Of a stretch of 64,000 bases of DNA, positions 1 through 64,000 are shown in pieces. A program made the position numbers and the translations under genes. Position 1 is the stretch's first letter. Each line of letters opens with the position of its first letter. Source of the DNA: Pseudomonas abieticivorans (GTDB lineage Bacteria > Pseudomonadota > Gammaproteobacteria > Pseudomonadales > Pseudomonadaceae); contig NZ_CP094975.1 in the NCBI RefSeq assembly GCF_023509015.1, forward strand, positions 503,501-567,500, read 5' to 3'. The notes under the pieces were generated by a model. It made no database searches, was not told the DNA's origin, and worked only from the letters and a program-made list of their open reading frames with translations.

Positions 1-8
1 ATGCGCAG

Positions 9-45
9 CGCAGGTTGCAGGATGTGCAGACACGCAGGTTGCAGG
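9..45. repeat. Short direct repeat at the left edge
   Basis: A 13-bp sequence (CGCAGGTTGCAGG) occurs at 9-21 and again at 33-45, 24 bp apart. On the minus strand a frame is open from about 120 through the window edge and is cysteine-rich (C-N-L-R repeated), but no convincing start is visible. It could be the upstream part of a gene cut by the edge or plain non-coding repeat; I cannot decide. Confidence 0.4.
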
Positions 46-127
46 CGAGCGTGGGGTTGATGGTGGCGTTGGGGGGCGGTTGGAAGGGGTGATTTTGCAG
101 GTGTGACAGATTCACCGAGGCGTTATT

Positions 128-182
128 TTCGCGGATGAATCCGCTCCTACAGGGGCTGGGTAGGAGCGGATTCATCCGCGAA
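128..182. repeat. REP/BIME inverted repeat (GCGGAT-AATCCGC type)
   Basis: Perfect 23-bp arms at 128-150 and 160-182 around a 9-nt spacer. The core GCGGATGAATCCGCTCCTAC recurs near 10.27 and 53.4 kb, and core variants occur near 4.55, 16.5 and 50.0 kb. It follows the stop of the solute-binding protein gene on the minus strand and may stabilise or end that transcript. Confidence 0.9.
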
Positions 183-197
183 CCAGACGGCGCGGTA

Positions 198-1208
198 TCA
201 GCTCCCGGCACCGCCATGTGCCTCCTCAAAGAAATAATCCTTCCAGCTATCGGCCTTGTTCTTCAACACGCCCAGCTCCTGTAACTTCTCGGCATAGATA
301 TAGGTACGCTGCGGCACGATGGTGAAGTCGATCTCCGGGTCTTTCACGATCTTCTCGACCAGGTCCAACGGCAGCTTGGACTGCTCGACGCGAATGTAGG
401 TCTTGGCTGCCTCGGTCTTGTCGGCCTTGATGATTTTCTCAGCCTCGGCCAACGCGTCATAGAACGCCTTGTAGGTCTTGGGGTTTTGGTCGTGGAATTT
501 TTGCGTGGTGTACAGCACGTTGAACGTCGCCTGGCCGCCCAAGGCATCGTACGAACTCAACACTTTATGCACCTTGGGGTTTTCCAGTTCCTGGTATTGG
601 AACGGCGGGCTTGAGAAGTGCGCATTGATCTCCGAGCCGCCGGCCAGCAGCGCCGAGGTGGCGTCCGGGTGCGGCACGCTGACGGAAATAGTGTCGAAGC
701 GCTTGAAGTCGGCATTGCCGAACTGCTTGGCGGTTTCGATCTGCAGGGTACGCGACTGGAAGCCCACGCCTGCGGCCGGCACGGCGATGCGGTCCTTGTC
801 GCTGAAGTCTTTCAGGGTCTTGACGTTGGGGTTGTTGGTCAACAGGTAATTGGGCATCGAGCCCAAGGAGGCGATGGCCTTGACGTTCTGCTTGCCCTTG
901 GTGCGGTCCCAGATGGTCAGCATCGGCGGCACCCCGGCCGACACTACATCGAGGGCGCCGGCCAGCAGCGCTTCGTTCATGGCAGTGGCGCCGGAGATGC
1001 TGTTCCAGTCGACCTTGATGTCGAGCCCCTGCTCCTTGCCGTGTTTCTCGATCAGCTGTTGATCGCGCACCACGTCGAGGATCAGGTAACCGATGCCAAA
1101 CTGCTGGGCGATGCTGATCTTGCCTTCGGCGTGGGCGCTGGTGCCGAGCACGGCGCCAATCAAGCCCAGGGCGATGGATAAACGGGATAACGCAGGACGC
1201 TTGGCCAT
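198..1208 (-). CDS. ABC transporter substrate-binding protein, taurine/sulfonate (NMT1/SsuA-TauA) type
   Basis: This is a 336-residue periplasmic binding protein. The first 27 residues form a signal peptide (basic start, hydrophobic core, cleavage near SAHA-EG). The mature part, with an early GYLILDVVRDQQLIEKHG segment and a V-S-A-G-V-P-P segment near residue 92, resembles NMT1/THI5-like proteins that bind sulfonates, nitrate or thiamine precursors. It is the last gene of a four-gene minus-strand operon after a TauD-type dioxygenase, ATPase and permease, which favours a sulfonate-like ligand. The exact ligand cannot be read from sequence. Confidence 0.88.
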   Translation of the reverse strand: MAKRPALSRLSIALGLIGAVLGTSAHAEGKISIAQQFGIGYLILDVVRDQQLIEKHGKEQGLDIKVDWNSISGATAMNEALLAGALDVVSAGVPPMLTIWDRTKGKQNVKAIASLGSMPNYLLTNNPNVKTLKDFSDKDRIAVPAAGVGFQSRTLQIETAKQFGNADFKRFDTISVSVPHPDATSALLAGGSEINAHFSSPPFQYQELENPKVHKVLSSYDALGGQATFNVLYTTQKFHDQNPKTYKAFYDALAEAEKIIKADKTEAAKTYIRVEQSKLPLDLVEKIVKDPEIDFTIVPQRTYIYAEKLQELGVLKNKADSWKDYFFEEAHGGAGS

Positions 1209-1245
1209 GAAGAATGCTCGCAGATGTATAGGTATGTAATGGGGT

Positions 1246-2112
1246 TCAGCGCTGCATGCCCCAGCGCTTGATGGTCAAACGCTCGAAGGTGTTGAACAGC
1301 AGGTTCTCGACCAAAAGACCGATGATGATCACCGCCGCAAGGCCGGCGAACACCTTGTCGGTGTAGAGCTCGTTACGGTTCTGGTAGATGTACCACCCCA
1401 GGCCACCCTTGCCGGACGAGGCGCCGAACACCAGTTCAGCGGCGATCAGGGTGCGCCAGGCAAAGGCCCAGCCGATCTTCAGGCCCGCCAGAATCGACGG
1501 CAGCGCGGCCGGGATCAGGATGTACCAGACAAAACGCAGCCCGCGCAGGCCATAGTTGCGCCCGGCCATGCGCTGGGTGTCGGACACCGCCATAAACCCC
1601 GAATAGGTGTTCAGCGCCAGGGCCCACAGCACCGAGTGCACCAGCACGAACACCAGGCTGCCCTCACCCAGGCCGAACCACAGCAGCGACAACGGCAACA
1701 GCGCAATGGCCGGCAGCGGGTTGAACATGGCGGTCAGGGTGCTGAGCAGGTCGCGGCCCAGTTGGGTAGAGACCGCCAAGGTAGTCAGGCCGAACGCCAA
1801 CACGATGCCGATCACGTAGCCCTTGACCAGCACGGTCAGGGAAATCCACACCTTGGCCAGCAACTCGCCGCTGGCGATGCCCTCGTAGAAGGCCTGGGCG
1901 GTTTGCAAGAAGCTCGGCAGCAGTAGGTCGTTGCCCTGTAAGCGCGCGGCGATCTCCCAAAGGATCATCAACGCGACCAGGATCACCGTCTTGCGCACCC
2001 AGCTTTGCTGCCACACACGTTGCAGCACGGGGATGTCACGGGTCAGCGCGGCCTGGGTAAACGGCTCCAGGGCCACTTCGTACTCTTGGCGAAGCGGTGG
2101 GGAAAGGCTCAT
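1246..2112 (-). CDS. ABC transporter permease, SsuC/TauC type
   Basis: A 288-residue inner-membrane permease with about six hydrophobic segments, starting near residue 40. The cytoplasmic EAA-type loop that docks to the ATPase is visible around residues 185-215 (GLRGLRFVWYILIPAALPS). Length and loop match the SsuC/TauC/NrtB branch of BPD permeases. It lies 15 bp after the ATPase gene and 37 bp before the binding-protein gene, so the three form one importer. Confidence is high for the family and moderate for sulfonate as substrate. Confidence 0.9.
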   Translation of the reverse strand: MSLSPPLRQEYEVALEPFTQAALTRDIPVLQRVWQQSWVRKTVILVALMILWEIAARLQGNDLLLPSFLQTAQAFYEGIASGELLAKVWISLTVLVKGYVIGIVLAFGLTTLAVSTQLGRDLLSTLTAMFNPLPAIALLPLSLLWFGLGEGSLVFVLVHSVLWALALNTYSGFMAVSDTQRMAGRNYGLRGLRFVWYILIPAALPSILAGLKIGWAFAWRTLIAAELVFGASSGKGGLGWYIYQNRNELYTDKVFAGLAAVIIIGLLVENLLFNTFERLTIKRWGMQR

Positions 2113-2127
2113 GGCGGTGCTCTCGAA

Positions 2128-2985
<858 letters not shown>

Positions 2986-2998
2986 GACGACTCCTGGA

Positions 2999-3883
2999 TC
3001 AAAACGGCGCATCGCCCTGGATGGTGGTGCGAAACAGCTTGCGGCGCAGGTGCTCGGGGGTGCCGGCAGCCAGGTGGATCAGCGAGCGGTTGTCCCAGAA
3101 CACCATGTCGTGGGGTTGCCACTGGTGGCGGTACACGTTGTCCGGTTGAACGCTGTGGGCGTAAAGCTGAGCCAACAGGTCGCGGCTTTCGTCCGCGGGC
3201 AGGTCGACGATATGGGTGGTGAAGCCTTCGCTGACAAACAGCGCCTTGCGGCCGTTTTCCGGGTGGGTGCGCACCACCGGGTGGGTCACCGTCACCACCT
3301 GGGCCAGTTGCTCGGCGGTCAAGGTCGGGCGCCAGCTGGCGGCGTTCTTGCCCTCGCTGTAGCGCGCGGTGTAGGAATGCACCGCGCTGCGGCCTTCGAT
3401 GGCGCTGCGCAAATGCGCCGGCAGCGTGTCGTAGGCGCGGTGCATGTCGGCGAACAGGGTGTCACCGCCTTCGCTTGGCAGCTCCTGGGCGTGCAGCATC
3501 GAGCCCAGGCTGGGCAGCTCTTTATACGACAGGTCCGAGTGCCAGTACTTGCCGGCATCGCCCAGCCCGACCGGCTGGCCGTTTTCGACAATGTTGGACA
3601 CGATGAGGATTTCCGGGTGCCCGGCCAACAGGAACTGCTTGAGCACGTGAATCTGCAGCACGCCAAACCGGCGGCTGAACTCGATTTGCTGTTGCGGGGT
3701 GATGCGCTGGTCACGGAACACCACCACGTGATGGTCCAGGTGCGCACGGTGTACCCGGGCAAAATCCTCGTCACTGAGCGCACGGGTCAGGTCCAGGCCA
3801 ATGATCTCGGCACCCACCAGGCCTTGCAGCGGGCGGATTTCGAACGTTTGGGCGGGCGATGGGGCAAACGATACGGCAGGCAT
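2999..3883 (-). CDS. TauD/TfdA-family Fe(II)/2-oxoglutarate dioxygenase
   Basis: A 294-residue enzyme of the TauD family, which hydroxylates sulfonates or related compounds and releases sulfite from taurine. The metal-binding HxD pair is in KYWHSDLSY (about residue 115) and the distal histidine in NRSLIHLA near the C-terminus, followed by the 2-oxoglutarate-binding arginine in LRRKLFRTT. It is the first gene of the operon, with GGAG 6 nt before the ATG. Together with the importer it probably supplies sulfur from an organosulfonate, though TauD relatives also act on phenoxy acids, so the substrate stays open. Confidence 0.87.
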   Translation of the reverse strand: MPAVSFAPSPAQTFEIRPLQGLVGAEIIGLDLTRALSDEDFARVHRAHLDHHVVVFRDQRITPQQQIEFSRRFGVLQIHVLKQFLLAGHPEILIVSNIVENGQPVGLGDAGKYWHSDLSYKELPSLGSMLHAQELPSEGGDTLFADMHRAYDTLPAHLRSAIEGRSAVHSYTARYSEGKNAASWRPTLTAEQLAQVVTVTHPVVRTHPENGRKALFVSEGFTTHIVDLPADESRDLLAQLYAHSVQPDNVYRHQWQPHDMVFWDNRSLIHLAAGTPEHLRRKLFRTTIQGDAPF

Positions 3884-4103
3884 GCTGGGCTCCGACTCTG
3901 TCTATTGAGTACGAGGGGTTGATGATTCGACTCTATAGGCATAAGAACGGAAATTTAAATATCTTTATCGAATAACCATAGCTCGGGGAGTGCTACCGCT
4001 CCCCCACAAACGTGGGTAACATGGAAACAAGTCGCGACACTTTGCCACAGGGCAGGGTCGCACAAATTCCCCGAAGGCCCGGTTTCATTGGGTTTTTAAA
4101 AGT

Positions 4104-4119
4104 TGGCACGGGACCTGCT
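4104..4119 (+). promoter_or_regulatory. Sigma-54 promoter of the CrcZ-like sRNA
   Basis: TGGCACGGGACCTGCT has the invariant GG and GC doublets exactly 10 nt apart, as in -24/-12 promoters. A start about 11 nt downstream (near 4130) falls exactly where the A-rich RNA begins. A GTAACA half-site at 4016-4021 with a degenerate TGCTAC at 3991-3996 could belong to a CbrB-type activator site, but the spacing is not canonical. Confidence 0.85.
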
Positions 4120-4129
4120 ATATCTCTTG

Positions 4130-4498
4130 CATAACAAGAACAAAAAAACACGCAGTACCCAATAAAAACAAGATGACACGGCTCTGACATAACAAGAACA
4201 AACGCGACAGAGGCGTAGCGAACAGATTTTTTTGGAGAGGATGTGCTTTTCAGGGGTTCGCCCCGCAACGGTTTGCAGAACAACAAAACTGCCCTGAGGC
4301 AGCGACAGAACCGGTGGGCCGGCAACGGCGACAGCAGATCAGCGCTCAAAAACATACGTTTGCTCTTGACCCCGCATGGGGGTCGCACAAAACAGCGGTA
4401 AAGGGCCACGGCTGCCAAAAACAACAATAGGCCGCCCCTCAATAATAAAAAAAGAGCATACAGATACAACCCTTGAGGGGAGCCTAGGCTCCCCTCAG
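4130..4498 (+). ncRNA. CrcZ/CrcX/CrcY-family small RNA (Crc-Hfq sequestering)
   Basis: A putative 369-nt RNA, the length known for this family in Pseudomonas. These RNAs sequester Hfq/Crc through repeated unpaired AANAANAA (CA) motifs and so relieve catabolite repression. Six such A-rich motifs are visible at 4133-4143, 4161-4172, 4191-4203, 4278-4289, 4417-4429 and 4441-4456. The sigma-54 promoter fits CbrB/RpoN control. The segment is richer in A/T than the surrounding genes and no credible protein is encoded. Which of the two or three genomic paralogues this is cannot be settled here, so no symbol is given. It corresponds to the CrcZ family of Rfam. Confidence 0.85.
4474..4497 (+). terminator. 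24-bp perfect palindrome at the sRNA 3' end
   Basis: TGAGGGGAGCCT followed directly by AGGCTCCCCTCA, a gapless palindrome. Its right edge coincides with the 3' end expected from the usual size of CrcZ-type RNAs. No T-run follows, so simple intrinsic termination is not assured. Confidence 0.5.
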
Positions 4499-4549
4499 TG
4501 CTGTCTGGCATTCCCCCTTTCTGCGCCCCCCCCACACACGCCCGTAGGC

Positions 4550-4622
4550 GCGGATTTATCCGCGAACACTACACCGCCGCCTGCGTGTAACACCCCAGCG
4601 CTTTTTTCGCGGATAAATCCGC
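4550..4622. repeat. REP-type inverted pair, GCGGATTTATCCGC variant
   Basis: 17-bp arms at 4550-4566 and 4606-4622 in opposite orientation, between the sRNA and liuA. The rest of 3884-4742 holds only the sRNA, its promoter and the LiuR-type site; the A/T-rich stretch 3900-3985 probably contains the promoter of the minus-strand dioxygenase operon. Confidence 0.8.
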
Positions 4623-4664
4623 TCCCACAGATCCCGCCCAACGTTGACAGACGATCCGGCGAGG

Positions 4665-4680
4665 TTTACGTTAACGTAAA
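4665..4680. promoter_or_regulatory. LiuR-type (MerR family) operator upstream of liuA
   Basis: TTTACGTTAACGTAAA is a perfect 16-bp palindrome 62 bp before the liuA start. It matches the motif described for the MerR-family regulator LiuR in gamma-proteobacteria. A GTTAAT hexamer just downstream (4682-4687) could be the -10 element. No liuR gene lies in this window, so the regulator must be encoded elsewhere. Confidence 0.75.
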
Positions 4681-4716
4681 GGTTAATTACAAACCTGGTT
4701 GCATTCACACACCCAC

Positions 4717-4724
4717 AAGAATAA
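4717..4724 (+). promoter_or_regulatory. Candidate Crc/Hfq (CA motif) site in the liuA leader
   Basis: AAGAATAA fits AANAANAA and lies 18 nt upstream of the liuA ATG, just before the GAAAGG ribosome-binding site. If transcribed it would allow Crc-Hfq to block liuA translation, which the neighbouring sRNA would relieve. Confidence 0.5.
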
Positions 4725-4742
4725 TCAGTGAAAGGTACCTCC

Positions 4743-5906
4743 ATGATTTACCCCAGCCTGAACTTCGCCCTGGGCGAAACCATCGACATGCTTCGCGACC
4801 AGGTGCAGGCCTTCGTCACCGCCGAGCTGGCACCCCGGGCCGCACAGATCGACAAGGACAACCTGTTCCCCGTGGACATGTGGCGCAAGTTCGGCGACAT
4901 GGGCCTGTTGGGCGTGACGGTGCCGGAAGAGTACGGCGGCGCGGGCCTGGGCTACCTTGCCCACGTGGTGGCCATGGAAGAAATCAGCCGGGGCTCGGCC
5001 TCGGTGGCCTTGAGCTACGGCGCCCACTCCAACCTGTGCGTGAACCAGATCAACCGCAACGGCACCCACGCGCAAAAACTCAAGTACCTGCCCCGGCTGA
5101 TCAGCGGCGAGCACATCGGCGCCCTGGCCATGAGCGAGCCCAACGCCGGCTCCGACGTGGTGTCGATGAAACTGCGCGCCGACAAGCGCGGCAGCCACTA
5201 CGTGCTCAATGGCAGCAAGACCTGGATCACCAACGGCCCCGACGCCCACACCTACGTAATCTACGCCAAGACCGACCTTGAGAAAGGCGCCCATGGCATC
5301 ACCGCGTTTATCGTGGAGCGCGACTGGAAGGGCTTCAGCCGTGGCAGCAAGTTCGACAAGCTGGGCATGCGCGGCTCCAACACCGGCGAGCTGTTTTTCG
5401 ATGACGTCGAGGTGCCCGAGGAAAACATCCTGGGCATGCTCAACGGTGGCGTGAAAGTGTTGATGAGCGGCCTGGACTACGAGCGCGTGGTGCTCAGCGG
5501 CGGCCCTACCGGGATCATGCAGGCCTGCATGGACGTGGTGGTGCCCTACATCCACGACCGCAAGCAGTTCGGCCAGAGCATCGGCGAGTTCCAACTGATC
5601 CAGGGCAAGGTCGCCGACATGTACACCCAGCTCAACGCCAGCCGCGCCTACCTGTACGCGGTGGCGCAAGCCTGCGAGCGCGGTGAAACCACGCGCAAGG
5701 ACGCCGCCGGGGTGATCCTCTACAGCGCCGAGCGTGCTACGCAAATGGCCTTGGACGCCATCCAGATCCTGGGCGGCAATGGCTACATCAACGAGTTCCC
5801 GGCCGGGCGCTTGCTGCGTGACGCCAAGCTGTACGAGATCGGCGCCGGCACCAGCGAAATCCGCCGGATGCTGATCGGTCGCGAGCTGTTCAACGAAACC
5901 CGCTGA
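4743..5906 (+). CDS. liuA: Isovaleryl-CoA dehydrogenase
   Basis: A 387-residue acyl-CoA dehydrogenase oxidising isovaleryl-CoA to 3-methylcrotonyl-CoA in leucine breakdown, with electrons passing to ETF. Family features are [17 protein letters not shown] (FAD/substrate loop, about residues 134-150), the glutamate in [11 protein letters not shown] (about residue 246, the position used by isovaleryl-CoA dehydrogenases) and the C-terminal [12 protein letters not shown] and [14 protein letters not shown]. The ATG at 4743 is preferred over an upstream one at 4728 because GAAAGG precedes it and family members begin M-x-Y-P-S-L-N-F-A. It heads liuABCD. Confidence 0.96.
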
Positions 5907-5921
5907 GAAGGAAGAGGCGCA

Positions 5922-7529
5922 ATGGCGACCCTGCATACCCAACTCAATCCGCGCTCGGCGGAATTTTCAACCAACAGCGCAGCCATGCTCGAACACGTGG
6001 CCCGCCTGCGCGAATTGCTCGCACAGGTGCATCAGGGCGGCGGCGCCAAGGCCCAGGAACGGCATACCTCGCGGGGCAAACTGCTGCCCCGCGAACGCAT
6101 CAACCGCTTGCTCGACCCAGGCTCGGCGTTCCTGGAAATCGGCCAGTTGGCGGCCTATGAAGTGTACGGCGAGGACGTACCGGCCGCAGGCCTGATCGCC
6201 GGCATCGGCCGTGTCGAAGGCGTGGAGTGCATGATCATCGCCAACGACGCGACGGTCAAAGGCGGCTCCTATTACCCGCTCACCGTGAAAAAACACCTGC
6301 GCGCCCAAGCCATCGCCCAGGAAAACCGCTTGCCGTGCCTGTACCTGGTGGACTCGGGCGGTGCCAACCTGCCGCGCCAGGATGAGGTATTCCCCGACCG
6401 CGAGCACTTCGGGCGGATCTTTTTCAACCAGGCCAACATGAGCGCCCAAGGCATCCCGCAGATCGCCGTAGTGATGGGCTCGTGCACGGCAGGCGGCGCC
6501 TATGTGCCAGCCATGTCCGATGAAACCATCATGGTGCGCCAGCAGGCGACCATCTTTTTGGCCGGCCCGCCGCTGGTCAAGGCCGCCACCGGCGAGGTGG
6601 TCAGTGCCGAAGACCTGGGCGGTGCCGACGTGCATTGCAAGGTTTCGGGGGTGGCCGACCATTACGCCGACAACGACGAGCACGCGCTGGCCATTGCCCG
6701 GCGCTGCATCGCCAACCTCAACTGGCGCAAGCTGGGCGAGGTACACCGGCGTGAGCCAACCGCACCGCTGTACAGCAGCGAGGAGCTTTACGGGGTGATC
6801 CCGGCCGATGCCAAGCAGCCCTTTGACGTGCGCGAAGTGATCGCACGGCTGGTGGACGGCTCGGTGTTCGATGAGTTCAAGGCGTTGTTCGGCACCACCC
6901 TGGTCTGCGGCTTTGCCCACCTGCAGGGCATGCCCATCGCGATCCTGGCCAACAACGGCATCTTGTTCGCGGAGGCGGCGCAAAAAGGCGCGCACTTTAT
7001 CGAACTGGCCTGCCAACGTGGCATCCCCCTGCTGTTTTTGCAAAACATCACCGGCTTCATGGTCGGGCAAAAATACGAGGCCGGCGGCATCGCCAAGCAC
7101 GGCGCCAAGCTGGTCACGGCGGTAGCCTGCGCCAAGGTGCCGAAGTTCACGGTGATCATCGGCGGCAGCTTTGGTGCCGGCAACTATGGCATGTGCGGCC
7201 GTGCCTACGACCCGCGCCTGCTGTGGATGTGGCCCAACGCGCGCATCGGCGTGATGGGCGCCGAGCAGGCCGCCGGCGTACTGGTGCAGGTCAAGCGCGA
7301 ACAAAGCGAACGCGCAGGCCAGCCTTTCAGCAGCGAACAGGAAAGCGCGCTCAAACAGCCGATCCTTGAGCAGTACGAGCGCCAGGCCCACGCTTTTTAT
7401 TCCAGCGCACGGCTGTGGGACGACGGCGTCATCGACCCGGCGCAAACCCGCGACGTACTGGCCCTGGCGCTATCCGCCGCCCTCAATGCACCGATCGAAG
7501 CCAGCCGCTTCGGCATTTTCCGGATGTGA
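5922..7529 (+). CDS. liuB: Methylcrotonoyl-CoA carboxylase, carboxyltransferase (beta) subunit
   Basis: This 535-residue subunit transfers the carboxyl group from biotin to 3-methylcrotonyl-CoA, giving 3-methylglutaconyl-CoA. It has the duplicated crotonase-type carboxyltransferase fold: [17 protein letters not shown] near residues 52-68 in the N-half, and [19 protein letters not shown] near residue 413 with [16 protein letters not shown] in the C-half. It partners with the biotin subunit encoded two genes downstream. It starts 15 bp after liuA with GAAGG upstream of the ATG. Confidence 0.96.
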
Positions 7530-7532
7530 GCC

Positions 7533-8342
7533 ATGAGCGACTTTGCGACCCTGCAACTGCATAAAGACCCGCGTGGTTTTGCCACCTTGTGGCTCAACCG
7601 CGAAGAAAAAAACAACGCCTTCAACGCGCAGATGATTCGCGAACTGAACCTGGCCATCGCCCAACTGGCTGCCGACGGCAGCCTGCGCTTCGTGCTGCTG
7701 CGCGGGCGCGGCAAGCACTTCAGCGCCGGCGCCGACCTGGCCTGGATGCAGGCCAGCGCGCGGCTGGACTACCAGACCAACCTGGACGATGCCCACGAAC
7801 TGGCCGAGCTGATGTACAACCTGGCCAAGCTCAAGGTGCCGACCCTGGCCGTGGTGCAAGGCGCCGCCTTTGGTGGCGCGCTGGGCCTGGTCAGTTGCTG
7901 CGACATGGCCATCGGCACCCTGGACGCGCAGTTCAGCCTGTCGGAAGTGCGCATCGGCCTGGCCCCGGCGGTGATCAGCCCGTTCGTGGTGCAGGCCATC
8001 GGTGAGCGTGCCACCCGCCGCTATGCACTGACGGGCGAACGCTTCAGCGGTGAACGGGCACGCGAGCTTGGCTTGCTGGCCGAGGCGTATCCGGCGGCCG
8101 AGCTGGAAGAACACCTGCAAGGCTGGATCGACACCCTGCTGCTCAACAGCCCGCAGGCCATGCGCGTGAGCAAGGAGTTGCTGCGCGAGGTCGGCCACGG
8201 TGAGCTGTCGCCATCGATCCGCCGCTACTGCGAAGGCGCCATCGCCCGCATCCGCGTCAGCCCCGAGGGCCAGGAGGGCCTGAACGCCTTCTTGGAAAAA
8301 CGCGCGCCCCAGTGGCAAAACAATCAGGAGCCGCAACCATGA
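7533..8342 (+). CDS. liuC: Methylglutaconyl-CoA hydratase (enoyl-CoA hydratase family)
   Basis: A 269-residue crotonase-fold enzyme that hydrates 3-methylglutaconyl-CoA to HMG-CoA. The oxyanion-hole segments are GKHFSAGADLAWM (residues 61-73) and VVQGAAFGGALGLVSCCDM (about 106-124). Its place between the two carboxylase genes identifies the reaction, as crotonase sequences alone are ambiguous; a role on geranyl-type branched acyl-CoAs is possible. Only 3 bp separate it from liuB, and its stop overlaps the liuD start. Confidence 0.92.
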   Translation: MSDFATLQLHKDPRGFATLWLNREEKNNAFNAQMIRELNLAIAQLAADGSLRFVLLRGRGKHFSAGADLAWMQASARLDYQTNLDDAHELAELMYNLAKLKVPTLAVVQGAAFGGALGLVSCCDMAIGTLDAQFSLSEVRIGLAPAVISPFVVQAIGERATRRYALTGERFSGERARELGLLAEAYPAAELEEHLQGWIDTLLLNSPQAMRVSKELLREVGHGELSPSIRRYCEGAIARIRVSPEGQEGLNAFLEKRAPQWQNNQEPQP

Positions 8343-10207
8343 ACCGCCCTACCCTGACCCGCGTACTGGTGGCCAACCGCGGCGAAATCGCCTGCCGGGT
8401 GATGCGCACGGCCAAGGCCATGGGCATGACCACCGTGGCCGTGCACAGCACCATCGACCGTGACGCACGGCACAGCCGCGAGGCCGACATACGCGTGGAC
8501 CTGGGCGGCAGCAAAGCCTCGGAAAGCTACCTGAACATCGACAAAATCATTGCCGCAGCCCTAAGCAGCGGCGCCCAGGCGATCCACCCCGGCTACGGCT
8601 TTTTGTCGGAGAACGCAGGCTTTGCCCGTGCCATCGAGCAGGCCGGGCTGATCTTTCTCGGCCCACCCGCATCGGCCATCGACGCCATGGGCAGCAAGTC
8701 CGCCGCCAAGGCCCTGATGGAAACCGCCGGCGTGCCCTTGGTGCCGGGCTACCACGGCGAGGCGCAAGACGCAGACACCTTCCGCGCCGCCGCCGAACGC
8801 ATCGGCTACCCCGTGCTGCTCAAGGCCACTGCGGGCGGCGGCGGCAAGGGCATGAAAGTGGTGGAGCGCGAAAGCGAACTGGCCGAGGCCCTGGCCTCGG
8901 CACAACGCGAGGCGCAATCCTCGTTCGGCGATTCGCGCATGTTGGTGGAGAAGTACGTGCTGCAACCGCGCCACGTCGAGATCCAGGTGTTTGCCGACCA
9001 GCACGGGCACTGCCTGTACCTCAACGAGCGCGATTGTTCGATCCAGCGCCGCCATCAAAAAGTCGTGGAAGAAGCCCCGGCCCCCGGCCTGACGCCGGCA
9101 TTGCGCCAGGCAATGGGCGAGTCCGCCGTGCGCGCGGCGCAAGCCATCGGCTACGTGGGCGCCGGCACCGTGGAGTTTTTGCTGGACGCGCGCGGTGAGT
9201 TCTTCTTCATGGAGATGAACACCCGCCTGCAAGTGGAGCACCCGGTGACCGAGGCCATCACTGGCCTGGACCTGGTGGCCTGGCAAATCCGCGTGGCCCA
9301 AGGCGAGCCGCTGCCGCTGACCCAGGCACAGGTGCCGCTGAACGGCCATGCCATCGAAGTGCGGCTGTATGCCGAAGATCCAGACAACGAATTCTTGCCG
9401 GCCACCGGTACCTTGGCACTGTACCGCGAGAGCAATCCCGGCCCCGGCAAGCGTGTGGACAGCGGCGTGGCCGAAGGTGACAGCGTGTCGCCGTTCTACG
9501 ACCCGATGCTGGGCAAACTGATCGCCTGGGGCGAGGATCGCGAACAGGCGCGGCTGCGTTTGCTGAGCATGCTCGATGAGTTTGCCGTGGGCGGCGTGCG
9601 TACCAACCTGGCGTTCTTGCGCCGCATCATCGGCCACCCGGCCTTTGCCAAGGCCGAACTGGACACCGGGTTCATCCCGCGCCACCAGGCCGAACTGCTA
9701 CCGCCACCGACCCCGCTGCCCGAAGCCTTCTGGCAACAGGCAGCACAGGCATGGGTGCGCACCCAGCCCGATCAAGGCCTGTGGACGTCGGGCAACGGCC
9801 TGCGCCTGGGGTTGCCCGCTGAAACCGTGTTGCACCTGCGCAGCCGCGATCAGCATCAGGTGGTGCACGCCCTCGCCGCCACCGACGGCCAGGGCATACG
9901 CCAGGGTGAAACGGTGTACGTACGCTGGGAGGGCGAGGTGCATGGCGTCAGCCTGTTCGATCCGATCGCCCAAGCCGACGCCAGCCACACCACCCAGGGC
10001 GGTTTGACCGCTCCCATGAACGGCAGCATTGTGCGGGTGATGGTGCAGGCGGGGCAAAGCGTCGAAGCCGGAACGGCGCTGGTCGTACTGGAAGCGATGA
10101 AGATGGAGCACAGCATTCGCGCACCAGCGGCCGGGGTGGTGAAGGGCGTGACCTGCCAAGAGGGTGAGATGGTGAGTGAGGGGAGTGTGTTGGTCGAAAT
10201 GGAATAA
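8339..10207 (+). CDS. liuD: Methylcrotonoyl-CoA carboxylase, biotin-carrying (alpha) subunit
   Basis: A 622-residue protein with a biotin carboxylase module (ATP-grasp loop ATAGGGGKGMKVV near residue 163, HPGYGFLSENAGFA near 82) and a C-terminal biotinyl domain with EAMKMEH near residue 584, where the lysine carries biotin. It carboxylates biotin using ATP and bicarbonate for the liuB subunit. The ATG at 8339 overlaps the liuC stop (ATGA), indicating translational coupling. The operon ends here: the usual liuE (HMG-CoA lyase) does not follow. Confidence 0.96.
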   Translation: MNRPTLTRVLVANRGEIACRVMRTAKAMGMTTVAVHSTIDRDARHSREADIRVDLGGSKASESYLNIDKIIAAALSSGAQAIHPGYGFLSENAGFARAIEQAGLIFLGPPASAIDAMGSKSAAKALMETAGVPLVPGYHGEAQDADTFRAAAERIGYPVLLKATAGGGGKGMKVVERESELAEALASAQREAQSSFGDSRMLVEKYVLQPRHVEIQVFADQHGHCLYLNERDCSIQRRHQKVVEEAPAPGLTPALRQAMGESAVRAAQAIGYVGAGTVEFLLDARGEFFFMEMNTRLQVEHPVTEAITGLDLVAWQIRVAQGEPLPLTQAQVPLNGHAIEVRLYAEDPDNEFLPATGTLALYRESNPGPGKRVDSGVAEGDSVSPFYDPMLGKLIAWGEDREQARLRLLSMLDEFAVGGVRTNLAFLRRIIGHPAFAKAELDTGFIPRHQAELLPPPTPLPEAFWQQAAQAWVRTQPDQGLWTSGNGLRLGLPAETVLHLRSRDQHQVVHALAATDGQGIRQGETVYVRWEGEVHGVSLFDPIAQADASHTTQGGLTAPMNGSIVRVMVQAGQSVEAGTALVVLEAMKMEHSIRAPAAGVVKGVTCQEGEMVSEGSVLVEME

Positions 10208-10230
10208 ACCCCGCGCCCAACCGCGAAAAA

Positions 10231-10268
10231 AACGCCGCGGTGCATCAGGTGCATCGCGGCGTTCTTTT
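10231..10268. terminator. Bidirectional intrinsic terminator between liuD and the convergent oxidoreductase gene
   Basis: 14-bp stem (10231-10244 with 10250-10263, one G-U pair) and a 5-nt loop, preceded by A7 and followed by CTTTT, so it can work for both converging transcripts. It merges at 10267-10293 into a single REP core of the GCGGAT-AATCCGCTCC type. Confidence 0.85.
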
Positions 10269-10303
10269 CGCGGATCAATCCGCTCCTACAGGAGAGGTGC
10301 CGG

Positions 10304-13300
10304 TCAGGCCGCTTGGTACAACTTCACGATACTACCCTGCCCTTCACGCACATCCTTGCGCAGTATCACGGCTTCTTTTTCCGCCTTGGCCATGGCCATT
10401 TCCTTCACATGCCCATACCCCCGAACACCTTCCGGCAAGCGCAACAGGCACAACGCCGAATGGCGCGTCGCCGGGCTCAGATGCGCCAAAATCAGCTCGA
10501 TATCGGCCAGGTAAGCCGCAATCAAACCTCGCTCCTGCTGGCGCTCCACGCTGCGCCCGAACGGATCGAGCGCCGTGCCGCGCAGGCACTTGAAGTGCTG
10601 GAGCACGCCAAATGCCTTAAGCATCCACGGGCCAAAACTGCGTTTGCGCAGCTGGCCGCTGTTAGGGTCTTTCTTGGCCAGCCACGACGGCGCCAAGTGG
10701 AACTCCAGCCGGTAGTCACCTTCGAACTGCGCCTGCAACTGGCGGGTAAAATCGCCATTGCTGTACAACCGTGCCACTTCGTATTCGTCCTTGTAGGCCA
10801 GCAACTTGAAGTAGTACTGCGCCACCGCTTCGGTCAAGGCCTGGGGCTGGCCAGGTAGCAGCCGCGCTTCGGCTTCGCGTACCCGTTGCACGGTGGCCAG
10901 GTACTGCTCGGCGTAACCGGCGTTCTGGTAGGCACGCAGGGTTGCGGCGTTGGCCTGCAGGCGTTGCTCCAGGCTCAGTTCCAAGGTGGTGACCGGCTTG
11001 TTGGCCACCGGGTTAAGCACCTGCTCAACCGCGTTCAGGTCGTGCGCTGCACGCCGGCCCCAGAGGAAGGCTTGCTGGTTGAGCTTGACCTGCACCGCGT
11101 TCAGTTCGATCGCCTTTTCGATGGCGGCCGCCGTGACCGGGATCAGCCCGCGCTGGTAGGCGTAGCCGAGCATGAACAGGTTGCAGGCGATACTGTCGCC
11201 CAACAGGCTGACCGCCAGGCGCGTGGCTTCGACGAAGTAGGTCTTGTCGACGCCCACGGCATCGGTGATCGCCTGCATCATCGCTTCGGCCGGGAATTGC
11301 GCATCGGGGTTGCGGGTGAATTCGGCAGTGGGGGTTTGCTGGCTGTTGATCACCGCCGACGACTTGCTCAGGCTCAACTTGGCCAAGGCATCCGGGCCGC
11401 TGGCCACCAACAGGTCGCACCCCAGCAGCAGGTCGGCGTCACCGGCGGCGATGCGCACGGCGTACAGGTCTTGCTGGGTGGCGGCGATGCGGATGTGCGC
11501 CACCACCGGGCCGAATTTTTGTGCCAGGCCCGCCTGGTCGAGCACGCTGCAGCCCTTGCCCTCAAGGTTGGCCGCCAGGCCCAGCATGGCGCCGACGGTG
11601 GTCACGCCGGTACCGCCCACCCCCGACAGCAGGATATTGAACGGTTTGGCCAGGGACGGCAGCTGCGGCTCCGGCAATACGGCAAAGGCCTGGGTCTGGC
11701 TGGGCAGGGTCGGTTTGCGCAGGCTGCCGCCGTGCACGGTGACAAAGCTTGGGCAGAAGCCTTCGACGCAGCTGAAATCCTTGTTGCAGGCGTTCTGGTC
11801 GATCTCGCGCTTGCGGCCCTGGGCGGTTTCCAGTGGCAGCACTGACAAACAACCGGATTTCGTACCGCAGTCGCCACAGCCCTCGCACACCACCGGGTTG
11901 ATCATCGCGCGCTTGTTCAGCTCCGGCAGGGTGCCGCGTTTGCGCCGGCGACGCTTTTCCGTGGCGCAGGTCTGGTCGTAGATGATCACCGAGGTGCCCT
12001 TGAACTCGCGCAACTCGCGCATCACTGCGTCCAGGTCACGGCGGTGGTGGAAGGTGGTGATGGGCGCAAAGCCTGCACGGCTCGGGTATTTGTCCGGCTC
12101 GTCGCTGACCAGGGCGATGCGCTGCACGCCTTCGTCGAACACCTGGCGGCTGAGTTGGTCAACCCGCAGGATGCCATCGATAGGCTGCCCGCCGGTCATG
12201 GCCACGGCATCGTTGTAGAGAATCTTGTAGGTGATGTTGACCTTGGAGGCGACCGCCGCGCGCAGGGCCAGGTGGCCTGAGTGAAAGTAGGTGCCATCGC
12301 CCAGGTTCTGGAACACGTGGCCGGTGTGGGTGAACGGCGCCTGGCCGATCCAGGTCGCGCCCTCGCCGCCCATCTGGGTGAAAGTGTCGGTTTCCCGGTC
12401 CATCCAGATTGTCATGTAGTGGCAACCGATGCCGGCCAGCGCTCGGCTGCCTTCGGGCACTTTGGTCGAGGTGTTGTGCGGGCAGCCGGAGCAGAAGTGT
12501 GGGGTGCGCTGGGCGTTGTGCAGCGGGGCTTGCAGGGCCTGTTCCTTTTCCAGCAAGAAGCGCAGCCGCGCCTCGATCTGCGGGCTGTTGTAGATCGGTG
12601 CCAGGCGCTTGGCGATCACCCGGGCGATCATCGCCGGGGTCAGTTCGCTGAGGTTGGGCAGCAGCGAGCGGCCTTCTTCGTCGAACTCGCCCACCACCCG
12701 CGGGCGCTTGTCCACCGGCCAGTTGTAGAGCTGGCCGGTGAGCTGGTCCTCGATCACGCTGCGTTTTTCTTCCACCACCAGGATCTCGTCCAGGCCCTGG
12801 GCAAAATCGTGCACCGACACCGGCTCCAGCGGCCAGCTCATGCCGACTTTGAGCAGGCGGATGCCCACCTGGTCGCACAGCGCCTCGTCCAGGCCCAGCT
12901 CTTCCAGGGCCTGGCGTACGTCCAGGTAGGACTTGCCGGTGGTGATGATGCCCAGGCGCGGCTGCGTGGAATCGAGCATCACCTTGTTCAGGTGGTTGGC
13001 CCGGGCGAAGGCACGGGCGGCGTAGATCTTGTAAGTGTTGAGGCGCGCCTCCTGGGCCAGGGGCGGGTCGGGCCAGCGAATGTGCAGGCCCCCTTCGGGC
13101 AGCTCGAAGTCTTCCGGTATGCAGGTCTGTACCCGCAAAGGATCGACCTCCACCACCGCCGAGGAATCGACGTTTTCAGCGATGGTCTTCATCGCCACCC
13201 AGCACCCGCTGTAGCGCGACAACTCCCAGCCGATGATGCCGTAGTCGAGGATTTCCTGGACATTGCACGGGTTGAGCACCGGGATCATCGAGGCGATGAA

Positions 13301-13786
13301 CGCGTGTTCGCTCTGGTGGGCGATGGTCGAGGACTTGCAGCCGTGGTCATCTCCGGCCAGCAACAGCACGCCGCCCAACGGCGCGACGCCGGCCGAGTTG
13401 CCGTGCTTGAACACGTCACCGCAGCGGTCTACGCCCGGGCCCTTGCCGTACCACAGGGCAAACACGCCGTCGTACTTGCCTTCGGGAAACAGGTTGACCT
13501 GCTGGCTGCCCCACACCGCCGTCGCACCCAACTCTTCGTTGATGCCGGGCTGGAAGTGGATAGCGTTTTCCTGCAGGTAACCCTTGGCGTCCCACAGGCT
13601 TTTGTCCAGGTTGCCCAAGGGCGAACCACGGTAGCCGGAAATAAACCCGGCCGTGTTCAACCCGCGCGCTTCGTCGCGCTGCTTTTGCAACATCGGCAGG
13701 CGCGTCAGGGCCTGGGTTCCGGTGAGGTAGAGGTTGCCCGTGGCGAGGCGGTACTTATCGTCCAGGCGAACGTCGGCTAAGGACAT
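10304..13786 (-). CDS. Indolepyruvate ferredoxin oxidoreductase, fused IorA-IorB form
   Basis: A 1160-residue 2-oxoacid:ferredoxin oxidoreductase. The N-terminal third has the pyrimidine-binding fold (GYRGSPLGNLD near residue 50) and the middle the TPP-binding domain (CSGCPHNTSTKVP, GGEGATWIGQAPF). A cysteine-rich Fe-S segment follows at about 632-677 (CEGCGDCGTKSGC and CNKDFSCVEGFCPSF), then a gamma-type domain beginning GVGGTGVTTVGAMLG near 720. It decarboxylates aryl pyruvates to acyl-CoA, feeding aromatic or branched-chain amino acid breakdown. It is divergent from an Lrp-type regulator. CAGGAG precedes the ATG and overlaps an A-rich Crc-type motif. Confidence 0.93.
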   Translation of the reverse strand: MSLADVRLDDKYRLATGNLYLTGTQALTRLPMLQKQRDEARGLNTAGFISGYRGSPLGNLDKSLWDAKGYLQENAIHFQPGINEELGATAVWGSQQVNLFPEGKYDGVFALWYGKGPGVDRCGDVFKHGNSAGVAPLGGVLLLAGDDHGCKSSTIAHQSEHAFIASMIPVLNPCNVQEILDYGIIGWELSRYSGCWVAMKTIAENVDSSAVVEVDPLRVQTCIPEDFELPEGGLHIRWPDPPLAQEARLNTYKIYAARAFARANHLNKVMLDSTQPRLGIITTGKSYLDVRQALEELGLDEALCDQVGIRLLKVGMSWPLEPVSVHDFAQGLDEILVVEEKRSVIEDQLTGQLYNWPVDKRPRVVGEFDEEGRSLLPNLSELTPAMIARVIAKRLAPIYNSPQIEARLRFLLEKEQALQAPLHNAQRTPHFCSGCPHNTSTKVPEGSRALAGIGCHYMTIWMDRETDTFTQMGGEGATWIGQAPFTHTGHVFQNLGDGTYFHSGHLALRAAVASKVNITYKILYNDAVAMTGGQPIDGILRVDQLSRQVFDEGVQRIALVSDEPDKYPSRAGFAPITTFHHRRDLDAVMRELREFKGTSVIIYDQTCATEKRRRRKRGTLPELNKRAMINPVVCEGCGDCGTKSGCLSVLPLETAQGRKREIDQNACNKDFSCVEGFCPSFVTVHGGSLRKPTLPSQTQAFAVLPEPQLPSLAKPFNILLSGVGGTGVTTVGAMLGLAANLEGKGCSVLDQAGLAQKFGPVVAHIRIAATQQDLYAVRIAAGDADLLLGCDLLVASGPDALAKLSLSKSSAVINSQQTPTAEFTRNPDAQFPAEAMMQAITDAVGVDKTYFVEATRLAVSLLGDSIACNLFMLGYAYQRGLIPVTAAAIEKAIELNAVQVKLNQQAFLWGRRAAHDLNAVEQVLNPVANKPVTTLELSLEQRLQANAATLRAYQNAGYAEQYLATVQRVREAEARLLPGQPQALTEAVAQYYFKLLAYKDEYEVARLYSNGDFTRQLQAQFEGDYRLEFHLAPSWLAKKDPNSGQLRKRSFGPWMLKAFGVLQHFKCLRGTALDPFGRSVERQQERGLIAAYLADIELILAHLSPATRHSALCLLRLPEGVRGYGHVKEMAMAKAEKEAVILRKDVREGQGSIVKLYQAA

Positions 13787-13792
13787 GCGGCA

Positions 13793-13806
13793 CTCCTGTT
13801 ATTTTT
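13793..13806 (-). promoter_or_regulatory. Candidate Crc/Hfq (CA motif) site overlapping the oxidoreductase ribosome-binding site
   Basis: On the minus strand this reads AAAAATAACAGGAG: an AANAANAA motif running directly into the AGGAG ribosome-binding site of the indolepyruvate oxidoreductase gene, the arrangement typical of Crc targets. Confidence 0.5.
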
Positions 13807-13939
13807 ATAAGGCCAATCGACTCATCAGTCGCTGATAAAAATATGCCTGCCGCAGGCGGGCTTTTTCTTTCTAAATTGCAGCGTTTGCGGCCATAGTGTG
13901 CATGAACGATTCCTTAAAAATAAGAAAACGGAACTGATC

Positions 13940-14407
13940 ATGCAGAATAAGCTGAGCCCACTCGATCGAAGGATTTTGCGGCTGTTGCAGCACGACGCCG
14001 ACCTGTCGGCCGCCGAAATCGCCGAGCGCGTCGAGCTGTCGCAATCGCCGTGCTGGCGACGCATTCATCGCTTGCAGGAAGACGGCGTGATCGAGCGCAA
14101 GGTCGCCCTGCTCAACCCCAAAAAGCTGGGCCTGAACATGACCGTGTTCGTCAACGTCAAGCTGAGCGGCCACGGGCGGCGTTTTCTGGCGGAGTTCGAA
14201 GAGGCGATCACCGGCTACCCCGAGGTGCTGGAGTGCTACACCATGGCCGGCGGGATGGATTACATGCTGAAGGTGGTGGCGCAGGACATCGCCAGCTACG
14301 AGCGCTTTCTAAGGGACCATCTGTTGCAGAAGCCCCATGTTCAGGAAGCCCATTCCAATATCGCCATGAGCGAAGTGAAACGCACGACCGAACTGCCCCT
14401 GGACTGA
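13940..14407 (+). CDS. Lrp/AsnC-family transcriptional regulator
   Basis: A 155-residue regulator with an N-terminal winged helix-turn-helix (LSAAEIAERVELSQSPCWRRIHRL, residues about 22-46, key S-x-S-x-C-W-R-R) and a C-terminal RAM ligand domain with the G-G-x-D-Y turn (AGGMDYMLKV). Such proteins sense amino acids as dimers or octamers. It is divergent from the oxidoreductase gene 153 bp away and most likely controls it. I chose the ATG at 13940; an alternative in-frame start at 13901 would add 13 residues. An AATAAGAA motif lies about 16-24 nt upstream. Confidence 0.92.
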   Translation: MQNKLSPLDRRILRLLQHDADLSAAEIAERVELSQSPCWRRIHRLQEDGVIERKVALLNPKKLGLNMTVFVNVKLSGHGRRFLAEFEEAITGYPEVLECYTMAGGMDYMLKVVAQDIASYERFLRDHLLQKPHVQEAHSNIAMSEVKRTTELPLD

Positions 14408-14445
14408 GCGGGCAAAAATAATTGAATGGCTGAACGAGAAATCAC

Positions 14446-14475
14446 TTGACCTGCAAATGATAACGATTATTATTG
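14446..14475 (+). promoter_or_regulatory. Promoter with overlapping Fur box for PrrF
   Basis: TTGACC (14446-14451) and TATTAT (14468-14473) form a sigma-70 promoter with a 16-bp spacer. AATGATAACGATTATTATTG (14456-14475) over the -10 region matches the Fur consensus, so transcription should rise when iron is scarce. Confidence 0.85.
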
Positions 14476-14479
14476 AGCC

Positions 14480-14595
14480 CAACAGATCGCGAGATCTGTT
14501 GGGTAACCTGAAGGACCTTAGGTCGGACCTTCAGATTATCTCCTCATCAGGCTAATCACGGTTTTTGACCCGGCTTTTTGCCGGGTCTTTTTTTT
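14480..14595 (+). ncRNA. prrF: PrrF iron-responsive small RNA
   Basis: An RNA of about 116 nt, the length of PrrF. It opens with the stem-loop AACAGATC-GCGA-GATCTGTT and contains the conserved pairing region CTCCTCATCAGGCTAATCAC (14541-14560) that targets sodB and other iron-protein mRNAs. It ends in a strong intrinsic terminator (GACCCGGC, T5 loop, GCCGGGTC, then T8 at 14588-14595). PrrF spares iron by blocking translation of non-essential iron proteins with Hfq. Only one copy is present here, unlike the tandem pair of P. aeruginosa. Confidence 0.92.
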
Positions 14596-14734
14596 AATCT
14601 TCAGGCTAATGAAGATGGATGACGCTAAATTCGATGGCGCCATGATAGCAAAGGACTATCGGCCAGCGGAAGTCCATCGAGTGGCATTTTTAACGCTGAA
14701 ACCGGCAATACGTTGTAAAAAGTAAGTTAGCGCT

Positions 14735-14753
14735 TGAGAATCAATCTCATGAA
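14735..14753 (+). promoter_or_regulatory. Second Fur-type box, upstream of the sigma/FecR-like gene
   Basis: TTGAGAATCAATCTCATGA has the dyad GAGAAT-C-A-ATCTC resembling a Fur site. It sits about 70 bp before the ATG at 14824. Between them a hairpin with 9-bp arms (CTGCCGCAG at 14761-14769 and CTGCGGCAG at 14802-14810) ends right before the ribosome-binding site. I see nothing else in 14596-14734. Confidence 0.6.
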
Positions 14754-14823
14754 CACTAAGCTGCCGCAGCGTCAGGGACGACGCCCCCCTATTTTTGGCG
14801 TCTGCGGCAGGGAGGAATGATGG

Positions 14824-15315
14824 ATGACAGTACTCTCGCCTCTGCACAACCTGTTTGCGCATTCGCCCTTGAATACGGATGCCGACTTCCTCGCCCTTAA
14901 AAAGCTCCCGCGCCGGGTGCAGCAGGTTTTTCTGCTGAGCCGCCTGGACGACCTGCCCTACGCCGCGATCGCCGAACGCCTCGACCAGCCATTGGCCAGC
15001 GTCGAAAAAAGCATGCGCCTGGCCTTGGGCGGGTCTGCCGGTAACGCCCAGGCCAACCAATGGTACGTGAAGCTGCAAAGCCCACTGACCACCGCCAGTG
15101 ACCGCATCGATTTCCGCCGTTGGCTGGACGCCGCGCCCGAGCACCTGGCCGCCTTCCGCGCCACCGAACTGCGTTGGCGCACCCTGCAGGCACCGGCGCG
15201 CAGGCTGGGCGCCAGCGCCTGGTACCGCCAGCCGCGCCGGCATACGGTGCTGGCCGGTTGGCTGGCAGGCCTGGTCACCTTGGGCCTGATCATCGCCGGT
15301 GTGGGCGGGTTCTGA
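14824..15315 (+). CDS. Small sigma-region-4 / FecR N-domain hybrid membrane protein
   Basis: A 163-residue protein. Residues about 23-63 (KKLPRRVQQVFLLSRLDDLP and the following PYAAIAERLDQPLASVEKSM) resemble the helix-turn-helix of sigma-70 region 4 from FecI-type factors. Residues about 90-120 (RIDFRRWLDAAPEHLAAF) resemble the DUF4880 N-domain of FecR regulators, and residues 138-160 form one membrane helix. Sigma region 2 and the periplasmic FecR domain are missing. GGAGG sits 8 nt before the ATG. The Fur-type box suggests iron control. Function unknown: it may modulate a FecI/FecR pair elsewhere, or be a decayed fusion. Confidence 0.75.
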   Translation: MTVLSPLHNLFAHSPLNTDADFLALKKLPRRVQQVFLLSRLDDLPYAAIAERLDQPLASVEKSMRLALGGSAGNAQANQWYVKLQSPLTTASDRIDFRRWLDAAPEHLAAFRATELRWRTLQAPARRLGASAWYRQPRRHTVLAGWLAGLVTLGLIIAGVGGF

Positions 15316-15375
15316 TCAAGCGGCTGTCTATACGTGTAGAGTAGGCACCATAAGAATCTCTACAGGTGTACTTCC

Positions 15376-16527
15376 ATGACCGTCGCCCAGCCCAGCCTCA
15401 CCCTCAGCGCCGACTTCGACAGCGGCAATATCCAGGTGATCGACGCCAGCGACCCGAGCAACGTGCGCCTGGCCATGCGCCCGGACAGCAAAAGCGCGCA
15501 CTTCCAGTGGTTTCACTTCAAGGCCGATGGCTTGCAGTTGGGCCAGCCCCACCGCTTCAGCCTGGAAAACGCCGGGCAGTCGGCCTACAACAGTGCCTGG
15601 AGCGGCTACAACGCTGCCGCCTCCTATGACCAGAAAACCTGGTTCCGCGTACCCAGCCACTACGATGGCAAGGCCCTGAGCTTTGAGCTGGTGCCCACCG
15701 AGGGTCAGGTCTGGTTCGCTTACTTCGAACCCTACAGCCGTGAACGCCACGAGTGGTTGATCGCCCAGGCGGTGGGCAAGGCCGGCCTTGAACTGATCGC
15801 CGTGGGCAAAAGCATCGAGGGCCGCGACCTGCCCTTGCTGCGCCGCGGTGACGGCGCCGAAGGCAAGCGCAAGCTGTGGATCATCGCCCAGCAGCACCCT
15901 GGCGAGCACATGGCCGAGTGGTTCATGGAAGGGGTCGTCGAGCGCTTGCAACAGGCCGATGACGCCGAGTTGAACGGCTTGCTGGCCGAGGCCGACCTGT
16001 ACCTGGTGCCCAACATGAACCCCGATGGCGCGTTCCATGGCCACCTGCGCACCAACGCCATGGGCAAGGACCTGAACCGGGCCTGGCAAGACTCCAGCGC
16101 CGAGCACACCCCCGAAGTGTTCTTCGTGCAGCAGCAAATGGCCAAATACGGCGTGGACCTGTTTCTGGATGCCCACGGCGACGAGGAAATCCCCCACGTG
16201 TTCACCGCCGCCTGCGAAGGCAACCCCAGCTACACGTCGCGCATCGCCGGGCTAGAGCAGCAGTTTCGCGACCTGCTGTGCCAGCAGACGGCAGACTTCC
16301 AGACCCGCCATGGCTACCCGAAAAGTGCCCCGGGCCAGGCCAACATGACCTTGGCCGCCAACGCCGTGGGCGACAAGTACGATTGCCTGTCGCTGACCTT
16401 GGAAATGCCCTTCAAGGACCATGATGATGCGCCCAATGCCATCACCGGCTGGTCGGGTGAGCGCTCCAAGCAGTTGGGCAAGGACGTGTTGAGCGTGCTG
16501 GCGAACATGGTCAAGGATTTGCGCTGA
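15376..16527 (+). CDS. M14-family zinc carboxypeptidase (cytosolic carboxypeptidase-like)
   Basis: A 383-residue protein without a signal peptide. The N-terminal 120 residues form a beta-rich domain typical of cytosolic carboxypeptidase-like M14 proteins. The zinc motif HPGE is at about residue 175 (AQQHPGEHMAEWF), the third ligand histidine in FLDAHGDEE (about residue 263), and the catalytic glutamate is probably in LSLTLEMPFKD near 340. It should cleave C-terminal residues from peptides or glutamylated substrates in the cytoplasm. No operon partner is evident; a REP pair follows its stop. Confidence 0.88.
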   Translation: MTVAQPSLTLSADFDSGNIQVIDASDPSNVRLAMRPDSKSAHFQWFHFKADGLQLGQPHRFSLENAGQSAYNSAWSGYNAAASYDQKTWFRVPSHYDGKALSFELVPTEGQVWFAYFEPYSRERHEWLIAQAVGKAGLELIAVGKSIEGRDLPLLRRGDGAEGKRKLWIIAQQHPGEHMAEWFMEGVVERLQQADDAELNGLLAEADLYLVPNMNPDGAFHGHLRTNAMGKDLNRAWQDSSAEHTPEVFFVQQQMAKYGVDLFLDAHGDEEIPHVFTAACEGNPSYTSRIAGLEQQFRDLLCQQTADFQTRHGYPKSAPGQANMTLAANAVGDKYDCLSLTLEMPFKDHDDAPNAITGWSGERSKQLGKDVLSVLANMVKDLR

Positions 16528-16531
16528 GCTG

Positions 16532-16575
16532 TTCGCGGATGAATTCGATCCTGTAGCAGCGAATTCATCCGCGAA
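16532..16575. repeat. REP-type inverted pair between convergent genes
   Basis: 16-bp arms at 16532-16547 and 16560-16575 (TTCGCGGATGAATTCG and its reverse complement), a variant of the GCGGAT-AATCCGC core. It separates the carboxypeptidase and cytochrome b561 genes, where it may help end both transcripts. Confidence 0.8.
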
Positions 16576-16589
16576 CCAGACGCCAAAAA

Positions 16590-17126
16590 TTACCGGGCTT
16601 TACCCCGCCCCGTCATGCTTTCCAGCACCCCGTCACGCCGAATGAACCCATGGAACAACGCCGCCGCCAAGTGCACCAGCACCGTCAAGAACAGCAGGTA
16701 GGCCAAGTACCCGTGAGCCTTGCGCAAAAAGGCAAACAGCAGCGGATTGGCCGGCATGATCGGTGGCAATTGCAGTGAGCTGGTCAACATCACCGGGTCA
16801 CCTGCCGCCGATATCATCGCCCAGCCGAGCAACGGCATCAGCACCATCAGCGCATACAGCAACCAATGCGATGCCTTGGCTGCCAGCTTTTGCACCGCCG
16901 GCAAGTCCACCGGCAACGGTGGCTGACGGGTACTGAAGCGGATGATCAGGCGCACGATCACCAAGGCCAACAAGGCGATGCCCAGGGGTTTGTGGATATG
17001 GATCAGCCATTCGTGGCGTTCCGACACCGACGCCACCATACCCGCGCCGATAAACAGCATGGCCAGCAGCAACACGGCCATCAACCAGTGAATCCACCGC
17101 GCCAGGGGCGCAAAATAAGCATTCAT
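16590..17126 (-). CDS. Cytochrome b561 family protein
   Basis: A 178-residue inner-membrane diheme b-type cytochrome with four hydrophobic segments. Probable heme-ligand histidines are in RWIHWL (about residue 13), HIHKPLG (about 46), ASHWLLY and near the C-terminus in KAHGYL/VLVHLAAALFH. It moves electrons between the quinone pool and periplasmic partners. The start at 17126 overlaps the stop of the catalase-like gene by 4 bp, so the two are co-translated and the cytochrome may supply electrons to that peroxidase. Confidence 0.9.
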   Translation of the reverse strand: MNAYFAPLARWIHWLMAVLLLAMLFIGAGMVASVSERHEWLIHIHKPLGIALLALVIVRLIIRFSTRQPPLPVDLPAVQKLAAKASHWLLYALMVLMPLLGWAMISAAGDPVMLTSSLQLPPIMPANPLLFAFLRKAHGYLAYLLFLTVLVHLAAALFHGFIRRDGVLESMTGRGKAR

Positions 17127-18196
17127 GGGCGTGACTCCTGGGTGGCGTTCGCGGTTTTCAGCTGTTTGACCTCGCTGGTACGGCGCAGGTAAGAACTGGC
17201 GTAGGCAGCGGATCGGGCGGCCAACAACGGGTCGTCCGAGCCTTCGATGCCACTGGGCAATACCAGCGGGTCGTAGTTGATGTCGCGGCACTCGCCACTC
17301 AACTGTGGCTGGGTGCTCTGCAACACCAGGGTGCCGGCATCCAGTACCCGGCGGCCCGCTGGCCAGGCCTTGCTGGCATCGTCCGTGGGGTCGCCAGGGT
17401 TGGCCAGGGTGATCATCAGCTTCCAGCGCAGCGCGCCATTGCTCAGGCGCTGCTCAAGATCGGGCTGCAAGAAATCGCTGCCCGAGGGGACCCCGGACGG
17501 CTCTGCATCTTGCGGCACCATGCTCCAGCGCACTGCCTGGCGATGCCCGGCGCTGTCCACCAGATAAAAGGCGTTGATGCTGTTATAGGTTTCGGTGGCA
17601 AAGCTGGCCGACGGCTTGGCGGTTTTGACCCAGGCCAAAAACGGCGCGGTTTCCGGGTGGCTGGCGAAAAACTTGGGCATGGCCTCGGGGTTGGGCTTGC
17701 CGGTGGCAGGGTCCGGCGAACCGGCTTGCAGCATGGCGTAGAACGCCTGCGGGGTACCCACCGGGAACAACGGCATGGCGTTCATGCCCGTGCGCCACTG
17801 CTGGCCGTCCGCTTGGGTAAAGCGCAAGGCCATGCTGCGGATCGGCGCGGCGGTGTCGGGTGAATAAGGGTTGCCGGTGGGCAATGCGAAACGGCCCACC
17901 ACCGGCGTGCGCGCGGCACTGAACACTGCGGCGCTGGAATAGGCGCGGGCCTGCTCGGTGCTGTCGAAATAGCCGATCACGCAGATGCCCTTGGAGTGGT
18001 TGCGGCGGTAACCGGGGTGCTCGCCGTTGTTCTTTTCCAACACGTTGACCAGGGCGTTGGGCGTCAGGCGCTGGGGGTCGAGCTTGCCGTTGACGTAGGC
18101 GAATGCCCCGCCGATGACCGCCACGACTGCGGCGATACCGGCCAGGCGCAGCGCGATGCTGATGCCGCTCAACGGCGGCGGTGTTTGATCTACCAT
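17123..18196 (-). CDS. Catalase-family peroxidase (SrpA-like), membrane-anchored
   Basis: A 357-residue protein of the small catalase-related heme peroxidases. A single hydrophobic helix (about residues 13-33) should anchor it with the enzyme in the periplasm. The distal-side segment HPGYRRNHSKGICVIGYF is at about residues 60-77, and RFALPTGNPYSPD and RSMALRF follow as in SrpA homologues. It is shorter than true catalases (about 480 residues or more), so it probably works as a peroxidase. It is expressed from an ECF-type promoter that mirrors the one of the divergent sigma gene. Confidence 0.9.
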   Translation of the reverse strand: MVDQTPPPLSGISIALRLAGIAAVVAVIGGAFAYVNGKLDPQRLTPNALVNVLEKNNGEHPGYRRNHSKGICVIGYFDSTEQARAYSSAAVFSAARTPVVGRFALPTGNPYSPDTAAPIRSMALRFTQADGQQWRTGMNAMPLFPVGTPQAFYAMLQAGSPDPATGKPNPEAMPKFFASHPETAPFLAWVKTAKPSASFATETYNSINAFYLVDSAGHRQAVRWSMVPQDAEPSGVPSGSDFLQPDLEQRLSNGALRWKLMITLANPGDPTDDASKAWPAGRRVLDAGTLVLQSTQPQLSGECRDINYDPLVLPSGIEGSDDPLLAARSAAYASSYLRRTSEVKQLKTANATQESRP

Positions 18197-18237
18197 GTGC
18201 AGCTCCGGGGCCGATGGCCGCAGGTGAAGGTGCTATG

Positions 18238-18263
18238 GGACGAACCCCGCGCGGGTTTATTCC
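18238..18263 (-). promoter_or_regulatory. ECF-sigma promoter for the peroxidase-cytochrome operon
   Basis: Reading on the minus strand: GGAAT (18263-18259), 16 nt, CGTCC (18242-18238), about 40 bp before the peroxidase start. It shares GGAATAAA and the CGTC element with the promoter facing the other way. Confidence 0.75.
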
Positions 18264-18284
18264 CGGTTTTTTTAAGTTATTTCT

Positions 18285-18310
18285 GGAATAAACTCCCCAC
18301 CCAGTCGTCT
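18285..18310 (+). promoter_or_regulatory. ECF-sigma promoter for the sigma/anti-sigma operon
   Basis: GGAAT (18285-18289), 16 nt, CGTCT (18306-18310). Motif and spacing match the divergent promoter, which indicates autoregulation by the sigma factor encoded next door. Confidence 0.78.
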
Positions 18311-18341
18311 TGCTTATTCAACGCTCCCAATGCAGGCCACC

Positions 18342-18848
18342 ATGACCGACTTCGACGACCAACTGCGCCACCTGCTCCCGCGTTTGCGGCGCTTTGCGTT
18401 GTCGCTCACCCGCGAGTCGGCCAGCGCCGACGACCTGGTCCAGGCTAGCCTGGAAAAAGCCCTCAACAGCATGGCCGGCAAGCGTGACGACGGCGACCTG
18501 CGGGCCTGGCTGTTCGCCATCCTGTACCGGCAGTTCATCGACCAGCACCGCCGCTCGCGTCGTTACGCGCGCATGCTCGAATTCTTCACCGGCGGCGATG
18601 ACGCCCAGCCTTCCGTAGAGCGTAGCGTGGTGGCGCAATCCACGCTGGCCGCCTTCGATCGGCTGAACCCGGAACAGCGCGCCCTGCTGTTCTGGGTCTC
18701 GGTGGAAGGCTTGAGCTACCAGGAGGTGGCCGACATACTCAAGGTGCCCATCGGCACCGTCATGTCGCGCCTGTCCCGGGCGCGCCAGGCCCTGCGTCTA
18801 CTCAGCGATGGCGAAATCGCCCGCCCTGCCCTGCGGATACTGAAATGA
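18342..18848 (+). CDS. ECF-family RNA polymerase sigma factor
   Basis: A 168-residue sigma factor. Region 2 covers about residues 10-75 (SADDLVQASLEKAL and DLRAWLFAILYRQFIDQHRR), and region 4 about 105-155 (LNPEQRALLFWVSVEGLSYQE, then IGTVMSRLSRARQAL as the recognition helix). The two are joined by a short linker. I used the ATG at 18342; another at 18330 adds four residues. The stop overlaps the anti-sigma start (ATGA). The shared promoter motif implies it activates itself and the peroxidase-cytochrome operon, probably in oxidative or envelope stress. Confidence 0.92.
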   Translation: MTDFDDQLRHLLPRLRRFALSLTRESASADDLVQASLEKALNSMAGKRDDGDLRAWLFAILYRQFIDQHRRSRRYARMLEFFTGGDDAQPSVERSVVAQSTLAAFDRLNPEQRALLFWVSVEGLSYQEVADILKVPIGTVMSRLSRARQALRLLSDGEIARPALRILK

Positions 18849-19585
18849 TCACACTGCCCCCCCGCGACGCCGATCTGCACGCCTACGTCGACCACCAACT
18901 CGACACCCAGGACCGCCTGCGCCTGGAAGCCTGGCTGGCCAGCCACCCGCAGGACGCGGCCAAGGTGCACGCCTGGAAGCAGGACGCCCAGTACCTGCGC
19001 GCCACCCTGGGCGCCAGCCAGCCGTTGGAAGACAACCCGGCATTGGACCTGCACACCCTGCGCCGCCAGTTGCGCCAGCGCTCGCGCCGCCACCTGGCCA
19101 GCGCCGCCGCGTTGCTGCTGGCGATCGGCGTGGGAGGCTTGAGTGGCTGGCAAGCACGCGAGATGACCCAGCACAGCGCCATCGCACCCATGACCGATGC
19201 CCTGCAGGCCTACCGTGCCTTTGCGGTGGACGGCATCCTGCCGGCTGACTTCAAGGTTGGCCAGAACGATGACATGCAGCACTGGCTGGACCGCTATTTC
19301 ACCGATGCGCGGCGCCTGCCGAACTTGCAGGGCGCAGGCTTTACGCCGGTCAGCGGGCGCCTGCTGACCACCGACCAGGGGCCGGCGGCGATGGTGCTGT
19401 ACGAGGACGCCCAAGGCCGGCGCATCAGTTTCTATGTGCGCCCACCGGGCCCCAACAACCTGTTGCTGCCCCAAGGTTCGCGGCGCGACGGTGACCTGCA
19501 GGCCGACTATTGGTCGGGCCCGGGCTACAACTACGCGATGGTGGCCCCGGCAGACATTGCCCAACACAGCCTGCAAGGCCTCTAG
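18845..19585 (+). CDS. Anti-sigma factor, transmembrane
   Basis: A 246-residue protein with an N-terminal cytoplasmic helical region (about residues 1-80: DADLHAYVDHQLDTQDRL then RLEAWLASHPQDA, an anti-sigma domain layout), one membrane helix (about 83-103, ASAAALLLAIGVGGLSGW) and a periplasmic part of about 140 residues. It should hold the upstream ECF factor until a periplasmic signal arrives. No zinc-binding HxxxCxxC motif is present. It is translationally coupled to the sigma gene. Confidence 0.88.
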   Translation: MITLPPRDADLHAYVDHQLDTQDRLRLEAWLASHPQDAAKVHAWKQDAQYLRATLGASQPLEDNPALDLHTLRRQLRQRSRRHLASAAALLLAIGVGGLSGWQAREMTQHSAIAPMTDALQAYRAFAVDGILPADFKVGQNDDMQHWLDRYFTDARRLPNLQGAGFTPVSGRLLTTDQGPAAMVLYEDAQGRRISFYVRPPGPNNLLLPQGSRRDGDLQADYWSGPGYNYAMVAPADIAQHSLQGL

Positions 19586-19588
19586 GCC

Positions 19589-19750
19589 CTAGGCTCTGTA
19601 CGAAATGTGTTCCAACGAAGGCCAGGCAAGGCGAAAACAGGCGAGGAAAGGACCGGGGTCGCGCTCGACTTGACTGGTTGTCAATGAGCATTCCAAGCCT
19701 GTTTTCAACGCAGCATGGCCGAGCTGGGATACATTTCGTACAGAGCCTAG
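19589..19750. mobile_element. 162-bp MITE-like element with perfect 20-bp terminal inverted repeats
   Basis: Both ends read CTAGGCTCTGTACGAAATGT inwards (19589-19608 and 19731-19750). Inner arms GAAAACAGGC (19633-19642) and GCCTGTTTTC (19697-19706) make the whole element fold into one long imperfect hairpin. It codes for nothing. The outermost CTAG could be a target duplication. The element starts 3 bp after the anti-sigma stop, and its right end supplies the TAG stop of the fimbrial adhesin gene on the other strand. Confidence 0.75.
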
Positions 19751-20724
19751 AACGCCACGTCCAGAATGACGCTATCCGCATAAATGCCCGCCGGCGGGGT
19801 GGTCTGGTCGGTGTACACCTTCGCGTAATAACTGAAGATCTGGCTGCCGGTACCCGTGCCCAGGCCAGGGTTGACCTCGGCATCGCTGCTGGAGCGCCGC
19901 GCCGTGCCGGTGCTGCCCCAGCGCACGGCGGCGCTGGTGCCCTTGAAAATATCGTAGGCCAGGTAGTTGCTGCCAAAAATCATCCGCCGCCGCCCGCCCA
20001 CGCTCACCGGCTGCTTGCCGTCGTCCAGGCCCACGGTGTAGCTGCTGCCCTTGGTGCAGGCCAGGTTGAGGGTCTGGCTGACCGCGCTGAATGCCGACAC
20101 CACCGGTGCGCTGCCAAAGGCGATGTCGGTCTTGGTGATGGCGCAGTCATTGGTCACGGTGAGGTTGACGGTCAAGGTCTGGTTGCCGCTGCCGATGTCA
20201 CGGCCCAGGCAAATACCCAGCGCCCCGATACCTGAGCAATAGTTCCAACTCCAGGCCAGCGACAACGTCTCGGTATACACGCCCGCGGCCACGTTACTGC
20301 CGATCAGGGTCCCCAGGTAAAGCGGCACGGTTCTAGGCGTGGTGCCACCCAGCAGGCCCAGCGCATCAATGATGCCATTGCGGGCAAAGTCGTATTGGAC
20401 GGAGCGCGCCACCGGGTAACTGCTGCTGTTATTGGCGTACAGGGTATAACCAATGACGTCACCGGTCGGCCCCACCAGTCCACCCGTGGTCGAGGTCACC
20501 GTCAGGTAGAAGTGATCGTTGGTGCTCAACAAGGTCAACAACGAGCCCGTGCAACTGAGCCCCGCATTCAGCGTGGAACTGGACTGCGACGTTGTCCGGA
20601 CCAGTATCGAACTGACCGAACCAAACGCGGCCGGGCTGGTACTCACGACACTGCACAGGGCATACACCGGCGCGCACAGCAATTGGCTGAACACTACCCC
20701 TGCGGCAAGCTTGCACGCGTTCAT
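19747..20724 (-). CDS. Csu-type fimbrial tip adhesin, two spore-coat-U domains (CsuE-like)
   Basis: A 325-residue secreted protein: signal peptide of about 22 residues (NACKLAAGVVFSQLLCAPVYA), then two spore-coat-U (SCPU) domains, one at about 25-165 and one at about 185-325. Each contains a cysteine pair and a late A-G-x-Y-x-D/E-T-type strand (AAGVYTETLSL and PAGIYADSVIL). This layout and final position match CsuE, the tip subunit. AGGAGGGG precedes the ATG. The stop codon lies in the terminal repeat of the adjacent MITE-like element. Confidence 0.87.
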   Translation of the reverse strand: MNACKLAAGVVFSQLLCAPVYALCSVVSTSPAAFGSVSSILVRTTSQSSSTLNAGLSCTGSLLTLLSTNDHFYLTVTSTTGGLVGPTGDVIGYTLYANNSSSYPVARSVQYDFARNGIIDALGLLGGTTPRTVPLYLGTLIGSNVAAGVYTETLSLAWSWNYCSGIGALGICLGRDIGSGNQTLTVNLTVTNDCAITKTDIAFGSAPVVSAFSAVSQTLNLACTKGSSYTVGLDDGKQPVSVGGRRRMIFGSNYLAYDIFKGTSAAVRWGSTGTARRSSSDAEVNPGLGTGTGSQIFSYYAKVYTDQTTPPAGIYADSVILDVAF

Positions 20725-20734
20725 CCACCCCTCC

Positions 20735-23059
20735 TCATTGGCACACCAACGGCCCCAGCAACGGCACCTGGGTTTGCTGCACGTCCACGTCGAACTGCAC
20801 CCGGCATTGCCGCCCTTCGCCCAGGGTGACCACCAGGCTGTTGTGGGCCGACAGGTTGTCCAGGTACACCAGCCCGTCCCACCCCACCACCGCCTGGGCG
20901 CCGCTTTGCTCGTGCAGCACCTGGCTGCCCAAGGCCAGGTCCTGCTGCCGGGCATCGACCAACTGGAGGCTGGCCGCCACCACCCGGGTCAGCGGAAATT
21001 CCAGCAGGTAGCCACTGCCGCGGCGCACCGCCACCCGTTGCTCCACGTTCGGGCTCTGGACGTTGGCGGGCAAGTCCAGCGGGTCGATTTCATATTTGCC
21101 GCGGTAGTAGGCACTGCTCCACGGCACCAGCAAGTGCCCGCCGCCGTCGGTGTTACCCACCCACTGGTTCTCGTAGCGCACTGGGATATTGGCGTAGCCG
21201 TCGGTGCTCACCACCACGAAGGCGTCGTCGATGCGGTTGGCGGTGAACAGCCCACCGTCCATCCACACCACCGAGCCACTGGCATCGGCCCAGCGGGTTT
21301 GGGCGTCTTGGGTGCCATACACGCCGGCCTGCAGTTGCACCGATTGCAGGCGCCAGGTCAGATCGGCCTGGCGATAGCTGTCGCTGTCGCCCCAGGAATA
21401 ACCGAGGTTGTAGCCCACGCCGCCCTGGCTGGGCACGGCCTGGCTGTAATTGACCCGCTGCTGGGTCTGGCCGCTGCTGCTGCGTTCACTGCTGACACTG
21501 AGCGTGCCACTGAGGTCGAACGGCACCACCACCTGGGCCTGGGTGGCCCAGCCATCACCGGCGATTTCGCGGTTGGCCGACAAGTACAGGCTGCTGCCTT
21601 TCCACAGTGACTTGCTCCAGCTCAGGTTAAGCAGCCGGGTGCGCGTATCATCACCCGCGCGCACGTCGAAATAGCCCACGCCCAGGCTGCCGTAGCGGTC
21701 CAGGTTGAGGCTCAGGGTGACCTGTTCGCTGCTGCGGCTCATGCGGTAATAGGGGGTGTCGACGATGGACAGGTCGGCGTAGTCGTTGCGCCGTTGCAAG
21801 CGTTGATAGCTGAACCCCATGCGGGGGTTGCTGTACTGGTAGCCCAGGCTGAACTGCTGCCCGGCCAGGTCGTCGAAATGGCTCTGGCTGACGGCGGCGT
21901 TGATCACCCCGTAATTGCCCACCTGCAAGTTGGCCCCCACCCCACCCAAGGCCAAGGCATCGGTGGCTTCGGCGTGGCTTTCCAGCGTCACGGTGTCGCT
22001 CAGGCCATAGCGCAGGCTGGCCGAGGTGGCCCCGCTGCCATAGGAAAAATTGCTCAGGCCGTAGTCGCGGCGGATGCTGCCGGCCGACACCGAATAGTCC
22101 GCCAGGCCTTTTTGCAGCAAGGTGCTGGTGACGTAGAACGGCAATGAGGTGGACACCTGTCGGCCCAACGCATCGGTGGTCACCACCACCGCTTCACCGG
22201 CGCCATTGATGTAGGGCACATTGGTGAGGGTATAAGGGCCCGGTTGCAGGTCAGTGCTGCTGGACTTGTAGCCGTTGATAAACAGGTCCACTGACGAGGG
22301 GATCGCCGCCTCGCCGGCAAATTGCGGCAGCGGATAGGTCACCAGGTCCGGGCGCACAGCAAAGTCGCGGGACAATTGCAGGCCGCCCAGGCGCACCGAA
22401 CTGGACCAGGGCAGCGAGCGGGTGATCACGTCCCCCGCCTCGTACGTCAGCATTCGCGCGTCGTCCGAGTAGCGCCACGTGCTGTCGTAGCGAACGAAAG
22501 TGTCCTGGCTTGCCGTGCTCTGGCCATTGGACAGGGTTTGGCGGTACTGCCCGGTACTGGAGAACGTACCCCAGCTGTCGAACAGCCGAAACTCGTTCCA
22601 GGCCGCAAGGTAGGTGCCGCTGTCATCGGTGTCGTTCAGGTACAGGTCGTAGTTGAACAGCGCGCCGAAGCTGCTCATGGCCTGTGATGACGGGTACTGG
22701 CGGTCACTGCCGATGCGTTGGTTGGGCAGCCAGGCAGGCGGCACATCCAGCAACAGGCGTTGGCGCTGGCTGTCGTACTCGGTGTGCAGGCCGTTGACGC
22801 TTTGCAGCGCCACCTCGGGCCCGGCCTGGTCCTTGAGGGCGATGCCGGCCGCGCGCAGGTCCGCCAAGGGCAGGTAGAACTGCCCCGCGCGCTGCGCCAC
22901 CGCCACCACCCGCCCCGTGCTCATTTGGTTGACCACCAGTTCCAGATACAGCTGTGCGTCGCCCACCGCCTCAAGGCTAGTGGGGGGTGGCGGCAGGTCA
23001 TTGGCCTGGCTCGCGGCTGCGCTGGCAAACAGCAGCCAGGCACAGCAGAACCTCTTCAC
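20735..23059 (-). CDS. Fimbrial outer-membrane usher (CsuD-like)
   Basis: A 774-residue usher that secretes and orders fimbrial subunits through the outer membrane. It has a signal peptide (KRFCCAWLLFASAAASQA), an N-terminal chaperone-binding domain (about 25-130), a long beta-barrel with a plug region, and C-terminal domains ending at a C-x-V-x-F-type strand. I chose the GTG at 23059, preceded by AAGAGG and leading straight into a signal peptide; an ATG at 23110 would add 17 residues. It lies between the chaperone and adhesin genes. Confidence 0.9.
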   Translation of the reverse strand: MKRFCCAWLLFASAAASQANDLPPPPTSLEAVGDAQLYLELVVNQMSTGRVVAVAQRAGQFYLPLADLRAAGIALKDQAGPEVALQSVNGLHTEYDSQRQRLLLDVPPAWLPNQRIGSDRQYPSSQAMSSFGALFNYDLYLNDTDDSGTYLAAWNEFRLFDSWGTFSSTGQYRQTLSNGQSTASQDTFVRYDSTWRYSDDARMLTYEAGDVITRSLPWSSSVRLGGLQLSRDFAVRPDLVTYPLPQFAGEAAIPSSVDLFINGYKSSSTDLQPGPYTLTNVPYINGAGEAVVVTTDALGRQVSTSLPFYVTSTLLQKGLADYSVSAGSIRRDYGLSNFSYGSGATSASLRYGLSDTVTLESHAEATDALALGGVGANLQVGNYGVINAAVSQSHFDDLAGQQFSLGYQYSNPRMGFSYQRLQRRNDYADLSIVDTPYYRMSRSSEQVTLSLNLDRYGSLGVGYFDVRAGDDTRTRLLNLSWSKSLWKGSSLYLSANREIAGDGWATQAQVVVPFDLSGTLSVSSERSSSGQTQQRVNYSQAVPSQGGVGYNLGYSWGDSDSYRQADLTWRLQSVQLQAGVYGTQDAQTRWADASGSVVWMDGGLFTANRIDDAFVVVSTDGYANIPVRYENQWVGNTDGGGHLLVPWSSAYYRGKYEIDPLDLPANVQSPNVEQRVAVRRGSGYLLEFPLTRVVAASLQLVDARQQDLALGSQVLHEQSGAQAVVGWDGLVYLDNLSAHNSLVVTLGEGRQCRVQFDVDVQQTQVPLLGPLVCQ

Positions 23060-23128
23060 CCACGCCTCTTTACGTCCATCTATGGACTTCTCCCCACCGT
23101 TGCCGACCATGGCGTTTCAACGTAATGG

Positions 23129-23905
23129 CTAGTGCGCTTGGCTAATCACCTGCGGTGTATCAATACCGTTGACGTGGCCTTGCAAAGCCGTGGCCACGGC
23201 GCCATCAGCCACGGGCCAGCGCATGCTCGCGCCGGGCAGCACGTAGCCTGCCAGGCCCTCGACCAGCGGCTTGGCCTGCCCGCCCTGTTGCAGCGTCATG
23301 TCGGTCAGGCGCGCGTGCACCGGGCCCTGGTTGCGGATCTCGACGAAGTTGCGGCCGCCCTCGGTCACCTTGCGCCAGGTCAATTGCGGCACGCCGGCGC
23401 TTTTCGGGTCGCGCGGGCGCGTGGTGTCCGGCTTGCTCCACAGGCCATCGCCGTAGGCGAACAGCGGCACTGAATAGCGCATCTGGAAGCGAATCGCCGC
23501 CGCGGTCTTGCCGTCGGTGGGGCCCGGGGGTTGGGCGCCGGGAATTTCATCGATGATGATGCGGTAGGCCTGCTCCTGCCCTGGCGGCATGCTTTTGGTA
23601 CGGGTCAGGCGTACCAGTTGCTTTTGCCCGGGAGCGATCTTGGCCAAGGGTGGGCTGCCGATCACGTCCCGCTGGTTCTGGTACTGGTCGTCGTAGTTGC
23701 TCTGGTTCCAGGCAAACACGCGGATCTGCAGGTTGGCCGTTTCCGTGCCGCGGTTTTCAAGCCACAACGCGCTAGCCTGCTGGTCGGCCTCAAGCACCGG
23801 GTCGATCGGCCAGATCAACACCGAACTGGCGGCCAGGGCAGGCATGGCATGCAGCACCCCCAGGCACACCAGCCACGCCCCAAAGGCCCGCGAAGGCAAC
23901 TTCAT
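23129..23905 (-). CDS. Periplasmic fimbrial chaperone (CsuC-like, PapD family)
   Basis: A 258-residue chaperone: signal peptide (about 1-28) followed by two immunoglobulin-like domains. The first (SSVLIWPIDPVLEADQQASA) carries the motif used to donate a strand to subunits, and YRIIIDEIP marks the G1-type end of domain 1. It folds the SCPU subunits and delivers them to the usher. I chose the ATG at 23905, with AAGGAG upstream; longer in-frame extensions lack a signal peptide. It sits downstream of four subunit genes, the Csu order. Confidence 0.9.
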   Translation of the reverse strand: MKLPSRAFGAWLVCLGVLHAMPALAASSVLIWPIDPVLEADQQASALWLENRGTETANLQIRVFAWNQSNYDDQYQNQRDVIGSPPLAKIAPGQKQLVRLTRTKSMPPGQEQAYRIIIDEIPGAQPPGPTDGKTAAAIRFQMRYSVPLFAYGDGLWSKPDTTRPRDPKSAGVPQLTWRKVTEGGRNFVEIRNQGPVHARLTDMTLQQGGQAKPLVEGLAGYVLPGASMRWPVADGAVATALQGHVNGIDTPQVISQAH

Positions 23906-23942
23906 ACACACACTCCTTATGCTGAAAAACCCTGGCAGACAC

Positions 23943-24434
23943 CTACCAGGACAACTCGACTTGCAAAACATCGCTGTAGGAACCTGCCGGCGCCGTACCC
24001 GGCAGCGCCACCCGTCCATAAATCGGCAGGCTGATGTTGTTGGCATCGGTGTAACTGACTGCCACGCTGGTACTGACGGCCAACGCCTGGCTCAAGGCGG
24101 CATCGCGGTACAGTTGATAGGCCACCAGCGAGCTGCCCGACTTCAGGTTGCGCCCACTGCTGCTGTTCTGGCCGCCATCGACTTTCATGTTCAGGGTGAC
24201 CCCCGGCGTGCACTGCAGGGTCACGCCATTGGCCAGCGAGGTGGTCGCAACGCTGGTGGACAAGGCTGAATAGGTGCCGAACGCCAGGGTGCCGTAATTG
24301 CTCACGCCGCCCACCACCAGGCAACCGGCGACCACCGTGGCACTCACTGCCAGGGTTGCGCTGGGCGCGGCGTGAACCGTTGCCGGCCCTGCCACGATCA
24401 GCCCCAGCAGCACGCCAGCGCGCCACCCACGCAC
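23943..24434 (-). CDS. Spore-coat-U domain fimbrial subunit
   Basis: A 163-residue exported protein: signal peptide of about 22 residues, then one SCPU domain with conserved cysteines (VVAGCLVVGG, TLQCTPG), the Y-G-T-L-A-F-G strand and the closing AGSYSDVLQVELSW. It is the fourth SCPU gene of the operon, 12 bp after its neighbour and 37 bp before the chaperone. Probably a minor fibre subunit like CsuB. The four paralogues share layout but differ widely in sequence. Confidence 0.85.
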   Translation of the reverse strand: MRGWRAGVLLGLIVAGPATVHAAPSATLAVSATVVAGCLVVGGVSNYGTLAFGTYSALSTSVATTSLANGVTLQCTPGVTLNMKVDGGQNSSSGRNLKSGSSLVAYQLYRDAALSQALAVSTSVAVSYTDANNISLPIYGRVALPGTAPAGSYSDVLQVELSW

Positions 24435-24446
24435 TGTTCAAACGCC

Positions 24447-24992
24447 CTAGAACGTCAGCTCGACCGCCACCGTGTCGGTGTATGTGCCCGCCGGCAGCCC
24501 CGCCTTGCCCACGGCCTTGCCGTAGATGTTCACGGTTTGCGCGGCGCCGGAACTGGCGAGCAGGGTGATCACCCCGTCGATTGCCAGGAGCTGGCTATGG
24601 TCCGAATCGGTGTACAGGTCATAGGGCACGAAATTGCCCAGGCCATCGGCCAGGGCCCGGGTGCCACCGGAGGACTGCCCGTCATGGGCGCCGGCGCGCA
24701 CCTTGACCGTGGGCGTGGTGCCCGAGGAGCACTGGATCGACAAGGCGCCGCCGCTGCCCAGCACCTGGGCGTCGGCTTCGGTAAACAGGCTGGTGGCCGT
24801 GCCGAAGTTCAAGGCACCGAAATTGAGCGCCGAACTGCCCGCCACGCCGTTGACCAGGCAACTGCTGGTCAAAACCAACGTGGAAGTGATCTGCCCGGTC
24901 ACCGTGGTCGCAGCCTGGGCGCTGGTGGTCAGGGACGCCAGCAGCGCGAGGGCTGGCAATGAAAGTACGGTACGAACAAACCTTGCGTGCAT
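24447..24992 (-). CDS. Spore-coat-U domain fimbrial subunit
   Basis: A 181-residue exported protein with a signal peptide to about residue 27 (TTSAQA-ATTV) and one SCPU domain: LTSSCLVNG, LNFGALNFG, SIQCSSG, and the final strand AGTYTDTVAVELTF. It lies between two other SCPU genes on the minus strand, 18 bp after the previous one. A structural subunit of the Csu-like fibre; whether it is major or minor cannot be read. Confidence 0.85.
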   Translation of the reverse strand: MHARFVRTVLSLPALALLASLTTSAQAATTVTGQITSTLVLTSSCLVNGVAGSSALNFGALNFGTATSLFTEADAQVLGSGGALSIQCSSGTTPTVKVRAGAHDGQSSGGTRALADGLGNFVPYDLYTDSDHSQLLAIDGVITLLASSGAAQTVNIYGKAVGKAGLPAGTYTDTVAVELTF

Positions 24993-25010
24993 GATTCACT
25001 CCTTGCTGTG

Positions 25011-25538
25011 TTACCAGTCCAAAGTCACCGTGAGGATGTCGCTGTACACGCCGACCGGCAGCGCGTCGGGGTTGGGCACCACCGCGCCGTAGATCGGAAT
25101 CGGGACCTGCCCGCCGCTGCTCACGGCGAAGGTGCGTTGCTGGCCGATGGGGTAATGCTGGTTGCCGGCCACATCGAACGACAATTGATAGGGGATAGTC
25201 TGGCGCCCGTTGCTCAGGCGCCGGGTGGTGCCATCGCCGTGGGTGCCGCCGTCGATGGTCACGCTGAAGCCGGTGACCGAGGGGTTGCACGCCACTTGCA
25301 ACACACTGTCGGCAGTGCCGGTGAGACGTGCGTCGACGGGCGCCGTCCAGGTAGGGCCTTGTTGGCCAAAGTCCAGCGTGCCCAGGGAGCCCGCGCTGCC
25401 ACCGCCCGCCGAGCTGACCTGGCAGCTGGCCGTGAGCACCAGCCGCGCCTCGAACTGGCCGGTCATCAGTGCCTGGGCCGGGCTGCTTAACAGCAGCGTG
25501 TTGCCCAAGATCACGCTCAGCGTGGTGATTGTTCGCAT
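25011..25538 (-). CDS. Spore-coat-U domain fimbrial subunit
   Basis: A 175-residue exported protein. The signal peptide ends near SSPAQA (about residue 23). The SCPU domain has LTASCQVSSAGG, SLGTLDFG, QVACNPS and the closing VGVYSDILTVTLDW. It starts 15 bp after the preceding SCPU gene. The glycine/serine-rich loop near residues 43-51 is longer than in the sister subunits. Fibre subunit by family and context. Confidence 0.85.
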   Translation of the reverse strand: MRTITTLSVILGNTLLLSSPAQALMTGQFEARLVLTASCQVSSAGGGSAGSLGTLDFGQQGPTWTAPVDARLTGTADSVLQVACNPSVTGFSVTIDGGTHGDGTTRRLSNGRQTIPYQLSFDVAGNQHYPIGQQRTFAVSSGGQVPIPIYGAVVPNPDALPVGVYSDILTVTLDW

Positions 25539-25553
25539 ATCGCCGTCCTTTGC

Positions 25554-26081
25554 CTACCAGCTCAAGGTCACCTTCACCAAGTCCGAATACTCGCCCGCCT
25601 CCGGCACCTGGGCCAGGTGCTGGATACGGCCATACAGGGGTAACTCGACCGAGCCGGTGCTGGGCACCACGCCGCTGAGCACTTGGTTCACCGGGAGCGG
25701 CACGCGCCGGGCCGGGTCGCGGTACAGGGTATAGGGGATGGCCGGGGTACCCGCGCGCGGCCCGCCCAGGTAACGCACCTCGCCCACGCCGCCATGCTGG
25801 CCGCCGTCGACTTGCAACTGGTAGGCGGTGTCGGGGTTGCATTCCAGCCGCGCCAGGCGTTGGCCCGACAGTTGGGCCGAAAGCGGGCCCTGCGGGTCGT
25901 CCAGCCGCGCGGCGCTGCCAAAGTCCAGGGTGCCGAGGCTTTCTACGCCGCCATCGCGCACATGGGACACCAGCAGGCAGCCGCGCTGCACGCTTACGCG
26001 CACCTCCACCTGCAACTGTGCCGCCAGTGCCGCGTCACCGAGCGTCAGGCTCAGCAGCGCCGCGATTGATCGTCCCTTCAC
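25554..26081 (-). CDS. Spore-coat-U domain fimbrial subunit, first gene of the operon
   Basis: A 175-residue exported protein: signal peptide (KGRSIAALLSLTLGDAALA), then an SCPU domain with QRGCLLVSH, SLGTLDFG, RLECNPD and the closing AGEYSDLVKVTLSW. I chose the GTG at 26081, with GGGAG 7 nt upstream; an ATG at 26117 would add 12 residues before the signal. It opens the seven-gene fimbrial operon, the slot held by CsuA/B in Acinetobacter, though it is not obviously the major pilin. Confidence 0.83.
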   Translation of the reverse strand: MKGRSIAALLSLTLGDAALAAQLQVEVRVSVQRGCLLVSHVRDGGVESLGTLDFGSAARLDDPQGPLSAQLSGQRLARLECNPDTAYQLQVDGGQHGGVGEVRYLGGPRAGTPAIPYTLYRDPARRVPLPVNQVLSGVVPSTGSVELPLYGRIQHLAQVPEAGEYSDLVKVTLSW

Positions 26082-26282
26082 GCCTTCACTCCCTTGCCAA
26101 GCTTGGATCCATGCCAATGAGGTTAGCAGCCCGCCACTGCGGCGCCAGGTTTGTGTAAAAAACCCGACGCGCAGTCCGACAATCGCCCATGCTTTTGCGA
26201 GATGGCTGGCTGCGGTTTTCCCGATTGGTTAAATTAGGCGGATGGCTCCACCGTGGGCTTCGCGCAACGAGAGGAACGCCCC

Positions 26283-27398
26283 TTGGCCGCCATACCGCCA
26301 AAAAAATCCTGGTTCAAATCACGCTTCGGCACCCCTGCCCTGCCCATCGGCCGCGGGCAGCACATCACCGACTACTTCCAGCACAAGGCCGGGCAGCAGG
26401 GCTACACCCTGAGCGATGGCCAGCAACAGGTGATCGCGCGCATGGCCGAGAAGGTCGAGCCGCTGTTGCAACCCGACACCGTCAAAGCGCCCCACAGCCT
26501 GTACCTGCATGGCGCCGTGGGCCGAGGCAAAAGCTGGCTGCTGGACGGTTTTTTCCAGGCCATGCCCCTGAGCGAAAAGCGCCGCCTGCACTTTCATGAC
26601 TTCTTCGCCAAACTGCACGAAGGCATGTTCCGCCACCGCGAACAGCCCGACGCCCTGGCCCTGACCTTGGACGAGCTGCTCGCCGATTGCCGGGTGCTGT
26701 GCTTTGACGAGTTCCATGTGCACGACATCGGCGACGCCATGCTGATCACGCGGCTGTTCAAGGCCCTGTTCGAGCGCGGCATCTTCCTGCTGGTGACCTC
26801 CAACTACCCGCCCGAGGGCCTGTTGCCCAACCCGCTGTACCACGAGCGCTTTTTGCCGGTGATCAAGTTGATCAGCAGCCAGATGCACGTGATGGAAGTC
26901 GGCGGCGCCCAGGACTACCGCGCCGACCCAAGCTCCGGCGCGGGCCAGCAATTCGCCCGTGGCCACTACGTCTGGCCCGGCACCCCGGCGCAGCGCCAAG
27001 CCCTGCAACTGCCCCCCGCCGACCTGCCGCACTTCCCGCTGGCCGTGGGCAAGCGCCAGTTGCGCGCGCGCATGAGCCATGAGCGCAGCGTGCGCTTTGA
27101 CTTCGACGACATCTGCGAACAACCGACCGCGGTGATGGACTATCTGGAACTGAACCGTCAGTTCGACACCTGGATCATCGACAAACTGCCGCTGCTGGAT
27201 GACTGCTCGATTGCCGTGCAGCAGCGGTTTATCAATTTGATCGACGTGCTGTATGACCAGGACAAGTGCTTGCAACTGATCAGCGAGCGGCCGCTGGCCG
27301 AGAGCCTGGCGGGCAAGGCGATTGATTTGGCGCGCACGCGCAGTCGGTTGGGGCAGTTGATCGAGGTGGGGCCTATCTTGCCCGCAGTACCTGGCTGA
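26283..27398 (+). CDS. zapE: Cell division ATPase ZapE (AFG1-like)
   Basis: A 371-residue AFG1-family P-loop ATPase. Walker A is HGAVGRGKSWLLD (about residue 75), Walker B is LCFDEFHVHDI (about 140), and a sensor segment LLVTSNYPPEGLLPN follows. In E. coli ZapE binds the Z-ring and acts in constriction under low oxygen; the mitochondrial homologue helps clear respiratory proteins. The TTG at 26283 is preferred because GAGAGG precedes it; a GTG at 26253 would add ten residues. Its 3' end overlaps that of the convergent prpE by 26 bp. Confidence 0.9.
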   Translation: MAAIPPKKSWFKSRFGTPALPIGRGQHITDYFQHKAGQQGYTLSDGQQQVIARMAEKVEPLLQPDTVKAPHSLYLHGAVGRGKSWLLDGFFQAMPLSEKRRLHFHDFFAKLHEGMFRHREQPDALALTLDELLADCRVLCFDEFHVHDIGDAMLITRLFKALFERGIFLLVTSNYPPEGLLPNPLYHERFLPVIKLISSQMHVMEVGGAQDYRADPSSGAGQQFARGHYVWPGTPAQRQALQLPPADLPHFPLAVGKRQLRARMSHERSVRFDFDDICEQPTAVMDYLELNRQFDTWIIDKLPLLDDCSIAVQQRFINLIDVLYDQDKCLQLISERPLAESLAGKAIDLARTRSRLGQLIEVGPILPAVPG

Positions 27399-29250
27399 TC
27401 TCGCCCACTATCGCCACATCATCCAACGTCGAAGGCGGCGCAAACACCTCGTCATCGGCAATCTTGCGCAACACCCCGCGCAAGATCTTCCCCGAACGGG
27501 TCTTGGGCAATCGCTTGACCACCCGCACCTGGCGAAAGCACGCCAGGGCGCCGATCCGTTCGCGCACCGTTGCGCTCAGTTCCTGCTGCAACTGCCGCTC
27601 CTCGATGCCGTCACCGTCCTTGAGCACCACCAGCGCCAACGGCACCTGGCCCTTGATGGCGTCGTGCACACCGATCACCGCGCATTCGGCCACGGCCGGG
27701 TGCAGGGCCACCAGGTCTTCCATTTCGCCGGTGGACAGGCGATGGCCGGCCACGTTAATGACGTCGTCGGTGCGGCCCATGATGTAGACAAAACCCTCCT
27801 CGTCCAGGTAGCCGCCGTCACCGGTGTGGTAAAAGCCTGGGAAGGTGCTGAGGTAGGCCTGCAGGTAGCGTGGGTGGTCACGCCACAGGGTCTGGCTGCA
27901 GCCGGGCGGCAGTGGCAGCGCGATCACGATGCTGCCTTGCTCGTTGGCGCCCAGGGCCTGGCCCTGCTCGCCCATCACGCGCACGTCGTAGCCCGGCACC
28001 GCGCGGTTGCTGGAGCCTGCGCGCGAGCCGCTGCCCTCCAAGCCTGCGCAAGGGGCGGTCACCGGCCAACCGGTTTCGGTCTGCCACCAATGGTCGTGCA
28101 CCGGTTTGCCGGTCTGTTCCTCCAGCCATTGATGGGTGCTGCTGTCGAGCTTTTCGCCGGCCAGGAACACTTGGCGCAGCGAGCTCAAATCGTAGCGGGC
28201 CAGCAGGCGGCCTTCCGGGTCTTGCTTGCGGATCGCGCGCATGGCGGTGGGCGCGCAGAACAACGCGTTCACCTGGTATTGCTCGATGATGCGCCAGTAA
28301 CTGCCGGCATCCGGGGTGCGGATCGGCTTGCCCTCGTACAGCACGCTGGTGCAACCGCACAGCAACGGCCCGTAGACGATCAGCGAATGGCCGACCACCC
28401 AGCCGACGTCCGAGATGCCCCACCACACCTCCCCCGGCTGCATCCCGTAGACCTGGGTCATGGCGAAGGTCAGCGCCACCGCGTGGCCGCCGTTTTCACG
28501 CACGATACCCTTGGGCTTGCCGGTGGTGCCGGAGGTGTACATGATGTACAGAGGGTCGCCACTGGCCAGTTCCACCGGGCCTGCGGGCTCGGCGCGCACG
28601 ACTTCGCGCTGCCAGTCCAGGTCGCGACCCGGTTGCAACTGGGCGACGGCTTGCGGCCGTTGCAGTACCAGCACGTGATCGGGCTGGTGCTTGGCCAACG
28701 CCACGGCCTGGTCCACCAGCGGCTTGTATTCGATCACCCGATCAAACTCCAACCCGCAGGACGCGGTCAGCAACAACCGTGGCTGTGCATCGTCGATGCG
28801 CACGGCCAACTCATTGGCGGCAAACCCGCCGAACACCACCGAATGCACCGCGCCAATGCGCGCGCAGGCCAGCATGGCCATGGCGGCCTGGGGCACCATG
28901 GGCATGTAGATGATCACCCCATCGCCCTTCTGCACCCCAAGCTTGCGCAGCAGGCCGGCCAGTTGCGCCACCTCGGCCAGCAACTGGCGGTAGGTGAAGC
29001 GCTGCTGGCTACCGGTGACGGGCGAGTCGTAAGCCAGCGCGATCTGCTCGCCACGGCCTTGTTCCACCTGATGGTCCAAGGCCAGGTAGCTGGTGTTCAA
29101 GCGCCCGTCGGCGAACCACTGGTGGGTGCCGTCGCCGCGCTCGGTCAAGGTCTGCGTGGGCGGGCGAAACCAGGCCACGTGACGGGCCTGTTCGGCCCAG
29201 AATGCAGCCGGTTCAGCGATGGAGTGGGCGTAGGCGTGCTGATAATTCAT
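27373..29250 (-). CDS. prpE: Propionate--CoA ligase (PrpE type)
   Basis: A 625-residue acyl-adenylate-forming ligase. It begins with the ACAS N-terminal domain (YQHAYAHSIAEPAAFWAEQA), has the P-loop YTSGTTGKPKG (about residue 235), the aromatic/adenylate motif HDHWWQTETGWP (about 390), the hinge region YHTGDGGYLDEEG and the acetylatable lysine in RSGKILR near the C-terminus. It activates propionate, and probably acetate, to the CoA ester. Monocistronic; no prp methylcitrate genes are near. A strong CA motif in the leader suggests Crc control. Confidence 0.9.
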   Translation of the reverse strand: MNYQHAYAHSIAEPAAFWAEQARHVAWFRPPTQTLTERGDGTHQWFADGRLNTSYLALDHQVEQGRGEQIALAYDSPVTGSQQRFTYRQLLAEVAQLAGLLRKLGVQKGDGVIIYMPMVPQAAMAMLACARIGAVHSVVFGGFAANELAVRIDDAQPRLLLTASCGLEFDRVIEYKPLVDQAVALAKHQPDHVLVLQRPQAVAQLQPGRDLDWQREVVRAEPAGPVELASGDPLYIMYTSGTTGKPKGIVRENGGHAVALTFAMTQVYGMQPGEVWWGISDVGWVVGHSLIVYGPLLCGCTSVLYEGKPIRTPDAGSYWRIIEQYQVNALFCAPTAMRAIRKQDPEGRLLARYDLSSLRQVFLAGEKLDSSTHQWLEEQTGKPVHDHWWQTETGWPVTAPCAGLEGSGSRAGSSNRAVPGYDVRVMGEQGQALGANEQGSIVIALPLPPGCSQTLWRDHPRYLQAYLSTFPGFYHTGDGGYLDEEGFVYIMGRTDDVINVAGHRLSTGEMEDLVALHPAVAECAVIGVHDAIKGQVPLALVVLKDGDGIEERQLQQELSATVRERIGALACFRQVRVVKRLPKTRSGKILRGVLRKIADDEVFAPPSTLDDVAIVGEISQVLRAR

Positions 29251-29264
29251 CGATGTGCAACCCT

Positions 29265-29280
29265 GGATTGTTGTTATTGA
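29265..29280 (-). promoter_or_regulatory. Candidate Crc/Hfq (CA motif) site in the prpE leader
   Basis: On the minus strand: TCAATAACAACAATCC, containing AATAACAA (AANAANAA), 15-30 nt upstream of the prpE ATG. This position would let Crc-Hfq repress translation on preferred carbon sources. Confidence 0.55.
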
Positions 29281-29289
29281 GGGCGAAGG

Positions 29290-30675
29290 ATGAGTATGGC
29301 CGGTGTCCCGCAGGTTGCCATGGCGCGGTATCATGCGCGTCATCTCTTACTGGCCGATGACACCTTTATGGACACCCTCGCACGCTTGAAAGCAGGCCTT
29401 TTGGCAGGCACCACCCGCTTGGACCTGAGCTGTGGCCTGAGCGAATTCCCGCAGGAAATCTTCGACCTGGCCGACAGCCTGGAGATACTCAACCTGAGCG
29501 GCAACGCGTTGAGCAGCCTGCCCGATGACCTGCACCGGCTGACCCGCATGAAGGTGCTGTTTTGTTCGGACAATCAGTTCACCGAGCTGCCCGCGTGCAT
29601 CGGCCAATGCCCGCAGCTGAGCATGGTCGGCTTCAAGGCCAACCGCATCGTCAGCGTGCCGGCCGCGGCATTGCCGGCCAAGTTGCGCTGGCTGATCCTG
29701 ACGGACAACTGCATCGAGCAACTGCCTGAGGCCCTGGGTGAACATTTCCTGATGCAAAAGCTGATGCTGTCTGGCAACCGCCTGCGCCAACTGCCCGGCA
29801 GCATGGCCAAGCTGCACAACCTGGAGTTGCTGCGCCTGTCCGCCAACCAGCTGGAATACCTGCCGGCCTGGCTGCTGCAGCTCGAAAGCCTGGCCTGGTT
29901 GGCCTATGCCGGCAACCCAATGGGCGAAGCCTTCGACACGCCACAGGACGACACCCAGGTGGTCGAGATCCCTTGGGCAGAGCTGACGTTGGCGCAGCAA
30001 CTGGGCGAAGGCGCTTCCGGCGTCATCCGCCAGGGCCTGTGGCGCGGCACCCAGCCGGTGGCGGTGAAGCTGTACAAGGGCCACATGACCAGCGACGGCA
30101 CGCCGCTCAACGAGATGAACGCGTGCCTGGCGGCCGGCAACCACCCCAACCTGATCAAGGTGCTGGGGCGTATCGTCGATCACCCGCAGGGCGCCACGGG
30201 GCTGGTGATGGAACTGATCGACCCGGCCTTCAAGAACCTGGCCGGGTTACCGAGCCTGGATACCTGCAGCCGCGATGTGTATGCCGCACACACCCAACCT
30301 ACCCCACAGGCCGCGCTGCGCATCGCTCGCGGCATCGCCTCGGTGGCCGCGCACCTGCACGCGCGCGGCATCGCTCATGGCGATTTGTATGCGCACAATA
30401 TCCTCTGGCGCGAAGACGGCGAATGCCTGCTGGGGGATTTTGGCGCGGCGTGCTTCTACCCGCGTGACCGCAGCCGAGCGGCGGAGTTGATGGAGCGGAT
30501 CGAGGTGAATGCGTTCGGGATATTGCTGGGGGAGTTGCTGGATATCTGCGGTATCGGCGGTAACGTCGAGGATCTGGACATGCTGCATGCCGAATGCACG
30601 CAACCGGACATGCTGGATCGGCCTTGGTTCGAAGATATCCACGACCAGCTGAACGAGTACAGCCTGCCTGAGTAG
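29290..30675 (+). CDS. Leucine-rich-repeat protein with C-terminal protein kinase domain
   Basis: A 461-residue eukaryote-like fusion. Residues about 40-215 hold roughly seven leucine-rich repeats of the L-x-x-L-x-L-S-x-N/D type. Residues about 230-455 form a kinase domain with glycine loop LGEGASGVIRQG (about 238), ATP lysine in PVAVKLYKG (about 258), catalytic loop HGDLYAHNIL (about 363, HGD rather than HRD) and DFG in GDFGAAC (about 384). No signal peptide or membrane helix, so cytoplasmic. The ATG at 29290 follows a GAGG; the ATG at 29368 is an alternative. Target unknown. Confidence 0.85.
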   Translation: MSMAGVPQVAMARYHARHLLLADDTFMDTLARLKAGLLAGTTRLDLSCGLSEFPQEIFDLADSLEILNLSGNALSSLPDDLHRLTRMKVLFCSDNQFTELPACIGQCPQLSMVGFKANRIVSVPAAALPAKLRWLILTDNCIEQLPEALGEHFLMQKLMLSGNRLRQLPGSMAKLHNLELLRLSANQLEYLPAWLLQLESLAWLAYAGNPMGEAFDTPQDDTQVVEIPWAELTLAQQLGEGASGVIRQGLWRGTQPVAVKLYKGHMTSDGTPLNEMNACLAAGNHPNLIKVLGRIVDHPQGATGLVMELIDPAFKNLAGLPSLDTCSRDVYAAHTQPTPQAALRIARGIASVAAHLHARGIAHGDLYAHNILWREDGECLLGDFGAACFYPRDRSRAAELMERIEVNAFGILLGELLDICGIGGNVEDLDMLHAECTQPDMLDRPWFEDIHDQLNEYSLPE

Positions 30676-30697
30676 GAGCGGCGGTTCGCCGCTCCTA
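30673..30697. terminator. Hairpin between convergent LRR-kinase and YebC-type genes
   Basis: Perfect 11-bp stem TAGGAGCGGCG / CGCCGCTCCTA with a 3-nt loop, starting in the kinase gene's TAG stop. No long T-run follows on either side, so it may be a transcript-end stabiliser or a weak terminator. Confidence 0.6.
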
Positions 30698-30703
30698 AGG
30701 GGT

Positions 30704-31411
30704 TTAGCCCGCCAGGCCCACGTACACGTTCTGCACGTCATCGTTCTCGTCGATGGCTTCCAGGAACGCTTCGACTTCCGCCATGTGCTCGTCGCTCAAA
30801 CCCGACACTGGGTTTTTCGAGGTGTAGCCGATCTTGGCCGCGACCACGGTGAAGCCCTGCTCCGGCAGCGCCTTGCACACGGCGTCAAGGTCGGTGACTT
30901 CGGTGATGAACAGGGTCTGGCCCTCCTCCTCGCCCTCGTCGAAATCCTGCGCGCCGGCTTCGATGGCGGCCATTTCGGCATCGGCGTCCGGGTTGACCGG
31001 GGTCGCTTCGATCATGCCCACGTGGTTGAAGTCCCACGACACCGAGCCTTCGGCGCCCAGGGTGCCCTTGCGAAACAGCACGCGGATTTGCGATACGGTG
31101 CGGTTGACGTTGTCGGTCAGGCACTCGACGATCACCGGCACTTGGTGCGGGGCAAAGCCTTCGTATTTGACCAGGCTGTAGTGCACGGCGTCGCCGCCAA
31201 TGCCGGCGCCTTTCTTGATGGCGCGTTCCAGGGTTTCGCGGGTCATCGAGGCTTTTTTCGCCTGCTCGATCACCAGGCGCAACCGCGCGTTGGTGTCCGG
31301 GTCGGTGCCGGAACGAGCAGCGATCGAAATTTCCTTGGACAGCTTGCCAAAAATCCGCCCTTTGGCGTTGGCTGCTGCTTCTCTGTGTTTAACTTTCCAC
31401 TGTGCGCCCAT
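30704..31411 (-). CDS. YebC/PmpR-family transcriptional regulator or translation factor
   Basis: A 235-residue YebC-family protein with the family opening ([20 protein letters not shown], where canonical YebC has H-S-K-W) and the segments [19 protein letters not shown] and [15 protein letters not shown]. YebC proteins act as transcription factors and, as shown more recently, relieve ribosome stalling at prolines. The altered N-terminus suggests the YeeN-like second paralogue rather than the ruvC-linked YebC. AAAGAGAG precedes the ATG at 31411. Confidence 0.88.
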
Positions 31412-31537
31412 GTCGACTCTCTTTCTTTGGCGCCGATGCCGGTATCGATCAGCGCATCGCGCCAGTTTATACGCACCACCGGCCAATCGACAAAAAAACC
31501 CGGTCAGTCTGCCGAGACCTGACCGGGAAAGGGCATA

Positions 31538-32845
31538 TCAGGTGCGCAGGGGTTTGATGTTCAGCGCAGGCTCAGGCGTATCGGCAACCTTCAGGCTCAC
31601 GGGCCGGCTGTTCCAGTGCGGCACCAGCACGGCTGCGGAAAACAGCGCGCAACCGGCGAACACGATAAACACCGTGACCGTATCGAAATAGCCCGGCAAC
31701 AGGCCACCCAGGACCGCCCCCACCGACCCGCAGCCGTTGACGAAGCCGGCTGCCGTAGCCCCGGCCTTGGCGGTGCCGAAGTCGATCGCCGCCGCACCGC
31801 TGATCATGGCGTCCGGCCCGTACAGGGTCAGGCCCATCACAAACAACAAGCTCACCACCACCATCACGCTGCCGGTGTGCATGGCGCCCATGAACAAGGC
31901 CAAGGTCACGGTCAATGCCAGCAAACTGATCACACAGGCCGGCATGCGCCGGGCACCAAACAGCTTGTCGGAGGCCATGCCGATCATGATCGGGCCCAGC
32001 AACCCGGCCAGTTCAAAGGCCGTCGGCACAATGGCCGCACCCACCTTGCCCACTTGCGGCATCTGCTCGAAGACAATCACCGGCCCCCAAAGCAAAATCG
32101 CATAACGTGCTGGCTTGAGCATGAAATACGCCAGCCCCAGCACCAGTACCGTGCGGTTGCGCAGCACCTCGCGCAGCGGCGCCCAGACACTGGTGACATG
32201 GGCTGCGGCCTGGACCTGCACTTGCGGCTCCACCGGCGGCAAGCCCACGTCTTGCGGCGTGTTGCGCTGGAAAATAAAGAACAATACGGCCACCAGCCCG
32301 ACCACGACGGCGCAGGAGACAAACGCCGCCTCCCAGTTGCCGAACACGGTGTAGGCCCAATACCCGGCGAAGGGTGAAGCCACAAGGCCGCCGAAGGCGT
32401 AGCACGAACTCCACCAGCCCAGTACCCGGCCGCGTTGCTCGGCGGGAAAAAAGCTGCCGATGTTCTTGCACAACCCCGACCAGCCGGTGGACTGGGCCAT
32501 GCCCTGGATCAGCATGCAGGTGGCGAAGATCGGAAAGGTCGCGTATGTGCCCATCACCAAGGCCGCCAGGGCCGATATCACCAGGCCGCCCAGCACCACT
32601 ACCCGTGGGCCAAAGCGGTCGGCGAGCATGCCCCAGGTGAACTGCCCCACGGCGTAGGCCGCCAGGTAGATACCATCCAGGTTGGCCATGGCCATTTTGT
32701 CGAGGTGGAAGGTGGGGTCGTCGCTGATGCCCAGCTTGGCCACGGAGAACGCTTTGCGGGTGAAGTAGAAGGCGGCATAGGCCAACCAGGTGATCGCGAA
32801 AATCTGCGTGCGCCAACGCTTCAGGGATGCGATGTGCTGTGTCAT
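31538..32845 (-). CDS. MFS transporter, organophosphate:phosphate (GlpT/UhpT/PgtP-like) type, candidate 2-aminoethylphosphonate importer
   Basis: A 435-residue membrane protein with about twelve hydrophobic segments. The N-terminal WLAYAAFYFTRKAFSVAK and GMLADRFGPR loop place it in the organophosphate:phosphate antiporter branch, and WWSSCYAFGG resembles the PgtP/UhpC group. Its neighbours are phnW and phnX and two LysR regulators, so uptake of 2-aminoethylphosphonate is the likely role; an MFS importer for this compound (AepP) has been described in Pseudomonas. Assignment to AepP is inference. It is divergent from a LysR gene 238 bp away. Confidence 0.82.
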   Translation of the reverse strand: MTQHIASLKRWRTQIFAITWLAYAAFYFTRKAFSVAKLGISDDPTFHLDKMAMANLDGIYLAAYAVGQFTWGMLADRFGPRVVVLGGLVISALAALVMGTYATFPIFATCMLIQGMAQSTGWSGLCKNIGSFFPAEQRGRVLGWWSSCYAFGGLVASPFAGYWAYTVFGNWEAAFVSCAVVVGLVAVLFFIFQRNTPQDVGLPPVEPQVQVQAAAHVTSVWAPLREVLRNRTVLVLGLAYFMLKPARYAILLWGPVIVFEQMPQVGKVGAAIVPTAFELAGLLGPIMIGMASDKLFGARRMPACVISLLALTVTLALFMGAMHTGSVMVVVSLLFVMGLTLYGPDAMISGAAAIDFGTAKAGATAAGFVNGCGSVGAVLGGLLPGYFDTVTVFIVFAGCALFSAAVLVPHWNSRPVSLKVADTPEPALNIKPLRT

Positions 32846-33030
32846 GTGAGTCTGACCTCGGGGGTTGAGTGTGCCGGCAGAGTTCGAAGTAAAAACGCCA
32901 ATATTTTTATTGTGATAAGCACTTCAGGGCGGGCCCGCACCTGGTCAGCCGGGTGGTTAAACCCGTGACTCGTCGTAGATCTGTGTCCGACAATCGAGCT
33001 GGAAGCGATAGAAACAATTACAGACACATA

Positions 33031-33057
33031 AGTGAAATCGATTTATCGTATTTCACT
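33031..33057. promoter_or_regulatory. Dyad operator candidate before the first LysR gene
   Basis: AGTGAAAT (33031-33038) and ATTTCACT (33050-33057) form perfect 8-bp arms around an 11-nt A/T-rich spacer, 26 bp before the LysR ATG in the space shared with the divergent MFS gene. It looks like an autoregulatory LysR binding site. Confidence 0.55.
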
Positions 33058-33083
33058 CATAAGCTCAGCTTGTAAGGATTGCC

Positions 33084-33953
33084 ATGGCCGTTTCCCACGC
33101 CCAACTCAAAGCCTTCCACGCCGTTGCCGTGGCCGGCAGCTTCACCCGCGCTGCCGAAAAACTGTTCCTGACCCAACCTGCGATTTCCGATCAAGTGCGC
33201 AAGCTCGAAGAGCGTTTCAGCGTGCAGCTGTTCAACCGCAACAAGCGCTCGGTGCACCTCACCGACCTGGGTGAACGCCTGCTGGCCATCACCCAACGCC
33301 TGTTCGTGAGCGAGGCCGAGGCCTTCGAGCTGTTGCAGGATTCCCAGGCCCTGCAGACCGGCAGCCTGACCCTGGCGGTGGACGCCCCCGTGCACGTGTT
33401 GCCGCAGATCGCCAGGTTTTGCCAGCGCTACCCCGGCATTACCGTGAAGATCGAAACCGGCAACACCGACGACTCGCTGGGGCGATTGTTCAGCTACCAG
33501 GCGGACCTGGCCCTGATCGGCCGCGACATCGAAGACGAGCGCCTGCTGATCGTGCCGTTGCGCGATGCCTCGATGGTGGCGTTTGTTTCCAAGAGCCACC
33601 CGTGGGCCGGGCGCACCAGCATCCACTTGGCCGACCTTGACGACACACCACTGGTGCTGCGCGAGACCGGCTCGGTCACCCGGCAAACCCTGGAAGAGGA
33701 AATGCACGCCCGTGGCCTGCGCATCCGCCCGGCGATCCAGGTGGAAGGCCGGGAGGCAGCGCGCGAAGCGGTGGTGGTGGGGATTGGCGTGGGCGTGGTG
33801 TCGGCGGCCGAAGTGGGCGCCGATGCGCGGGTGTGCGTGTTGCCGATTATCGATTGCCAACGGCGCCTGACCGAGAACCTGGTGTGTTTGCGCGAACAGC
33901 AGACCCGGCGGGTAGTGGCGACCTTCCTGGAGATTATGGCGGAGCCGGCGTAA
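33084..33953 (+). CDS. LysR-family regulator, likely for the phosphonate transporter
   Basis: A 289-residue LysR protein: winged helix-turn-helix at about 5-65 (GSFTRAAEKLFLTQPAISDQ and VRKLEERFSVQLFNR) and a type-2 periplasmic-binding-like effector domain from about 90. It is divergent from the MFS gene and convergent with a second LysR gene, whose 3' end it overlaps by 20 bp. The two share layout and length but differ in sequence. By position it probably controls the transporter in response to a phosphonate. Confidence 0.9.
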   Translation: MAVSHAQLKAFHAVAVAGSFTRAAEKLFLTQPAISDQVRKLEERFSVQLFNRNKRSVHLTDLGERLLAITQRLFVSEAEAFELLQDSQALQTGSLTLAVDAPVHVLPQIARFCQRYPGITVKIETGNTDDSLGRLFSYQADLALIGRDIEDERLLIVPLRDASMVAFVSKSHPWAGRTSIHLADLDDTPLVLRETGSVTRQTLEEEMHARGLRIRPAIQVEGREAAREAVVVGIGVGVVSAAEVGADARVCVLPIIDCQRRLTENLVCLREQQTRRVVATFLEIMAEPA

Positions 33954-34803
33954 CCGGTGCCAAGGCCATGAACGCCTGAATCAGACGCAACTCGCGTCGC
34001 CGTTCCAGGCAGCCGATCATGTGCCGGTTGACCAACCCCGCCCCACTCACCGGCACCGCGATCACCCGTGGGTCATGGCTGACCTCCACCGAGGAGACGA
34101 TGCCGATCCCCAACTGCGCCGCCACCGCCTCCGTCACAGCCTCGCGGCTGTCCAGCTCCAGCAGCACCCGTGGGTGAATCCCAGCCTGGGCACAGGCCGA
34201 GTCAAAGGTGCGCCGGGTGATCGAGTTCGGCTCGCGCAACACCATGATCTGCTGGTCCAGTTGCTTGATCTGGATCGAGCGCCCTTCCCACTCATGCCCG
34301 GCCGGTACCAGCGCGCAGATGTGCGAGGCGGTCAGTGTCTGCAGGTGCAGGCCCTTGCGCGGCTCCACCTCGGTCATCACCGCCACGTCGGCGTGCTCGG
34401 ACAGCAGCGCTGCCAGGGTCTCCTGGGCGTTGCCCAGGCGCAGGTTCACCGTGATGCCGGGGTAGCGCGCCCGCAGGCTGGCCAGCATCGGCATCACCCG
34501 GTGCGGGCCGTCGGCGGCCACCTCCAGGCGCCCGGTCAGCAGTTGCCGGTTGGCCTCCAGCAGCACCTGGGCCTCTTCGGCCAGGCCAAACATGGCGCGG
34601 GTGATGGCCGCAAGCTTGATGCCTTCCTCCGTCAGCTCCACCCGCCGGGCAGTGCGCCGCAAAAGGGTAATCTGGTAGTGCTCTTCAAGGGCCTTGATGT
34701 GCCCGGTGACCGCCGGCTGGCTGATGAACAGCCGGCTGGCAGCCCGGGTGAAACTGCCCTCGCGGGCCACTGCATCGAAGGCGCGTAGCTGAAAAAGGTT
34801 CAT
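33934..34803 (-). CDS. LysR-family regulator of the phnWX operon
   Basis: A 289-residue LysR regulator: N-terminal DNA-binding domain (GSFTRAASRLFISQPAVTGH and IKALEEHYQITLLRR) and an effector domain with NSITRRTFDSACAQAG, comparable to GSVTRQTLEEEM in its neighbour. It is divergent from phnW with 108 bp between starts, so it is the likely activator of 2-aminoethylphosphonate breakdown. Confidence 0.9.
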   Translation of the reverse strand: MNLFQLRAFDAVAREGSFTRAASRLFISQPAVTGHIKALEEHYQITLLRRTARRVELTEEGIKLAAITRAMFGLAEEAQVLLEANRQLLTGRLEVAADGPHRVMPMLASLRARYPGITVNLRLGNAQETLAALLSEHADVAVMTEVEPRKGLHLQTLTASHICALVPAGHEWEGRSIQIKQLDQQIMVLREPNSITRRTFDSACAQAGIHPRVLLELDSREAVTEAVAAQLGIGIVSSVEVSHDPRVIAVPVSGAGLVNRHMIGCLERRRELRLIQAFMALAPVTPAPP

Positions 34804-34822
34804 GGATCGGCCTGACTTATAG

Positions 34823-34861
34823 TTGGCATAACAACAAACAATTTGATTGATGCTTTGCCAA
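34823..34861. promoter_or_regulatory. Inverted half-sites in the LysR-phnW intergenic region
   Basis: TTGGCA (34823-34828) and TGCCAA (34856-34861) flank an A-rich stretch containing AACAACAAACAA. Position and symmetry suit a LysR operator with distant half-sites. The A-rich core could also act as a CA motif if it is transcribed. Confidence 0.4.
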
Positions 34862-34911
34862 ATTGCAACTTAGCCCCCGTAAGTTCAGCCCACCGCTTGC
34901 GAGGAACCACC

Positions 34912-36021
34912 ATGAGCACCGCCGCGCCCATACTGCTGACGCCAGGACCACTGACCACTTCTGCCCGTACCCGCCAGGCCATGATGCTGGACTGGGGCTC
35001 ATGGGATGACAGCTTCAACCAACTGACCGCCAGTGTGTGCGAGCAACTGCTCGGCATCCTCAACGCCAGTGCCAGCCACCACTGCGTGCCCCTGCAAGGC
35101 AGCGGTACATTCGCCGTGGAAGCCGCCATCGGCACCCTGGTGCCGCGCGACGGCAAGGTGCTGGTGCTGATCAACGGCGCCTACGGCACGCGCCTGGCAA
35201 AAATCTGCAAAGTGCTGGGCCGCGCCTTCAGCACCTTCGAAACCGCCGAAGACGATCCCACCACCCCAGGCGACGTCGACCGCCTGCTGCGCGAAGACCC
35301 GAGCATCACCCACGTGGCGCTGATCCACTGCGAAACCAGCACCGGCATCCTCAACCCGCTGCCCGAGATCGCCCACGTCATTGCGCAGCACGGCAAGCGC
35401 CTGATCATCGACGCCATGAGCAGCTTCGGCGCCCTGCCGATCGACGCCCAACAAGTGCCCTTCGACGCCTTGATCGCAGCCTCCGGCAAGTGCCTGGAAG
35501 GCGTGCCCGGCATGGGCTTCGTGTTCACCCACCAACAGGCCCTGGCGAAAGCCGAAGGCAACAGCCACTCCCTGGCCATGGACTTGTACGACCAGCACGC
35601 CTACATGGCCAAGACCGGCCAGTGGCGCTTCACCCCACCCACCCACGTGGTGGCGGCGCTGCACGAAGCGCTGCTGCAGTATGTTGAAGAAGGCGGCCTG
35701 CAGGCCCGGCACCAGCGCTACGCCGACAACTGCCAGACCTTGCTCGACGGCATGGCCAGCATCGGCCTGCGCAGTTTTCTGCCGGCGGCCATCCAGGCGC
35801 CAATCATCGTCACCTTCCACGCCCCCGAAGACCCGCGCTACCAGTTCAAAGACTTCTACGAACGGGTCAAGGCCAAGGGTTTCATCCTCTACCCCGGCAA
35901 GTTGACCCAGGTTGAAACCTTCCGCGTGGGCTGCATTGGCTGCGTCGACCGCAGCGGCATGCAGGCAGCGGTGGATGCGATTGCGCAGGTGCTGCGCGAG
36001 ATGGAAGTGCTGGACATCTAA
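34912..36021 (+). CDS. phnW: 2-aminoethylphosphonate--pyruvate transaminase
   Basis: A 369-residue class-V PLP aminotransferase converting 2-aminoethylphosphonate and pyruvate to phosphonoacetaldehyde and alanine. It begins with [18 protein letters not shown], has the Q-G-S-G-T-F substrate loop near residue 65, the PLP aspartate in [12 protein letters not shown] (about 168) and the Schiff-base lysine in [12 protein letters not shown] (about 192). GAGGAA precedes the ATG. It precedes phnX by 35 bp. Confidence 0.96.
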
Positions 36022-36056
36022 CTCCCTTTTTTCACGATTTTGCTCAGGAGCACCCC

Positions 36057-36884
36057 ATGAACTACAACAACCCAAGCAAGACCCAAGCCGTGATCCTCGA
36101 CTGGGCCGGCACCGTGGTCGACTTCGGCTCCTTCGCCCCCACCCAGATCTTTGTCGAAGCCTTTGGCGAGTTCGACGTGCAGGTGTCCATCGAAGAGGCA
36201 CGGGGCCCGATGGGCATGGGCAAGTGGGACCACATCCGCACCCTGTGCGACATCCCGGCCATCAGCGAGCGCTACAAAAAAGTATTCGGCCGCGCGCCCA
36301 CCGACGATGACGTGACCGCCATTTACAACCGTTTCATGCCGCTGCAGATCGAGAAGATCGCCGCCCATTCGGCGCTGATCCCCGGCGCCCTGGACACCAT
36401 CACCCAACTGCGCCAGCACGGTTTGAAGATCGGTTCGTGCTCCGGCTACCCGGCCGTGGTCATGGCCAAGGTGGTGGAGCTTGCGGAAAAAAACGGCTAC
36501 GTCGCCGACCACGTGGTGGCCACCGACGAAGTGCCCAACGGTCGCCCATGGCCTGCCCAGGCCCTGGCCAACGTGATTGCCCTGGGGATTGACGACGTCG
36601 CCGCCTGCGTGAAGGTCGATGACACCGTGCCGGGCATCCTGGAAGGCCGCCGCGCCGGCATGTGGACCGTCGCGCTGGTGTGCTCGGGCAATGCGCTGGG
36701 GCTGACCTACGAGGGCTACAAGGCGCTGCCGGCCGCGACGCTGGCCAGCGAGCGCACGCGCATCCACGCGATGTTTGAAAGCTCGCGCCCGCACTACCTG
36801 ATCGACACCATCAACGAGCTGCCGCAGGTGATCGAAGACATCAACCGCCGCCTGGCGGCGGGCGAGATGCCGCAGGCAGTCTGA
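36057..36884 (+). CDS. phnX: Phosphonoacetaldehyde hydrolase (phosphonatase)
   Basis: A 275-residue HAD-family enzyme splitting phosphonoacetaldehyde into acetaldehyde and phosphate. The nucleophile motif is [13 protein letters not shown] (Asp near residue 15), and the Schiff-base lysine that sets phosphonatase apart from other HAD enzymes lies in [14 protein letters not shown] (about residue 56). Motifs SCSGYP and KVDDTVPGI follow. It works in sequence with the phnW product and frees phosphate, nitrogen (via alanine) and a C2 unit. Confidence 0.96.
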
Positions 36885-36906
36885 TCGAGGCCACTGATGG
36901 GGCTTT

Positions 36907-36974
36907 TGTGCGAGCGCGGCTTGCCGGCGATGGGGCCCTCAGGGACGCCATCGCCGGCAAGCCGCGCTCGCACA
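36907..36974. repeat. BIME-type inverted repeat, GCGCGGCTTGCCGGCGAT family
   Basis: Perfect 27-bp arms at 36907-36933 and 36948-36974 around a 14-nt spacer. The sequence differs from the GCGGAT-AATCCGC family elsewhere in the window. It lies between convergent phnX and the FMN reductase gene. Confidence 0.9.
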
Positions 36975-36983
36975 GGGCAAGGC

Positions 36984-37538
36984 TCACTTCTTGTGTTGCT
37001 CGACCCAGGTGGCGAACGCATCGATAAAGCTCTGCAGGAACGGCTTGCTCTTCTCCGACAAGTGCCCCGCGTCATCGAACAACGCCCCGGCATTGCCCAC
37101 GTAGGCTTCGGGCTGCTGCATCATCGGCACATTCAGGAACACCATGGACTGGCGCAAATGATGGTTGGCGCCAAAACCACCCACCGCCCCCGGCGACACA
37201 CTGATCACCGCCCCCGGTTTATTGCCCCAGGAACTCTGCCCGTAAGGCCGCGAACCCACGTCGATGGCGTTCTTCAGCGGTGCCGGCACCGAGCGGTTGT
37301 ACTCCGGCGTCACGAACAACACCGCATCACAGCCCCCCAGTGCCTGGCGAAACGCTGTATAACTGGCGGGTGGATTCACGTCGATGTCTTCGTTGTACAA
37401 CGGCAGATCGCCGATCTCGATGATCTTCAACGACAGCGTGGCCGGTGCCAGGTCCGCCAGCGCCAAGGCGACCTTGCGGTTGATGGAGGCTTTGCGCAGG
37501 CTGCCGACCAACACCGCAACCGAATAGACCTTGCTCAT
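36984..37538 (-). CDS. NADPH-dependent FMN reductase (chromate/quinone reductase type)
   Basis: A 184-residue flavodoxin-fold enzyme. The FMN-phosphate loop is VLVGSLRKASINRKVA (about residues 8-23), the second FMN loop is TPEYNRSVPAPLKNAIDV (about 79-96) and a glycine-rich SPGAVGGFGANHHLRQ follows, as in ChrR/YieF-type reductases. It reduces quinones or oxyanions using NAD(P)H in the cytoplasm. I chose the ATG at 37538 over one 12 bp upstream, because M-S-K-V-Y-S fits the family start. Confidence 0.9.
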   Translation of the reverse strand: MSKVYSVAVLVGSLRKASINRKVALALADLAPATLSLKIIEIGDLPLYNEDIDVNPPASYTAFRQALGGCDAVLFVTPEYNRSVPAPLKNAIDVGSRPYGQSSWGNKPGAVISVSPGAVGGFGANHHLRQSMVFLNVPMMQQPEAYVGNAGALFDDAGHLSEKSKPFLQSFIDAFATWVEQHKK

Positions 37539-37670
37539 GGCAACTCCCACATGCTGACAAAAGGAAGGGTAGGTATAGATGATGGTGGCGCAGTCTGCCG
37601 CTTATCCGTTATCGCCCTGCCGGCTGCACAAAGCTTTATGCTACCCGCCGCTTGCCCGGTTTTTTTTCAC

Positions 37671-37734
37671 ATCCGGTAAAACTTCCCCTATAAAACAGTG
37701 GTCTACAGGGGCAGAAGTTATCTACCGGATTTTT
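37671..37734 (+). promoter_or_regulatory. Nested hairpin upstream of a small gene (structured leader or terminator)
   Basis: ATCCGGTA (37671-37678) pairs with TACCGGAT (37723-37730), with nested pairing of AACTT/AAGTT and CCCCT/AGGGG inside; T-runs lie on both sides (37660-37668 before, 37730-37734 after). It ends about 20 nt before the start of the 72-residue protein and could be a leader that attenuates it or a terminator. Confidence 0.5.
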
Positions 37735-37752
37735 CCAGAGGTTGTAAATCAA

Positions 37753-37971
37753 ATGGCTGCAGTACTCGTTGGACAATTTCATGCACGGGATGCCGAAGGC
37801 CGCATCTACCCGGTGCACGAATTCCAGGAATCGGTTCAGAGCTTGGATGACAGCACTCTTTCGGCACCCAAGACCACCTATCGCCTGGCCATTGGCGACC
37901 GTGTGACCCACTTGGGTGAAGACCGTTTTCAGCTGTTGCAAAGTGGCGTGGAAATTACCCGGATCCCGTGA
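37753..37971 (+). CDS. Small uncharacterised protein
   Basis: A 72-residue soluble protein starting MAAVLVGQFHARDAEGRIYP and continuing with a short strand-rich sequence (TTYRLAIGDRVTHLGEDRFQ) and GVEITRI at the C-terminus. AGAGG lies 11 nt before the ATG. No motif or domain is recognised. The regular alternation of polar and hydrophobic residues suggests a small beta fold. It stands alone behind the nested hairpin. Confidence 0.7.
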   Translation: MAAVLVGQFHARDAEGRIYPVHEFQESVQSLDDSTLSAPKTTYRLAIGDRVTHLGEDRFQLLQSGVEITRIP

Positions 37972-38031
37972 GGCGTCCCAAGCCCATGGCCCAGCCCTCT
38001 CCCCTGAGAGAGCGCTGGGGTGGGCCCGCCC

Positions 38032-38799
38032 TCACCGGGCAACATACTGCGAAGGCGCCACCCCCAGCGCCCGCCGGAACATGTCACTGAAGCTGCTGGG
38101 CGTATACCCCAGCGACCGTGCGATCACGCTTACCGGCACCCCCTGGATCAACTCCGCCACCGCCGTGGCCAGTTGCACATCCCGCCGCCACTGTGCGAAC
38201 CCCATCCCTAACGCCGCCTGAAACAACCGCGACAAGGTCCGCACGCTGGCGCCCACGTGCTCGGCATGCTGCTCGAACGCGATGTCCAGCGACGGCGAAT
38301 CCATCACCGCCTGGCACAGGTTCATCAAGCGCCGGTCCGAGCCGCCGGGCATCGGCACCTTGATCAAGGTACGCCGCGCCCGGCCAAGCTCCAGTAGCGC
38401 CAGGCGCGCCAACGCATCGTAGTACGGCCGGTCGCTCTGCTCGCGCTGCTCCACCAGGTTCAGGATCAATTCGCGCAGCAAGCGCCCCACTTCCAGCACC
38501 TGCACCGTGCCTTCCAGCGTGGCAGCGGTGTGCGGCGGCACATAGATGTTGCGCATTTCCAGGTCCGACACCACCCGTATCCCGTGGGCCACGCCGGGTG
38601 GCAACCACACCGCCCGCTGCGGCGGCACCACCAGCGCTTCGTGCGGGGTTTGCACCCACATTACCCCCGACATCGCGTACAGCACCTGGCCCCAGGCGTG
38701 CTGGTGCGGCTCCACGAAATGCCCACGCACGTAAGTACGGGCCAAGGGTTGCACCGGCATGCGGGTGTTGGACAAATCGGGAGGTGCGGCGAGGGCCAT
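38032..38799 (-). CDS. AraC-family transcriptional regulator with cupin sensor
   Basis: A 255-residue regulator: an N-terminal cupin domain (HFVEPHQHAWGQVLYAMSG, WLPPGVAHGIRV) and a C-terminal double helix-turn-helix (HVGASVRTLSRLFQAALGM and VSVIARSLGYTPSSFSDMFR). The start could also be an ATG at 38811. It is divergent from the molybdenum enzyme operon (241 bp apart) and is its likely regulator; AAAGTTAACTTT, a 12-bp palindrome at 38908-38919 between them, is a possible site. Confidence 0.88.
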   Translation of the reverse strand: MALAAPPDLSNTRMPVQPLARTYVRGHFVEPHQHAWGQVLYAMSGVMWVQTPHEALVVPPQRAVWLPPGVAHGIRVVSDLEMRNIYVPPHTAATLEGTVQVLEVGRLLRELILNLVEQREQSDRPYYDALARLALLELGRARRTLIKVPMPGGSDRRLMNLCQAVMDSPSLDIAFEQHAEHVGASVRTLSRLFQAALGMGFAQWRRDVQLATAVAELIQGVPVSVIARSLGYTPSSFSDMFRRALGVAPSQYVAR

Positions 38800-39040
38800 G
38801 GCGTAAAGCACAAAACACGGATCGGGACACGAATACTACCGGTAATGGCCACATGAAACACAGCCGCCGCCCGCCGCTTTGCTTTGCTTTACGCCAGGGA
38901 AACCGATAAAGTTAACTTTCAGGTCAGCTTTTAACTGCCAATGTTCCGCCCTTCGCACCCGCTGCAAGGGCATCTGCGTGACCTCAATAACAACACCTAC
39001 AACGACATGGGCGGACCCTGTACTGCCCAGAGGATGTTTG

Positions 39041-41872
39041 ATGTCCAACCGTGATTTCTCCCGGCGCTCCTTCCTGCAAGGCGGGCTGATTGCGGGCGTC
39101 AGCGTGACGCTCACGCCCCTCAGCGGCCAGGCCCTGGCGGCACTCAAGGAAAGCAGCGTGACCGTGCCTTCCGAACAGTGGCTGGGCAACAACGGCAAGG
39201 CGCGTTCGCGTAACGATGCCTTGTCCAAGGTCTGCGGCAGCAAAGTATTCGCCCGCGACATCCGCGCCAAGGACATGGCCGGCTGGCCCCAGCAACAGGG
39301 CCACGCCATGTTGTTGAAGATCACCAAGGCCGACCGGCTCTACGCGGGGTACGACCTGTCGTGGCTGAGCCCCGAGCTGCAACCCGATCGCATCGTCACC
39401 GCCCAGGACCTGGACAAGGACGGCATCGTCTTCCCCGAAGACCACGCTCCCGACCCGTTGCTGCCGGTGGGCCAGGTGCCGATGTTCATCGGCCACCCGG
39501 TGGCGATCCTGATCTGGAACGACTTCGAGCGCTTCCGCCAGGCCAAGAACCAACTCAAGTTCAACGACAAGGCCATCCGCTACGGCGCCAAGGTGCCCTT
39601 CTACGAGCGTGACCCTTACGGCAGCTTCCGCTACGTGCGCGTGGGCGGCGCCACCTCGGCCGACGAAGACGAATTCGCCAGCCTCAAGGACTCGATCCTG
39701 TTCCCGATGCTGAAGAACCGCCGCCCGGTGTGGAACTCCCAGCCCGACCTGCACGGCAACCTGACCGAGCGCGGCCTGTTCTACGCCCAGCGCATGCAGC
39801 AGCAACTGCAGACCCCGCCCGACAACTGGCTGGTGTTCGACGAGCGCTACAAGACGCCGTCCATTGAGCCGGCGGCCATGGAGCCGGACAACGGCAACGG
39901 CTGGTATGACCCCGCCAGCAAGACCCTGCATTTTGTGGTGGCTACCCAATGCCCGCTGGAAGCGGCGACGGAAACGGCGAAGATGATCGCCCCCTCGCGC
40001 TTCGGCCTGGCCAAGCTGAACATGCACCCCGGCTACACCGTGGGCTACGGCTCCAAAGACCACAACATCTTCGTCTACTACGCAGCCCTGGCCGCGCTGT
40101 ATGGCGCAGGTGTGCCGGTGCGCCTGGCCAACGACCGCTACGAGCAATTCCAGAGCGGCATCAAGCGCCACCCGTTCGATATCCGCTACCAATTGGCCGT
40201 GGACAAGACCGACCACAGCTTCCAGATCTTTCGCGCCGAGATGAACGTCGACGGCGGTGGGCGCATCAACTACAGCCCCTCCGTGGCTGCCGTGGGCGCC
40301 ACTGCCGCGCAGTCGATCTACTACATGCCGCAGAACGATTTGCAAGTGACCGCCTACCACTCGCGTGGCGTCGAGGCCGGCTCCATGCGCGGCTACGGCA
40401 CCCTGCAAAGCATGGCGTCCACCGAAATGATGGTCGACGAAATCGCCGGGCGCCTCAAGGTCGACGCCATCGACCTGCGCCGCAAGAACGCCCTGCGCTC
40501 GGGCATGAAAAACACCCAGGGCGCGATCCCGGCCGGTGCTTTGCGCCTGCACGAAATCCTCGACAAGGCCGCCAGCCATCCGGTCTGGAAAAACCGCGAC
40601 GCGCTCAAGCAGCAGCGTGAAGCGGCAGACCCAGACAACTGGTACGGCGTGGGTTTTGCCATCTGCCAGAAAGACTTCGGTACCGGCAGCGAAGCGCCCA
40701 TGGCCAGCATCGAGTACACCGCCGAAGGCCACATCACCTTGCGCCACATCGGCATCGAGATCGGCACCGGCATGTCCACCTCCCAGGCCTTGGTGGTGGC
40801 CGACTTCCTCGGCCTGCCCGCCACCGAGGTCAAGACCGGTGAAACCGAGTGGGACGAGCTTCAGCTCACCAGCGGTGGCAACCCCTACATCATGAGCCAG
40901 GCCGAACAGGACGCCAACCTGCGTAACCCGCGCTGGGTGGGCAAGATCGCCTCGGCCTCATCGGCCACCAACTCGGCGTTCTACTTCAGCCACGCCACCC
41001 GCGAAGCCGCCCGCGTGCTGTTCAACCACGGCTTGTGGCCAGCGGCCCTGGAGATCTGGCGCCAAGGCCCGTTTGGCGGCCAGGCCAACCCTTACGTGGT
41101 GCGCCGCGAAGACGCCTACTGGGTCGACGGCCAACTCACCGCCAACGGCATGCAGCCTTTGCCCTTCGCCCAGTTGGCCAAGCACGCCCACGCCCGCGGC
41201 CTGGTCACCGGTGCCACGGTGCACGGCTTCAATCGCTGGAGCTGGGCCGAGGCCGAATACAGCATCGACGGCGTGCGCGAACGCCTGCCGCTGGACGGCC
41301 TGGCCGTGAAATACGGTGACGGCGCCCCCGGCATCAAGAAGGCGCAGATGAGCAGCGCAGGCTTCCACCTGCTCGATCGGCAGAACGTGCAATACCCGGC
41401 CACCCAACTGAACAACGCGGCGGTGACCTACTACAGTCCGGTCGCAACCTTGGTGGAAGTAAAAGTGAACAAGGGCTCGGCCGAGGTTTCGGTACTCAAC
41501 CACCATTCCTGGGTGGAGTGCGGCCGCGTGCTGGTGCCCGAACTGGTCAAGGGCCAGCTCGAAGGCGGCATCGCCATGGGCATCGGCCATGCGCTGATGG
41601 AAGAAATGCCCCTGTACGAAGGGGGGCCGGGCGAAGGTGACTGGAACTTCAACCGCTACCGCCTGCCCATGGCCCGGCACGTGGCGGTGTGGAACCAGAC
41701 GGCGGAGATTCTGCCGCCGCTGTCACCCAGCGACCCGTCCAAGGGCATTGCCGAAGTGGTGATGATCCCTGTGGTCGGCGCCATCGGCAACGCCGTGGCC
41801 CACGCCATTGGCAAGCGCGTGCGCGACCTGCCGATCACTTCTGCTCGTATCAAGGAGGCCCTCAATGGCTAA
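39041..41872 (+). CDS. Tat-exported xanthine dehydrogenase-family molybdopterin subunit (aldehyde/N-heterocycle dehydrogenase)
   Basis: A 943-residue large subunit of the xanthine oxidase family. The N-terminus carries a Tat signal (FSRRSFLQGGLIAGVSVTL), so the folded enzyme is exported. Molybdopterin-binding segments include EAGSMRGYGTLQSM (about 445), GTGMSTSQALVVADFLG (about 575) and near the C-terminus GIAEVVMIPVVGAIGNAV, whose glutamate is the expected catalytic base. This type resembles isoquinoline 1-oxidoreductase and nicotinate or aldehyde dehydrogenases that pass electrons to a cytochrome c. Substrate unknown. Start chosen for its AGAGGATG site and the Tat signal. Confidence 0.88.
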   Translation: MSNRDFSRRSFLQGGLIAGVSVTLTPLSGQALAALKESSVTVPSEQWLGNNGKARSRNDALSKVCGSKVFARDIRAKDMAGWPQQQGHAMLLKITKADRLYAGYDLSWLSPELQPDRIVTAQDLDKDGIVFPEDHAPDPLLPVGQVPMFIGHPVAILIWNDFERFRQAKNQLKFNDKAIRYGAKVPFYERDPYGSFRYVRVGGATSADEDEFASLKDSILFPMLKNRRPVWNSQPDLHGNLTERGLFYAQRMQQQLQTPPDNWLVFDERYKTPSIEPAAMEPDNGNGWYDPASKTLHFVVATQCPLEAATETAKMIAPSRFGLAKLNMHPGYTVGYGSKDHNIFVYYAALAALYGAGVPVRLANDRYEQFQSGIKRHPFDIRYQLAVDKTDHSFQIFRAEMNVDGGGRINYSPSVAAVGATAAQSIYYMPQNDLQVTAYHSRGVEAGSMRGYGTLQSMASTEMMVDEIAGRLKVDAIDLRRKNALRSGMKNTQGAIPAGALRLHEILDKAASHPVWKNRDALKQQREAADPDNWYGVGFAICQKDFGTGSEAPMASIEYTAEGHITLRHIGIEIGTGMSTSQALVVADFLGLPATEVKTGETEWDELQLTSGGNPYIMSQAEQDANLRNPRWVGKIASASSATNSAFYFSHATREAARVLFNHGLWPAALEIWRQGPFGGQANPYVVRREDAYWVDGQLTANGMQPLPFAQLAKHAHARGLVTGATVHGFNRWSWAEAEYSIDGVRERLPLDGLAVKYGDGAPGIKKAQMSSAGFHLLDRQNVQYPATQLNNAAVTYYSPVATLVEVKVNKGSAEVSVLNHHSWVECGRVLVPELVKGQLEGGIAMGIGHALMEEMPLYEGGPGEGDWNFNRYRLPMARHVAVWNQTAEILPPLSPSDPSKGIAEVVMIPVVGAIGNAVAHAIGKRVRDLPITSARIKEALNG

Positions 41873-42404
41873 CCGTGCGCTCAACCTGACCCTCAACGGT
41901 CAACCCGTCGGCCCCGTGGACGTCCCTGATGACCTGCCGATGCTCGACTACCTGCACGAATACGAAAACCTCACCGGCTCACGCCTGGGCTGCGGCCAGG
42001 GCATCTGCCACGCTTGCGTGGTGATCGTCGACAACCCCGACGGCACCAGCGAGCAAGTGCGCACCTGCATCACCGGCGTGCACTATTTCGAAGGCAAGAC
42101 CGTGCGCACCATCGAAGGCCACGCCTCGCGCGATGCCGACGGCAAGGTCATTGCGCTGAGCCCGATCCAGCAACGCTTCGTCGATGAATTTGCTTTCCAG
42201 TGCAGCTACTGCGCGCCCGGCTTCGTCAACGCCGCCACCGTGCTGGTGGAAAAGCTGCAACGCCAGCCCGTGGTCAAAAGCCAGTTGGAACAGGTGATCG
42301 AAGACAGCCTGGGGCAACACGTGTGCCGCTGCACCGGCTACGTGCGCTACTACAACGCCACGCGCAACGTGCTGACCGATCTCGGCCTAGTCAAGGAGGG
42401 CTAA
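41865..42404 (+). CDS. (2Fe-2S)-binding subunit of the molybdenum dehydrogenase
   Basis: A 179-residue electron-transfer subunit. The plant-ferredoxin-type cluster is bound by RLGCGQGICHACVVIVD (about residues 43-59) with a later cysteine in RTCITG, and the helical domain's second cluster by QCSYCAPGF and HVCRCTGYVRYY. It has no signal peptide and presumably crosses the membrane with the Tat-tagged large subunit. AAGGAGG precedes the ATG, which overlaps the end of the large-subunit gene by 8 bp. Confidence 0.94.
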   Translation: MANRALNLTLNGQPVGPVDVPDDLPMLDYLHEYENLTGSRLGCGQGICHACVVIVDNPDGTSEQVRTCITGVHYFEGKTVRTIEGHASRDADGKVIALSPIQQRFVDEFAFQCSYCAPGFVNAATVLVEKLQRQPVVKSQLEQVIEDSLGQHVCRCTGYVRYYNATRNVLTDLGLVKEG

Positions 42405-42406
42405 GC

Positions 42407-43642
42407 ATGACACCTACACTGTCGCGCCTGGCCTTGGCGCTCACCCTGTGCACCCCGCTGTTGGCCGCGCACGCCGATGAACAGGTGGCCCGCGGCCAAT
42501 ACCTGGCTCGCGCCGCCGACTGCATGGCCTGCCACACCGTACCCGGTGGCGCGCCGTTCGCCGGCGGGCTGCCGATCGTCTCGCCATTCGGCACCATCTA
42601 TGGCACCAACATCACCCCGGACAAGGAACACGGCATCGGCCTGTACAGCGACGACGAATTCTTTGCCGCCCTCACCGAGGGCAAGCGTCGGGATGGTGCC
42701 AACCTGTACCCGGCCATGCCCTACACCTCGTACCACCTGATGCCGCGCGCCGACTCCGACGCCATTCATGCGTACCTGAAAACCGTGGAGCCGATCAACC
42801 GCCCTGCCCCCGTGACCCACCTGGCCTTCCCGTTCAACGTGCGCCTGGGCCTGATGGGCTGGAACATGCTGTACGGCAATGACCTGAAGCTTGCGCCCGC
42901 CCAGGGCAAAAGCGAGGCCTGGGCGCGCGGGCAATACATGGTCGAAGTGCTTGGCCACTGTGGCGAATGCCACACCCCGCGCGGCCTGCCCGGCGCCATG
43001 CAGCAAGACAAGCGCCTCACCGGCGGGCTGCTCAATGGCTACCTGGCGCCCAGCCTGTTGGCCGATGACCTGGCCGCCCGCGGCTGGGATCATCAAGACC
43101 TGAGCAGCTTCCTCAAGCACGGCATGAGCGCCCAAGGCACGATGTTCAACGAGATGTTCCCGGTGTTCCACAACAGCACCCAGGGCCTGAACGACCCGGA
43201 CCTTTCGGCCATGGCCACCTACCTGCTGGGCGACCAGCCACCTGCGGCCAAGGCGCCTGCAACGGTCGCGCTGGCCGACCTGGGCCCCAGCGCCCAGCGC
43301 GGCCGCCAGCAATACCTGAACGTGTGCGCCGGCTGCCACGCCCCCGAAGGCGAAGGCAAACCGCACGTTGCGGTGGCGATGCGCGGCAACACCACCTTGC
43401 GCCTGGAAGATCCGCGCAACCTGGTGCGGGTGATCGAGGACGGTATCGGCGAACAGAAGTTCGCAGGGTTCGAGCACATGCAACCCATGCCGGGCTTTGC
43501 CGACAAACTGGGCACCGAGCAACTGACTGACCTGCTCAATTACCTGCGCCAAGGCTTCGGCGGGCAAACCGCAGAGCTGACGGTGGCTGACGTGCAGGCG
43601 CTCGAAGCCCAGGCCCCGGCCGCCGAACACGGAGCCCACTGA
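42407..43642 (+). CDS. Triheme cytochrome c, electron acceptor subunit
   Basis: A 411-residue periplasmic protein: signal peptide (about 1-23, LLAAHA-DE), then three c-type heme motifs, CMACH (about 39), CGECH (about 186) and CAGCH (about 309). This matches the cytochrome subunits of membrane-bound alcohol/aldehyde/gluconate dehydrogenases, which send electrons to the quinone pool or an oxidase. It follows the Fe-S gene by 2 bp with AAGGAGGG ahead, so the enzyme is a three-subunit periplasmic dehydrogenase. Confidence 0.93.
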   Translation: MTPTLSRLALALTLCTPLLAAHADEQVARGQYLARAADCMACHTVPGGAPFAGGLPIVSPFGTIYGTNITPDKEHGIGLYSDDEFFAALTEGKRRDGANLYPAMPYTSYHLMPRADSDAIHAYLKTVEPINRPAPVTHLAFPFNVRLGLMGWNMLYGNDLKLAPAQGKSEAWARGQYMVEVLGHCGECHTPRGLPGAMQQDKRLTGGLLNGYLAPSLLADDLAARGWDHQDLSSFLKHGMSAQGTMFNEMFPVFHNSTQGLNDPDLSAMATYLLGDQPPAAKAPATVALADLGPSAQRGRQQYLNVCAGCHAPEGEGKPHVAVAMRGNTTLRLEDPRNLVRVIEDGIGEQKFAGFEHMQPMPGFADKLGTEQLTDLLNYLRQGFGGQTAELTVADVQALEAQAPAAEHGAH

Positions 43643-43643
43643 C

Positions 43644-44615
43644 ATGCAGCACCTGGACCTGCAAGTGCTGCAGCGCGCACTGGCCTGGTTGTCCGCAGGC
43701 CAGCCGGTGTGGCTGTGCACGGTGCTCGCCACCTATGGTTCGGCGCCCCGTGCGCCGGGCTCGTTGCTGGTAGTCAACGGGCAAGGCCAATGGCTGGGCT
43801 CGTTGTCGGGCGGCTGCGTGGAAGATGATTTTCTGGCACGTATCCAGGAGGGTGAGTTTCGCCAAGCAGTCAGCGTGGTGCGCTACGGTGCGGGTGACGA
43901 GCCACGGGCACAGGTCAGCCTGCCCTGCGGCGGCGTGCTCGACGTACTGGTCGAGCACTTGGGCAACGATTGCCAAGTGCTGGAGCACCTGCGTGCGCTG
44001 GAATCAGCGCTACAAGGACACGGCCGGCTGATTCGCGAAGTCGACCTGCACACCGGCGCACGCAGCCTGCAGGCCGACACCGAACAAGGCCCGCGCATCG
44101 AACGCGAGATCGATCGGGTGCGGCTGCGGGTCGGTGCCGCGCAACGCTTGCTGCTGGCCGGCTACTCCAGCGTCGCCCACGCCTGCGCGCAATTGGGCGT
44201 CGGCCTGGGCTTTGAAGTGGTCCTGTGCGACCCGCGCGAGGAGGTGCTCGACGGCGTGGTGCTGGAGGGCGTCGAGATCCGTCGGCAACTGCCCTCGGTG
44301 TTCATCGCCGCCGGCGGCTGCCACCGCGACACCGCCGTGGTGGCGCTGACCCACGACCCGCGCATCGACGACTTGGCCATGATGGAAGCGGTGCGCACCG
44401 AAGCCTTCTACATCGGCGTGATGGGCTCGATGCAAACCTCCACCAAACGCTTGGAACGCCTGCGCCGCATCGGCAGGCTAAGCGAGACGGACCTGGCCCG
44501 GGTGCACGCGCCGATCGGCCTGAACCTGGGCAGCAAGACACCGGCCGAGATCGCTCTGGCGGTACTGGCCGATATCGTGCGTATCCGCAGCGGGGTGGCG
44601 CGGGACAGGTTGTGA
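43644..44615 (+). CDS. XdhC-family molybdenum cofactor insertion/maturation protein
   Basis: A 323-residue XdhC/CoxI-family protein. The N-terminal domain has TYGSAPRAPGSLLVV and GSLSGGCVEDDF (about residues 31-60), where the cysteine is conserved, and the C-terminal Rossmann-like domain has VALTHDPRIDD and IGVMGSMQTSTKRLERL. Such proteins sulfurate and insert the molybdenum cofactor into xanthine dehydrogenase-type enzymes. Immediate co-transcription (1 bp after the cytochrome stop) ties it to the enzyme upstream. Confidence 0.92.
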   Translation: MQHLDLQVLQRALAWLSAGQPVWLCTVLATYGSAPRAPGSLLVVNGQGQWLGSLSGGCVEDDFLARIQEGEFRQAVSVVRYGAGDEPRAQVSLPCGGVLDVLVEHLGNDCQVLEHLRALESALQGHGRLIREVDLHTGARSLQADTEQGPRIEREIDRVRLRVGAAQRLLLAGYSSVAHACAQLGVGLGFEVVLCDPREEVLDGVVLEGVEIRRQLPSVFIAAGGCHRDTAVVALTHDPRIDDLAMMEAVRTEAFYIGVMGSMQTSTKRLERLRRIGRLSETDLARVHAPIGLNLGSKTPAEIALAVLADIVRIRSGVARDRL

Positions 44616-44694
44616 CAGGCGCACACAGGGCCCCTTCAGACCCCACAGCAGCGTTCGGCAGTATCTAGGAAGAACGGCGTACCACCCTTTTTCG

Positions 44695-45597
44695 CTACCC
44701 CATCACCCGCACCACATACTCCACAAAACTGCGCAACTTGGGCGAGCGGTAGCGCTCTTGTACGTACACCAGATGCATCGGGCGCACCGGCAAGCGATGG
44801 TCGGTGAGCAGCGCCTGCAACTTGCCTTCGGCCAGTTCCTCGCGCACCAGGGCATCGGGCAGCATGGCGATGCCCAGCCCGCTGAGGGCTGCGCGCTTGA
44901 GGGCCGGGGCGCTGTTGACGGCGATGCGGCCGCTGATGTCGACCGTGACCTCCTCACCGTCCGAACCGCGCAGGCGCCATTGTTTTTCCGTCCAGCGCCA
45001 CTCGGTGCCGGCCGGATAGGAGAACGACAGGCAGTCGTGATCGGCCAACGCCTGGGGCGTGGCAGGCTGGCCGCAACGCTGGAGGTAGCCGGGCGAAGCG
45101 CAGATGGTCAGGCCGTAGTCGACCAAAGGCCGGGCGATCAGGCTGGAGTTTTCCAGGGTGCCGAGGCGAATGGCGGCATCGAAGCCCTCCTCCACCAGGT
45201 CGACCACGCGATCAGTCAGCACCACGTCGAGCTTCACCGCAGGGTGTGCCGCCAGGTAATCGGCCAAGGCCGGCATCAGGCTTTCGGCACCGAAGGTCGG
45301 TGGCGCAGTGATGCGCAGGGTGCCGTGGGGCACGGCCTGCACCTGCTCGGCCAATTGCTCGGCGGCGCTGACCTGGCCAAGGATATCCAGGCAACGCTGG
45401 TAATAGGCATGGCCGAACTCGGTCAGGCTTTGGCGGCGGGTGGTGCGACGCAACAGGCTCGCACCAAGGCGCTGCTCCAGGGCCCGCAAGTGGTTGCCGA
45501 CCATGGTGGTGGACAGCCCGCTCGCTTCCCCGGCGGCCGTCATGCTGCCGGTTTCCACCACTCGCACGAACACCTGCATGGCTTGAAACACGTCCAT
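44695..45597 (-). CDS. LysR-family transcriptional regulator
   Basis: A 300-residue LysR protein of the group resembling DmlR/PtrR: start MDVFQAMQVFVRVVETGSMT, helix-turn-helix at about 18-65 and effector domain from about 90 with the LVEEGFDAAIRLG motif. I chose the ATG at 45597 because this begins the HTH domain normally. It is divergent from the aminotransferase gene, 102 bp between starts, and is its likely regulator; it converges on the xdhC-type gene. Nothing is seen in 44616-44694. Confidence 0.9.
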   Translation of the reverse strand: MDVFQAMQVFVRVVETGSMTAAGEASGLSTTMVGNHLRALEQRLGASLLRRTTRRQSLTEFGHAYYQRCLDILGQVSAAEQLAEQVQAVPHGTLRITAPPTFGAESLMPALADYLAAHPAVKLDVVLTDRVVDLVEEGFDAAIRLGTLENSSLIARPLVDYGLTICASPGYLQRCGQPATPQALADHDCLSFSYPAGTEWRWTEKQWRLRGSDGEEVTVDISGRIAVNSAPALKRAALSGLGIAMLPDALVREELAEGKLQALLTDHRLPVRPMHLVYVQERYRSPKLRSFVEYVVRVMG

Positions 45598-45699
45598 TAT
45601 CAACCCTGGCTTTAAAGTGTTATCAGTAATAGCGGGTTTATCACGCCCTACTGGTAAAAGATACTCGCTGCACACCCTGCGAACACGGAGCCGTGTGCC

Positions 45700-46911
45700 A
45701 TGAATGCCCTGATGAACAACTACCAGCCCCTGCCCATCAGCTTTACCAAAGGCCTGGGCACCCGCCTGTGGGACGCCGCCGGCAACGAATACCTGGATGC
45801 CCTGGCCGGGGTCGCCGTGACCAATGTCGGGCATTCGCACCCGCGCATCGTCGAAGCCATTCGCGACCAGGCCGGCCTGCTGTTGCACACCTCCAACCTA
45901 TACATCATCGACTGGCAACATAAACTGGCCGAGCGCCTGACCGGGCTTGCGAACATGCAGCGCGCGTTCTTCTGCAACTCCGGCGCCGAGGCCAACGAAA
46001 CCGCGCTCAAGCTGGCGCGCCTGTACGCCAACCGCAAGGGCGTGCGCCAGCCGCTGGTGGTAGTGATGGAGAACAGCTTTCACGGGCGCACCTTCGCCAC
46101 CCTGTCGGCCAGCGACAGCCCCAGTTGCCAGGCCGGTTTCGAGCCGCTGGTGGAGGGCTTCATCAAGGTGCCGTTCGGTGACCTGATCGCCTTGCAGGCG
46201 GTGACGCAAACCCATGGCCAGCGCATCGTCGCCGTGCTGGTGGAGCCGGTGCAAGGCGAAAGCGGCGTGCAAATCGCCCCCACCGGTTACCTCAAGGCCT
46301 TGCGCGAACACTGCGACACCCAGCAATGGCTGTTGATGCTGGACGAGATCCAGACCGGCCTGGGCCGCACTGGCCGGTGGTTCGCCTTTCAGCACGAAGG
46401 CATCGTACCCGACGTGATGACCCTGGCCAAAGCCTTGGGCAATGGCCTGCCCATCGGCGCCTGCCTGGCCACCGGGATCGCTGCCCAGCTGTTTGGCCCC
46501 GGCAGCCATGGCAGCACCTTTGGCGGTAACCCGCTGGTGTGCCGGGTGGGGTGCACGGTGCTGGACATCATCGAACAGCAAGGGTTGCTGGCCAATGCCG
46601 CGCGCCAGGGCCAGGCCTTGCTGGCGGGGCTGCGCGAAGCGCTGGGCAATCACCCGGCAGTGCGTAGCGTACGCGGCCATGGGCTGATGATCGGTATCGA
46701 CCTGCATCAACCCTGTCGTCACCTGATGGTCGAAGCAGCGCAAGCTCACGGGTTGTTGATTAACGTCACCCGTGGCAGCACGATTCGGCTGCTGCCGCCG
46801 TTGACACTCCAAGCCTTGGACGTAGCGATGATCGTCAAAACGCTGCGGGCATTGATCAGCTCCGATCAATCCCTGGTGGGCGCCCCAACAATTGATTCAC
46901 CATCAAGGTAA
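45700..46911 (+). CDS. Class-III aminotransferase, acetylornithine/succinylornithine type (ArgD paralogue)
   Basis: A 403-residue PLP enzyme. Family marks: [15 protein letters not shown] (about 37), [15 protein letters not shown] (about 97), [10 protein letters not shown] (about 128), the PLP aspartate in [16 protein letters not shown] (about 216) and the Schiff-base lysine in [14 protein letters not shown] (about 247). It interconverts N-acetylornithine and its semialdehyde, or a similar omega-amino acid. Standing alone with a LysR regulator, it is probably catabolic or a secondary ArgD. Its last 56 bp overlap the convergent response-regulator gene; the final 15 residues run past the family norm. 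Confidence 0.88.
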
Positions 46912-47236
46912 TGTCTTCAAGCTTGAAAGGCTTGTCGAACACCGCCGCGAACAGGTCGGGCGAGGCGCGCCCGACGCTGCCCTGGGCACCGCTCATCAAC
47001 AGGATCGGTACCTTTTGCAGTTCCGGGCGCTTGCGCACAGCCCGGGCAAACTCCAACCCGTCCATCGTCGGCATCATGAAGTCGGTGATGATCAGGTCTG
47101 GCCGCTCCCGATCGATCACGTCCAAGGCCTTTTTGCCATTGGATGCGGTGACTACCCCATAGCCCTCGTCCTCGAGCGCGAACTCGAGTATCTGGGCGAT
47201 GAGGTACTCATCGTCGACGATCAGGATGGTTGCCAT
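46856..47236 (-). CDS. Single-domain response regulator (CheY-like)
   Basis: A 126-residue receiver domain without an output domain. The acidic pocket is in LIVDDEY (residues 5-11), the phospho-accepting aspartate in [13 protein letters not shown] (about residue 52), the switch threonine/serine is replaced by S in LLMSGAQG (about 80) and the conserved lysine is in [10 protein letters not shown] (about 102). It is the last gene of the kinase/KaiC-like/receiver operon, 21 bp downstream of the KaiC-like gene, and probably gets phosphate from that kinase. Confidence 0.92.
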
Positions 47237-47257
47237 ATCAACTAGACCTGGCCGGCA

Positions 47258-48700
47258 TCAGGGGTTACTGATGTTCGAGGCGCTACCGGACAGCACAGCC
47301 TCTGCATGTTTGAAAGCCTTTTTCAAATCGATTCCCTGATCGTCGATGACCAGCTCCAAAAGTGACGGGTCATAAACGCTGTCCCTTACCTTAAGTATGG
47401 ACAACAGCCGTTTTAGTTCAGCCTCATATTCGACAAACCGCAACAGCAGGATGTTATCGACCATGCTGGAGAGGTCGGGCGCCGGTGAACTGATCTCCGG
47501 GCCGAACAGACCGCGGATTTCCCAAGTGGCGAAAACCGTCACGCCACGGGCACGCAGCTCGCCCATCAGGGCGCTATAGAACTCGGTCAGGCGCACCGTG
47601 CTGACGGCGCAGCGGGCCATGCCACCGAGGCTATCGATCAACACGCGCTTGATGTTCCATTCGTCGACCTGGCGCAGCAATCGGGCGCCCAGGCCGTCGA
47701 GCAAACCTTCGGTGGTCGGCTGCCAGGTCAGGTGCAAGGCACCGCTGTCGACCAAGGCCTGCAGGTCATGGCCCAGCGCCTTGGCCTTGATGGTGAGGCG
47801 CTGCGGCGATTCGTAGAAGCCGAAATGCAAGCCCGGCTCATCGACGCTGCAGGCCGCCAAGAATTGGATGCCCAGGCTGGTCTTGCCGATGCCCGAAGGC
47901 CCCATGGCCAGGGTGACCGAGGAGCGCGGCAAGCCACCGCCCATCAACGAGTCCAGGGCCGGCACGCCGCTGGTCAGGCGCCGCAGGTCGGCGTTGTCCA
48001 GTCGCGAGGGATGGCTGTACAGGCTTTCCAGGCGCGGGTACACCACCAGGCCATCGTCAGTGATCTCGCATTCGTGCAAGCCCGACAGCGCAGCGCTACC
48101 CCGGGTCTTGCGCAATTGGATGCGGCGCACCGAGCGGCTGCCAAAGGCCTCTTCGCCCAGTTCGATCACGCCATCGACCATGGTGTGCTCGGGGCTGCCA
48201 TCGTCCAACCGCGAGCTGGTCAAGAACAGCACGGTGCAGCCGGCAAAGGCCGCGTGGCCCTGCAGTTCGGCGATGAATTTCTTGGTGTCGATCTGCGACT
48301 CGGCCTTGGAACGGGCGTTGAGCAGGCCGTCGACGATCAGCACCGTGGCCTTCTGCCGGCTGATCTCGCGGCGCAGCAGCTTGACCACTTCGTCCAGCCC
48401 TTCGTCTTCCAGGGTGTCGAAGGCACTGACGAACTGGATCTCGTTACCCACCTTGCTGGCGTCGAAAAAGCTCAGGGTGGACAGATACTGGAAGAGCCGC
48501 TCATGGGACTCGGCCAGCAAGGTGGCCACCAGCACCCGGCCACCGTTACGCACATGGTTGAAGCCCAACTGGTTGGCCAGGATGGTTTTGCCCGAACCCG
48601 GTCGCCCCTGAACAATGTAGGACGAACCAGCCACGAGCCCACCCCTCAACAGAGCGTCGAGCCCTTCGATGCCGCTTTCAAGGCGTTTTAGCTGTTCCAC
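47258..48700 (-). CDS. KaiC-like tandem RecA-fold ATPase
   Basis: A 480-residue protein with two KaiC/RadA-type ATPase domains: Walker A GRPGSGKT (about 32-39) and GPSGIGKTS (about 264-272), Walker B VLIVDGLLNARS and VLIDSLGGMAR. A glutamate pair usually needed for hydrolysis is not obvious in the first domain. KaiC homologues outside cyanobacteria usually lack KaiA and act in stress signalling. It starts with GTG and lies between a histidine kinase and a receiver gene, so it probably works in that phosphorelay. No kaiB is seen. Confidence 0.9.
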   Translation of the reverse strand: MEQLKRLESGIEGLDALLRGGLVAGSSYIVQGRPGSGKTILANQLGFNHVRNGGRVLVATLLAESHERLFQYLSTLSFFDASKVGNEIQFVSAFDTLEDEGLDEVVKLLRREISRQKATVLIVDGLLNARSKAESQIDTKKFIAELQGHAAFAGCTVLFLTSSRLDDGSPEHTMVDGVIELGEEAFGSRSVRRIQLRKTRGSAALSGLHECEITDDGLVVYPRLESLYSHPSRLDNADLRRLTSGVPALDSLMGGGLPRSSVTLAMGPSGIGKTSLGIQFLAACSVDEPGLHFGFYESPQRLTIKAKALGHDLQALVDSGALHLTWQPTTEGLLDGLGARLLRQVDEWNIKRVLIDSLGGMARCAVSTVRLTEFYSALMGELRARGVTVFATWEIRGLFGPEISSPAPDLSSMVDNILLLRFVEYEAELKRLLSILKVRDSVYDPSLLELVIDDQGIDLKKAFKHAEAVLSGSASNISNP

Positions 48701-48748
48701 GTTCCGTCCTGCCTGTGTCAGTAATCTCTTGAAGAGAAAAGAATTCTA

Positions 48749-49912
48749 TTACGTTTTGTCGGCCAGGGGTGGCTCTGTATCGGCCATCACCGGAATAAAC
48801 AGGGTCATGGTGGTGCCCTGCCCCGGCGCGCTGCGCACCCGTACCCCGCCATTGACCTGGCGGGCAAAACCATACGCCTGTGCCAGCCCAAGGCCTGTAC
48901 CCTTGCCGTAGGGTTTGGTGGTGAAGAAAGGCTCGAAGATACGCTGTTGGGTGAGCGTATCAATACCCGAACCATTGTCCGTCACACTGATGGACACGAA
49001 ATCACCGCTCAGGTTCTCCCAACTCCCCAGCAGATGCTGGACATCGGCCTTGACCACGATCAGCCCTTCGCCGTCGATGGCATCGCGGGCGTTGAAGATA
49101 AAGTTGAGCAGTACCATTTCCAGCTGGCTGGGCTCGATCTCGATGTCCGGCAAGTGGGCCGCGATGTCGAACTGCAGGCTGATGTTCTTGGGCAAGGTTT
49201 GGCTGAACAATACCTGGGTCGACTCGATCAGCGGGCCCACCGCCACGCGCTGCACATGCAGTTGCTTGCGCCGGGCAAAGCCCAGCAGTTGCTGGGTCAA
49301 CTGGCTGCCACGGGCGCCAGCCTCAAGAATATTGGCCAGCAACGCCTGAACGCGCTCGGGCTTTTTACTGTTCAGCGCAAGGTTGGCCGAACCGATGATG
49401 ATGGTCAGCAGGTTGTTGAAGTCGTGGGCCAAGCCGCCGGTCAGCTCGCCCAGGGCCTCGAGTTTTTGCGCCTGGAACAGCTGCGCGCGCACCAGGTCCA
49501 ACTGCTGGTCGGCTTCACGGCGCGAGGTGATGTCGCGGGTGATCTTGGCAAAGCCGATGGCGTTGCCCTGCTCGTCATGCACCACGTCGAGCACCGCCAG
49601 TGCCCAGAACAGGGTCCCGTCCTTGCGTCGGCGCCAGCCTTCGTCCTGGCAACGGCCTTCGCGCAACGCGATTTGCAACAACTGCGCAGGCTTGCCCTGG
49701 GCTCGGTCCTCATCACCGAAAAACAGCGAGAAAGACTGGCCGATGACCTCGTCGGCACGGTAACCCTTGATGCCTTCGGCACCGGGGTTCCAGGTGATTA
49801 CCGTGCCATCGAGGTCGAGCATGTACAGGGCATAATCGACCACCGCCTGCACCAACAGCTCGTAACGACTGGCCTGCAATGCCTGGGAATGCAAGAGATC
49901 GACATGATCCAT
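48749..49912 (-). CDS. PAS-domain sensor histidine kinase
   Basis: A 387-residue soluble kinase. A PAS domain with PAC motif spans about 18-130 (YALYMLDLDGTVITWNPGAE, GFAKITRDIT). The phospho-histidine is in LTGGLAHDFNNLL (about 163), typical of HWE-free PAS-HATPase kinases. ATPase boxes are FIFNARDAIDG (N), VTDNGSGID (G1), FEPFFTTK (F) and GKGTGLGLAQ (G2). No membrane helix is present, so it senses an internal cue such as light or redox, which PAS can bind. It heads the operon with the KaiC-like and receiver genes. Confidence 0.9.
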   Translation of the reverse strand: MDHVDLLHSQALQASRYELLVQAVVDYALYMLDLDGTVITWNPGAEGIKGYRADEVIGQSFSLFFGDEDRAQGKPAQLLQIALREGRCQDEGWRRRKDGTLFWALAVLDVVHDEQGNAIGFAKITRDITSRREADQQLDLVRAQLFQAQKLEALGELTGGLAHDFNNLLTIIIGSANLALNSKKPERVQALLANILEAGARGSQLTQQLLGFARRKQLHVQRVAVGPLIESTQVLFSQTLPKNISLQFDIAAHLPDIEIEPSQLEMVLLNFIFNARDAIDGEGLIVVKADVQHLLGSWENLSGDFVSISVTDNGSGIDTLTQQRIFEPFFTTKPYGKGTGLGLAQAYGFARQVNGGVRVRSAPGQGTTMTLFIPVMADTEPPLADKT

Positions 49913-49988
49913 GGGCGCGGTTTTCTTGGAATAGTCGACACAGTCTACTGCGTTGTTCAGGTTCTGGGGATAGAAGCGCGGCGGCTGT

Positions 49989-50051
49989 TTCGCGGATAAA
50001 TCCGTACCCCGCAAGCCCGCGATCCCTTGTAGCAGCGGATTTATCCGCGAA
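49989..50051. repeat. REP-type inverted pair, GCGGATAAATCCG variant
   Basis: 16-bp arms at 49989-50004 and 50036-50051. It occupies the 304-bp space between the divergent kinase and FNT channel genes. The rest of 49913-50216 holds presumed promoters; I see no gene there. Confidence 0.75.
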
Positions 50052-50216
50052 CCAGATGCCGCCGATCCATCGACGCGCTCAATCACCCCATCGAAACAAG
50101 CGATTAGACGCTCCCACGCGTGCCCAGTAGATTCGCCAGCAATCAATGCCGCAAAACGTCGCAGGCATCCGCTGCAACGCAGAGCACCGTGCGCACCACC
50201 TGACCGAGCCCTTGCA

Positions 50217-51023
50217 ATGTCCCTGAACTCCCCCCAGCAAATCGCCGCCATGGCGGTTGAAACCGGCGTCAAGAAATCCCGCATGGCCGTGCCGGCCATT
50301 CTCGTGCTGGGCTTTTTGGCCGGTGCCTTTATCGCCTTGGGCTTTTTGCTGGACATCCACGTCAGCACCATGATCCCCGGGCCGTGGGCCTCGCTGGGCA
50401 ACTTGTTGGGCGCCGCGGTCTTCCCCCTGGGGCTGATCCTGGTGATCCTGGGCGGCGGCGAGCTGTTGACCGGCAACATGATGACCCTGCCCATGGCCCT
50501 GTTCAGCGGGCAAATCTCGGCCTTCGCGGTGCTGCGCAACTGGCTGCTGGTGACCGTTGCCAACCTGGCCGGGGCGCTGTTCGTCGCCTACTTCTTCGGC
50601 CACGTGCTGGGCATGACCGAAGGCGCCTTCCTGAGCAAGACCCTGGCCATTGCCAACGCCAAGGCCAGCGCCGACTTCACCCACGCGTTCATTTCCGGCA
50701 TCGGCTGCAACTGGATGGTGTGCCTGGCGGTGTGGCTGTCTTACGCCAGCAAGGAAGTCACCGGCAAGATCATCGGCATGTGGTTCCCGATCATGGGTTT
50801 CGTGGCCATCGGCTTCCAGCACGTGGTGGCGAACATGTTCGTGATCCCGGCCGGCATTTTTGCCGGCGCCCTGACCTGGGGCCAGTTTGCCGACAACATG
50901 GTCCCGGTGTTCCTTGGCAACGCCGTGGGCGGCGCGGTGTTCGTGGGCCTGGCGTACTTCGTTTCACTGGCCAAGCCCGCCGAGCCTGCCGCTGAAACCG
51001 CCGCGGCGGTGGTTGAACACTGA
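50217..51023 (+). CDS. Formate/nitrite transporter (FNT) family channel
   Basis: A 268-residue membrane protein with six hydrophobic segments, the FNT length. [17 protein letters not shown] (about 78-94) and [14 protein letters not shown] (about 160-173) match the two half-helix signatures, and [14 protein letters not shown] (about 200-213) includes the central-histidine region (H near 202). Such channels move formate, nitrite or hydrosulfide. The stop overlaps the moaA start (TGATG), an unusual partnership suggesting a link to a molybdenum enzyme such as formate dehydrogenase or nitrite/nitrate metabolism. Confidence 0.9.
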
Positions 51024-52021
51024 TGGCGCGCCCGGTGCTACGCGACGGCTTTGACCGCAAGGTCGACTACCTGCGCCTGTCCGTCACCGACCGCTGTGAT
51101 TTTCGCTGCGTGTACTGCATGGCCGAGGACATGACCTTCCTGCCGCGCCAGCAAATCCTCAGCCTGGAAGAGATTTACCAGGTGGCCGAGGCCTTCGTGG
51201 CCCTGGGCACCCGCAAGATCCGCCTGACCGGTGGTGAGCCGCTGGTGCGCCAAGGCATCGTCGGGCTGTGCCAGCGCATCGCCGCCCTGCCTGGCCTGCA
51301 CGAATTGTGCATGACCAGCAACGGCTCGCAGTTGGGCAAACTCGCCCAGCCCCTGTTCGATGCCGGGCTCAAGCGCCTCAACATCAGCCTGGACAGCCTG
51401 GACCCCACGCGTTTTCGCGAGCTGACCCGCACCGGTGACCTGGCCGGCGTGATCAAGGGCATCGATGCGGCCAACGCCGCAGGCTTTGCCCACACCAAGC
51501 TCAACTGCGTGGTGATGAAAGGCCGTAACGATCACGAGATCAACGACCTGGTGAGTTTTGCCATCGACCGCGGCCTGGACATCTCCTTCATCGAAGAAAT
51601 GCCCCTGGGCGCGATCGCCGAGCACAGCCGGGCAGACGCCTTCTACTCCAGCGAGCAGGTACGCGAGCGCATCGCCGAACGCTTCACCCTGCTGCCGTCC
51701 ACCGACTCCACCCAAGGCCCGTCGCGCTACTGGCGGCTGGCCGAAGCCCCCGACAGCCGCATCGGTTTCATCTCGCCGCACAGCCACAACTTCTGCGCCA
51801 CCTGCAACCGCGTGCGCCTGACCGTGGAGGGCCGCTTGCTGCTGTGCCTGGGCAACGAACATTCGGCAGACCTCAAAAGCGTGATGCGCCGCTACCCTGG
51901 CCAACCGCAGAAGCTTGAGAAGGCCATTATCGACGCCATGCAACTCAAGCCTTGGCGCCATGACTTCCAGCTCAATGATGAAGTACAAGTGGTGCGCTTC
52001 ATGAACATGACCGGCGGCTGA
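51023..52021 (+). CDS. moaA: GTP 3',8-cyclase MoaA
   Basis: A 332-residue radical-SAM enzyme for the first step of molybdenum cofactor synthesis. The N-terminal cluster motif is CDFRCVYC (about 26-33), followed by [11 protein letters not shown]; the C-terminal cluster is [19 protein letters not shown] (about 254-272). The C-terminal pair usually found as G-G is present (T-G-G). It is translationally coupled to the FNT channel gene rather than to moaBCDE, so it may be a second copy. Confidence 0.95.
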
Positions 52022-53332
52022 TCAACTCACCCAGAACCACACCAGCATCAGGTTGGCCAGCGAGATCAGGCCGAACAGGCCCCACGCCAGCCAGCGCGTG
52101 CCAAGGCTGTTGGCGTGCTCGCCCATCAGGCTGCGGTCGCTGGTAAAGCGAATCAACGGCCACAGCGCGAATGGTAGTTGCAGGCTCAACACCACCTGGC
52201 TCAATACCAGCAACTTGCCCACCGCACTCTCGCCAATCCACAGCACGCCAATGAAGGCCGGGATCAACGCCAGGCCCCGGGTGATCAGGCGGCGTTGGTA
52301 ACACGGGATCTTGGCCTTCAAAAAACCTTCCATCACCACCTGCCCGGCAATGGTGCCGGTGAAGGTCGAGCTTTGCCCGGAAGCCAGCAGGGCCACGCCG
52401 AACAGGATGCTGGCCAAGGTGCCGCCTACCAGCGGGTCGAGCAGGTGGTAGGCGTCCTGGATCTCGACCACGTCGGTGTGGCCGCTGCGGTGAAAGGCCG
52501 CCGCAGCCAACACCAGGATCGCCGCGTTGATGAACAGCGCCAGGCTCAGCGAGGCGATGGTGTCAAAGCGCGCGAAGCGAATGGCGCTGGCCTTGTCGCC
52601 GCCCTGGTTGGCGCGGGTCTGTACCACCGAGGAATGCAGGTACAGGTTATGCGGCATCACTGTCGCCCCCAGGATGCCGATGGCCAGGTAAAGCGGTTCT
52701 TGCTGGGTGAGCACGTCCCAGGACGGCTTGAGCCCGGCAGCCACGTCCGGCCAGAACGGTTTGATCAACGCCAGCTCGACAATGAAGCAGGCACCGATGG
52801 TGCCGATCAAGCCCAGCACGATGGCCTCCAGGCGGCGGAAGTTGGCGCCTTGCAAGGCCAGCACGATCACCGTGTCGAAGGCCGTGAGCACCACCCCCGT
52901 GGTGATCGAGACGCCCAGCAACAGGTGGAACGCCAGCGCCGCGCCCAGCACTTCGGCAAGGTCGGTGGCGGTGATCGACAGTTCGGCCAACAGCCACTGC
53001 CCCTTGGCCACCCGAGGGCTGTAGCGCTCGGCGGACAGCTGCGCCAGGTCTCGCCCGGTGACGATGCCCAACCGCGAGCAGAGGTTTTGCAGCACCATGC
53101 CGCACAAGCTGGCCAGCACCACCACGAACAGCAGCGCATAACCGAACCGCGAGCCGGCCTCGATGGCCGTGGCCCAGTTGCCGGGGTCCATGTAGCCCAC
53201 CGAGATCATCAGGCCAGGGCCCATGAACAACAGCAGCTTGCGGCCCAGCGAAGCATTGGCCGGGATGGCCACCGTGTCGCTTGCGGCGGAGGGGCAGAAG
53301 GGAGCGGTGGCGGTGGTGGGGAGTTTGTACAC
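52022..53332 (-). CDS. mntH: Nramp-family divalent metal (Mn2+/Fe2+) transporter MntH
   Basis: A 436-residue proton-coupled Mn2+/Fe2+ importer with about eleven hydrophobic segments. The metal-binding motifs are GYMDPGNWATAIEAG (about 46-60, DPGN) and GATVMPHNLYLHSS (about 219-232, MPHN). Its 3' end abuts the convergent moaA stop with no gap. I see no obvious Mn or Fur box upstream, but REP elements crowd the region 53375-53478. Confidence 0.93.
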   Translation of the reverse strand: MYKLPTTATAPFCPSAASDTVAIPANASLGRKLLLFMGPGLMISVGYMDPGNWATAIEAGSRFGYALLFVVVLASLCGMVLQNLCSRLGIVTGRDLAQLSAERYSPRVAKGQWLLAELSITATDLAEVLGAALAFHLLLGVSITTGVVLTAFDTVIVLALQGANFRRLEAIVLGLIGTIGACFIVELALIKPFWPDVAAGLKPSWDVLTQQEPLYLAIGILGATVMPHNLYLHSSVVQTRANQGGDKASAIRFARFDTIASLSLALFINAAILVLAAAAFHRSGHTDVVEIQDAYHLLDPLVGGTLASILFGVALLASGQSSTFTGTIAGQVVMEGFLKAKIPCYQRRLITRGLALIPAFIGVLWIGESAVGKLLVLSQVVLSLQLPFALWPLIRFTSDRSLMGEHANSLGTRWLAWGLFGLISLANLMLVWFWVS

Positions 53333-53374
53333 GGCAATCCTTCAAGTTTTAGCGCGGTGCATCAGGTCGTTCGT

Positions 53375-53478
53375 GGTGCTCTTTTCGCGGATGAATCCGC
53401 TCCTACGGTGCGGATTCATCCGCGAAAAGAACATGCCCCCCAGTCTGTAGGAGCGGATTCATCCGCGAAAAGAGCACC
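53375..53478. repeat. Compound REP cluster: 31-bp inverted arms with an inner third core
   Basis: Perfect 31-bp arms at 53375-53405 and 53448-53478, with a third core copy at about 53408-53427 between them. The core is GCGGATGAATCCGCTCCTA, as at the left edge of the window. The 3'-most minus-strand gene of the MoxR operon ends 22 bp away, so it probably sits in that transcript's tail and/or before mntH. Confidence 0.85.
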
Positions 53479-53500
53479 GCGACCCATCAGGTATAAGCAG

Positions 53501-56365
53501 TTAATAAAGGCTCAAGGTACGCGGCCACGCATCTTCCACATTCAAGCAGAACAACCGCCCCTGCCCATCGAACACCGTCCACTGCCCGGCCACGCAGCGT
53601 ACGCCAACGTGCTCGCGGCCCGGCCAGTGGAGCGTGGCGTAATGGCGATCATCGGCACGGTTGAAAAACCGCAGGTGCTGATGACCGCCTTCGGCCCAGT
53701 AAACCACCACCAGCCAGTCGCGGCCCAAATAAATCGACGGCCAGTCGATGGCTTCGCGGTCAAGGCCCGGCAGGTTGTAGCCAGCGCAACGGCCGCCGTG
53801 CTCGAGCATGATCACCGGGTCGGCCTCGGGGTGGTTGAGCCAATACTCGATGGGCTCGCCCGCCAGGCCAAAGGCCAGTGTCGCGCCGTCGCGCCCAGCC
53901 AACGTCAATTCGTCGCGCGCTTGCAGGCGGCGGTCCGGCAGGCGATAGCGCCAGCGTTGCAGGCCACCGTGGGTATCCTGCAGCAACAGGTGTTCGTTGC
54001 TGGCGTCGGCAAATACGCCCAGCACCTTGCCCGGCAGTTGGTCCACATGCCAAAGGGTGCCCAAGCCATTGTCCACGTCCACCACGCGCACGTGATCGGC
54101 CTTGCCAATGGTCCAGCCGATGCCGTCGAACTGGCGGGCGAAATCGTCCATGGCCACTACGCCCAGGTCATGCACGGTGCGGTTGGCCAGGTCCAGTTTG
54201 CTGACCCGCCAGACTTCGCCGCGACGAATTACCGCCAGGGCCACCTGGCGGCTTTCAGCCAACACCAGGTGCTGGGCAGGCACCGCAAATTGGCCCAGCG
54301 TGCGGCCCTGGGCATCGAGCACCAGGGCGCCCGCCTCGCCCAGGGCCACCAGGCTGCGGCCATCGTCCAGCGCCACGGCGTCAATGATTGCCCGAGCACC
54401 CGCGGTCGGGGCCTGCCATTGGCAAGGCTGGGCCACTGCGCGCAACGCCACGGTGGCCATGGGGCTGAAATTGAGTTTGGGCATGTCGGCCTGCAGCAGC
54501 GAATCGTTGCTCAGTTTGATCAGCTTTTGCACCTGGGCCGCAGGCAATTGGCGGTCGGCCACCAGTGCCCCGGCCAAGGCAGCGGCCAGCCAGGTACAGG
54601 CGCGGGAAGACTGTTTGTTGGCCAACAGGGCGCGCCCGATGGCCAGGCGCTCGGCCTGGCGCGCCGGGTCATCGCGCAACGCCAGCAGGTAGGCTTCGTA
54701 CGCCTGCAAGGTGTCGGGCAACAGCAGGGCGCGCTTGACCAGGGCCTCGGCGGCCAGCCGCTCGCCACCGGCTTCGGCGCTGCGCAGCCAGTCGGCGGCG
54801 CGCGCGCGTTCCTGCGGCAGGCTCCAGACCACGTCCACGGCCATCAACCATTGCCCTTGGGCCGCCAGGGCTTGTGCCCATTCAAGGCGCAAGCGCCCGG
54901 CCTGCTCCGGCCACTTGGCCTCAAGGGCCGTGACCGCGGCGGCAAAGGCGTTGTCACGCCGGGCCACCAGCAGCGCCCGTTGCCAATCATCGGCCAGGCA
55001 CAGGTGGCGCACGATCACCGCCGGCGGCATGTCCCAGGCCAGCGCCAGTTCGGCACTTTGCGCGTAGCGCTGGTGACGCTCCAGGTAATCCAGGGCCTCC
55101 TGGCGCACCTTGAGCAGTTCGGCCAGCACGAACACCGCTTCATCCACGCGCCCCTCGCGGTCGAGCTTTTCGAAACTCTTGCGGTACATGGTGCGCAGGT
55201 GGTCGCGAAAATCGTCGGCCAGGCCAATGGAGCGGCCGGCGCCGCGCTGCTGGCTCAGTTCCAGCTCGGTGCGCCGCTGCGGCGTGCCGAACGCCTGCAG
55301 GCTGTCACCCGGCTGGTCACCCAACGGGATGGCGTGGCGCAGCGCTTCATTCAGGTCACCCTCCTCGAACATCTCCAGCATGCGCTGCAAGTAGTCGGCC
55401 TGGCGCTTGCCGAACAGCCGGTTGAGCCGTGAGGCGCTGGCCAGGCGCGTTAACCAGCGGTCGACGAAACCTGGGGTAAAGCGCCCCTTGGGCTTGCGTG
55501 CGGGGATCCCCGCAGCCGCTGGTTTCACCGGCGCAGGCGCGGTTCCCGGTGCGCGACCCGACGGGCCCGGCGACGACTTGCCGCCAATCATCGCCGCCAT
55601 ACCGGCAAAAATGCCGAACACCAGAATGAACAGCAGCCAGCTGGTGGAAGTGGTAGGCGAGGTATGGCTGACCTCGGCCACCTCGGCCAGCGGCGCCGCC
55701 GGTTGCAACAGGCGCGGCAACAGGCCGAACACGGCCCAGGCCGCGAACAAACCGAACACCACCTTGACCGACAACCCGACGCGGCCAGTGCCTGGCTTTT
55801 CAGGCGGGCCCTGCTGTGCGCGCTGCGCCATCGCCCGCATCACCTCCTCGCGCGCAGGGTCTGGCGCACCCACCGCCTCGCCGAGGATTTCGCGGATATC
55901 GCTGCGCACCGCCAGCGGTTGCAACAGGGGGGCCGGCAATGCCGGGCTGCAGTCGAAGGTGTCGAGCAGGCTGTAGCCGTCGATGTTCAACCACTGGCCG
56001 GGGTGTAATACCTGCGCGTCGGCCAGGTGCAAGGCCACCACCTGGGAATCACGCACCAGCCACAGGTCGGCAGCGGCCAGCCCTGCGCGCTCGGTGTCGG
56101 CCAGCGGCGCCGAACACAAGGTGGCACCGCTCAACACCAGCGGCCAGCCGAGCAACTGCTCGCAGTGCAACCGTTGCGGCTCGCGCCAGCGCAGCAGGTC
56201 GCCTTGCTCGAAGCGCCAGGCGCTGGCACCCGCCTGCCAATGTTCCAGCAGCAGGCGGATGCGCTCGGGCTCGGCAAAACGCTCGGCAGGCAACCACAAC
56301 CCGGCCACGGCTTGCTGGCCACGCAACACCGGGCGCCGTACCGCCGTATCCAAGGCGTGGTTCAT
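53501..56365 (-). CDS. bpX6-like beta-propeller membrane protein of a MoxR-vWA system
   Basis: A 954-residue protein. Residues 1-190 form a mixed domain, two membrane helices follow at about 197-220 (KVVFGLFAAWAVFGLLPRLL) and 241-262, then a Pro/Gly-rich linker (GKSSPGPSGRAPGTAPAPV). Residues about 300-620 form a helical, TPR-like middle and about 640-954 a WD-like propeller with repeating strand pairs. Family features and position fit the bpX6 component of MoxR-vWA-bpX ternary systems. It is the last gene; its ATG overlaps the upstream stop (ATGA). Function unknown. Confidence 0.78.
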   Translation of the reverse strand: MNHALDTAVRRPVLRGQQAVAGLWLPAERFAEPERIRLLLEHWQAGASAWRFEQGDLLRWREPQRLHCEQLLGWPLVLSGATLCSAPLADTERAGLAAADLWLVRDSQVVALHLADAQVLHPGQWLNIDGYSLLDTFDCSPALPAPLLQPLAVRSDIREILGEAVGAPDPAREEVMRAMAQRAQQGPPEKPGTGRVGLSVKVVFGLFAAWAVFGLLPRLLQPAAPLAEVAEVSHTSPTTSTSWLLFILVFGIFAGMAAMIGGKSSPGPSGRAPGTAPAPVKPAAAGIPARKPKGRFTPGFVDRWLTRLASASRLNRLFGKRQADYLQRMLEMFEEGDLNEALRHAIPLGDQPGDSLQAFGTPQRRTELELSQQRGAGRSIGLADDFRDHLRTMYRKSFEKLDREGRVDEAVFVLAELLKVRQEALDYLERHQRYAQSAELALAWDMPPAVIVRHLCLADDWQRALLVARRDNAFAAAVTALEAKWPEQAGRLRLEWAQALAAQGQWLMAVDVVWSLPQERARAADWLRSAEAGGERLAAEALVKRALLLPDTLQAYEAYLLALRDDPARQAERLAIGRALLANKQSSRACTWLAAALAGALVADRQLPAAQVQKLIKLSNDSLLQADMPKLNFSPMATVALRAVAQPCQWQAPTAGARAIIDAVALDDGRSLVALGEAGALVLDAQGRTLGQFAVPAQHLVLAESRQVALAVIRRGEVWRVSKLDLANRTVHDLGVVAMDDFARQFDGIGWTIGKADHVRVVDVDNGLGTLWHVDQLPGKVLGVFADASNEHLLLQDTHGGLQRWRYRLPDRRLQARDELTLAGRDGATLAFGLAGEPIEYWLNHPEADPVIMLEHGGRCAGYNLPGLDREAIDWPSIYLGRDWLVVVYWAEGGHQHLRFFNRADDRHYATLHWPGREHVGVRCVAGQWTVFDGQGRLFCLNVEDAWPRTLSLY

Positions 56366-58164
56366 TGCGTGGCCTCCTGGCTCTGGGCTTGGTTACACAT
56401 CACTTGCAGGCGCATCTGCCGTTGGCGCACCGAATACACCTTCAGTTCACGCTCGGCGGTCAACACGGCCAGCATCCCGCTCAGCGGGCAGAAGCTGTGC
56501 CGCACCATGGGCGAACTGCTGGTGAATAACACTTCGATGTTCTGTTCGCTGTACAAGCAGACGCTGCGCTGGTTACCGCCCATCAACAATAGGCTGGTCG
56601 CATCCTCCGGTAGCAGGTGCAGCAAGCCAATGGCGTCGTGCCCGCCGGTCAAACGGATGATGTCTGCATGCAGGGCATCGTCGGCGCGGTTGTGCACCCG
56701 CCATTCGCCGCCCTGGCTGCCGGGGTGGTACACCGCGCAGGCGACAAAGGCCTGGCGCCGGCCGGGTGAGCCTGCGAACAGCACGTGGCTGGCGTTATCG
56801 GCCGCCCCCAACAGGAAACGCTCCTTGCCCAGGGCGCGGCTGTCCAGCGTGGTCAGGAACAGGCGCTCGCCCTCTTTTTTCACATAGGCCAGCGATTCCT
56901 GGCCCACGCGCCCCATGCCAAGCACGTGAGTTTCGAAGGGCGTGAGGGAGGTTTCAAAACGCTCGTTATTGCCGAAATAAACCAGTTGGCCCAAGGTGTC
57001 CAGGCAATACAGGCGCAGTTGCTTGCCCACCAACGACACGCACGGCAATAGCGTGGCGGTGCCGCTGGGGATCAACAGGGTGTCGCGGCCAGGCGTTGGC
57101 ACCGCCCGCAGCGCCGGGATCTTCCAGAAATGCAGGTGGTTGGCGTTCGACAGCGCCGCGGCAAAGGCATTGCCGACAAAGTCTGCCGCCACTGGCTCAA
57201 AGCCCGCGTACCACAATTGCTTGCGGCCCACCGAGGGTTTCTTCTGCCCAGGGGCCGGCACGCGAAACACCAGGGAGCCGGGCTCGTCGAGCAGCATGAC
57301 CGCCACGTGGCTGCCACTGGGCGAGATCACCGGGGCAAAACTGAGCCCCGCGCGCCAGCTTTTGCCCGGCGCGCTCGCCGTCGCCGCTCGGGTCTGGAAG
57401 TCGCCATTGAGCAAGCGCTGGCCCGCACCCTGGTGGGGCATGGGCAAGCGCAGACGCTGATGGCGCACGCCGTGCAAGTCGAGTTGGATGCCCTCGCCGT
57501 CCAGCGTGCGCTGCACCTGCACCCGGTGGGTGAAGGTGGGCGCCGCCACTTCGGGCCCCTGACGCAGGCCGACCGCCCAGCATTCACCCGGCGCCGGTGT
57601 TTGCTCGCTCAAGCACGCCTGCCAGGCCTGCCAGTGCTCGGCAGTCGCCGCGGTTTCGCCGCGCGCTTGCAGCAGGCGCTTGAGCGCTGCCGCCGAGTCC
57701 AACTCGGCCAGCACGCCGGGCTGCTGGACGATGCCCCAGTGCAACTGGCCACCGGCGTCGCGGGCGCGGCGGGCCAACAGAATCATCAACGCCAGGTGCA
57801 CCAGCCGCGGGGCGCCCCACTGCAAGGGGCCGGCGTCGAACAGCACCACCACCCGCCGGTTAGCCCGCCGTGCACGCTGCTCGGGGGCCAGAAACAGATG
57901 CTCGCCCGTGGCAGCCCGGCGCAGAAACTCGTCGGGCAGTTCGTCGGCCAGCAGCCACTCGCTGGTCAGCAGGCGCTCATAGGGGCCACGCCGCTGCAGG
58001 TCGGACAAGCCTTCAGGCTCTGGCGTGCCACCCAGTTGCACGCCGCGCAAGGGGCCCAGCAACGGGTCGATACGCCCCAACAGGTCGCTGAAACCGGGCC
58101 ACAGTTCGGGGGCAAACCAGTTCAGCCACTCGCGCCACGGCTGCAGGGCTTCAGGTAGCTGCAT
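56362..58164 (-). CDS. vWA and beta-propeller protein of a MoxR-vWA-bpX system
   Basis: A 600-residue protein. Residues about 95-210 form a vWA-type fold with VVVLFDAGPLQWGAPRLVHL (about 102-121); the metal-site motif is degenerate (D-x-G instead of D-x-S-x-S). Residues about 260-590 form a propeller with recurrent strands (GSHVAVMLL, LRLYCLDTLGQLVYF, MLAVLTAERELKVYSV). MoxR ATPases typically remodel or load vWA partners. It starts inside the last 14 bp of the preceding gene, so the two are translated together. Confidence 0.8.
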   Translation of the reverse strand: MQLPEALQPWREWLNWFAPELWPGFSDLLGRIDPLLGPLRGVQLGGTPEPEGLSDLQRRGPYERLLTSEWLLADELPDEFLRRAATGEHLFLAPEQRARRANRRVVVLFDAGPLQWGAPRLVHLALMILLARRARDAGGQLHWGIVQQPGVLAELDSAAALKRLLQARGETAATAEHWQAWQACLSEQTPAPGECWAVGLRQGPEVAAPTFTHRVQVQRTLDGEGIQLDLHGVRHQRLRLPMPHQGAGQRLLNGDFQTRAATASAPGKSWRAGLSFAPVISPSGSHVAVMLLDEPGSLVFRVPAPGQKKPSVGRKQLWYAGFEPVAADFVGNAFAAALSNANHLHFWKIPALRAVPTPGRDTLLIPSGTATLLPCVSLVGKQLRLYCLDTLGQLVYFGNNERFETSLTPFETHVLGMGRVGQESLAYVKKEGERLFLTTLDSRALGKERFLLGAADNASHVLFAGSPGRRQAFVACAVYHPGSQGGEWRVHNRADDALHADIIRLTGGHDAIGLLHLLPEDATSLLLMGGNQRSVCLYSEQNIEVLFTSSSPMVRHSFCPLSGMLAVLTAERELKVYSVRQRQMRLQVMCNQAQSQEATQ

Positions 58165-58597
58165 GGGCCCCCCACAGGGTCTGGATGCGCGGCAAGTGGT
58201 GCTCCAGGCTGAGCGGCAGTTGCCGGTCCAGCGGGATCACCAGCGCCGGCTCGCGCCACAGCAGCAGCGGTTGGCGCGGGAAGCGCGCGCTCAGCGCCTG
58301 CAACAGCAACTCGCTGCAGGCATCGGGCTGCCATTGTGTCGGCAGCCACAAGCCCGGCGCCTGGGGCGCGGGGGCGGCGTATTGAATACCGTCGACCCAG
58401 GGCAGGTCGGCGCTTTCACCGGTCACCACCAACAGCCCATGGCTGGCAGTGGCCTGCAGGCGCTTGCGCGCCCCGGCGGGCAGTTGCTGCAGGCGTGCAT
58501 GCAACTGCCGGGCAACCTCACCCCAGGCCACGGCCGCCCGTGGCGCCAACGGTTCACCACGCCGCTGCCATTGCCAGTCCTGGCCAAACACCGGCAT
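58151..58597 (-). CDS. Small bpX5-like protein of a MoxR-vWA-bpX system
   Basis: A 148-residue soluble protein with an N-terminal alanine-rich helical region, the central GLLVVTGESADLPWVDGIQY and a C-terminal PLLLWREPALVIPLDRQLPL. I recognise it mainly by position and size as the bpX5-type component; homology is a proposal. The ATG at 58597 overlaps the MoxR stop (TGATG); a GTG one codon upstream is possible. Its end overlaps the vWA gene by 14 bp. Confidence 0.7.
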   Translation of the reverse strand: MPVFGQDWQWQRRGEPLAPRAAVAWGEVARQLHARLQQLPAGARKRLQATASHGLLVVTGESADLPWVDGIQYAAPAPQAPGLWLPTQWQPDACSELLLQALSARFPRQPLLLWREPALVIPLDRQLPLSLEHHLPRIQTLWGAHAAT

Positions 58598-59718
58598 CAC
58601 AGGGCGAAAGACGTGTGGCCGGCCAATTGGCTGCGCAACGCCTGCAGTTCTTGCGGCAGGCTGTCACCGGCAAAGTTGGCATCGATCTCGCGCAACAGGC
58701 TTTCGCGCTCGGCGGCCACGCAGCTAGCGTCCTTGGCCAGGCAGTCGGTGGCCGCCTCGATCAGCCGGCCCAGGCGCGACAGTGGCTGCAAGGTGGCCTC
58801 CTCCACCGCACTGAACAAGTGGCTGTTGGCTGACAATGCAAACAGATCGCGCAATACCTCGCGGCCATGTTGCTGGGCTTGCTGGGTGGGCAACACGTAC
58901 AGCAGCGGCCACAGGTCGGCCTCGGTGGCGGTGTGTCGGCCATTGAGCACCGTGGCCGCGGCGATCAGGCGCTGCGACTTGACGATACGCCGGTCCGACA
59001 GCGTCAGGCCGGCCTCGCGCAGTCGGCGGATGGCATTGGCCAGCGCCGGGCGCACAGCTTGCAGGTCAACCTCACGCATGGCCTGGGCCAGCACGTCGAG
59101 TTGGCTGAGGTTCAACAACTGCTCGATGGGCCGGCGCTCGGACTGCCAGCCGCCGGCCAGCATCGCTTCCAACTGATGGTCGGGTACCGACTCGACAAAC
59201 AGGTGCAGCAGGAACCGATCGCCAAAGGCGGCCAGGCCTTCGTCATCTGGCAGGCCATTGGCCGCGCCCACACACACCCGCAGCGGGCAGTCGACCTGGG
59301 TATGGCCACGGCGAAAGCGCCGTTCGTTGAGCACGCCCAGCAAGGTGTTGAGAATGGCGGTGGAGCCCAAAAACACTTCGTCCAGGAACACGATGTCGGC
59401 TTCTGGCAGCATGCCGGTGGTGTCGGTCTCGACCCGGCCTTCGCGCAGTTTTTGCAGGTCTACCGAACCGAACAGTTCGGAGGGCTCGGTAAAGCGCCCC
59501 AGCAAATATTCGAAATAGCGCCCGCCCATGGCCTGCGCCACTCGTCGCACGACCGCGCTCTTGGCGGTGCCAGGCGGGCCGACAATCAGGATGTGCTCCT
59601 GGGCCACGGCGGCCAGCACGATCAGTTCAGCCAACTGCTCACGGCCTACCAGGCCTTCGGTGGCCACCCGCACGGCGGCACGCACCTGGTGGGCTGCTTC
59701 CTGCAACAACGCATTCAT
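58597..59718 (-). CDS. MoxR-family AAA+ ATPase (RavA-like)
   Basis: A 373-residue AAA+ ATPase. Walker A is GPPGTAKS (about 47-54), Walker B is IVFLDEVF (about 108-115), and LLGVLNERRFRRG and FGDRFLLHLFVESVPD match the MoxR sensor-1 and arginine-finger regions. The C-terminal helical lid and tail cover about 230-373. MoxR proteins act as chaperones that mature vWA partners or activate enzyme complexes. First gene of a four-gene operon whose members all overlap, so a stoichiometric complex is likely. Confidence 0.93.
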   Translation of the reverse strand: MNALLQEAAHQVRAAVRVATEGLVGREQLAELIVLAAVAQEHILIVGPPGTAKSAVVRRVAQAMGGRYFEYLLGRFTEPSELFGSVDLQKLREGRVETDTTGMLPEADIVFLDEVFLGSTAILNTLLGVLNERRFRRGHTQVDCPLRVCVGAANGLPDDEGLAAFGDRFLLHLFVESVPDHQLEAMLAGGWQSERRPIEQLLNLSQLDVLAQAMREVDLQAVRPALANAIRRLREAGLTLSDRRIVKSQRLIAAATVLNGRHTATEADLWPLLYVLPTQQAQQHGREVLRDLFALSANSHLFSAVEEATLQPLSRLGRLIEAATDCLAKDASCVAAERESLLREIDANFAGDSLPQELQALRSQLAGHTSFAL

Positions 59719-59839
59719 TTAAAACACTTCCCTGACAGTTCAAGGGGCAAGCCTGCCCGAAAAAAAGCGCGCGGGCAAAACGTCTGGCTGCCCGAAAGTA
59801 AAAGATATCATTGTGCCATCAATTGGTCTGCCCGGCATT

Positions 59840-59862
59840 ATTAATGCTTATTACGCATTAAT
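59840..59862. promoter_or_regulatory. Dyad operator candidate upstream of the MHS transporter
   Basis: ATTAATGC (59840-59847), 7 nt, GCATTAAT (59855-59862): perfect 8-bp arms in an A/T-rich intergenic patch, 108 bp before the transporter ATG. It lies in the 251-bp gap between the divergent MoxR and transporter genes. The regulator could be the LysR protein at the end of this locus; unproven. Confidence 0.5.
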
Positions 59863-59969
59863 AGATGTGAAAAATGCACTTATCAAATCAGTCCGCATCC
59901 GCGACCATCCGCCGCATACAAGATCCATGCGCCCCAAGCGCGTGCTATAAAATGCTGGGAGATAATCAC

Positions 59970-61271
59970 ATGCAGGCCTCTAACCTGGGCGCTAAGGCGT
60001 CCGCTCGTTCCAAGGCAGGCGCGGTGTTTCGCGTCACTTCAGGCAACTTCCTCGAACAGTTCGACTTCTTCCTCTTCGGCTTCTATGCCACCCAGATCGC
60101 TTCGGTGTTTTTCCCGGCCAGCAGCGAATTCGCCTCCCTGATGATGACCTTCGCGGTGTTCGGCGCAGGCTTTCTGATGCGCCCGCTGGGCGCGGTCATC
60201 CTGGGTGCGTACATCGACGACGTGGGCCGCCGCAAGGGCCTGATCGTGACCCTGTCGATCATGGCCAGCGGCACGATCCTGATCGTGCTGGTGCCCGGCT
60301 ACGAGACCATTGGCTTGCTGGCACCGGCGCTGGTGCTGATCGGTCGCCTGCTGCAAGGCTTTTCGGCCGGTGCGGAACTGGGCGGCGTGTCGGTGTACCT
60401 GGCCGAGATGGCGCCACCGGGCAAGAAAGGCTTCTTCACCAGCTGGCAGTCGGCCAGCCAACAAGTGGCCATCGTGGTGGCCGCAGGCTTGGGCTTTATC
60501 CTCAACCAGACCCTGAGCACCAGCGAAATCGCCGCTTGGGGCTGGCGCGTCCCGTTCGCCATCGGCTGCATGATCGTGCCGTTCATTTTCCTGCTGCGCC
60601 GCAAGCTGGAAGAAACCCAGGAGTTCCAGCAACGCCGCCACCGCCCGAGCATGCGCGAGGTGTTCAACACCCTGCTGCACAACTGGACCATCGTGCTGGC
60701 CGGCATGCTGATGGTGGCGATGACCACCACCGCGTTCTACCTGATCACCGTGTACGCCCCCACTTTCGGCAAGAGCGTGCTGAACCTGAGCACCTCCGAC
60801 GCGCTGCTGGTGACCCTGCTGGTGGGCGTGTCGAACTTCATCTGGCTACCCATCGGCGGCGCAATCTCCGACCGCATTGGCCGTCGACCCTTGCTGGTAG
60901 GCATGACTTTGCTGGCCATCGTCACCTCCTACCCTGCCCTGTCGTACCTGGCCCAGGCGCCGAGCTTCGCGCACATGCTGATCGTGCTGCTGTGGCTGTC
61001 GTTCATGTACGGCCTGTACAACGGCGCGATGATCCCGGCACTGACCGAAATCATGCCGGTGGAAGTGCGCGTGGCGGGTTTCTCCCTGGCCTATAGCCTG
61101 GCCACTGCCGTGTTCGGCGGTTTTACCCCGGCCATCTCCACCGCGCTGATCCACATGAGCGGCGACAAGGCGGCCCCCGGTTACTGGATGAGCTTTGCCG
61201 CGGCCTGCGCCCTGGGTGCCACGCTGTTCCTGTACCGCCGTGGTACGCCGCAACTGCGCCCGGCGATGTGA
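59970..61271 (+). CDS. MHS-family proton symporter, citrate/tricarballylate/dicarboxylate type
   Basis: A 433-residue major facilitator with twelve hydrophobic segments. [19 protein letters not shown] and [18 protein letters not shown] mark the metabolite:H+ symporter family, and the sequence is closest to citrate carriers such as CitA/Cit[11 protein letters not shown] (about 305) is the second-half MFS loop. I used the ATG at 59970, preceded by GGGAG; an ATG at 59952 would add six residues. It precedes a solute-binding protein gene by 31 bp. Confidence 0.85.
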
Positions 61272-61282
61272 CCCTGTTTTCG

Positions 61283-61293
61283 ACAATAAAAAG
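61283..61293 (+). promoter_or_regulatory. Candidate Crc/Hfq (CA motif) site before the solute-binding protein gene
   Basis: ACAATAAAAAG contains AATAAAAA (AANAANAA) and runs straight into the GAGAG ribosome-binding site of the gene at 61303. Confidence 0.45.
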
Positions 61294-61302
61294 AGAGACA
61301 CC

Positions 61303-62085
61303 ATGAACGCATTGTTCAAGACCTGCACCGCCACCGCCCTGTTGGCGGGCATCGCCTTCAGTACCCAGGCGTTGGCCGAAGAGCTGAAAGTGATGACCTC
61401 GGGCGGCTTCACCGCCGCCTACAAAGTGCTGGGGCCGCAGTTCGCCCAGCAACACGGCGACACCCTGGACACCATCCTTGGGCCGTCGATGGGCAAGTCC
61501 GCCGAAGCCATCCCCAACCGCCTGGCGCGAGGGGAAAAGGCTGATGTGGTCATCATGGTCGGCTACGCCCTGGACGACCTGATCAAACAGGGCAAGATCC
61601 TGCCGGGCTCACGAGTGGAACTGGCCGATTCGCGCATTGGCCTGGTGGTGAAAGCCGGCGATCCGAAACCTGCAATCGGCACCGTGGACGAATTCAAGGC
61701 CACCTTGCTCAAGGCCAAGTCGGTGGCCTACTCCGACAGCGCCAGCGGCGTGTACGTGCAGAACGAGATGTTCAAGAAGCTAGGCATCGAAGACCAACTC
61801 AAACCCAAAGCCACCATGGTGCCGCGCGTGCCGGTGGCCGGGGTGATTGCCCATGGTGATTACCAGTTGGGCTTGCAGCAGGTCAGCGAAATCCTGCCGA
61901 TCGAAGGCGCAACCTACGTGGGCAAGATCCCGGAGTCGGTGCAATCGGTCACCCGCTTTGCCGCGGGGATCCCGGTAGGGGCCGAGCACCCGGATGAGGC
62001 GCGCGCGTTGCTTGCGTATTTGGCCTCCTCGCAGGTGCAGAAGGATGTGCAGGCGACGGGGTTGGATTCGGTGCCGGCCAAGTAG
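61303..62085 (+). CDS. ModA-like periplasmic substrate-binding protein, orphan
   Basis: A 260-residue exported protein: signal peptide to about residue 25 (STQALA-EE), then a type-2 binding fold with LKVMTSGGFTAAYKVLGPQF (28-47) and conserved ADVVIMVGYALDDL and SVAYSDSASGVYVQNEMF. It resembles ModA/PBP-like extracellular proteins, but no ABC permease or ATPase lies nearby. Pairing with an MHS symporter suggests it captures a carboxylate and may be a sensor or scavenger. The binding residues cannot be assigned. Confidence 0.85.
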   Translation: MNALFKTCTATALLAGIAFSTQALAEELKVMTSGGFTAAYKVLGPQFAQQHGDTLDTILGPSMGKSAEAIPNRLARGEKADVVIMVGYALDDLIKQGKILPGSRVELADSRIGLVVKAGDPKPAIGTVDEFKATLLKAKSVAYSDSASGVYVQNEMFKKLGIEDQLKPKATMVPRVPVAGVIAHGDYQLGLQQVSEILPIEGATYVGKIPESVQSVTRFAAGIPVGAEHPDEARALLAYLASSQVQKDVQATGLDSVPAK

Positions 62086-62110
62086 GAGCGGATTTATCCG
62101 CGAATCGCTA

Positions 62111-62225
62111 TCGCAAGCAAGCTTGCTCCCACATTGCTTGCACGTGCCGTACATTCAAAACAGGCAGCGCCGCTCTCACAGGCTTGGGGCACTTTGCAAA
62201 AATGTGGGAGCAAGCTTGCTTGCGA
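62111..62225. repeat. BIME-type inverted repeat, CAAGCAAGCTTGCTCCCACA family
   Basis: Perfect 25-bp arms at 62111-62135 and 62201-62225. A third repeat type, distinct from the GCGGAT-AATCCGC and GCGGCTTGCCGGCGAT families, follows a GCGGATTTATCCGCGAA core at 62087-62103. The intergenic region 62086-62277 holds nothing else I can name. Confidence 0.85.
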
Positions 62226-62277
62226 ATAGGCGCAGGCGGCCGGTGGTGGCCATTTTTGAATCCCCAGGCAGCTCAAC

Positions 62278-63186
62278 TCACCCCACCGCCAACGGCATCT
62301 TCATCTCCACGATCAAGCGCTCCAACTCCAGCGCCGCCGGCGTCAGCGCACGCCCTCGGCGCTTGATCAGGCCCACGCTGCGCACTACTTGCGGCTCCAC
62401 CAACGGCACACTGGTGAGCAACTGGTGCCCGGCGCCAGGCATTGCCATCGACGGTACCGCCGCAATCCCCAACCCCGCCTCCACCAAGCCGAGCATCGTG
62501 GTCACGTGCCGCGTCTCGCAGATGCTCGGCTGCGCCGGGGTGATGTGGCGCAGCGCCAGGTCGAGCACCGCGCGGTTGCCCGAGGTTTTGTCGACGCTGA
62601 TGTGATCAAAGGTGTAGTACTGCTCCCAACTCACGCTGGCGCGCCCTGCCAACGGGTGGTCGCGACGGCAGGCGGCCACGTAGTGTTCTTGCAGCAACAG
62701 CTCGAATTCCAGCTCCGCCTGCAGGTTGCCCAGAAAGCTCAAGCCCACGTCGGCCTCACCGCTCACCACCGCCTCTTGCACGTCACGGGCACTGGCATCG
62801 AGCACCTTGATGCGAATGCGCGGGTACAACCGGTGATAACGCGCCACCACGCTGGGCATGAAGTAGTAGGCAGCCGACGGCACGCACGCCACCGTGACAT
62901 GCCCCAGCCGGGTCGATGCCACATCGCTGATGCCTAGCAAAGCCAGGTCCAGGTCGTTGAGCAAGCGCTCGGCACTGGGCGCGAACGCGCGGCCCACCAT
63001 GGTCAGGCTGACCCGCCGGGTGGTGCGGTCGAACAGGCGCACGCCCAGGGCACTTTCGAGTTTTTCGATGCGCCGGCTCAGGGCCGGTTGCGAAATGCTG
63101 ATGGCCTCGGCAGCCTTGCGAAAACTGCCCTTCTCCACCACGGCGCGAAAGGCCTGGAGGTCGTTGAGGTCGAAGTTGATGCTCAT
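62278..63186 (-). CDS. LysR-family transcriptional regulator
   Basis: A 302-residue LysR protein: helix-turn-helix at about 5-65 (GSFRKAAEAISISQPALSRRI), effector domain from about 92 with VTVACVPSAAYYFMPSVVAR and ARDVQEAVVSGEADVGLSFLG. It is convergent with the solute-binding protein gene, from which it is separated only by repeats, and probably regulates the carboxylate uptake genes. The ATG at 63186 begins SINFDLNDLQAFRAVV, a normal start. Confidence 0.92.
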   Translation of the reverse strand: MSINFDLNDLQAFRAVVEKGSFRKAAEAISISQPALSRRIEKLESALGVRLFDRTTRRVSLTMVGRAFAPSAERLLNDLDLALLGISDVASTRLGHVTVACVPSAAYYFMPSVVARYHRLYPRIRIKVLDASARDVQEAVVSGEADVGLSFLGNLQAELEFELLLQEHYVAACRRDHPLAGRASVSWEQYYTFDHISVDKTSGNRAVLDLALRHITPAQPSICETRHVTTMLGLVEAGLGIAAVPSMAMPGAGHQLLTSVPLVEPQVVRSVGLIKRRGRALTPAALELERLIVEMKMPLAVG

Positions 63187-63294
63187 GCCAAAGCCTTGGG
63201 GCGGTGCGTAAGAGCTGGAGTTTACACTGGCCTGCAGTCCACCCCCCAGCCTTCTCCCCGAGGAACGGCGACCTATCGACGATTGCGGGTGTCG

Positions 63295-63384
63295 TTGCTC
63301 TTGCTCTTGCTCTTGCTCTTGCTCTTGCTCTTGATCTTGATCTTGATCTTGATCTTGATCTTGATCTTGATCTTGATCTTGATC
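63295..63384. repeat. Hexanucleotide satellite: 6 x TTGCTC then 9 x TTGATC
   Basis: Fifteen in-phase 6-bp units over 90 bp, with a sharp change of unit at 63331. The array would translate as runs of alternating residue pairs in every frame, but no gene covers it. Confidence 0.95.
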
Positions 63385-63997
63385 TGCTTTTGATCTTGAT
63401 GGTATGCCCCGTAAAGCGCCCGGGCCGACTGGAGGCGTCGATCAAGGGGCGGCCCGCAGGGCCCGAGGCGTAGCCGAGGAAGACGGCAGCCGGCAAGCTT
63501 CTATAGCCGGTGCCGTCTGCCCCTTGATCGACGCCGGAAGGAGGGGACCCGCAGCGCAGCGGAGGGCCCAAGCAGGGGCAAGCCTTTTTTGCTTACTTTT
63601 TGTGGCGTTTGACAAAAAGTAAGACGCCGTAAGGGCGGAAAGGTGAAGTGATCGCGCCATTGATAATGGATATGTTCACGCATCTTTGAAGCTTGCTCTT
63701 AAAACGGTGAACATATCCATTGGTTAGGGTGATGCCGAATCACCTTTCCGGCCTTACGCCGGCTCACTTTTTGTCAAACGCCACAAAAAGTAAGCAAAAA
63801 AGGCTTGCCCCTGCTTGGGCCCTACGCTGCGCTACGGGTCCCCTCCCTCCGGCATCGCTCAAGCGGACGACGGCCCGGAATAGAAGCTCCTCCGGCTCCG
63901 TCTCCGGCGGCTACGCCTCCGGCCGCTTGATCGACGCCTCCAGTCGGCCCGGGCGCTTAATGGGGCATACAATCAAGATCAAAAGCCAAGCAGATCA
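63381..63997. repeat. Nested large inverted repeat reaching the window edge
   Basis: Four nested arm pairs: about 63381-63446 with 63926-63997; 63564-63622 with 63765-63822; 63626-63645 with 63740-63760; and 63665-63679 with 63707-63721 (AATGGATATGTTCAC and its complement). Arms are imperfect, centred near 63693. No gene is credible in 63187-64000. It looks like a repeated intergenic element of the kind found many times in fluorescent Pseudomonas genomes. Confidence 0.8.
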
Positions 63998-64000
63998 AGA

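What the first reader, a model, noticed from the sequence alone, without database searches (positions are those of the whole stretch)
53501..59718. Four-gene MoxR / small / vWA-propeller / membrane-propeller operon (MoxR-vWA-bpX type)
Seen: MoxR ATPase, then a 148-residue protein, a 600-residue vWA+propeller protein with a degenerate metal site, and a 954-residue protein with two membrane helices and a C-terminal propeller. Every junction overlaps (1 bp, 14 bp, 4 bp), so translation is coupled and the products probably form one complex. Known: computational work on NTP-driven conflict systems describes MoxR-vWA-beta-propeller ternary systems with bpX domains; to my knowledge their activity is unknown. 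Inference: a membrane-anchored, ATP-driven assembly in which the ATPase loads a vWA adaptor and propellers recognise a target.
Basis: partly seen in the sequence, partly recalled or inferred. Interest (0 to 1): 0.85.

Follow-up and report, generated by a model that had tools for sequence, protein, structure and literature searches.

The report
Known MoxR-propeller operon, job unknown
A Pseudomonas chromosome carries an intact set of four overlapping genes for a likely ATP-driven protein machine with two ring-shaped recognition domains; the kind was predicted by computation in 2020, its job is still unproven, and the set appears to be kept or lost as one unit.

Summary
On the minus strand, 59718 to 53501, four intact genes overlap by 1, 14 and 4 nt: a RavA-like MoxR ATPase (Pfam bpMoxR), a 148-aa bpX5 protein, a 600-aa vWA-like plus propeller protein, and a 954-aa bpX6 protein with a membrane hairpin, helical solenoid and propeller. 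This is the beta-propeller type of MoxR-vWA system predicted by Kaur et al. (2020), so the kind is known; my searches found no experiment on it. New here: the four genes keep one order in 89 of 89 loci that hold all four; 15 of 199 genomes of the genus carry the set, and bpX5 and bpX6 were found in no other; both propellers model as full rings; the vWA metal site is replaced by a nearly invariant DxGPxQxGxxR; the membrane hairpin is lineage-specific (not seen in Myxococcaceae and nearly all Lysobacteraceae); evolution is slowest in the ATPase, faster in the propellers, fastest in the linker; 23 of 37 Pseudomonadaceae copies share a promoter-like element. Profile tests did not confirm the vWA identity. 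Best reading: an accessory ATP-driven remodelling or surveillance machine; defence is plausible but unproven.

The parts
58597..59718 (-). MoxR-type AAA+ ATPase (bpMoxR), 373 aa; P-loop GPPGTAKS, Walker B FLDE
   Evidence: PF20030 299 bits; nearest solved structure RavA, E 1.2e-40; GxxxTAKS in 85 of 88 rows
58151..58597 (-). bpX5 protein, 148 aa from ATG; fold not tested
   Evidence: PF19921 172 bits, residues 8-143
56362..58164 (-). vWA-like plus beta-propeller protein, 600 aa: helical N part 1-86, Rossmann-like part about 104-250 with DxGPxQxGxxR, propeller about 268-592
53501..56365 (-). bpX6 protein, 954 aa: bpX6 domain 9-178, two membrane helices 199-219 and 243-260, helical solenoid 300-627, propeller 648-952
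59719..59873 (-). upstream region with promoter-like element TTTGC...GGCAGGCT, its GGCAnRMT box starting 39 nt before the ATG, and CAGGGAAG before the start
   Evidence: box in 23 of 37 Pseudomonadaceae loci against a shuffle mean of 0.46; sequence
53371..53482 (.). REP-like double inverted repeat just after the operon
   Evidence: inverted repeats; similar copies elsewhere in the same genome

Best explanation
An intact, chromosomal member of the bpX5/bpX6 branch of the MoxR-vWA-beta-propeller systems, gained and lost as a unit of four genes, probably with its own promoter. Shown: gene content, order, all-or-none distribution in the genus, predicted domain layout, rate differences. Inferred: a RavA-like ATPase ring grips the slowly evolving N-terminal helical part and the altered metal-site face of the vWA-like adaptor; ATP hydrolysis moves the adaptor; the two faster-evolving propellers hold a target or each other; the bpX6 protein is the scaffold, its solenoid the conserved core, and in Pseudomonas a hairpin holds it on the inner membrane. 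The most likely job is conditional remodelling or surveillance of a membrane-near target, more likely against invaders or stress than as housekeeping.
For: Pfam bpMoxR, bpX5, bpX6. The same 15 of 199 genus genomes have bpX5, bpX6 and a bpMoxR of 290 bits or more; the vWA-like gene is in the fetched locus of each of the 15. Same order in 89 of 89 loci with all four (by stop positions). Median dN/dS: MoxR AAA 0.03, vWA N-helical 0.065, solenoid 0.12, bpX6 N domain 0.16, bpX5 0.17, propellers 0.19 and 0.22, membrane linker 0.42 (18 chosen pairs). About 43 neighbourhoods among 66 loci by a crude rule. Shared promoter-like element. P. syringae carries the same four genes, clade-specific, in a region of genome plasticity (PMC9677677, passages). 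NorQ-NorD (PMC13036017, outline and abstract) and RavA-ViaA at the inner membrane (PMC9489729, passages) show how MoxR-vWA pairs can work.
Against: No effector enzyme recognised. No PADLOC family for the three non-ATPase proteins. Flanks show no evident defence enrichment, though without a control. bpX5: no phage or plasmid hit; bpX6: no phage hit and one weak partial plasmid hit. Median dN/dS is below 1 in every region. The tree mostly follows families, so transfer is mostly local. Profile comparison did not recognise a vWA domain.
Confidence: 0.5

Rival explanations
1. A dedicated chaperone of the RavA-ViaA or NorQ-NorD kind that matures or remodels one accessory membrane or envelope protein; no conflict role.
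For: Nearest solved MoxR is RavA; RavA-ViaA acts at the inner membrane (PMC9489729 passages); one copy of bpX5 and of bpX6 in each of the 15 carriers, strong purifying selection on the motor and a mostly family-wise tree.
Against: No constant neighbour that could be the client: about 43 neighbourhoods in 66 loci; patchy, 15 of 199; the hairpin is not universal; the client would have to be absent or dispensable in most of the genus.
Confidence: 0.3
2. Anti-phage or anti-invader immunity, as Kaur et al. proposed, with the propellers as exchangeable sensor heads and membrane damage or containment as the output.
For: Patchy all-or-none distribution, plasticity region in P. syringae, faster propellers and linker, single cases that look like propeller exchange: Lysobacter pair L105/L089, vWA propeller 44% identical where the solenoid is 81%; L060/L053, bpX6 propeller dS 0.08 where other parts are 0.39-0.79.
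Against: No clustering with defence genes seen, no phage carriage, no known effector, not in PADLOC. The N-terminal bpX6 domain, part of the paper's candidate effector region, is not faster than bpX5 (0.16 against 0.17). Only two clear exchange-like cases, the second picked by eye and both among 3160 non-independent pairs. No one-face pattern of loop variation was established.
Confidence: 0.35
3. The 600-aa protein is not a vWA protein at all; its Rossmann-like part is another fold and the system is unlike MoxR-vWA pairs.
For: 0 of 75 relatives gave a Pfam vWA family at E up to 1 in the 19 families listed; hhalign probability 0.2% or less against three vWA sets.
Against: Strand-helix-strand order with an invariant Asp at the end of the first strand fits a divergent vWA; the hhalign register, though not significant, sets this strand on the metal-site strand; Kaur et al. 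describe vWA domains lacking one or both Asp in a subset of this type.
Confidence: 0.12

Closest known systems
MoxR-vWA-beta-propeller ternary systems (Kaur et al. 2020, eLife, PMC7159879, subsystem 4; Pfam bpMoxR, bpX5, bpX6)
   Same: MoxR with GxxxTAKS, vWA-like protein with C-terminal propeller, third protein with N-terminal domain, membrane segment, TPR-like solenoid and propeller, an extra linked gene
   Different: In this branch four components are constant, not three plus optional extras; the propellers model with about 26 and 28 strands (about seven blades; the paper says about four for the vWA protein); the membrane segment is missing in whole families; the fastest part is the linker, not the N-terminal domain
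RavA-ViaA (E. coli)
   Same: Nearest solved MoxR relative; MoxR plus vWA partner acting at the inner membrane (PMC9489729, passages)
   Different: No propellers or bpX proteins (recalled); the ATPase match covers residues 20-270 only; far below the RavA equivalog cut-off
NorQ-NorD, CbbQ-CbbO, CoxD-CoxE
   Same: MoxR ring acting on a vWA partner (NorQD: PMC13036017 abstract; the others recalled)
   Different: Comparison of the window family with CoxE-type vWA domains was not significant
VMAP, iSTAND and FtsH MoxR-vWA systems
   Same: Same MoxR-vWA theme; the FtsH type shares GxxxTAKS and divergent vWA domains (PMC7159879 section 22)
   Different: No VMAP, STAND or FtsH gene among the four

Membership tests
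MoxR-vWA-beta-propeller ternary system (bpX) | MoxR of the bpMoxR family; GxxxTAKS P-loop (said to be frequent) | tested here: met
   299 bits; GPPGTAKS in the window, GxxxTAKS in 85 of 88 rows. The Pfam cut-off alone is not specific: 199 of 199 genomes exceed it, other paralogues with 65 bits or less
MoxR-vWA-beta-propeller ternary system (bpX) | vWA domain in the second protein | tested here: inconclusive
   Pfam: no vWA family in 75 relatives; hhalign 0.2%; secondary structure and invariant Asp compatible
[quoted passage not shown]
MoxR-vWA-beta-propeller ternary system (bpX) | Third component with globular N-terminal domain, membrane segment, TPR-like region and propeller | tested here: met
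MoxR-vWA-beta-propeller ternary system (bpX) | Extra conserved linked gene in a subset (here bpX5) | tested here: met
   172 bits
MoxR-vWA-beta-propeller ternary system (bpX) | Activity in biological conflict | not testable with these tools
   No experiment found in searches
RavA-ViaA | MoxR of the RavA equivalog | tested here: not met
   NCBIfam RavA 172 bits, cut-off 681
Catalogued anti-phage systems (PADLOC 2.0.0) | Match to a defence family beyond generic AAA | tested here: not met
   No match for three proteins; six weak AAA matches for MoxR

The most novel reading that the evidence does not exclude
The four genes encode an ATP-driven immune or stress receptor without any enzyme effector: a conserved motor, adaptor base and solenoid scaffold carry two propellers that diverge, and are now and then exchanged, as recognition heads, and the membrane contact is a swappable lineage-specific part.
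Probability: 0.3. Interest if true: 0.75.

Novelty: new member of a known kind. Interest (0 to 1): 0.45.

Why it matters
This type of system was predicted from sequence in 2020, and my searches found no test of it. The work here gives a closed four-gene unit, a natural presence/absence contrast within one genus (15 of 199), a nearly invariant replacement motif to mutate, and a prediction of which parts recognise targets. That makes the question of defence or chaperone directly testable in a laboratory Pseudomonas.

Tried and rejected
Conserved neighbour as a clue to the client: rejected. 66 loci fall into 43 neighbourhoods (loci that share three or more of up to eight flank-gene clusters are one group; gene calls are crude and short contigs may be split off). 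In the relatives listed (38 searched) the window's two flanks are never adjacent: 15 kb or more apart, or on other contigs. Flank families: 161 flank genes from 43 loci were listed, 143 were scanned (73 in A4, 70 in A5; I left out 18, mostly short ones). The commonest Pfam families are LysR, response regulator and MFS (only 25 of 98 and 25 of 96 families are shown). PADLOC gives hits by one or two members per family. No background sample was taken.

Link with the nearby metal and molybdenum genes (NRAMP, MoaA, binding protein): rejected, the arrangement was not found in the relatives searched.

Amphipathic membrane helix replacing the hairpin in families without it: not supported, 4 of 40 rows ranked within the top 10 of 200 shuffles, where about 2 are expected.

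Variable loops on one face of the propellers: bpX6 p 0.62; vWA propeller p 0.056 with unsure strand parity; not claimed.

vWA by profile: no Pfam vWA family in 75 relatives, PDB sequences only weak propeller matches, hhalign against three vWA sets not significant. The structure lists were filled by propellers, so the N-terminal half is barely tested; vWA chains did not appear there, which says nothing. The bpX6 profile against PDB sequences: 0 hits. bpX5 was not folded.

RNA families at 50000-64000: none. Canonical sigma-70 scan at 53300-60000: none.
Full report
OBSERVATION. The start of the small protein is best read as the ATG at 58597 (148 aa), which makes the 1-nt overlap; the ORF list took a GTG one codon earlier. 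Pfam names three of them: bpMoxR (299 bits), bpX5 (172), bpX6 (209), each far over the cut-off of 27. The 600-aa protein matches no Pfam or NCBIfam family at E up to 1. PADLOC has nothing for the three non-ATPase proteins.

WHAT IT IS. Pfam's descriptions of these families name the MoxR-vWA-beta-propeller ternary systems, which I take to be those of Kaur, Burroughs, Iyer and Aravind 2020 (PMC7159879; I read the outline and abstract, passages and the whole of section 22; that Pfam drew on this paper is recalled). The paper names plant-pathogenic Pseudomonas among the carriers and calls the systems enigmatic because no conventional effector is seen. In searches of the held library I found no experimental work on them (bpX6 was found in one paper, bpMoxR in none). 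That one paper, on P. syringae, lists four genes (ravA, bpX5, '6ND4', bpX6) as unique to a clade and lying in one region of genome plasticity (PMC9677677, passages).

A CLOSED FOUR-GENE UNIT. In 199 genomes of the genus, bpX5 is in 15 and bpX6 in the same 15. bpMoxR reaches 290 bits or more only in those 15; the other MoxR paralogues have 65 bits or less. The vWA-like gene was not searched genus-wide but stands in the locus of each of the 15. The genus is Pseudomonas by the names of contigs of equal length. Of 398 genomes drawn from the phylum, 3 have bpX6, the window's own included. A scan of genome contigs found 90 relatives of the bpX6 protein and kept 80, with named hosts: Pseudomonas, Variovorax, Rhizobacter, Chitinibacteraceae, Lysobacter, Xanthomonas, Massilia, Myxococcus, Corallococcus and others. 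By stop positions the order is MoxR, bpX5, vWA-like, bpX6 in 89 of 89: one search sorts by open-frame start and shows 84, and I checked the other five by their stops. Junctions lie within 20 nt in 71 of 89, 74 of 89 and 78 of 87 cases, and overlap in 45, 63 and 44, with guessed starts. So bpX5 is a standing part of this branch, not an optional extra. Variants: five myxobacterial loci have 1.6 to 4.9 kb between the MoxR stop and the bpX5 frame (L109, L113, L114, L117, L119); one Massilia has two vWA-like genes in tandem (L107); one Pseudomonas genome has broken vWA-like and bpX6 frames (L032, L082).

THE METAL SITE. In 90 aligned rows (window and some repeats included) the motif DxGPxQxGxxR stands in 88 and the canonical DxSxS in 1; D110, Q115, G117 and R120 are invariant in all 91 rows of the column count (window twice); at the position where I place the second metal-site Asp (199), Gly prevails, 78 of 91. 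So this is not decay but a fixed replacement. Still, no vWA profile recognises the domain (hhalign 0.2%), and the label stays unproven here.

EVOLUTION. For 18 chosen near pairs (some loci used more than once) median dN/dS rises from MoxR AAA (0.03) and the vWA N-helical part (0.065) through the solenoid (0.12), the vWA-like domain (0.16), the bpX6 N domain (0.16) and bpX5 (0.17) to the propellers (0.19 for bpX6, 0.22 for vWA) and the membrane linker (0.42) (counting method, no site test; the window pair has dS above 1 throughout). This agrees with a fixed motor and scaffold and freer recognition parts, but all medians are below 1. The paper's variable N-terminal region is here mainly the linker. 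Two pairs look like exchange of a propeller: L105/L089 and L060/L053, picked from many non-independent pairs.

MEMBRANE. By a simple hydropathy rule two segments stand in the linker of 24 of 30 named Pseudomonadaceae loci (5 have one; the one with none is the broken L082). Of 14 unnamed loci of the family 9 have two, 3 one, 2 none: the broken L032, and L043 with a short linker. Two segments also stand in 4 of 5 Comamonadaceae, 2 of 3 Sphaerotilaceae and 2 of 3 Chitinibacteraceae; one in 6 of 8 Oxalobacteraceae; none in 13 of the 14 Lysobacteraceae loci whose linker is held and in 10 of 10 Myxococcaceae. The rule is crude: it also fires on 83 of 89 MoxR rows, which should be soluble. An amphipathic substitute was not supported. 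So membrane anchoring looks like a lineage trait.

SITE AND PROMOTER. The 66 loci with enough flank fall into 43 neighbourhoods by a crude rule. In two relatives that have the operon it lies about 0.2 Mb (G011) and over 2 Mb (G017) from the MFS and binding-protein pair that flanks it in the window. A box GGCAnRMT 36 to 41 nt before the MoxR start, preceded by TTTGC or TTG, occurs in 23 of 37 Pseudomonadaceae loci at several different sites; 14 lack it. In 300 mononucleotide shuffles the box appears in 0.46 rows on average, 3 at most. The pattern was drawn from the same sequences, the rows are related, and a sigma-70 role is a guess (the canonical scan found none). The tree of MoxR plus bpX6 mostly groups rows by family (quick method, several long branches), so spread is mainly within families, with much loss.

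MECHANISM. See Best explanation. The nearest solved ATPase is RavA, whose partner ViaA works at the inner membrane (PMC9489729, passages); NorQ-NorD shows a ring engaging a vWA partner and twisting its linker (PMC13036017, outline and abstract). By analogy the ATPase here would work on the vWA-like adaptor. Defence and dedicated chaperone remain close rivals; I lean to surveillance because the distribution is all-or-none and no constant client gene was found nearby.

Noticed in passing
window 63295-63400: Tandem array of the hexamer TTGATC, 17.8 copies, about 110 bp upstream of a LysR-type regulator gene (62278-63186, minus strand); could vary in length and tune that gene.
   Followed up: no
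window 47258-50563: KaiC-like ATPase gene next to a PAS-HisKA-HATPase sensor kinase gene.
   Followed up: no
window 50217-53332: Formate/nitrite transporter, MoaA and NRAMP genes side by side; in the relatives where both were listed, MoaA and NRAMP are 65 kb or more apart or on other contigs.
   Followed up: partly
window 53371-53482: REP-like double inverted repeat with several similar copies in the same genome.
   Followed up: partly
L123 (Comamonas sp. KCTC 72670), L104 (Eremiobacteraeota bin): These copies sit among Myxococcus and among Oxalobacteraceae in the tree; mislabelled assembly, bin contamination or transfer.
   Followed up: no
L109, L113, L114, L117, L119: Myxobacterial operons with 1.6 to 4.9 kb between MoxR and bpX5, some with a much longer MoxR frame.
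   Followed up: no
L107 6362-10023: Massilia frigida operon with two vWA-like genes in tandem.
   Followed up: no
L032, L082: One Pseudomonas genome in which the vWA-like and bpX6 frames are each split in two.
   Followed up: no
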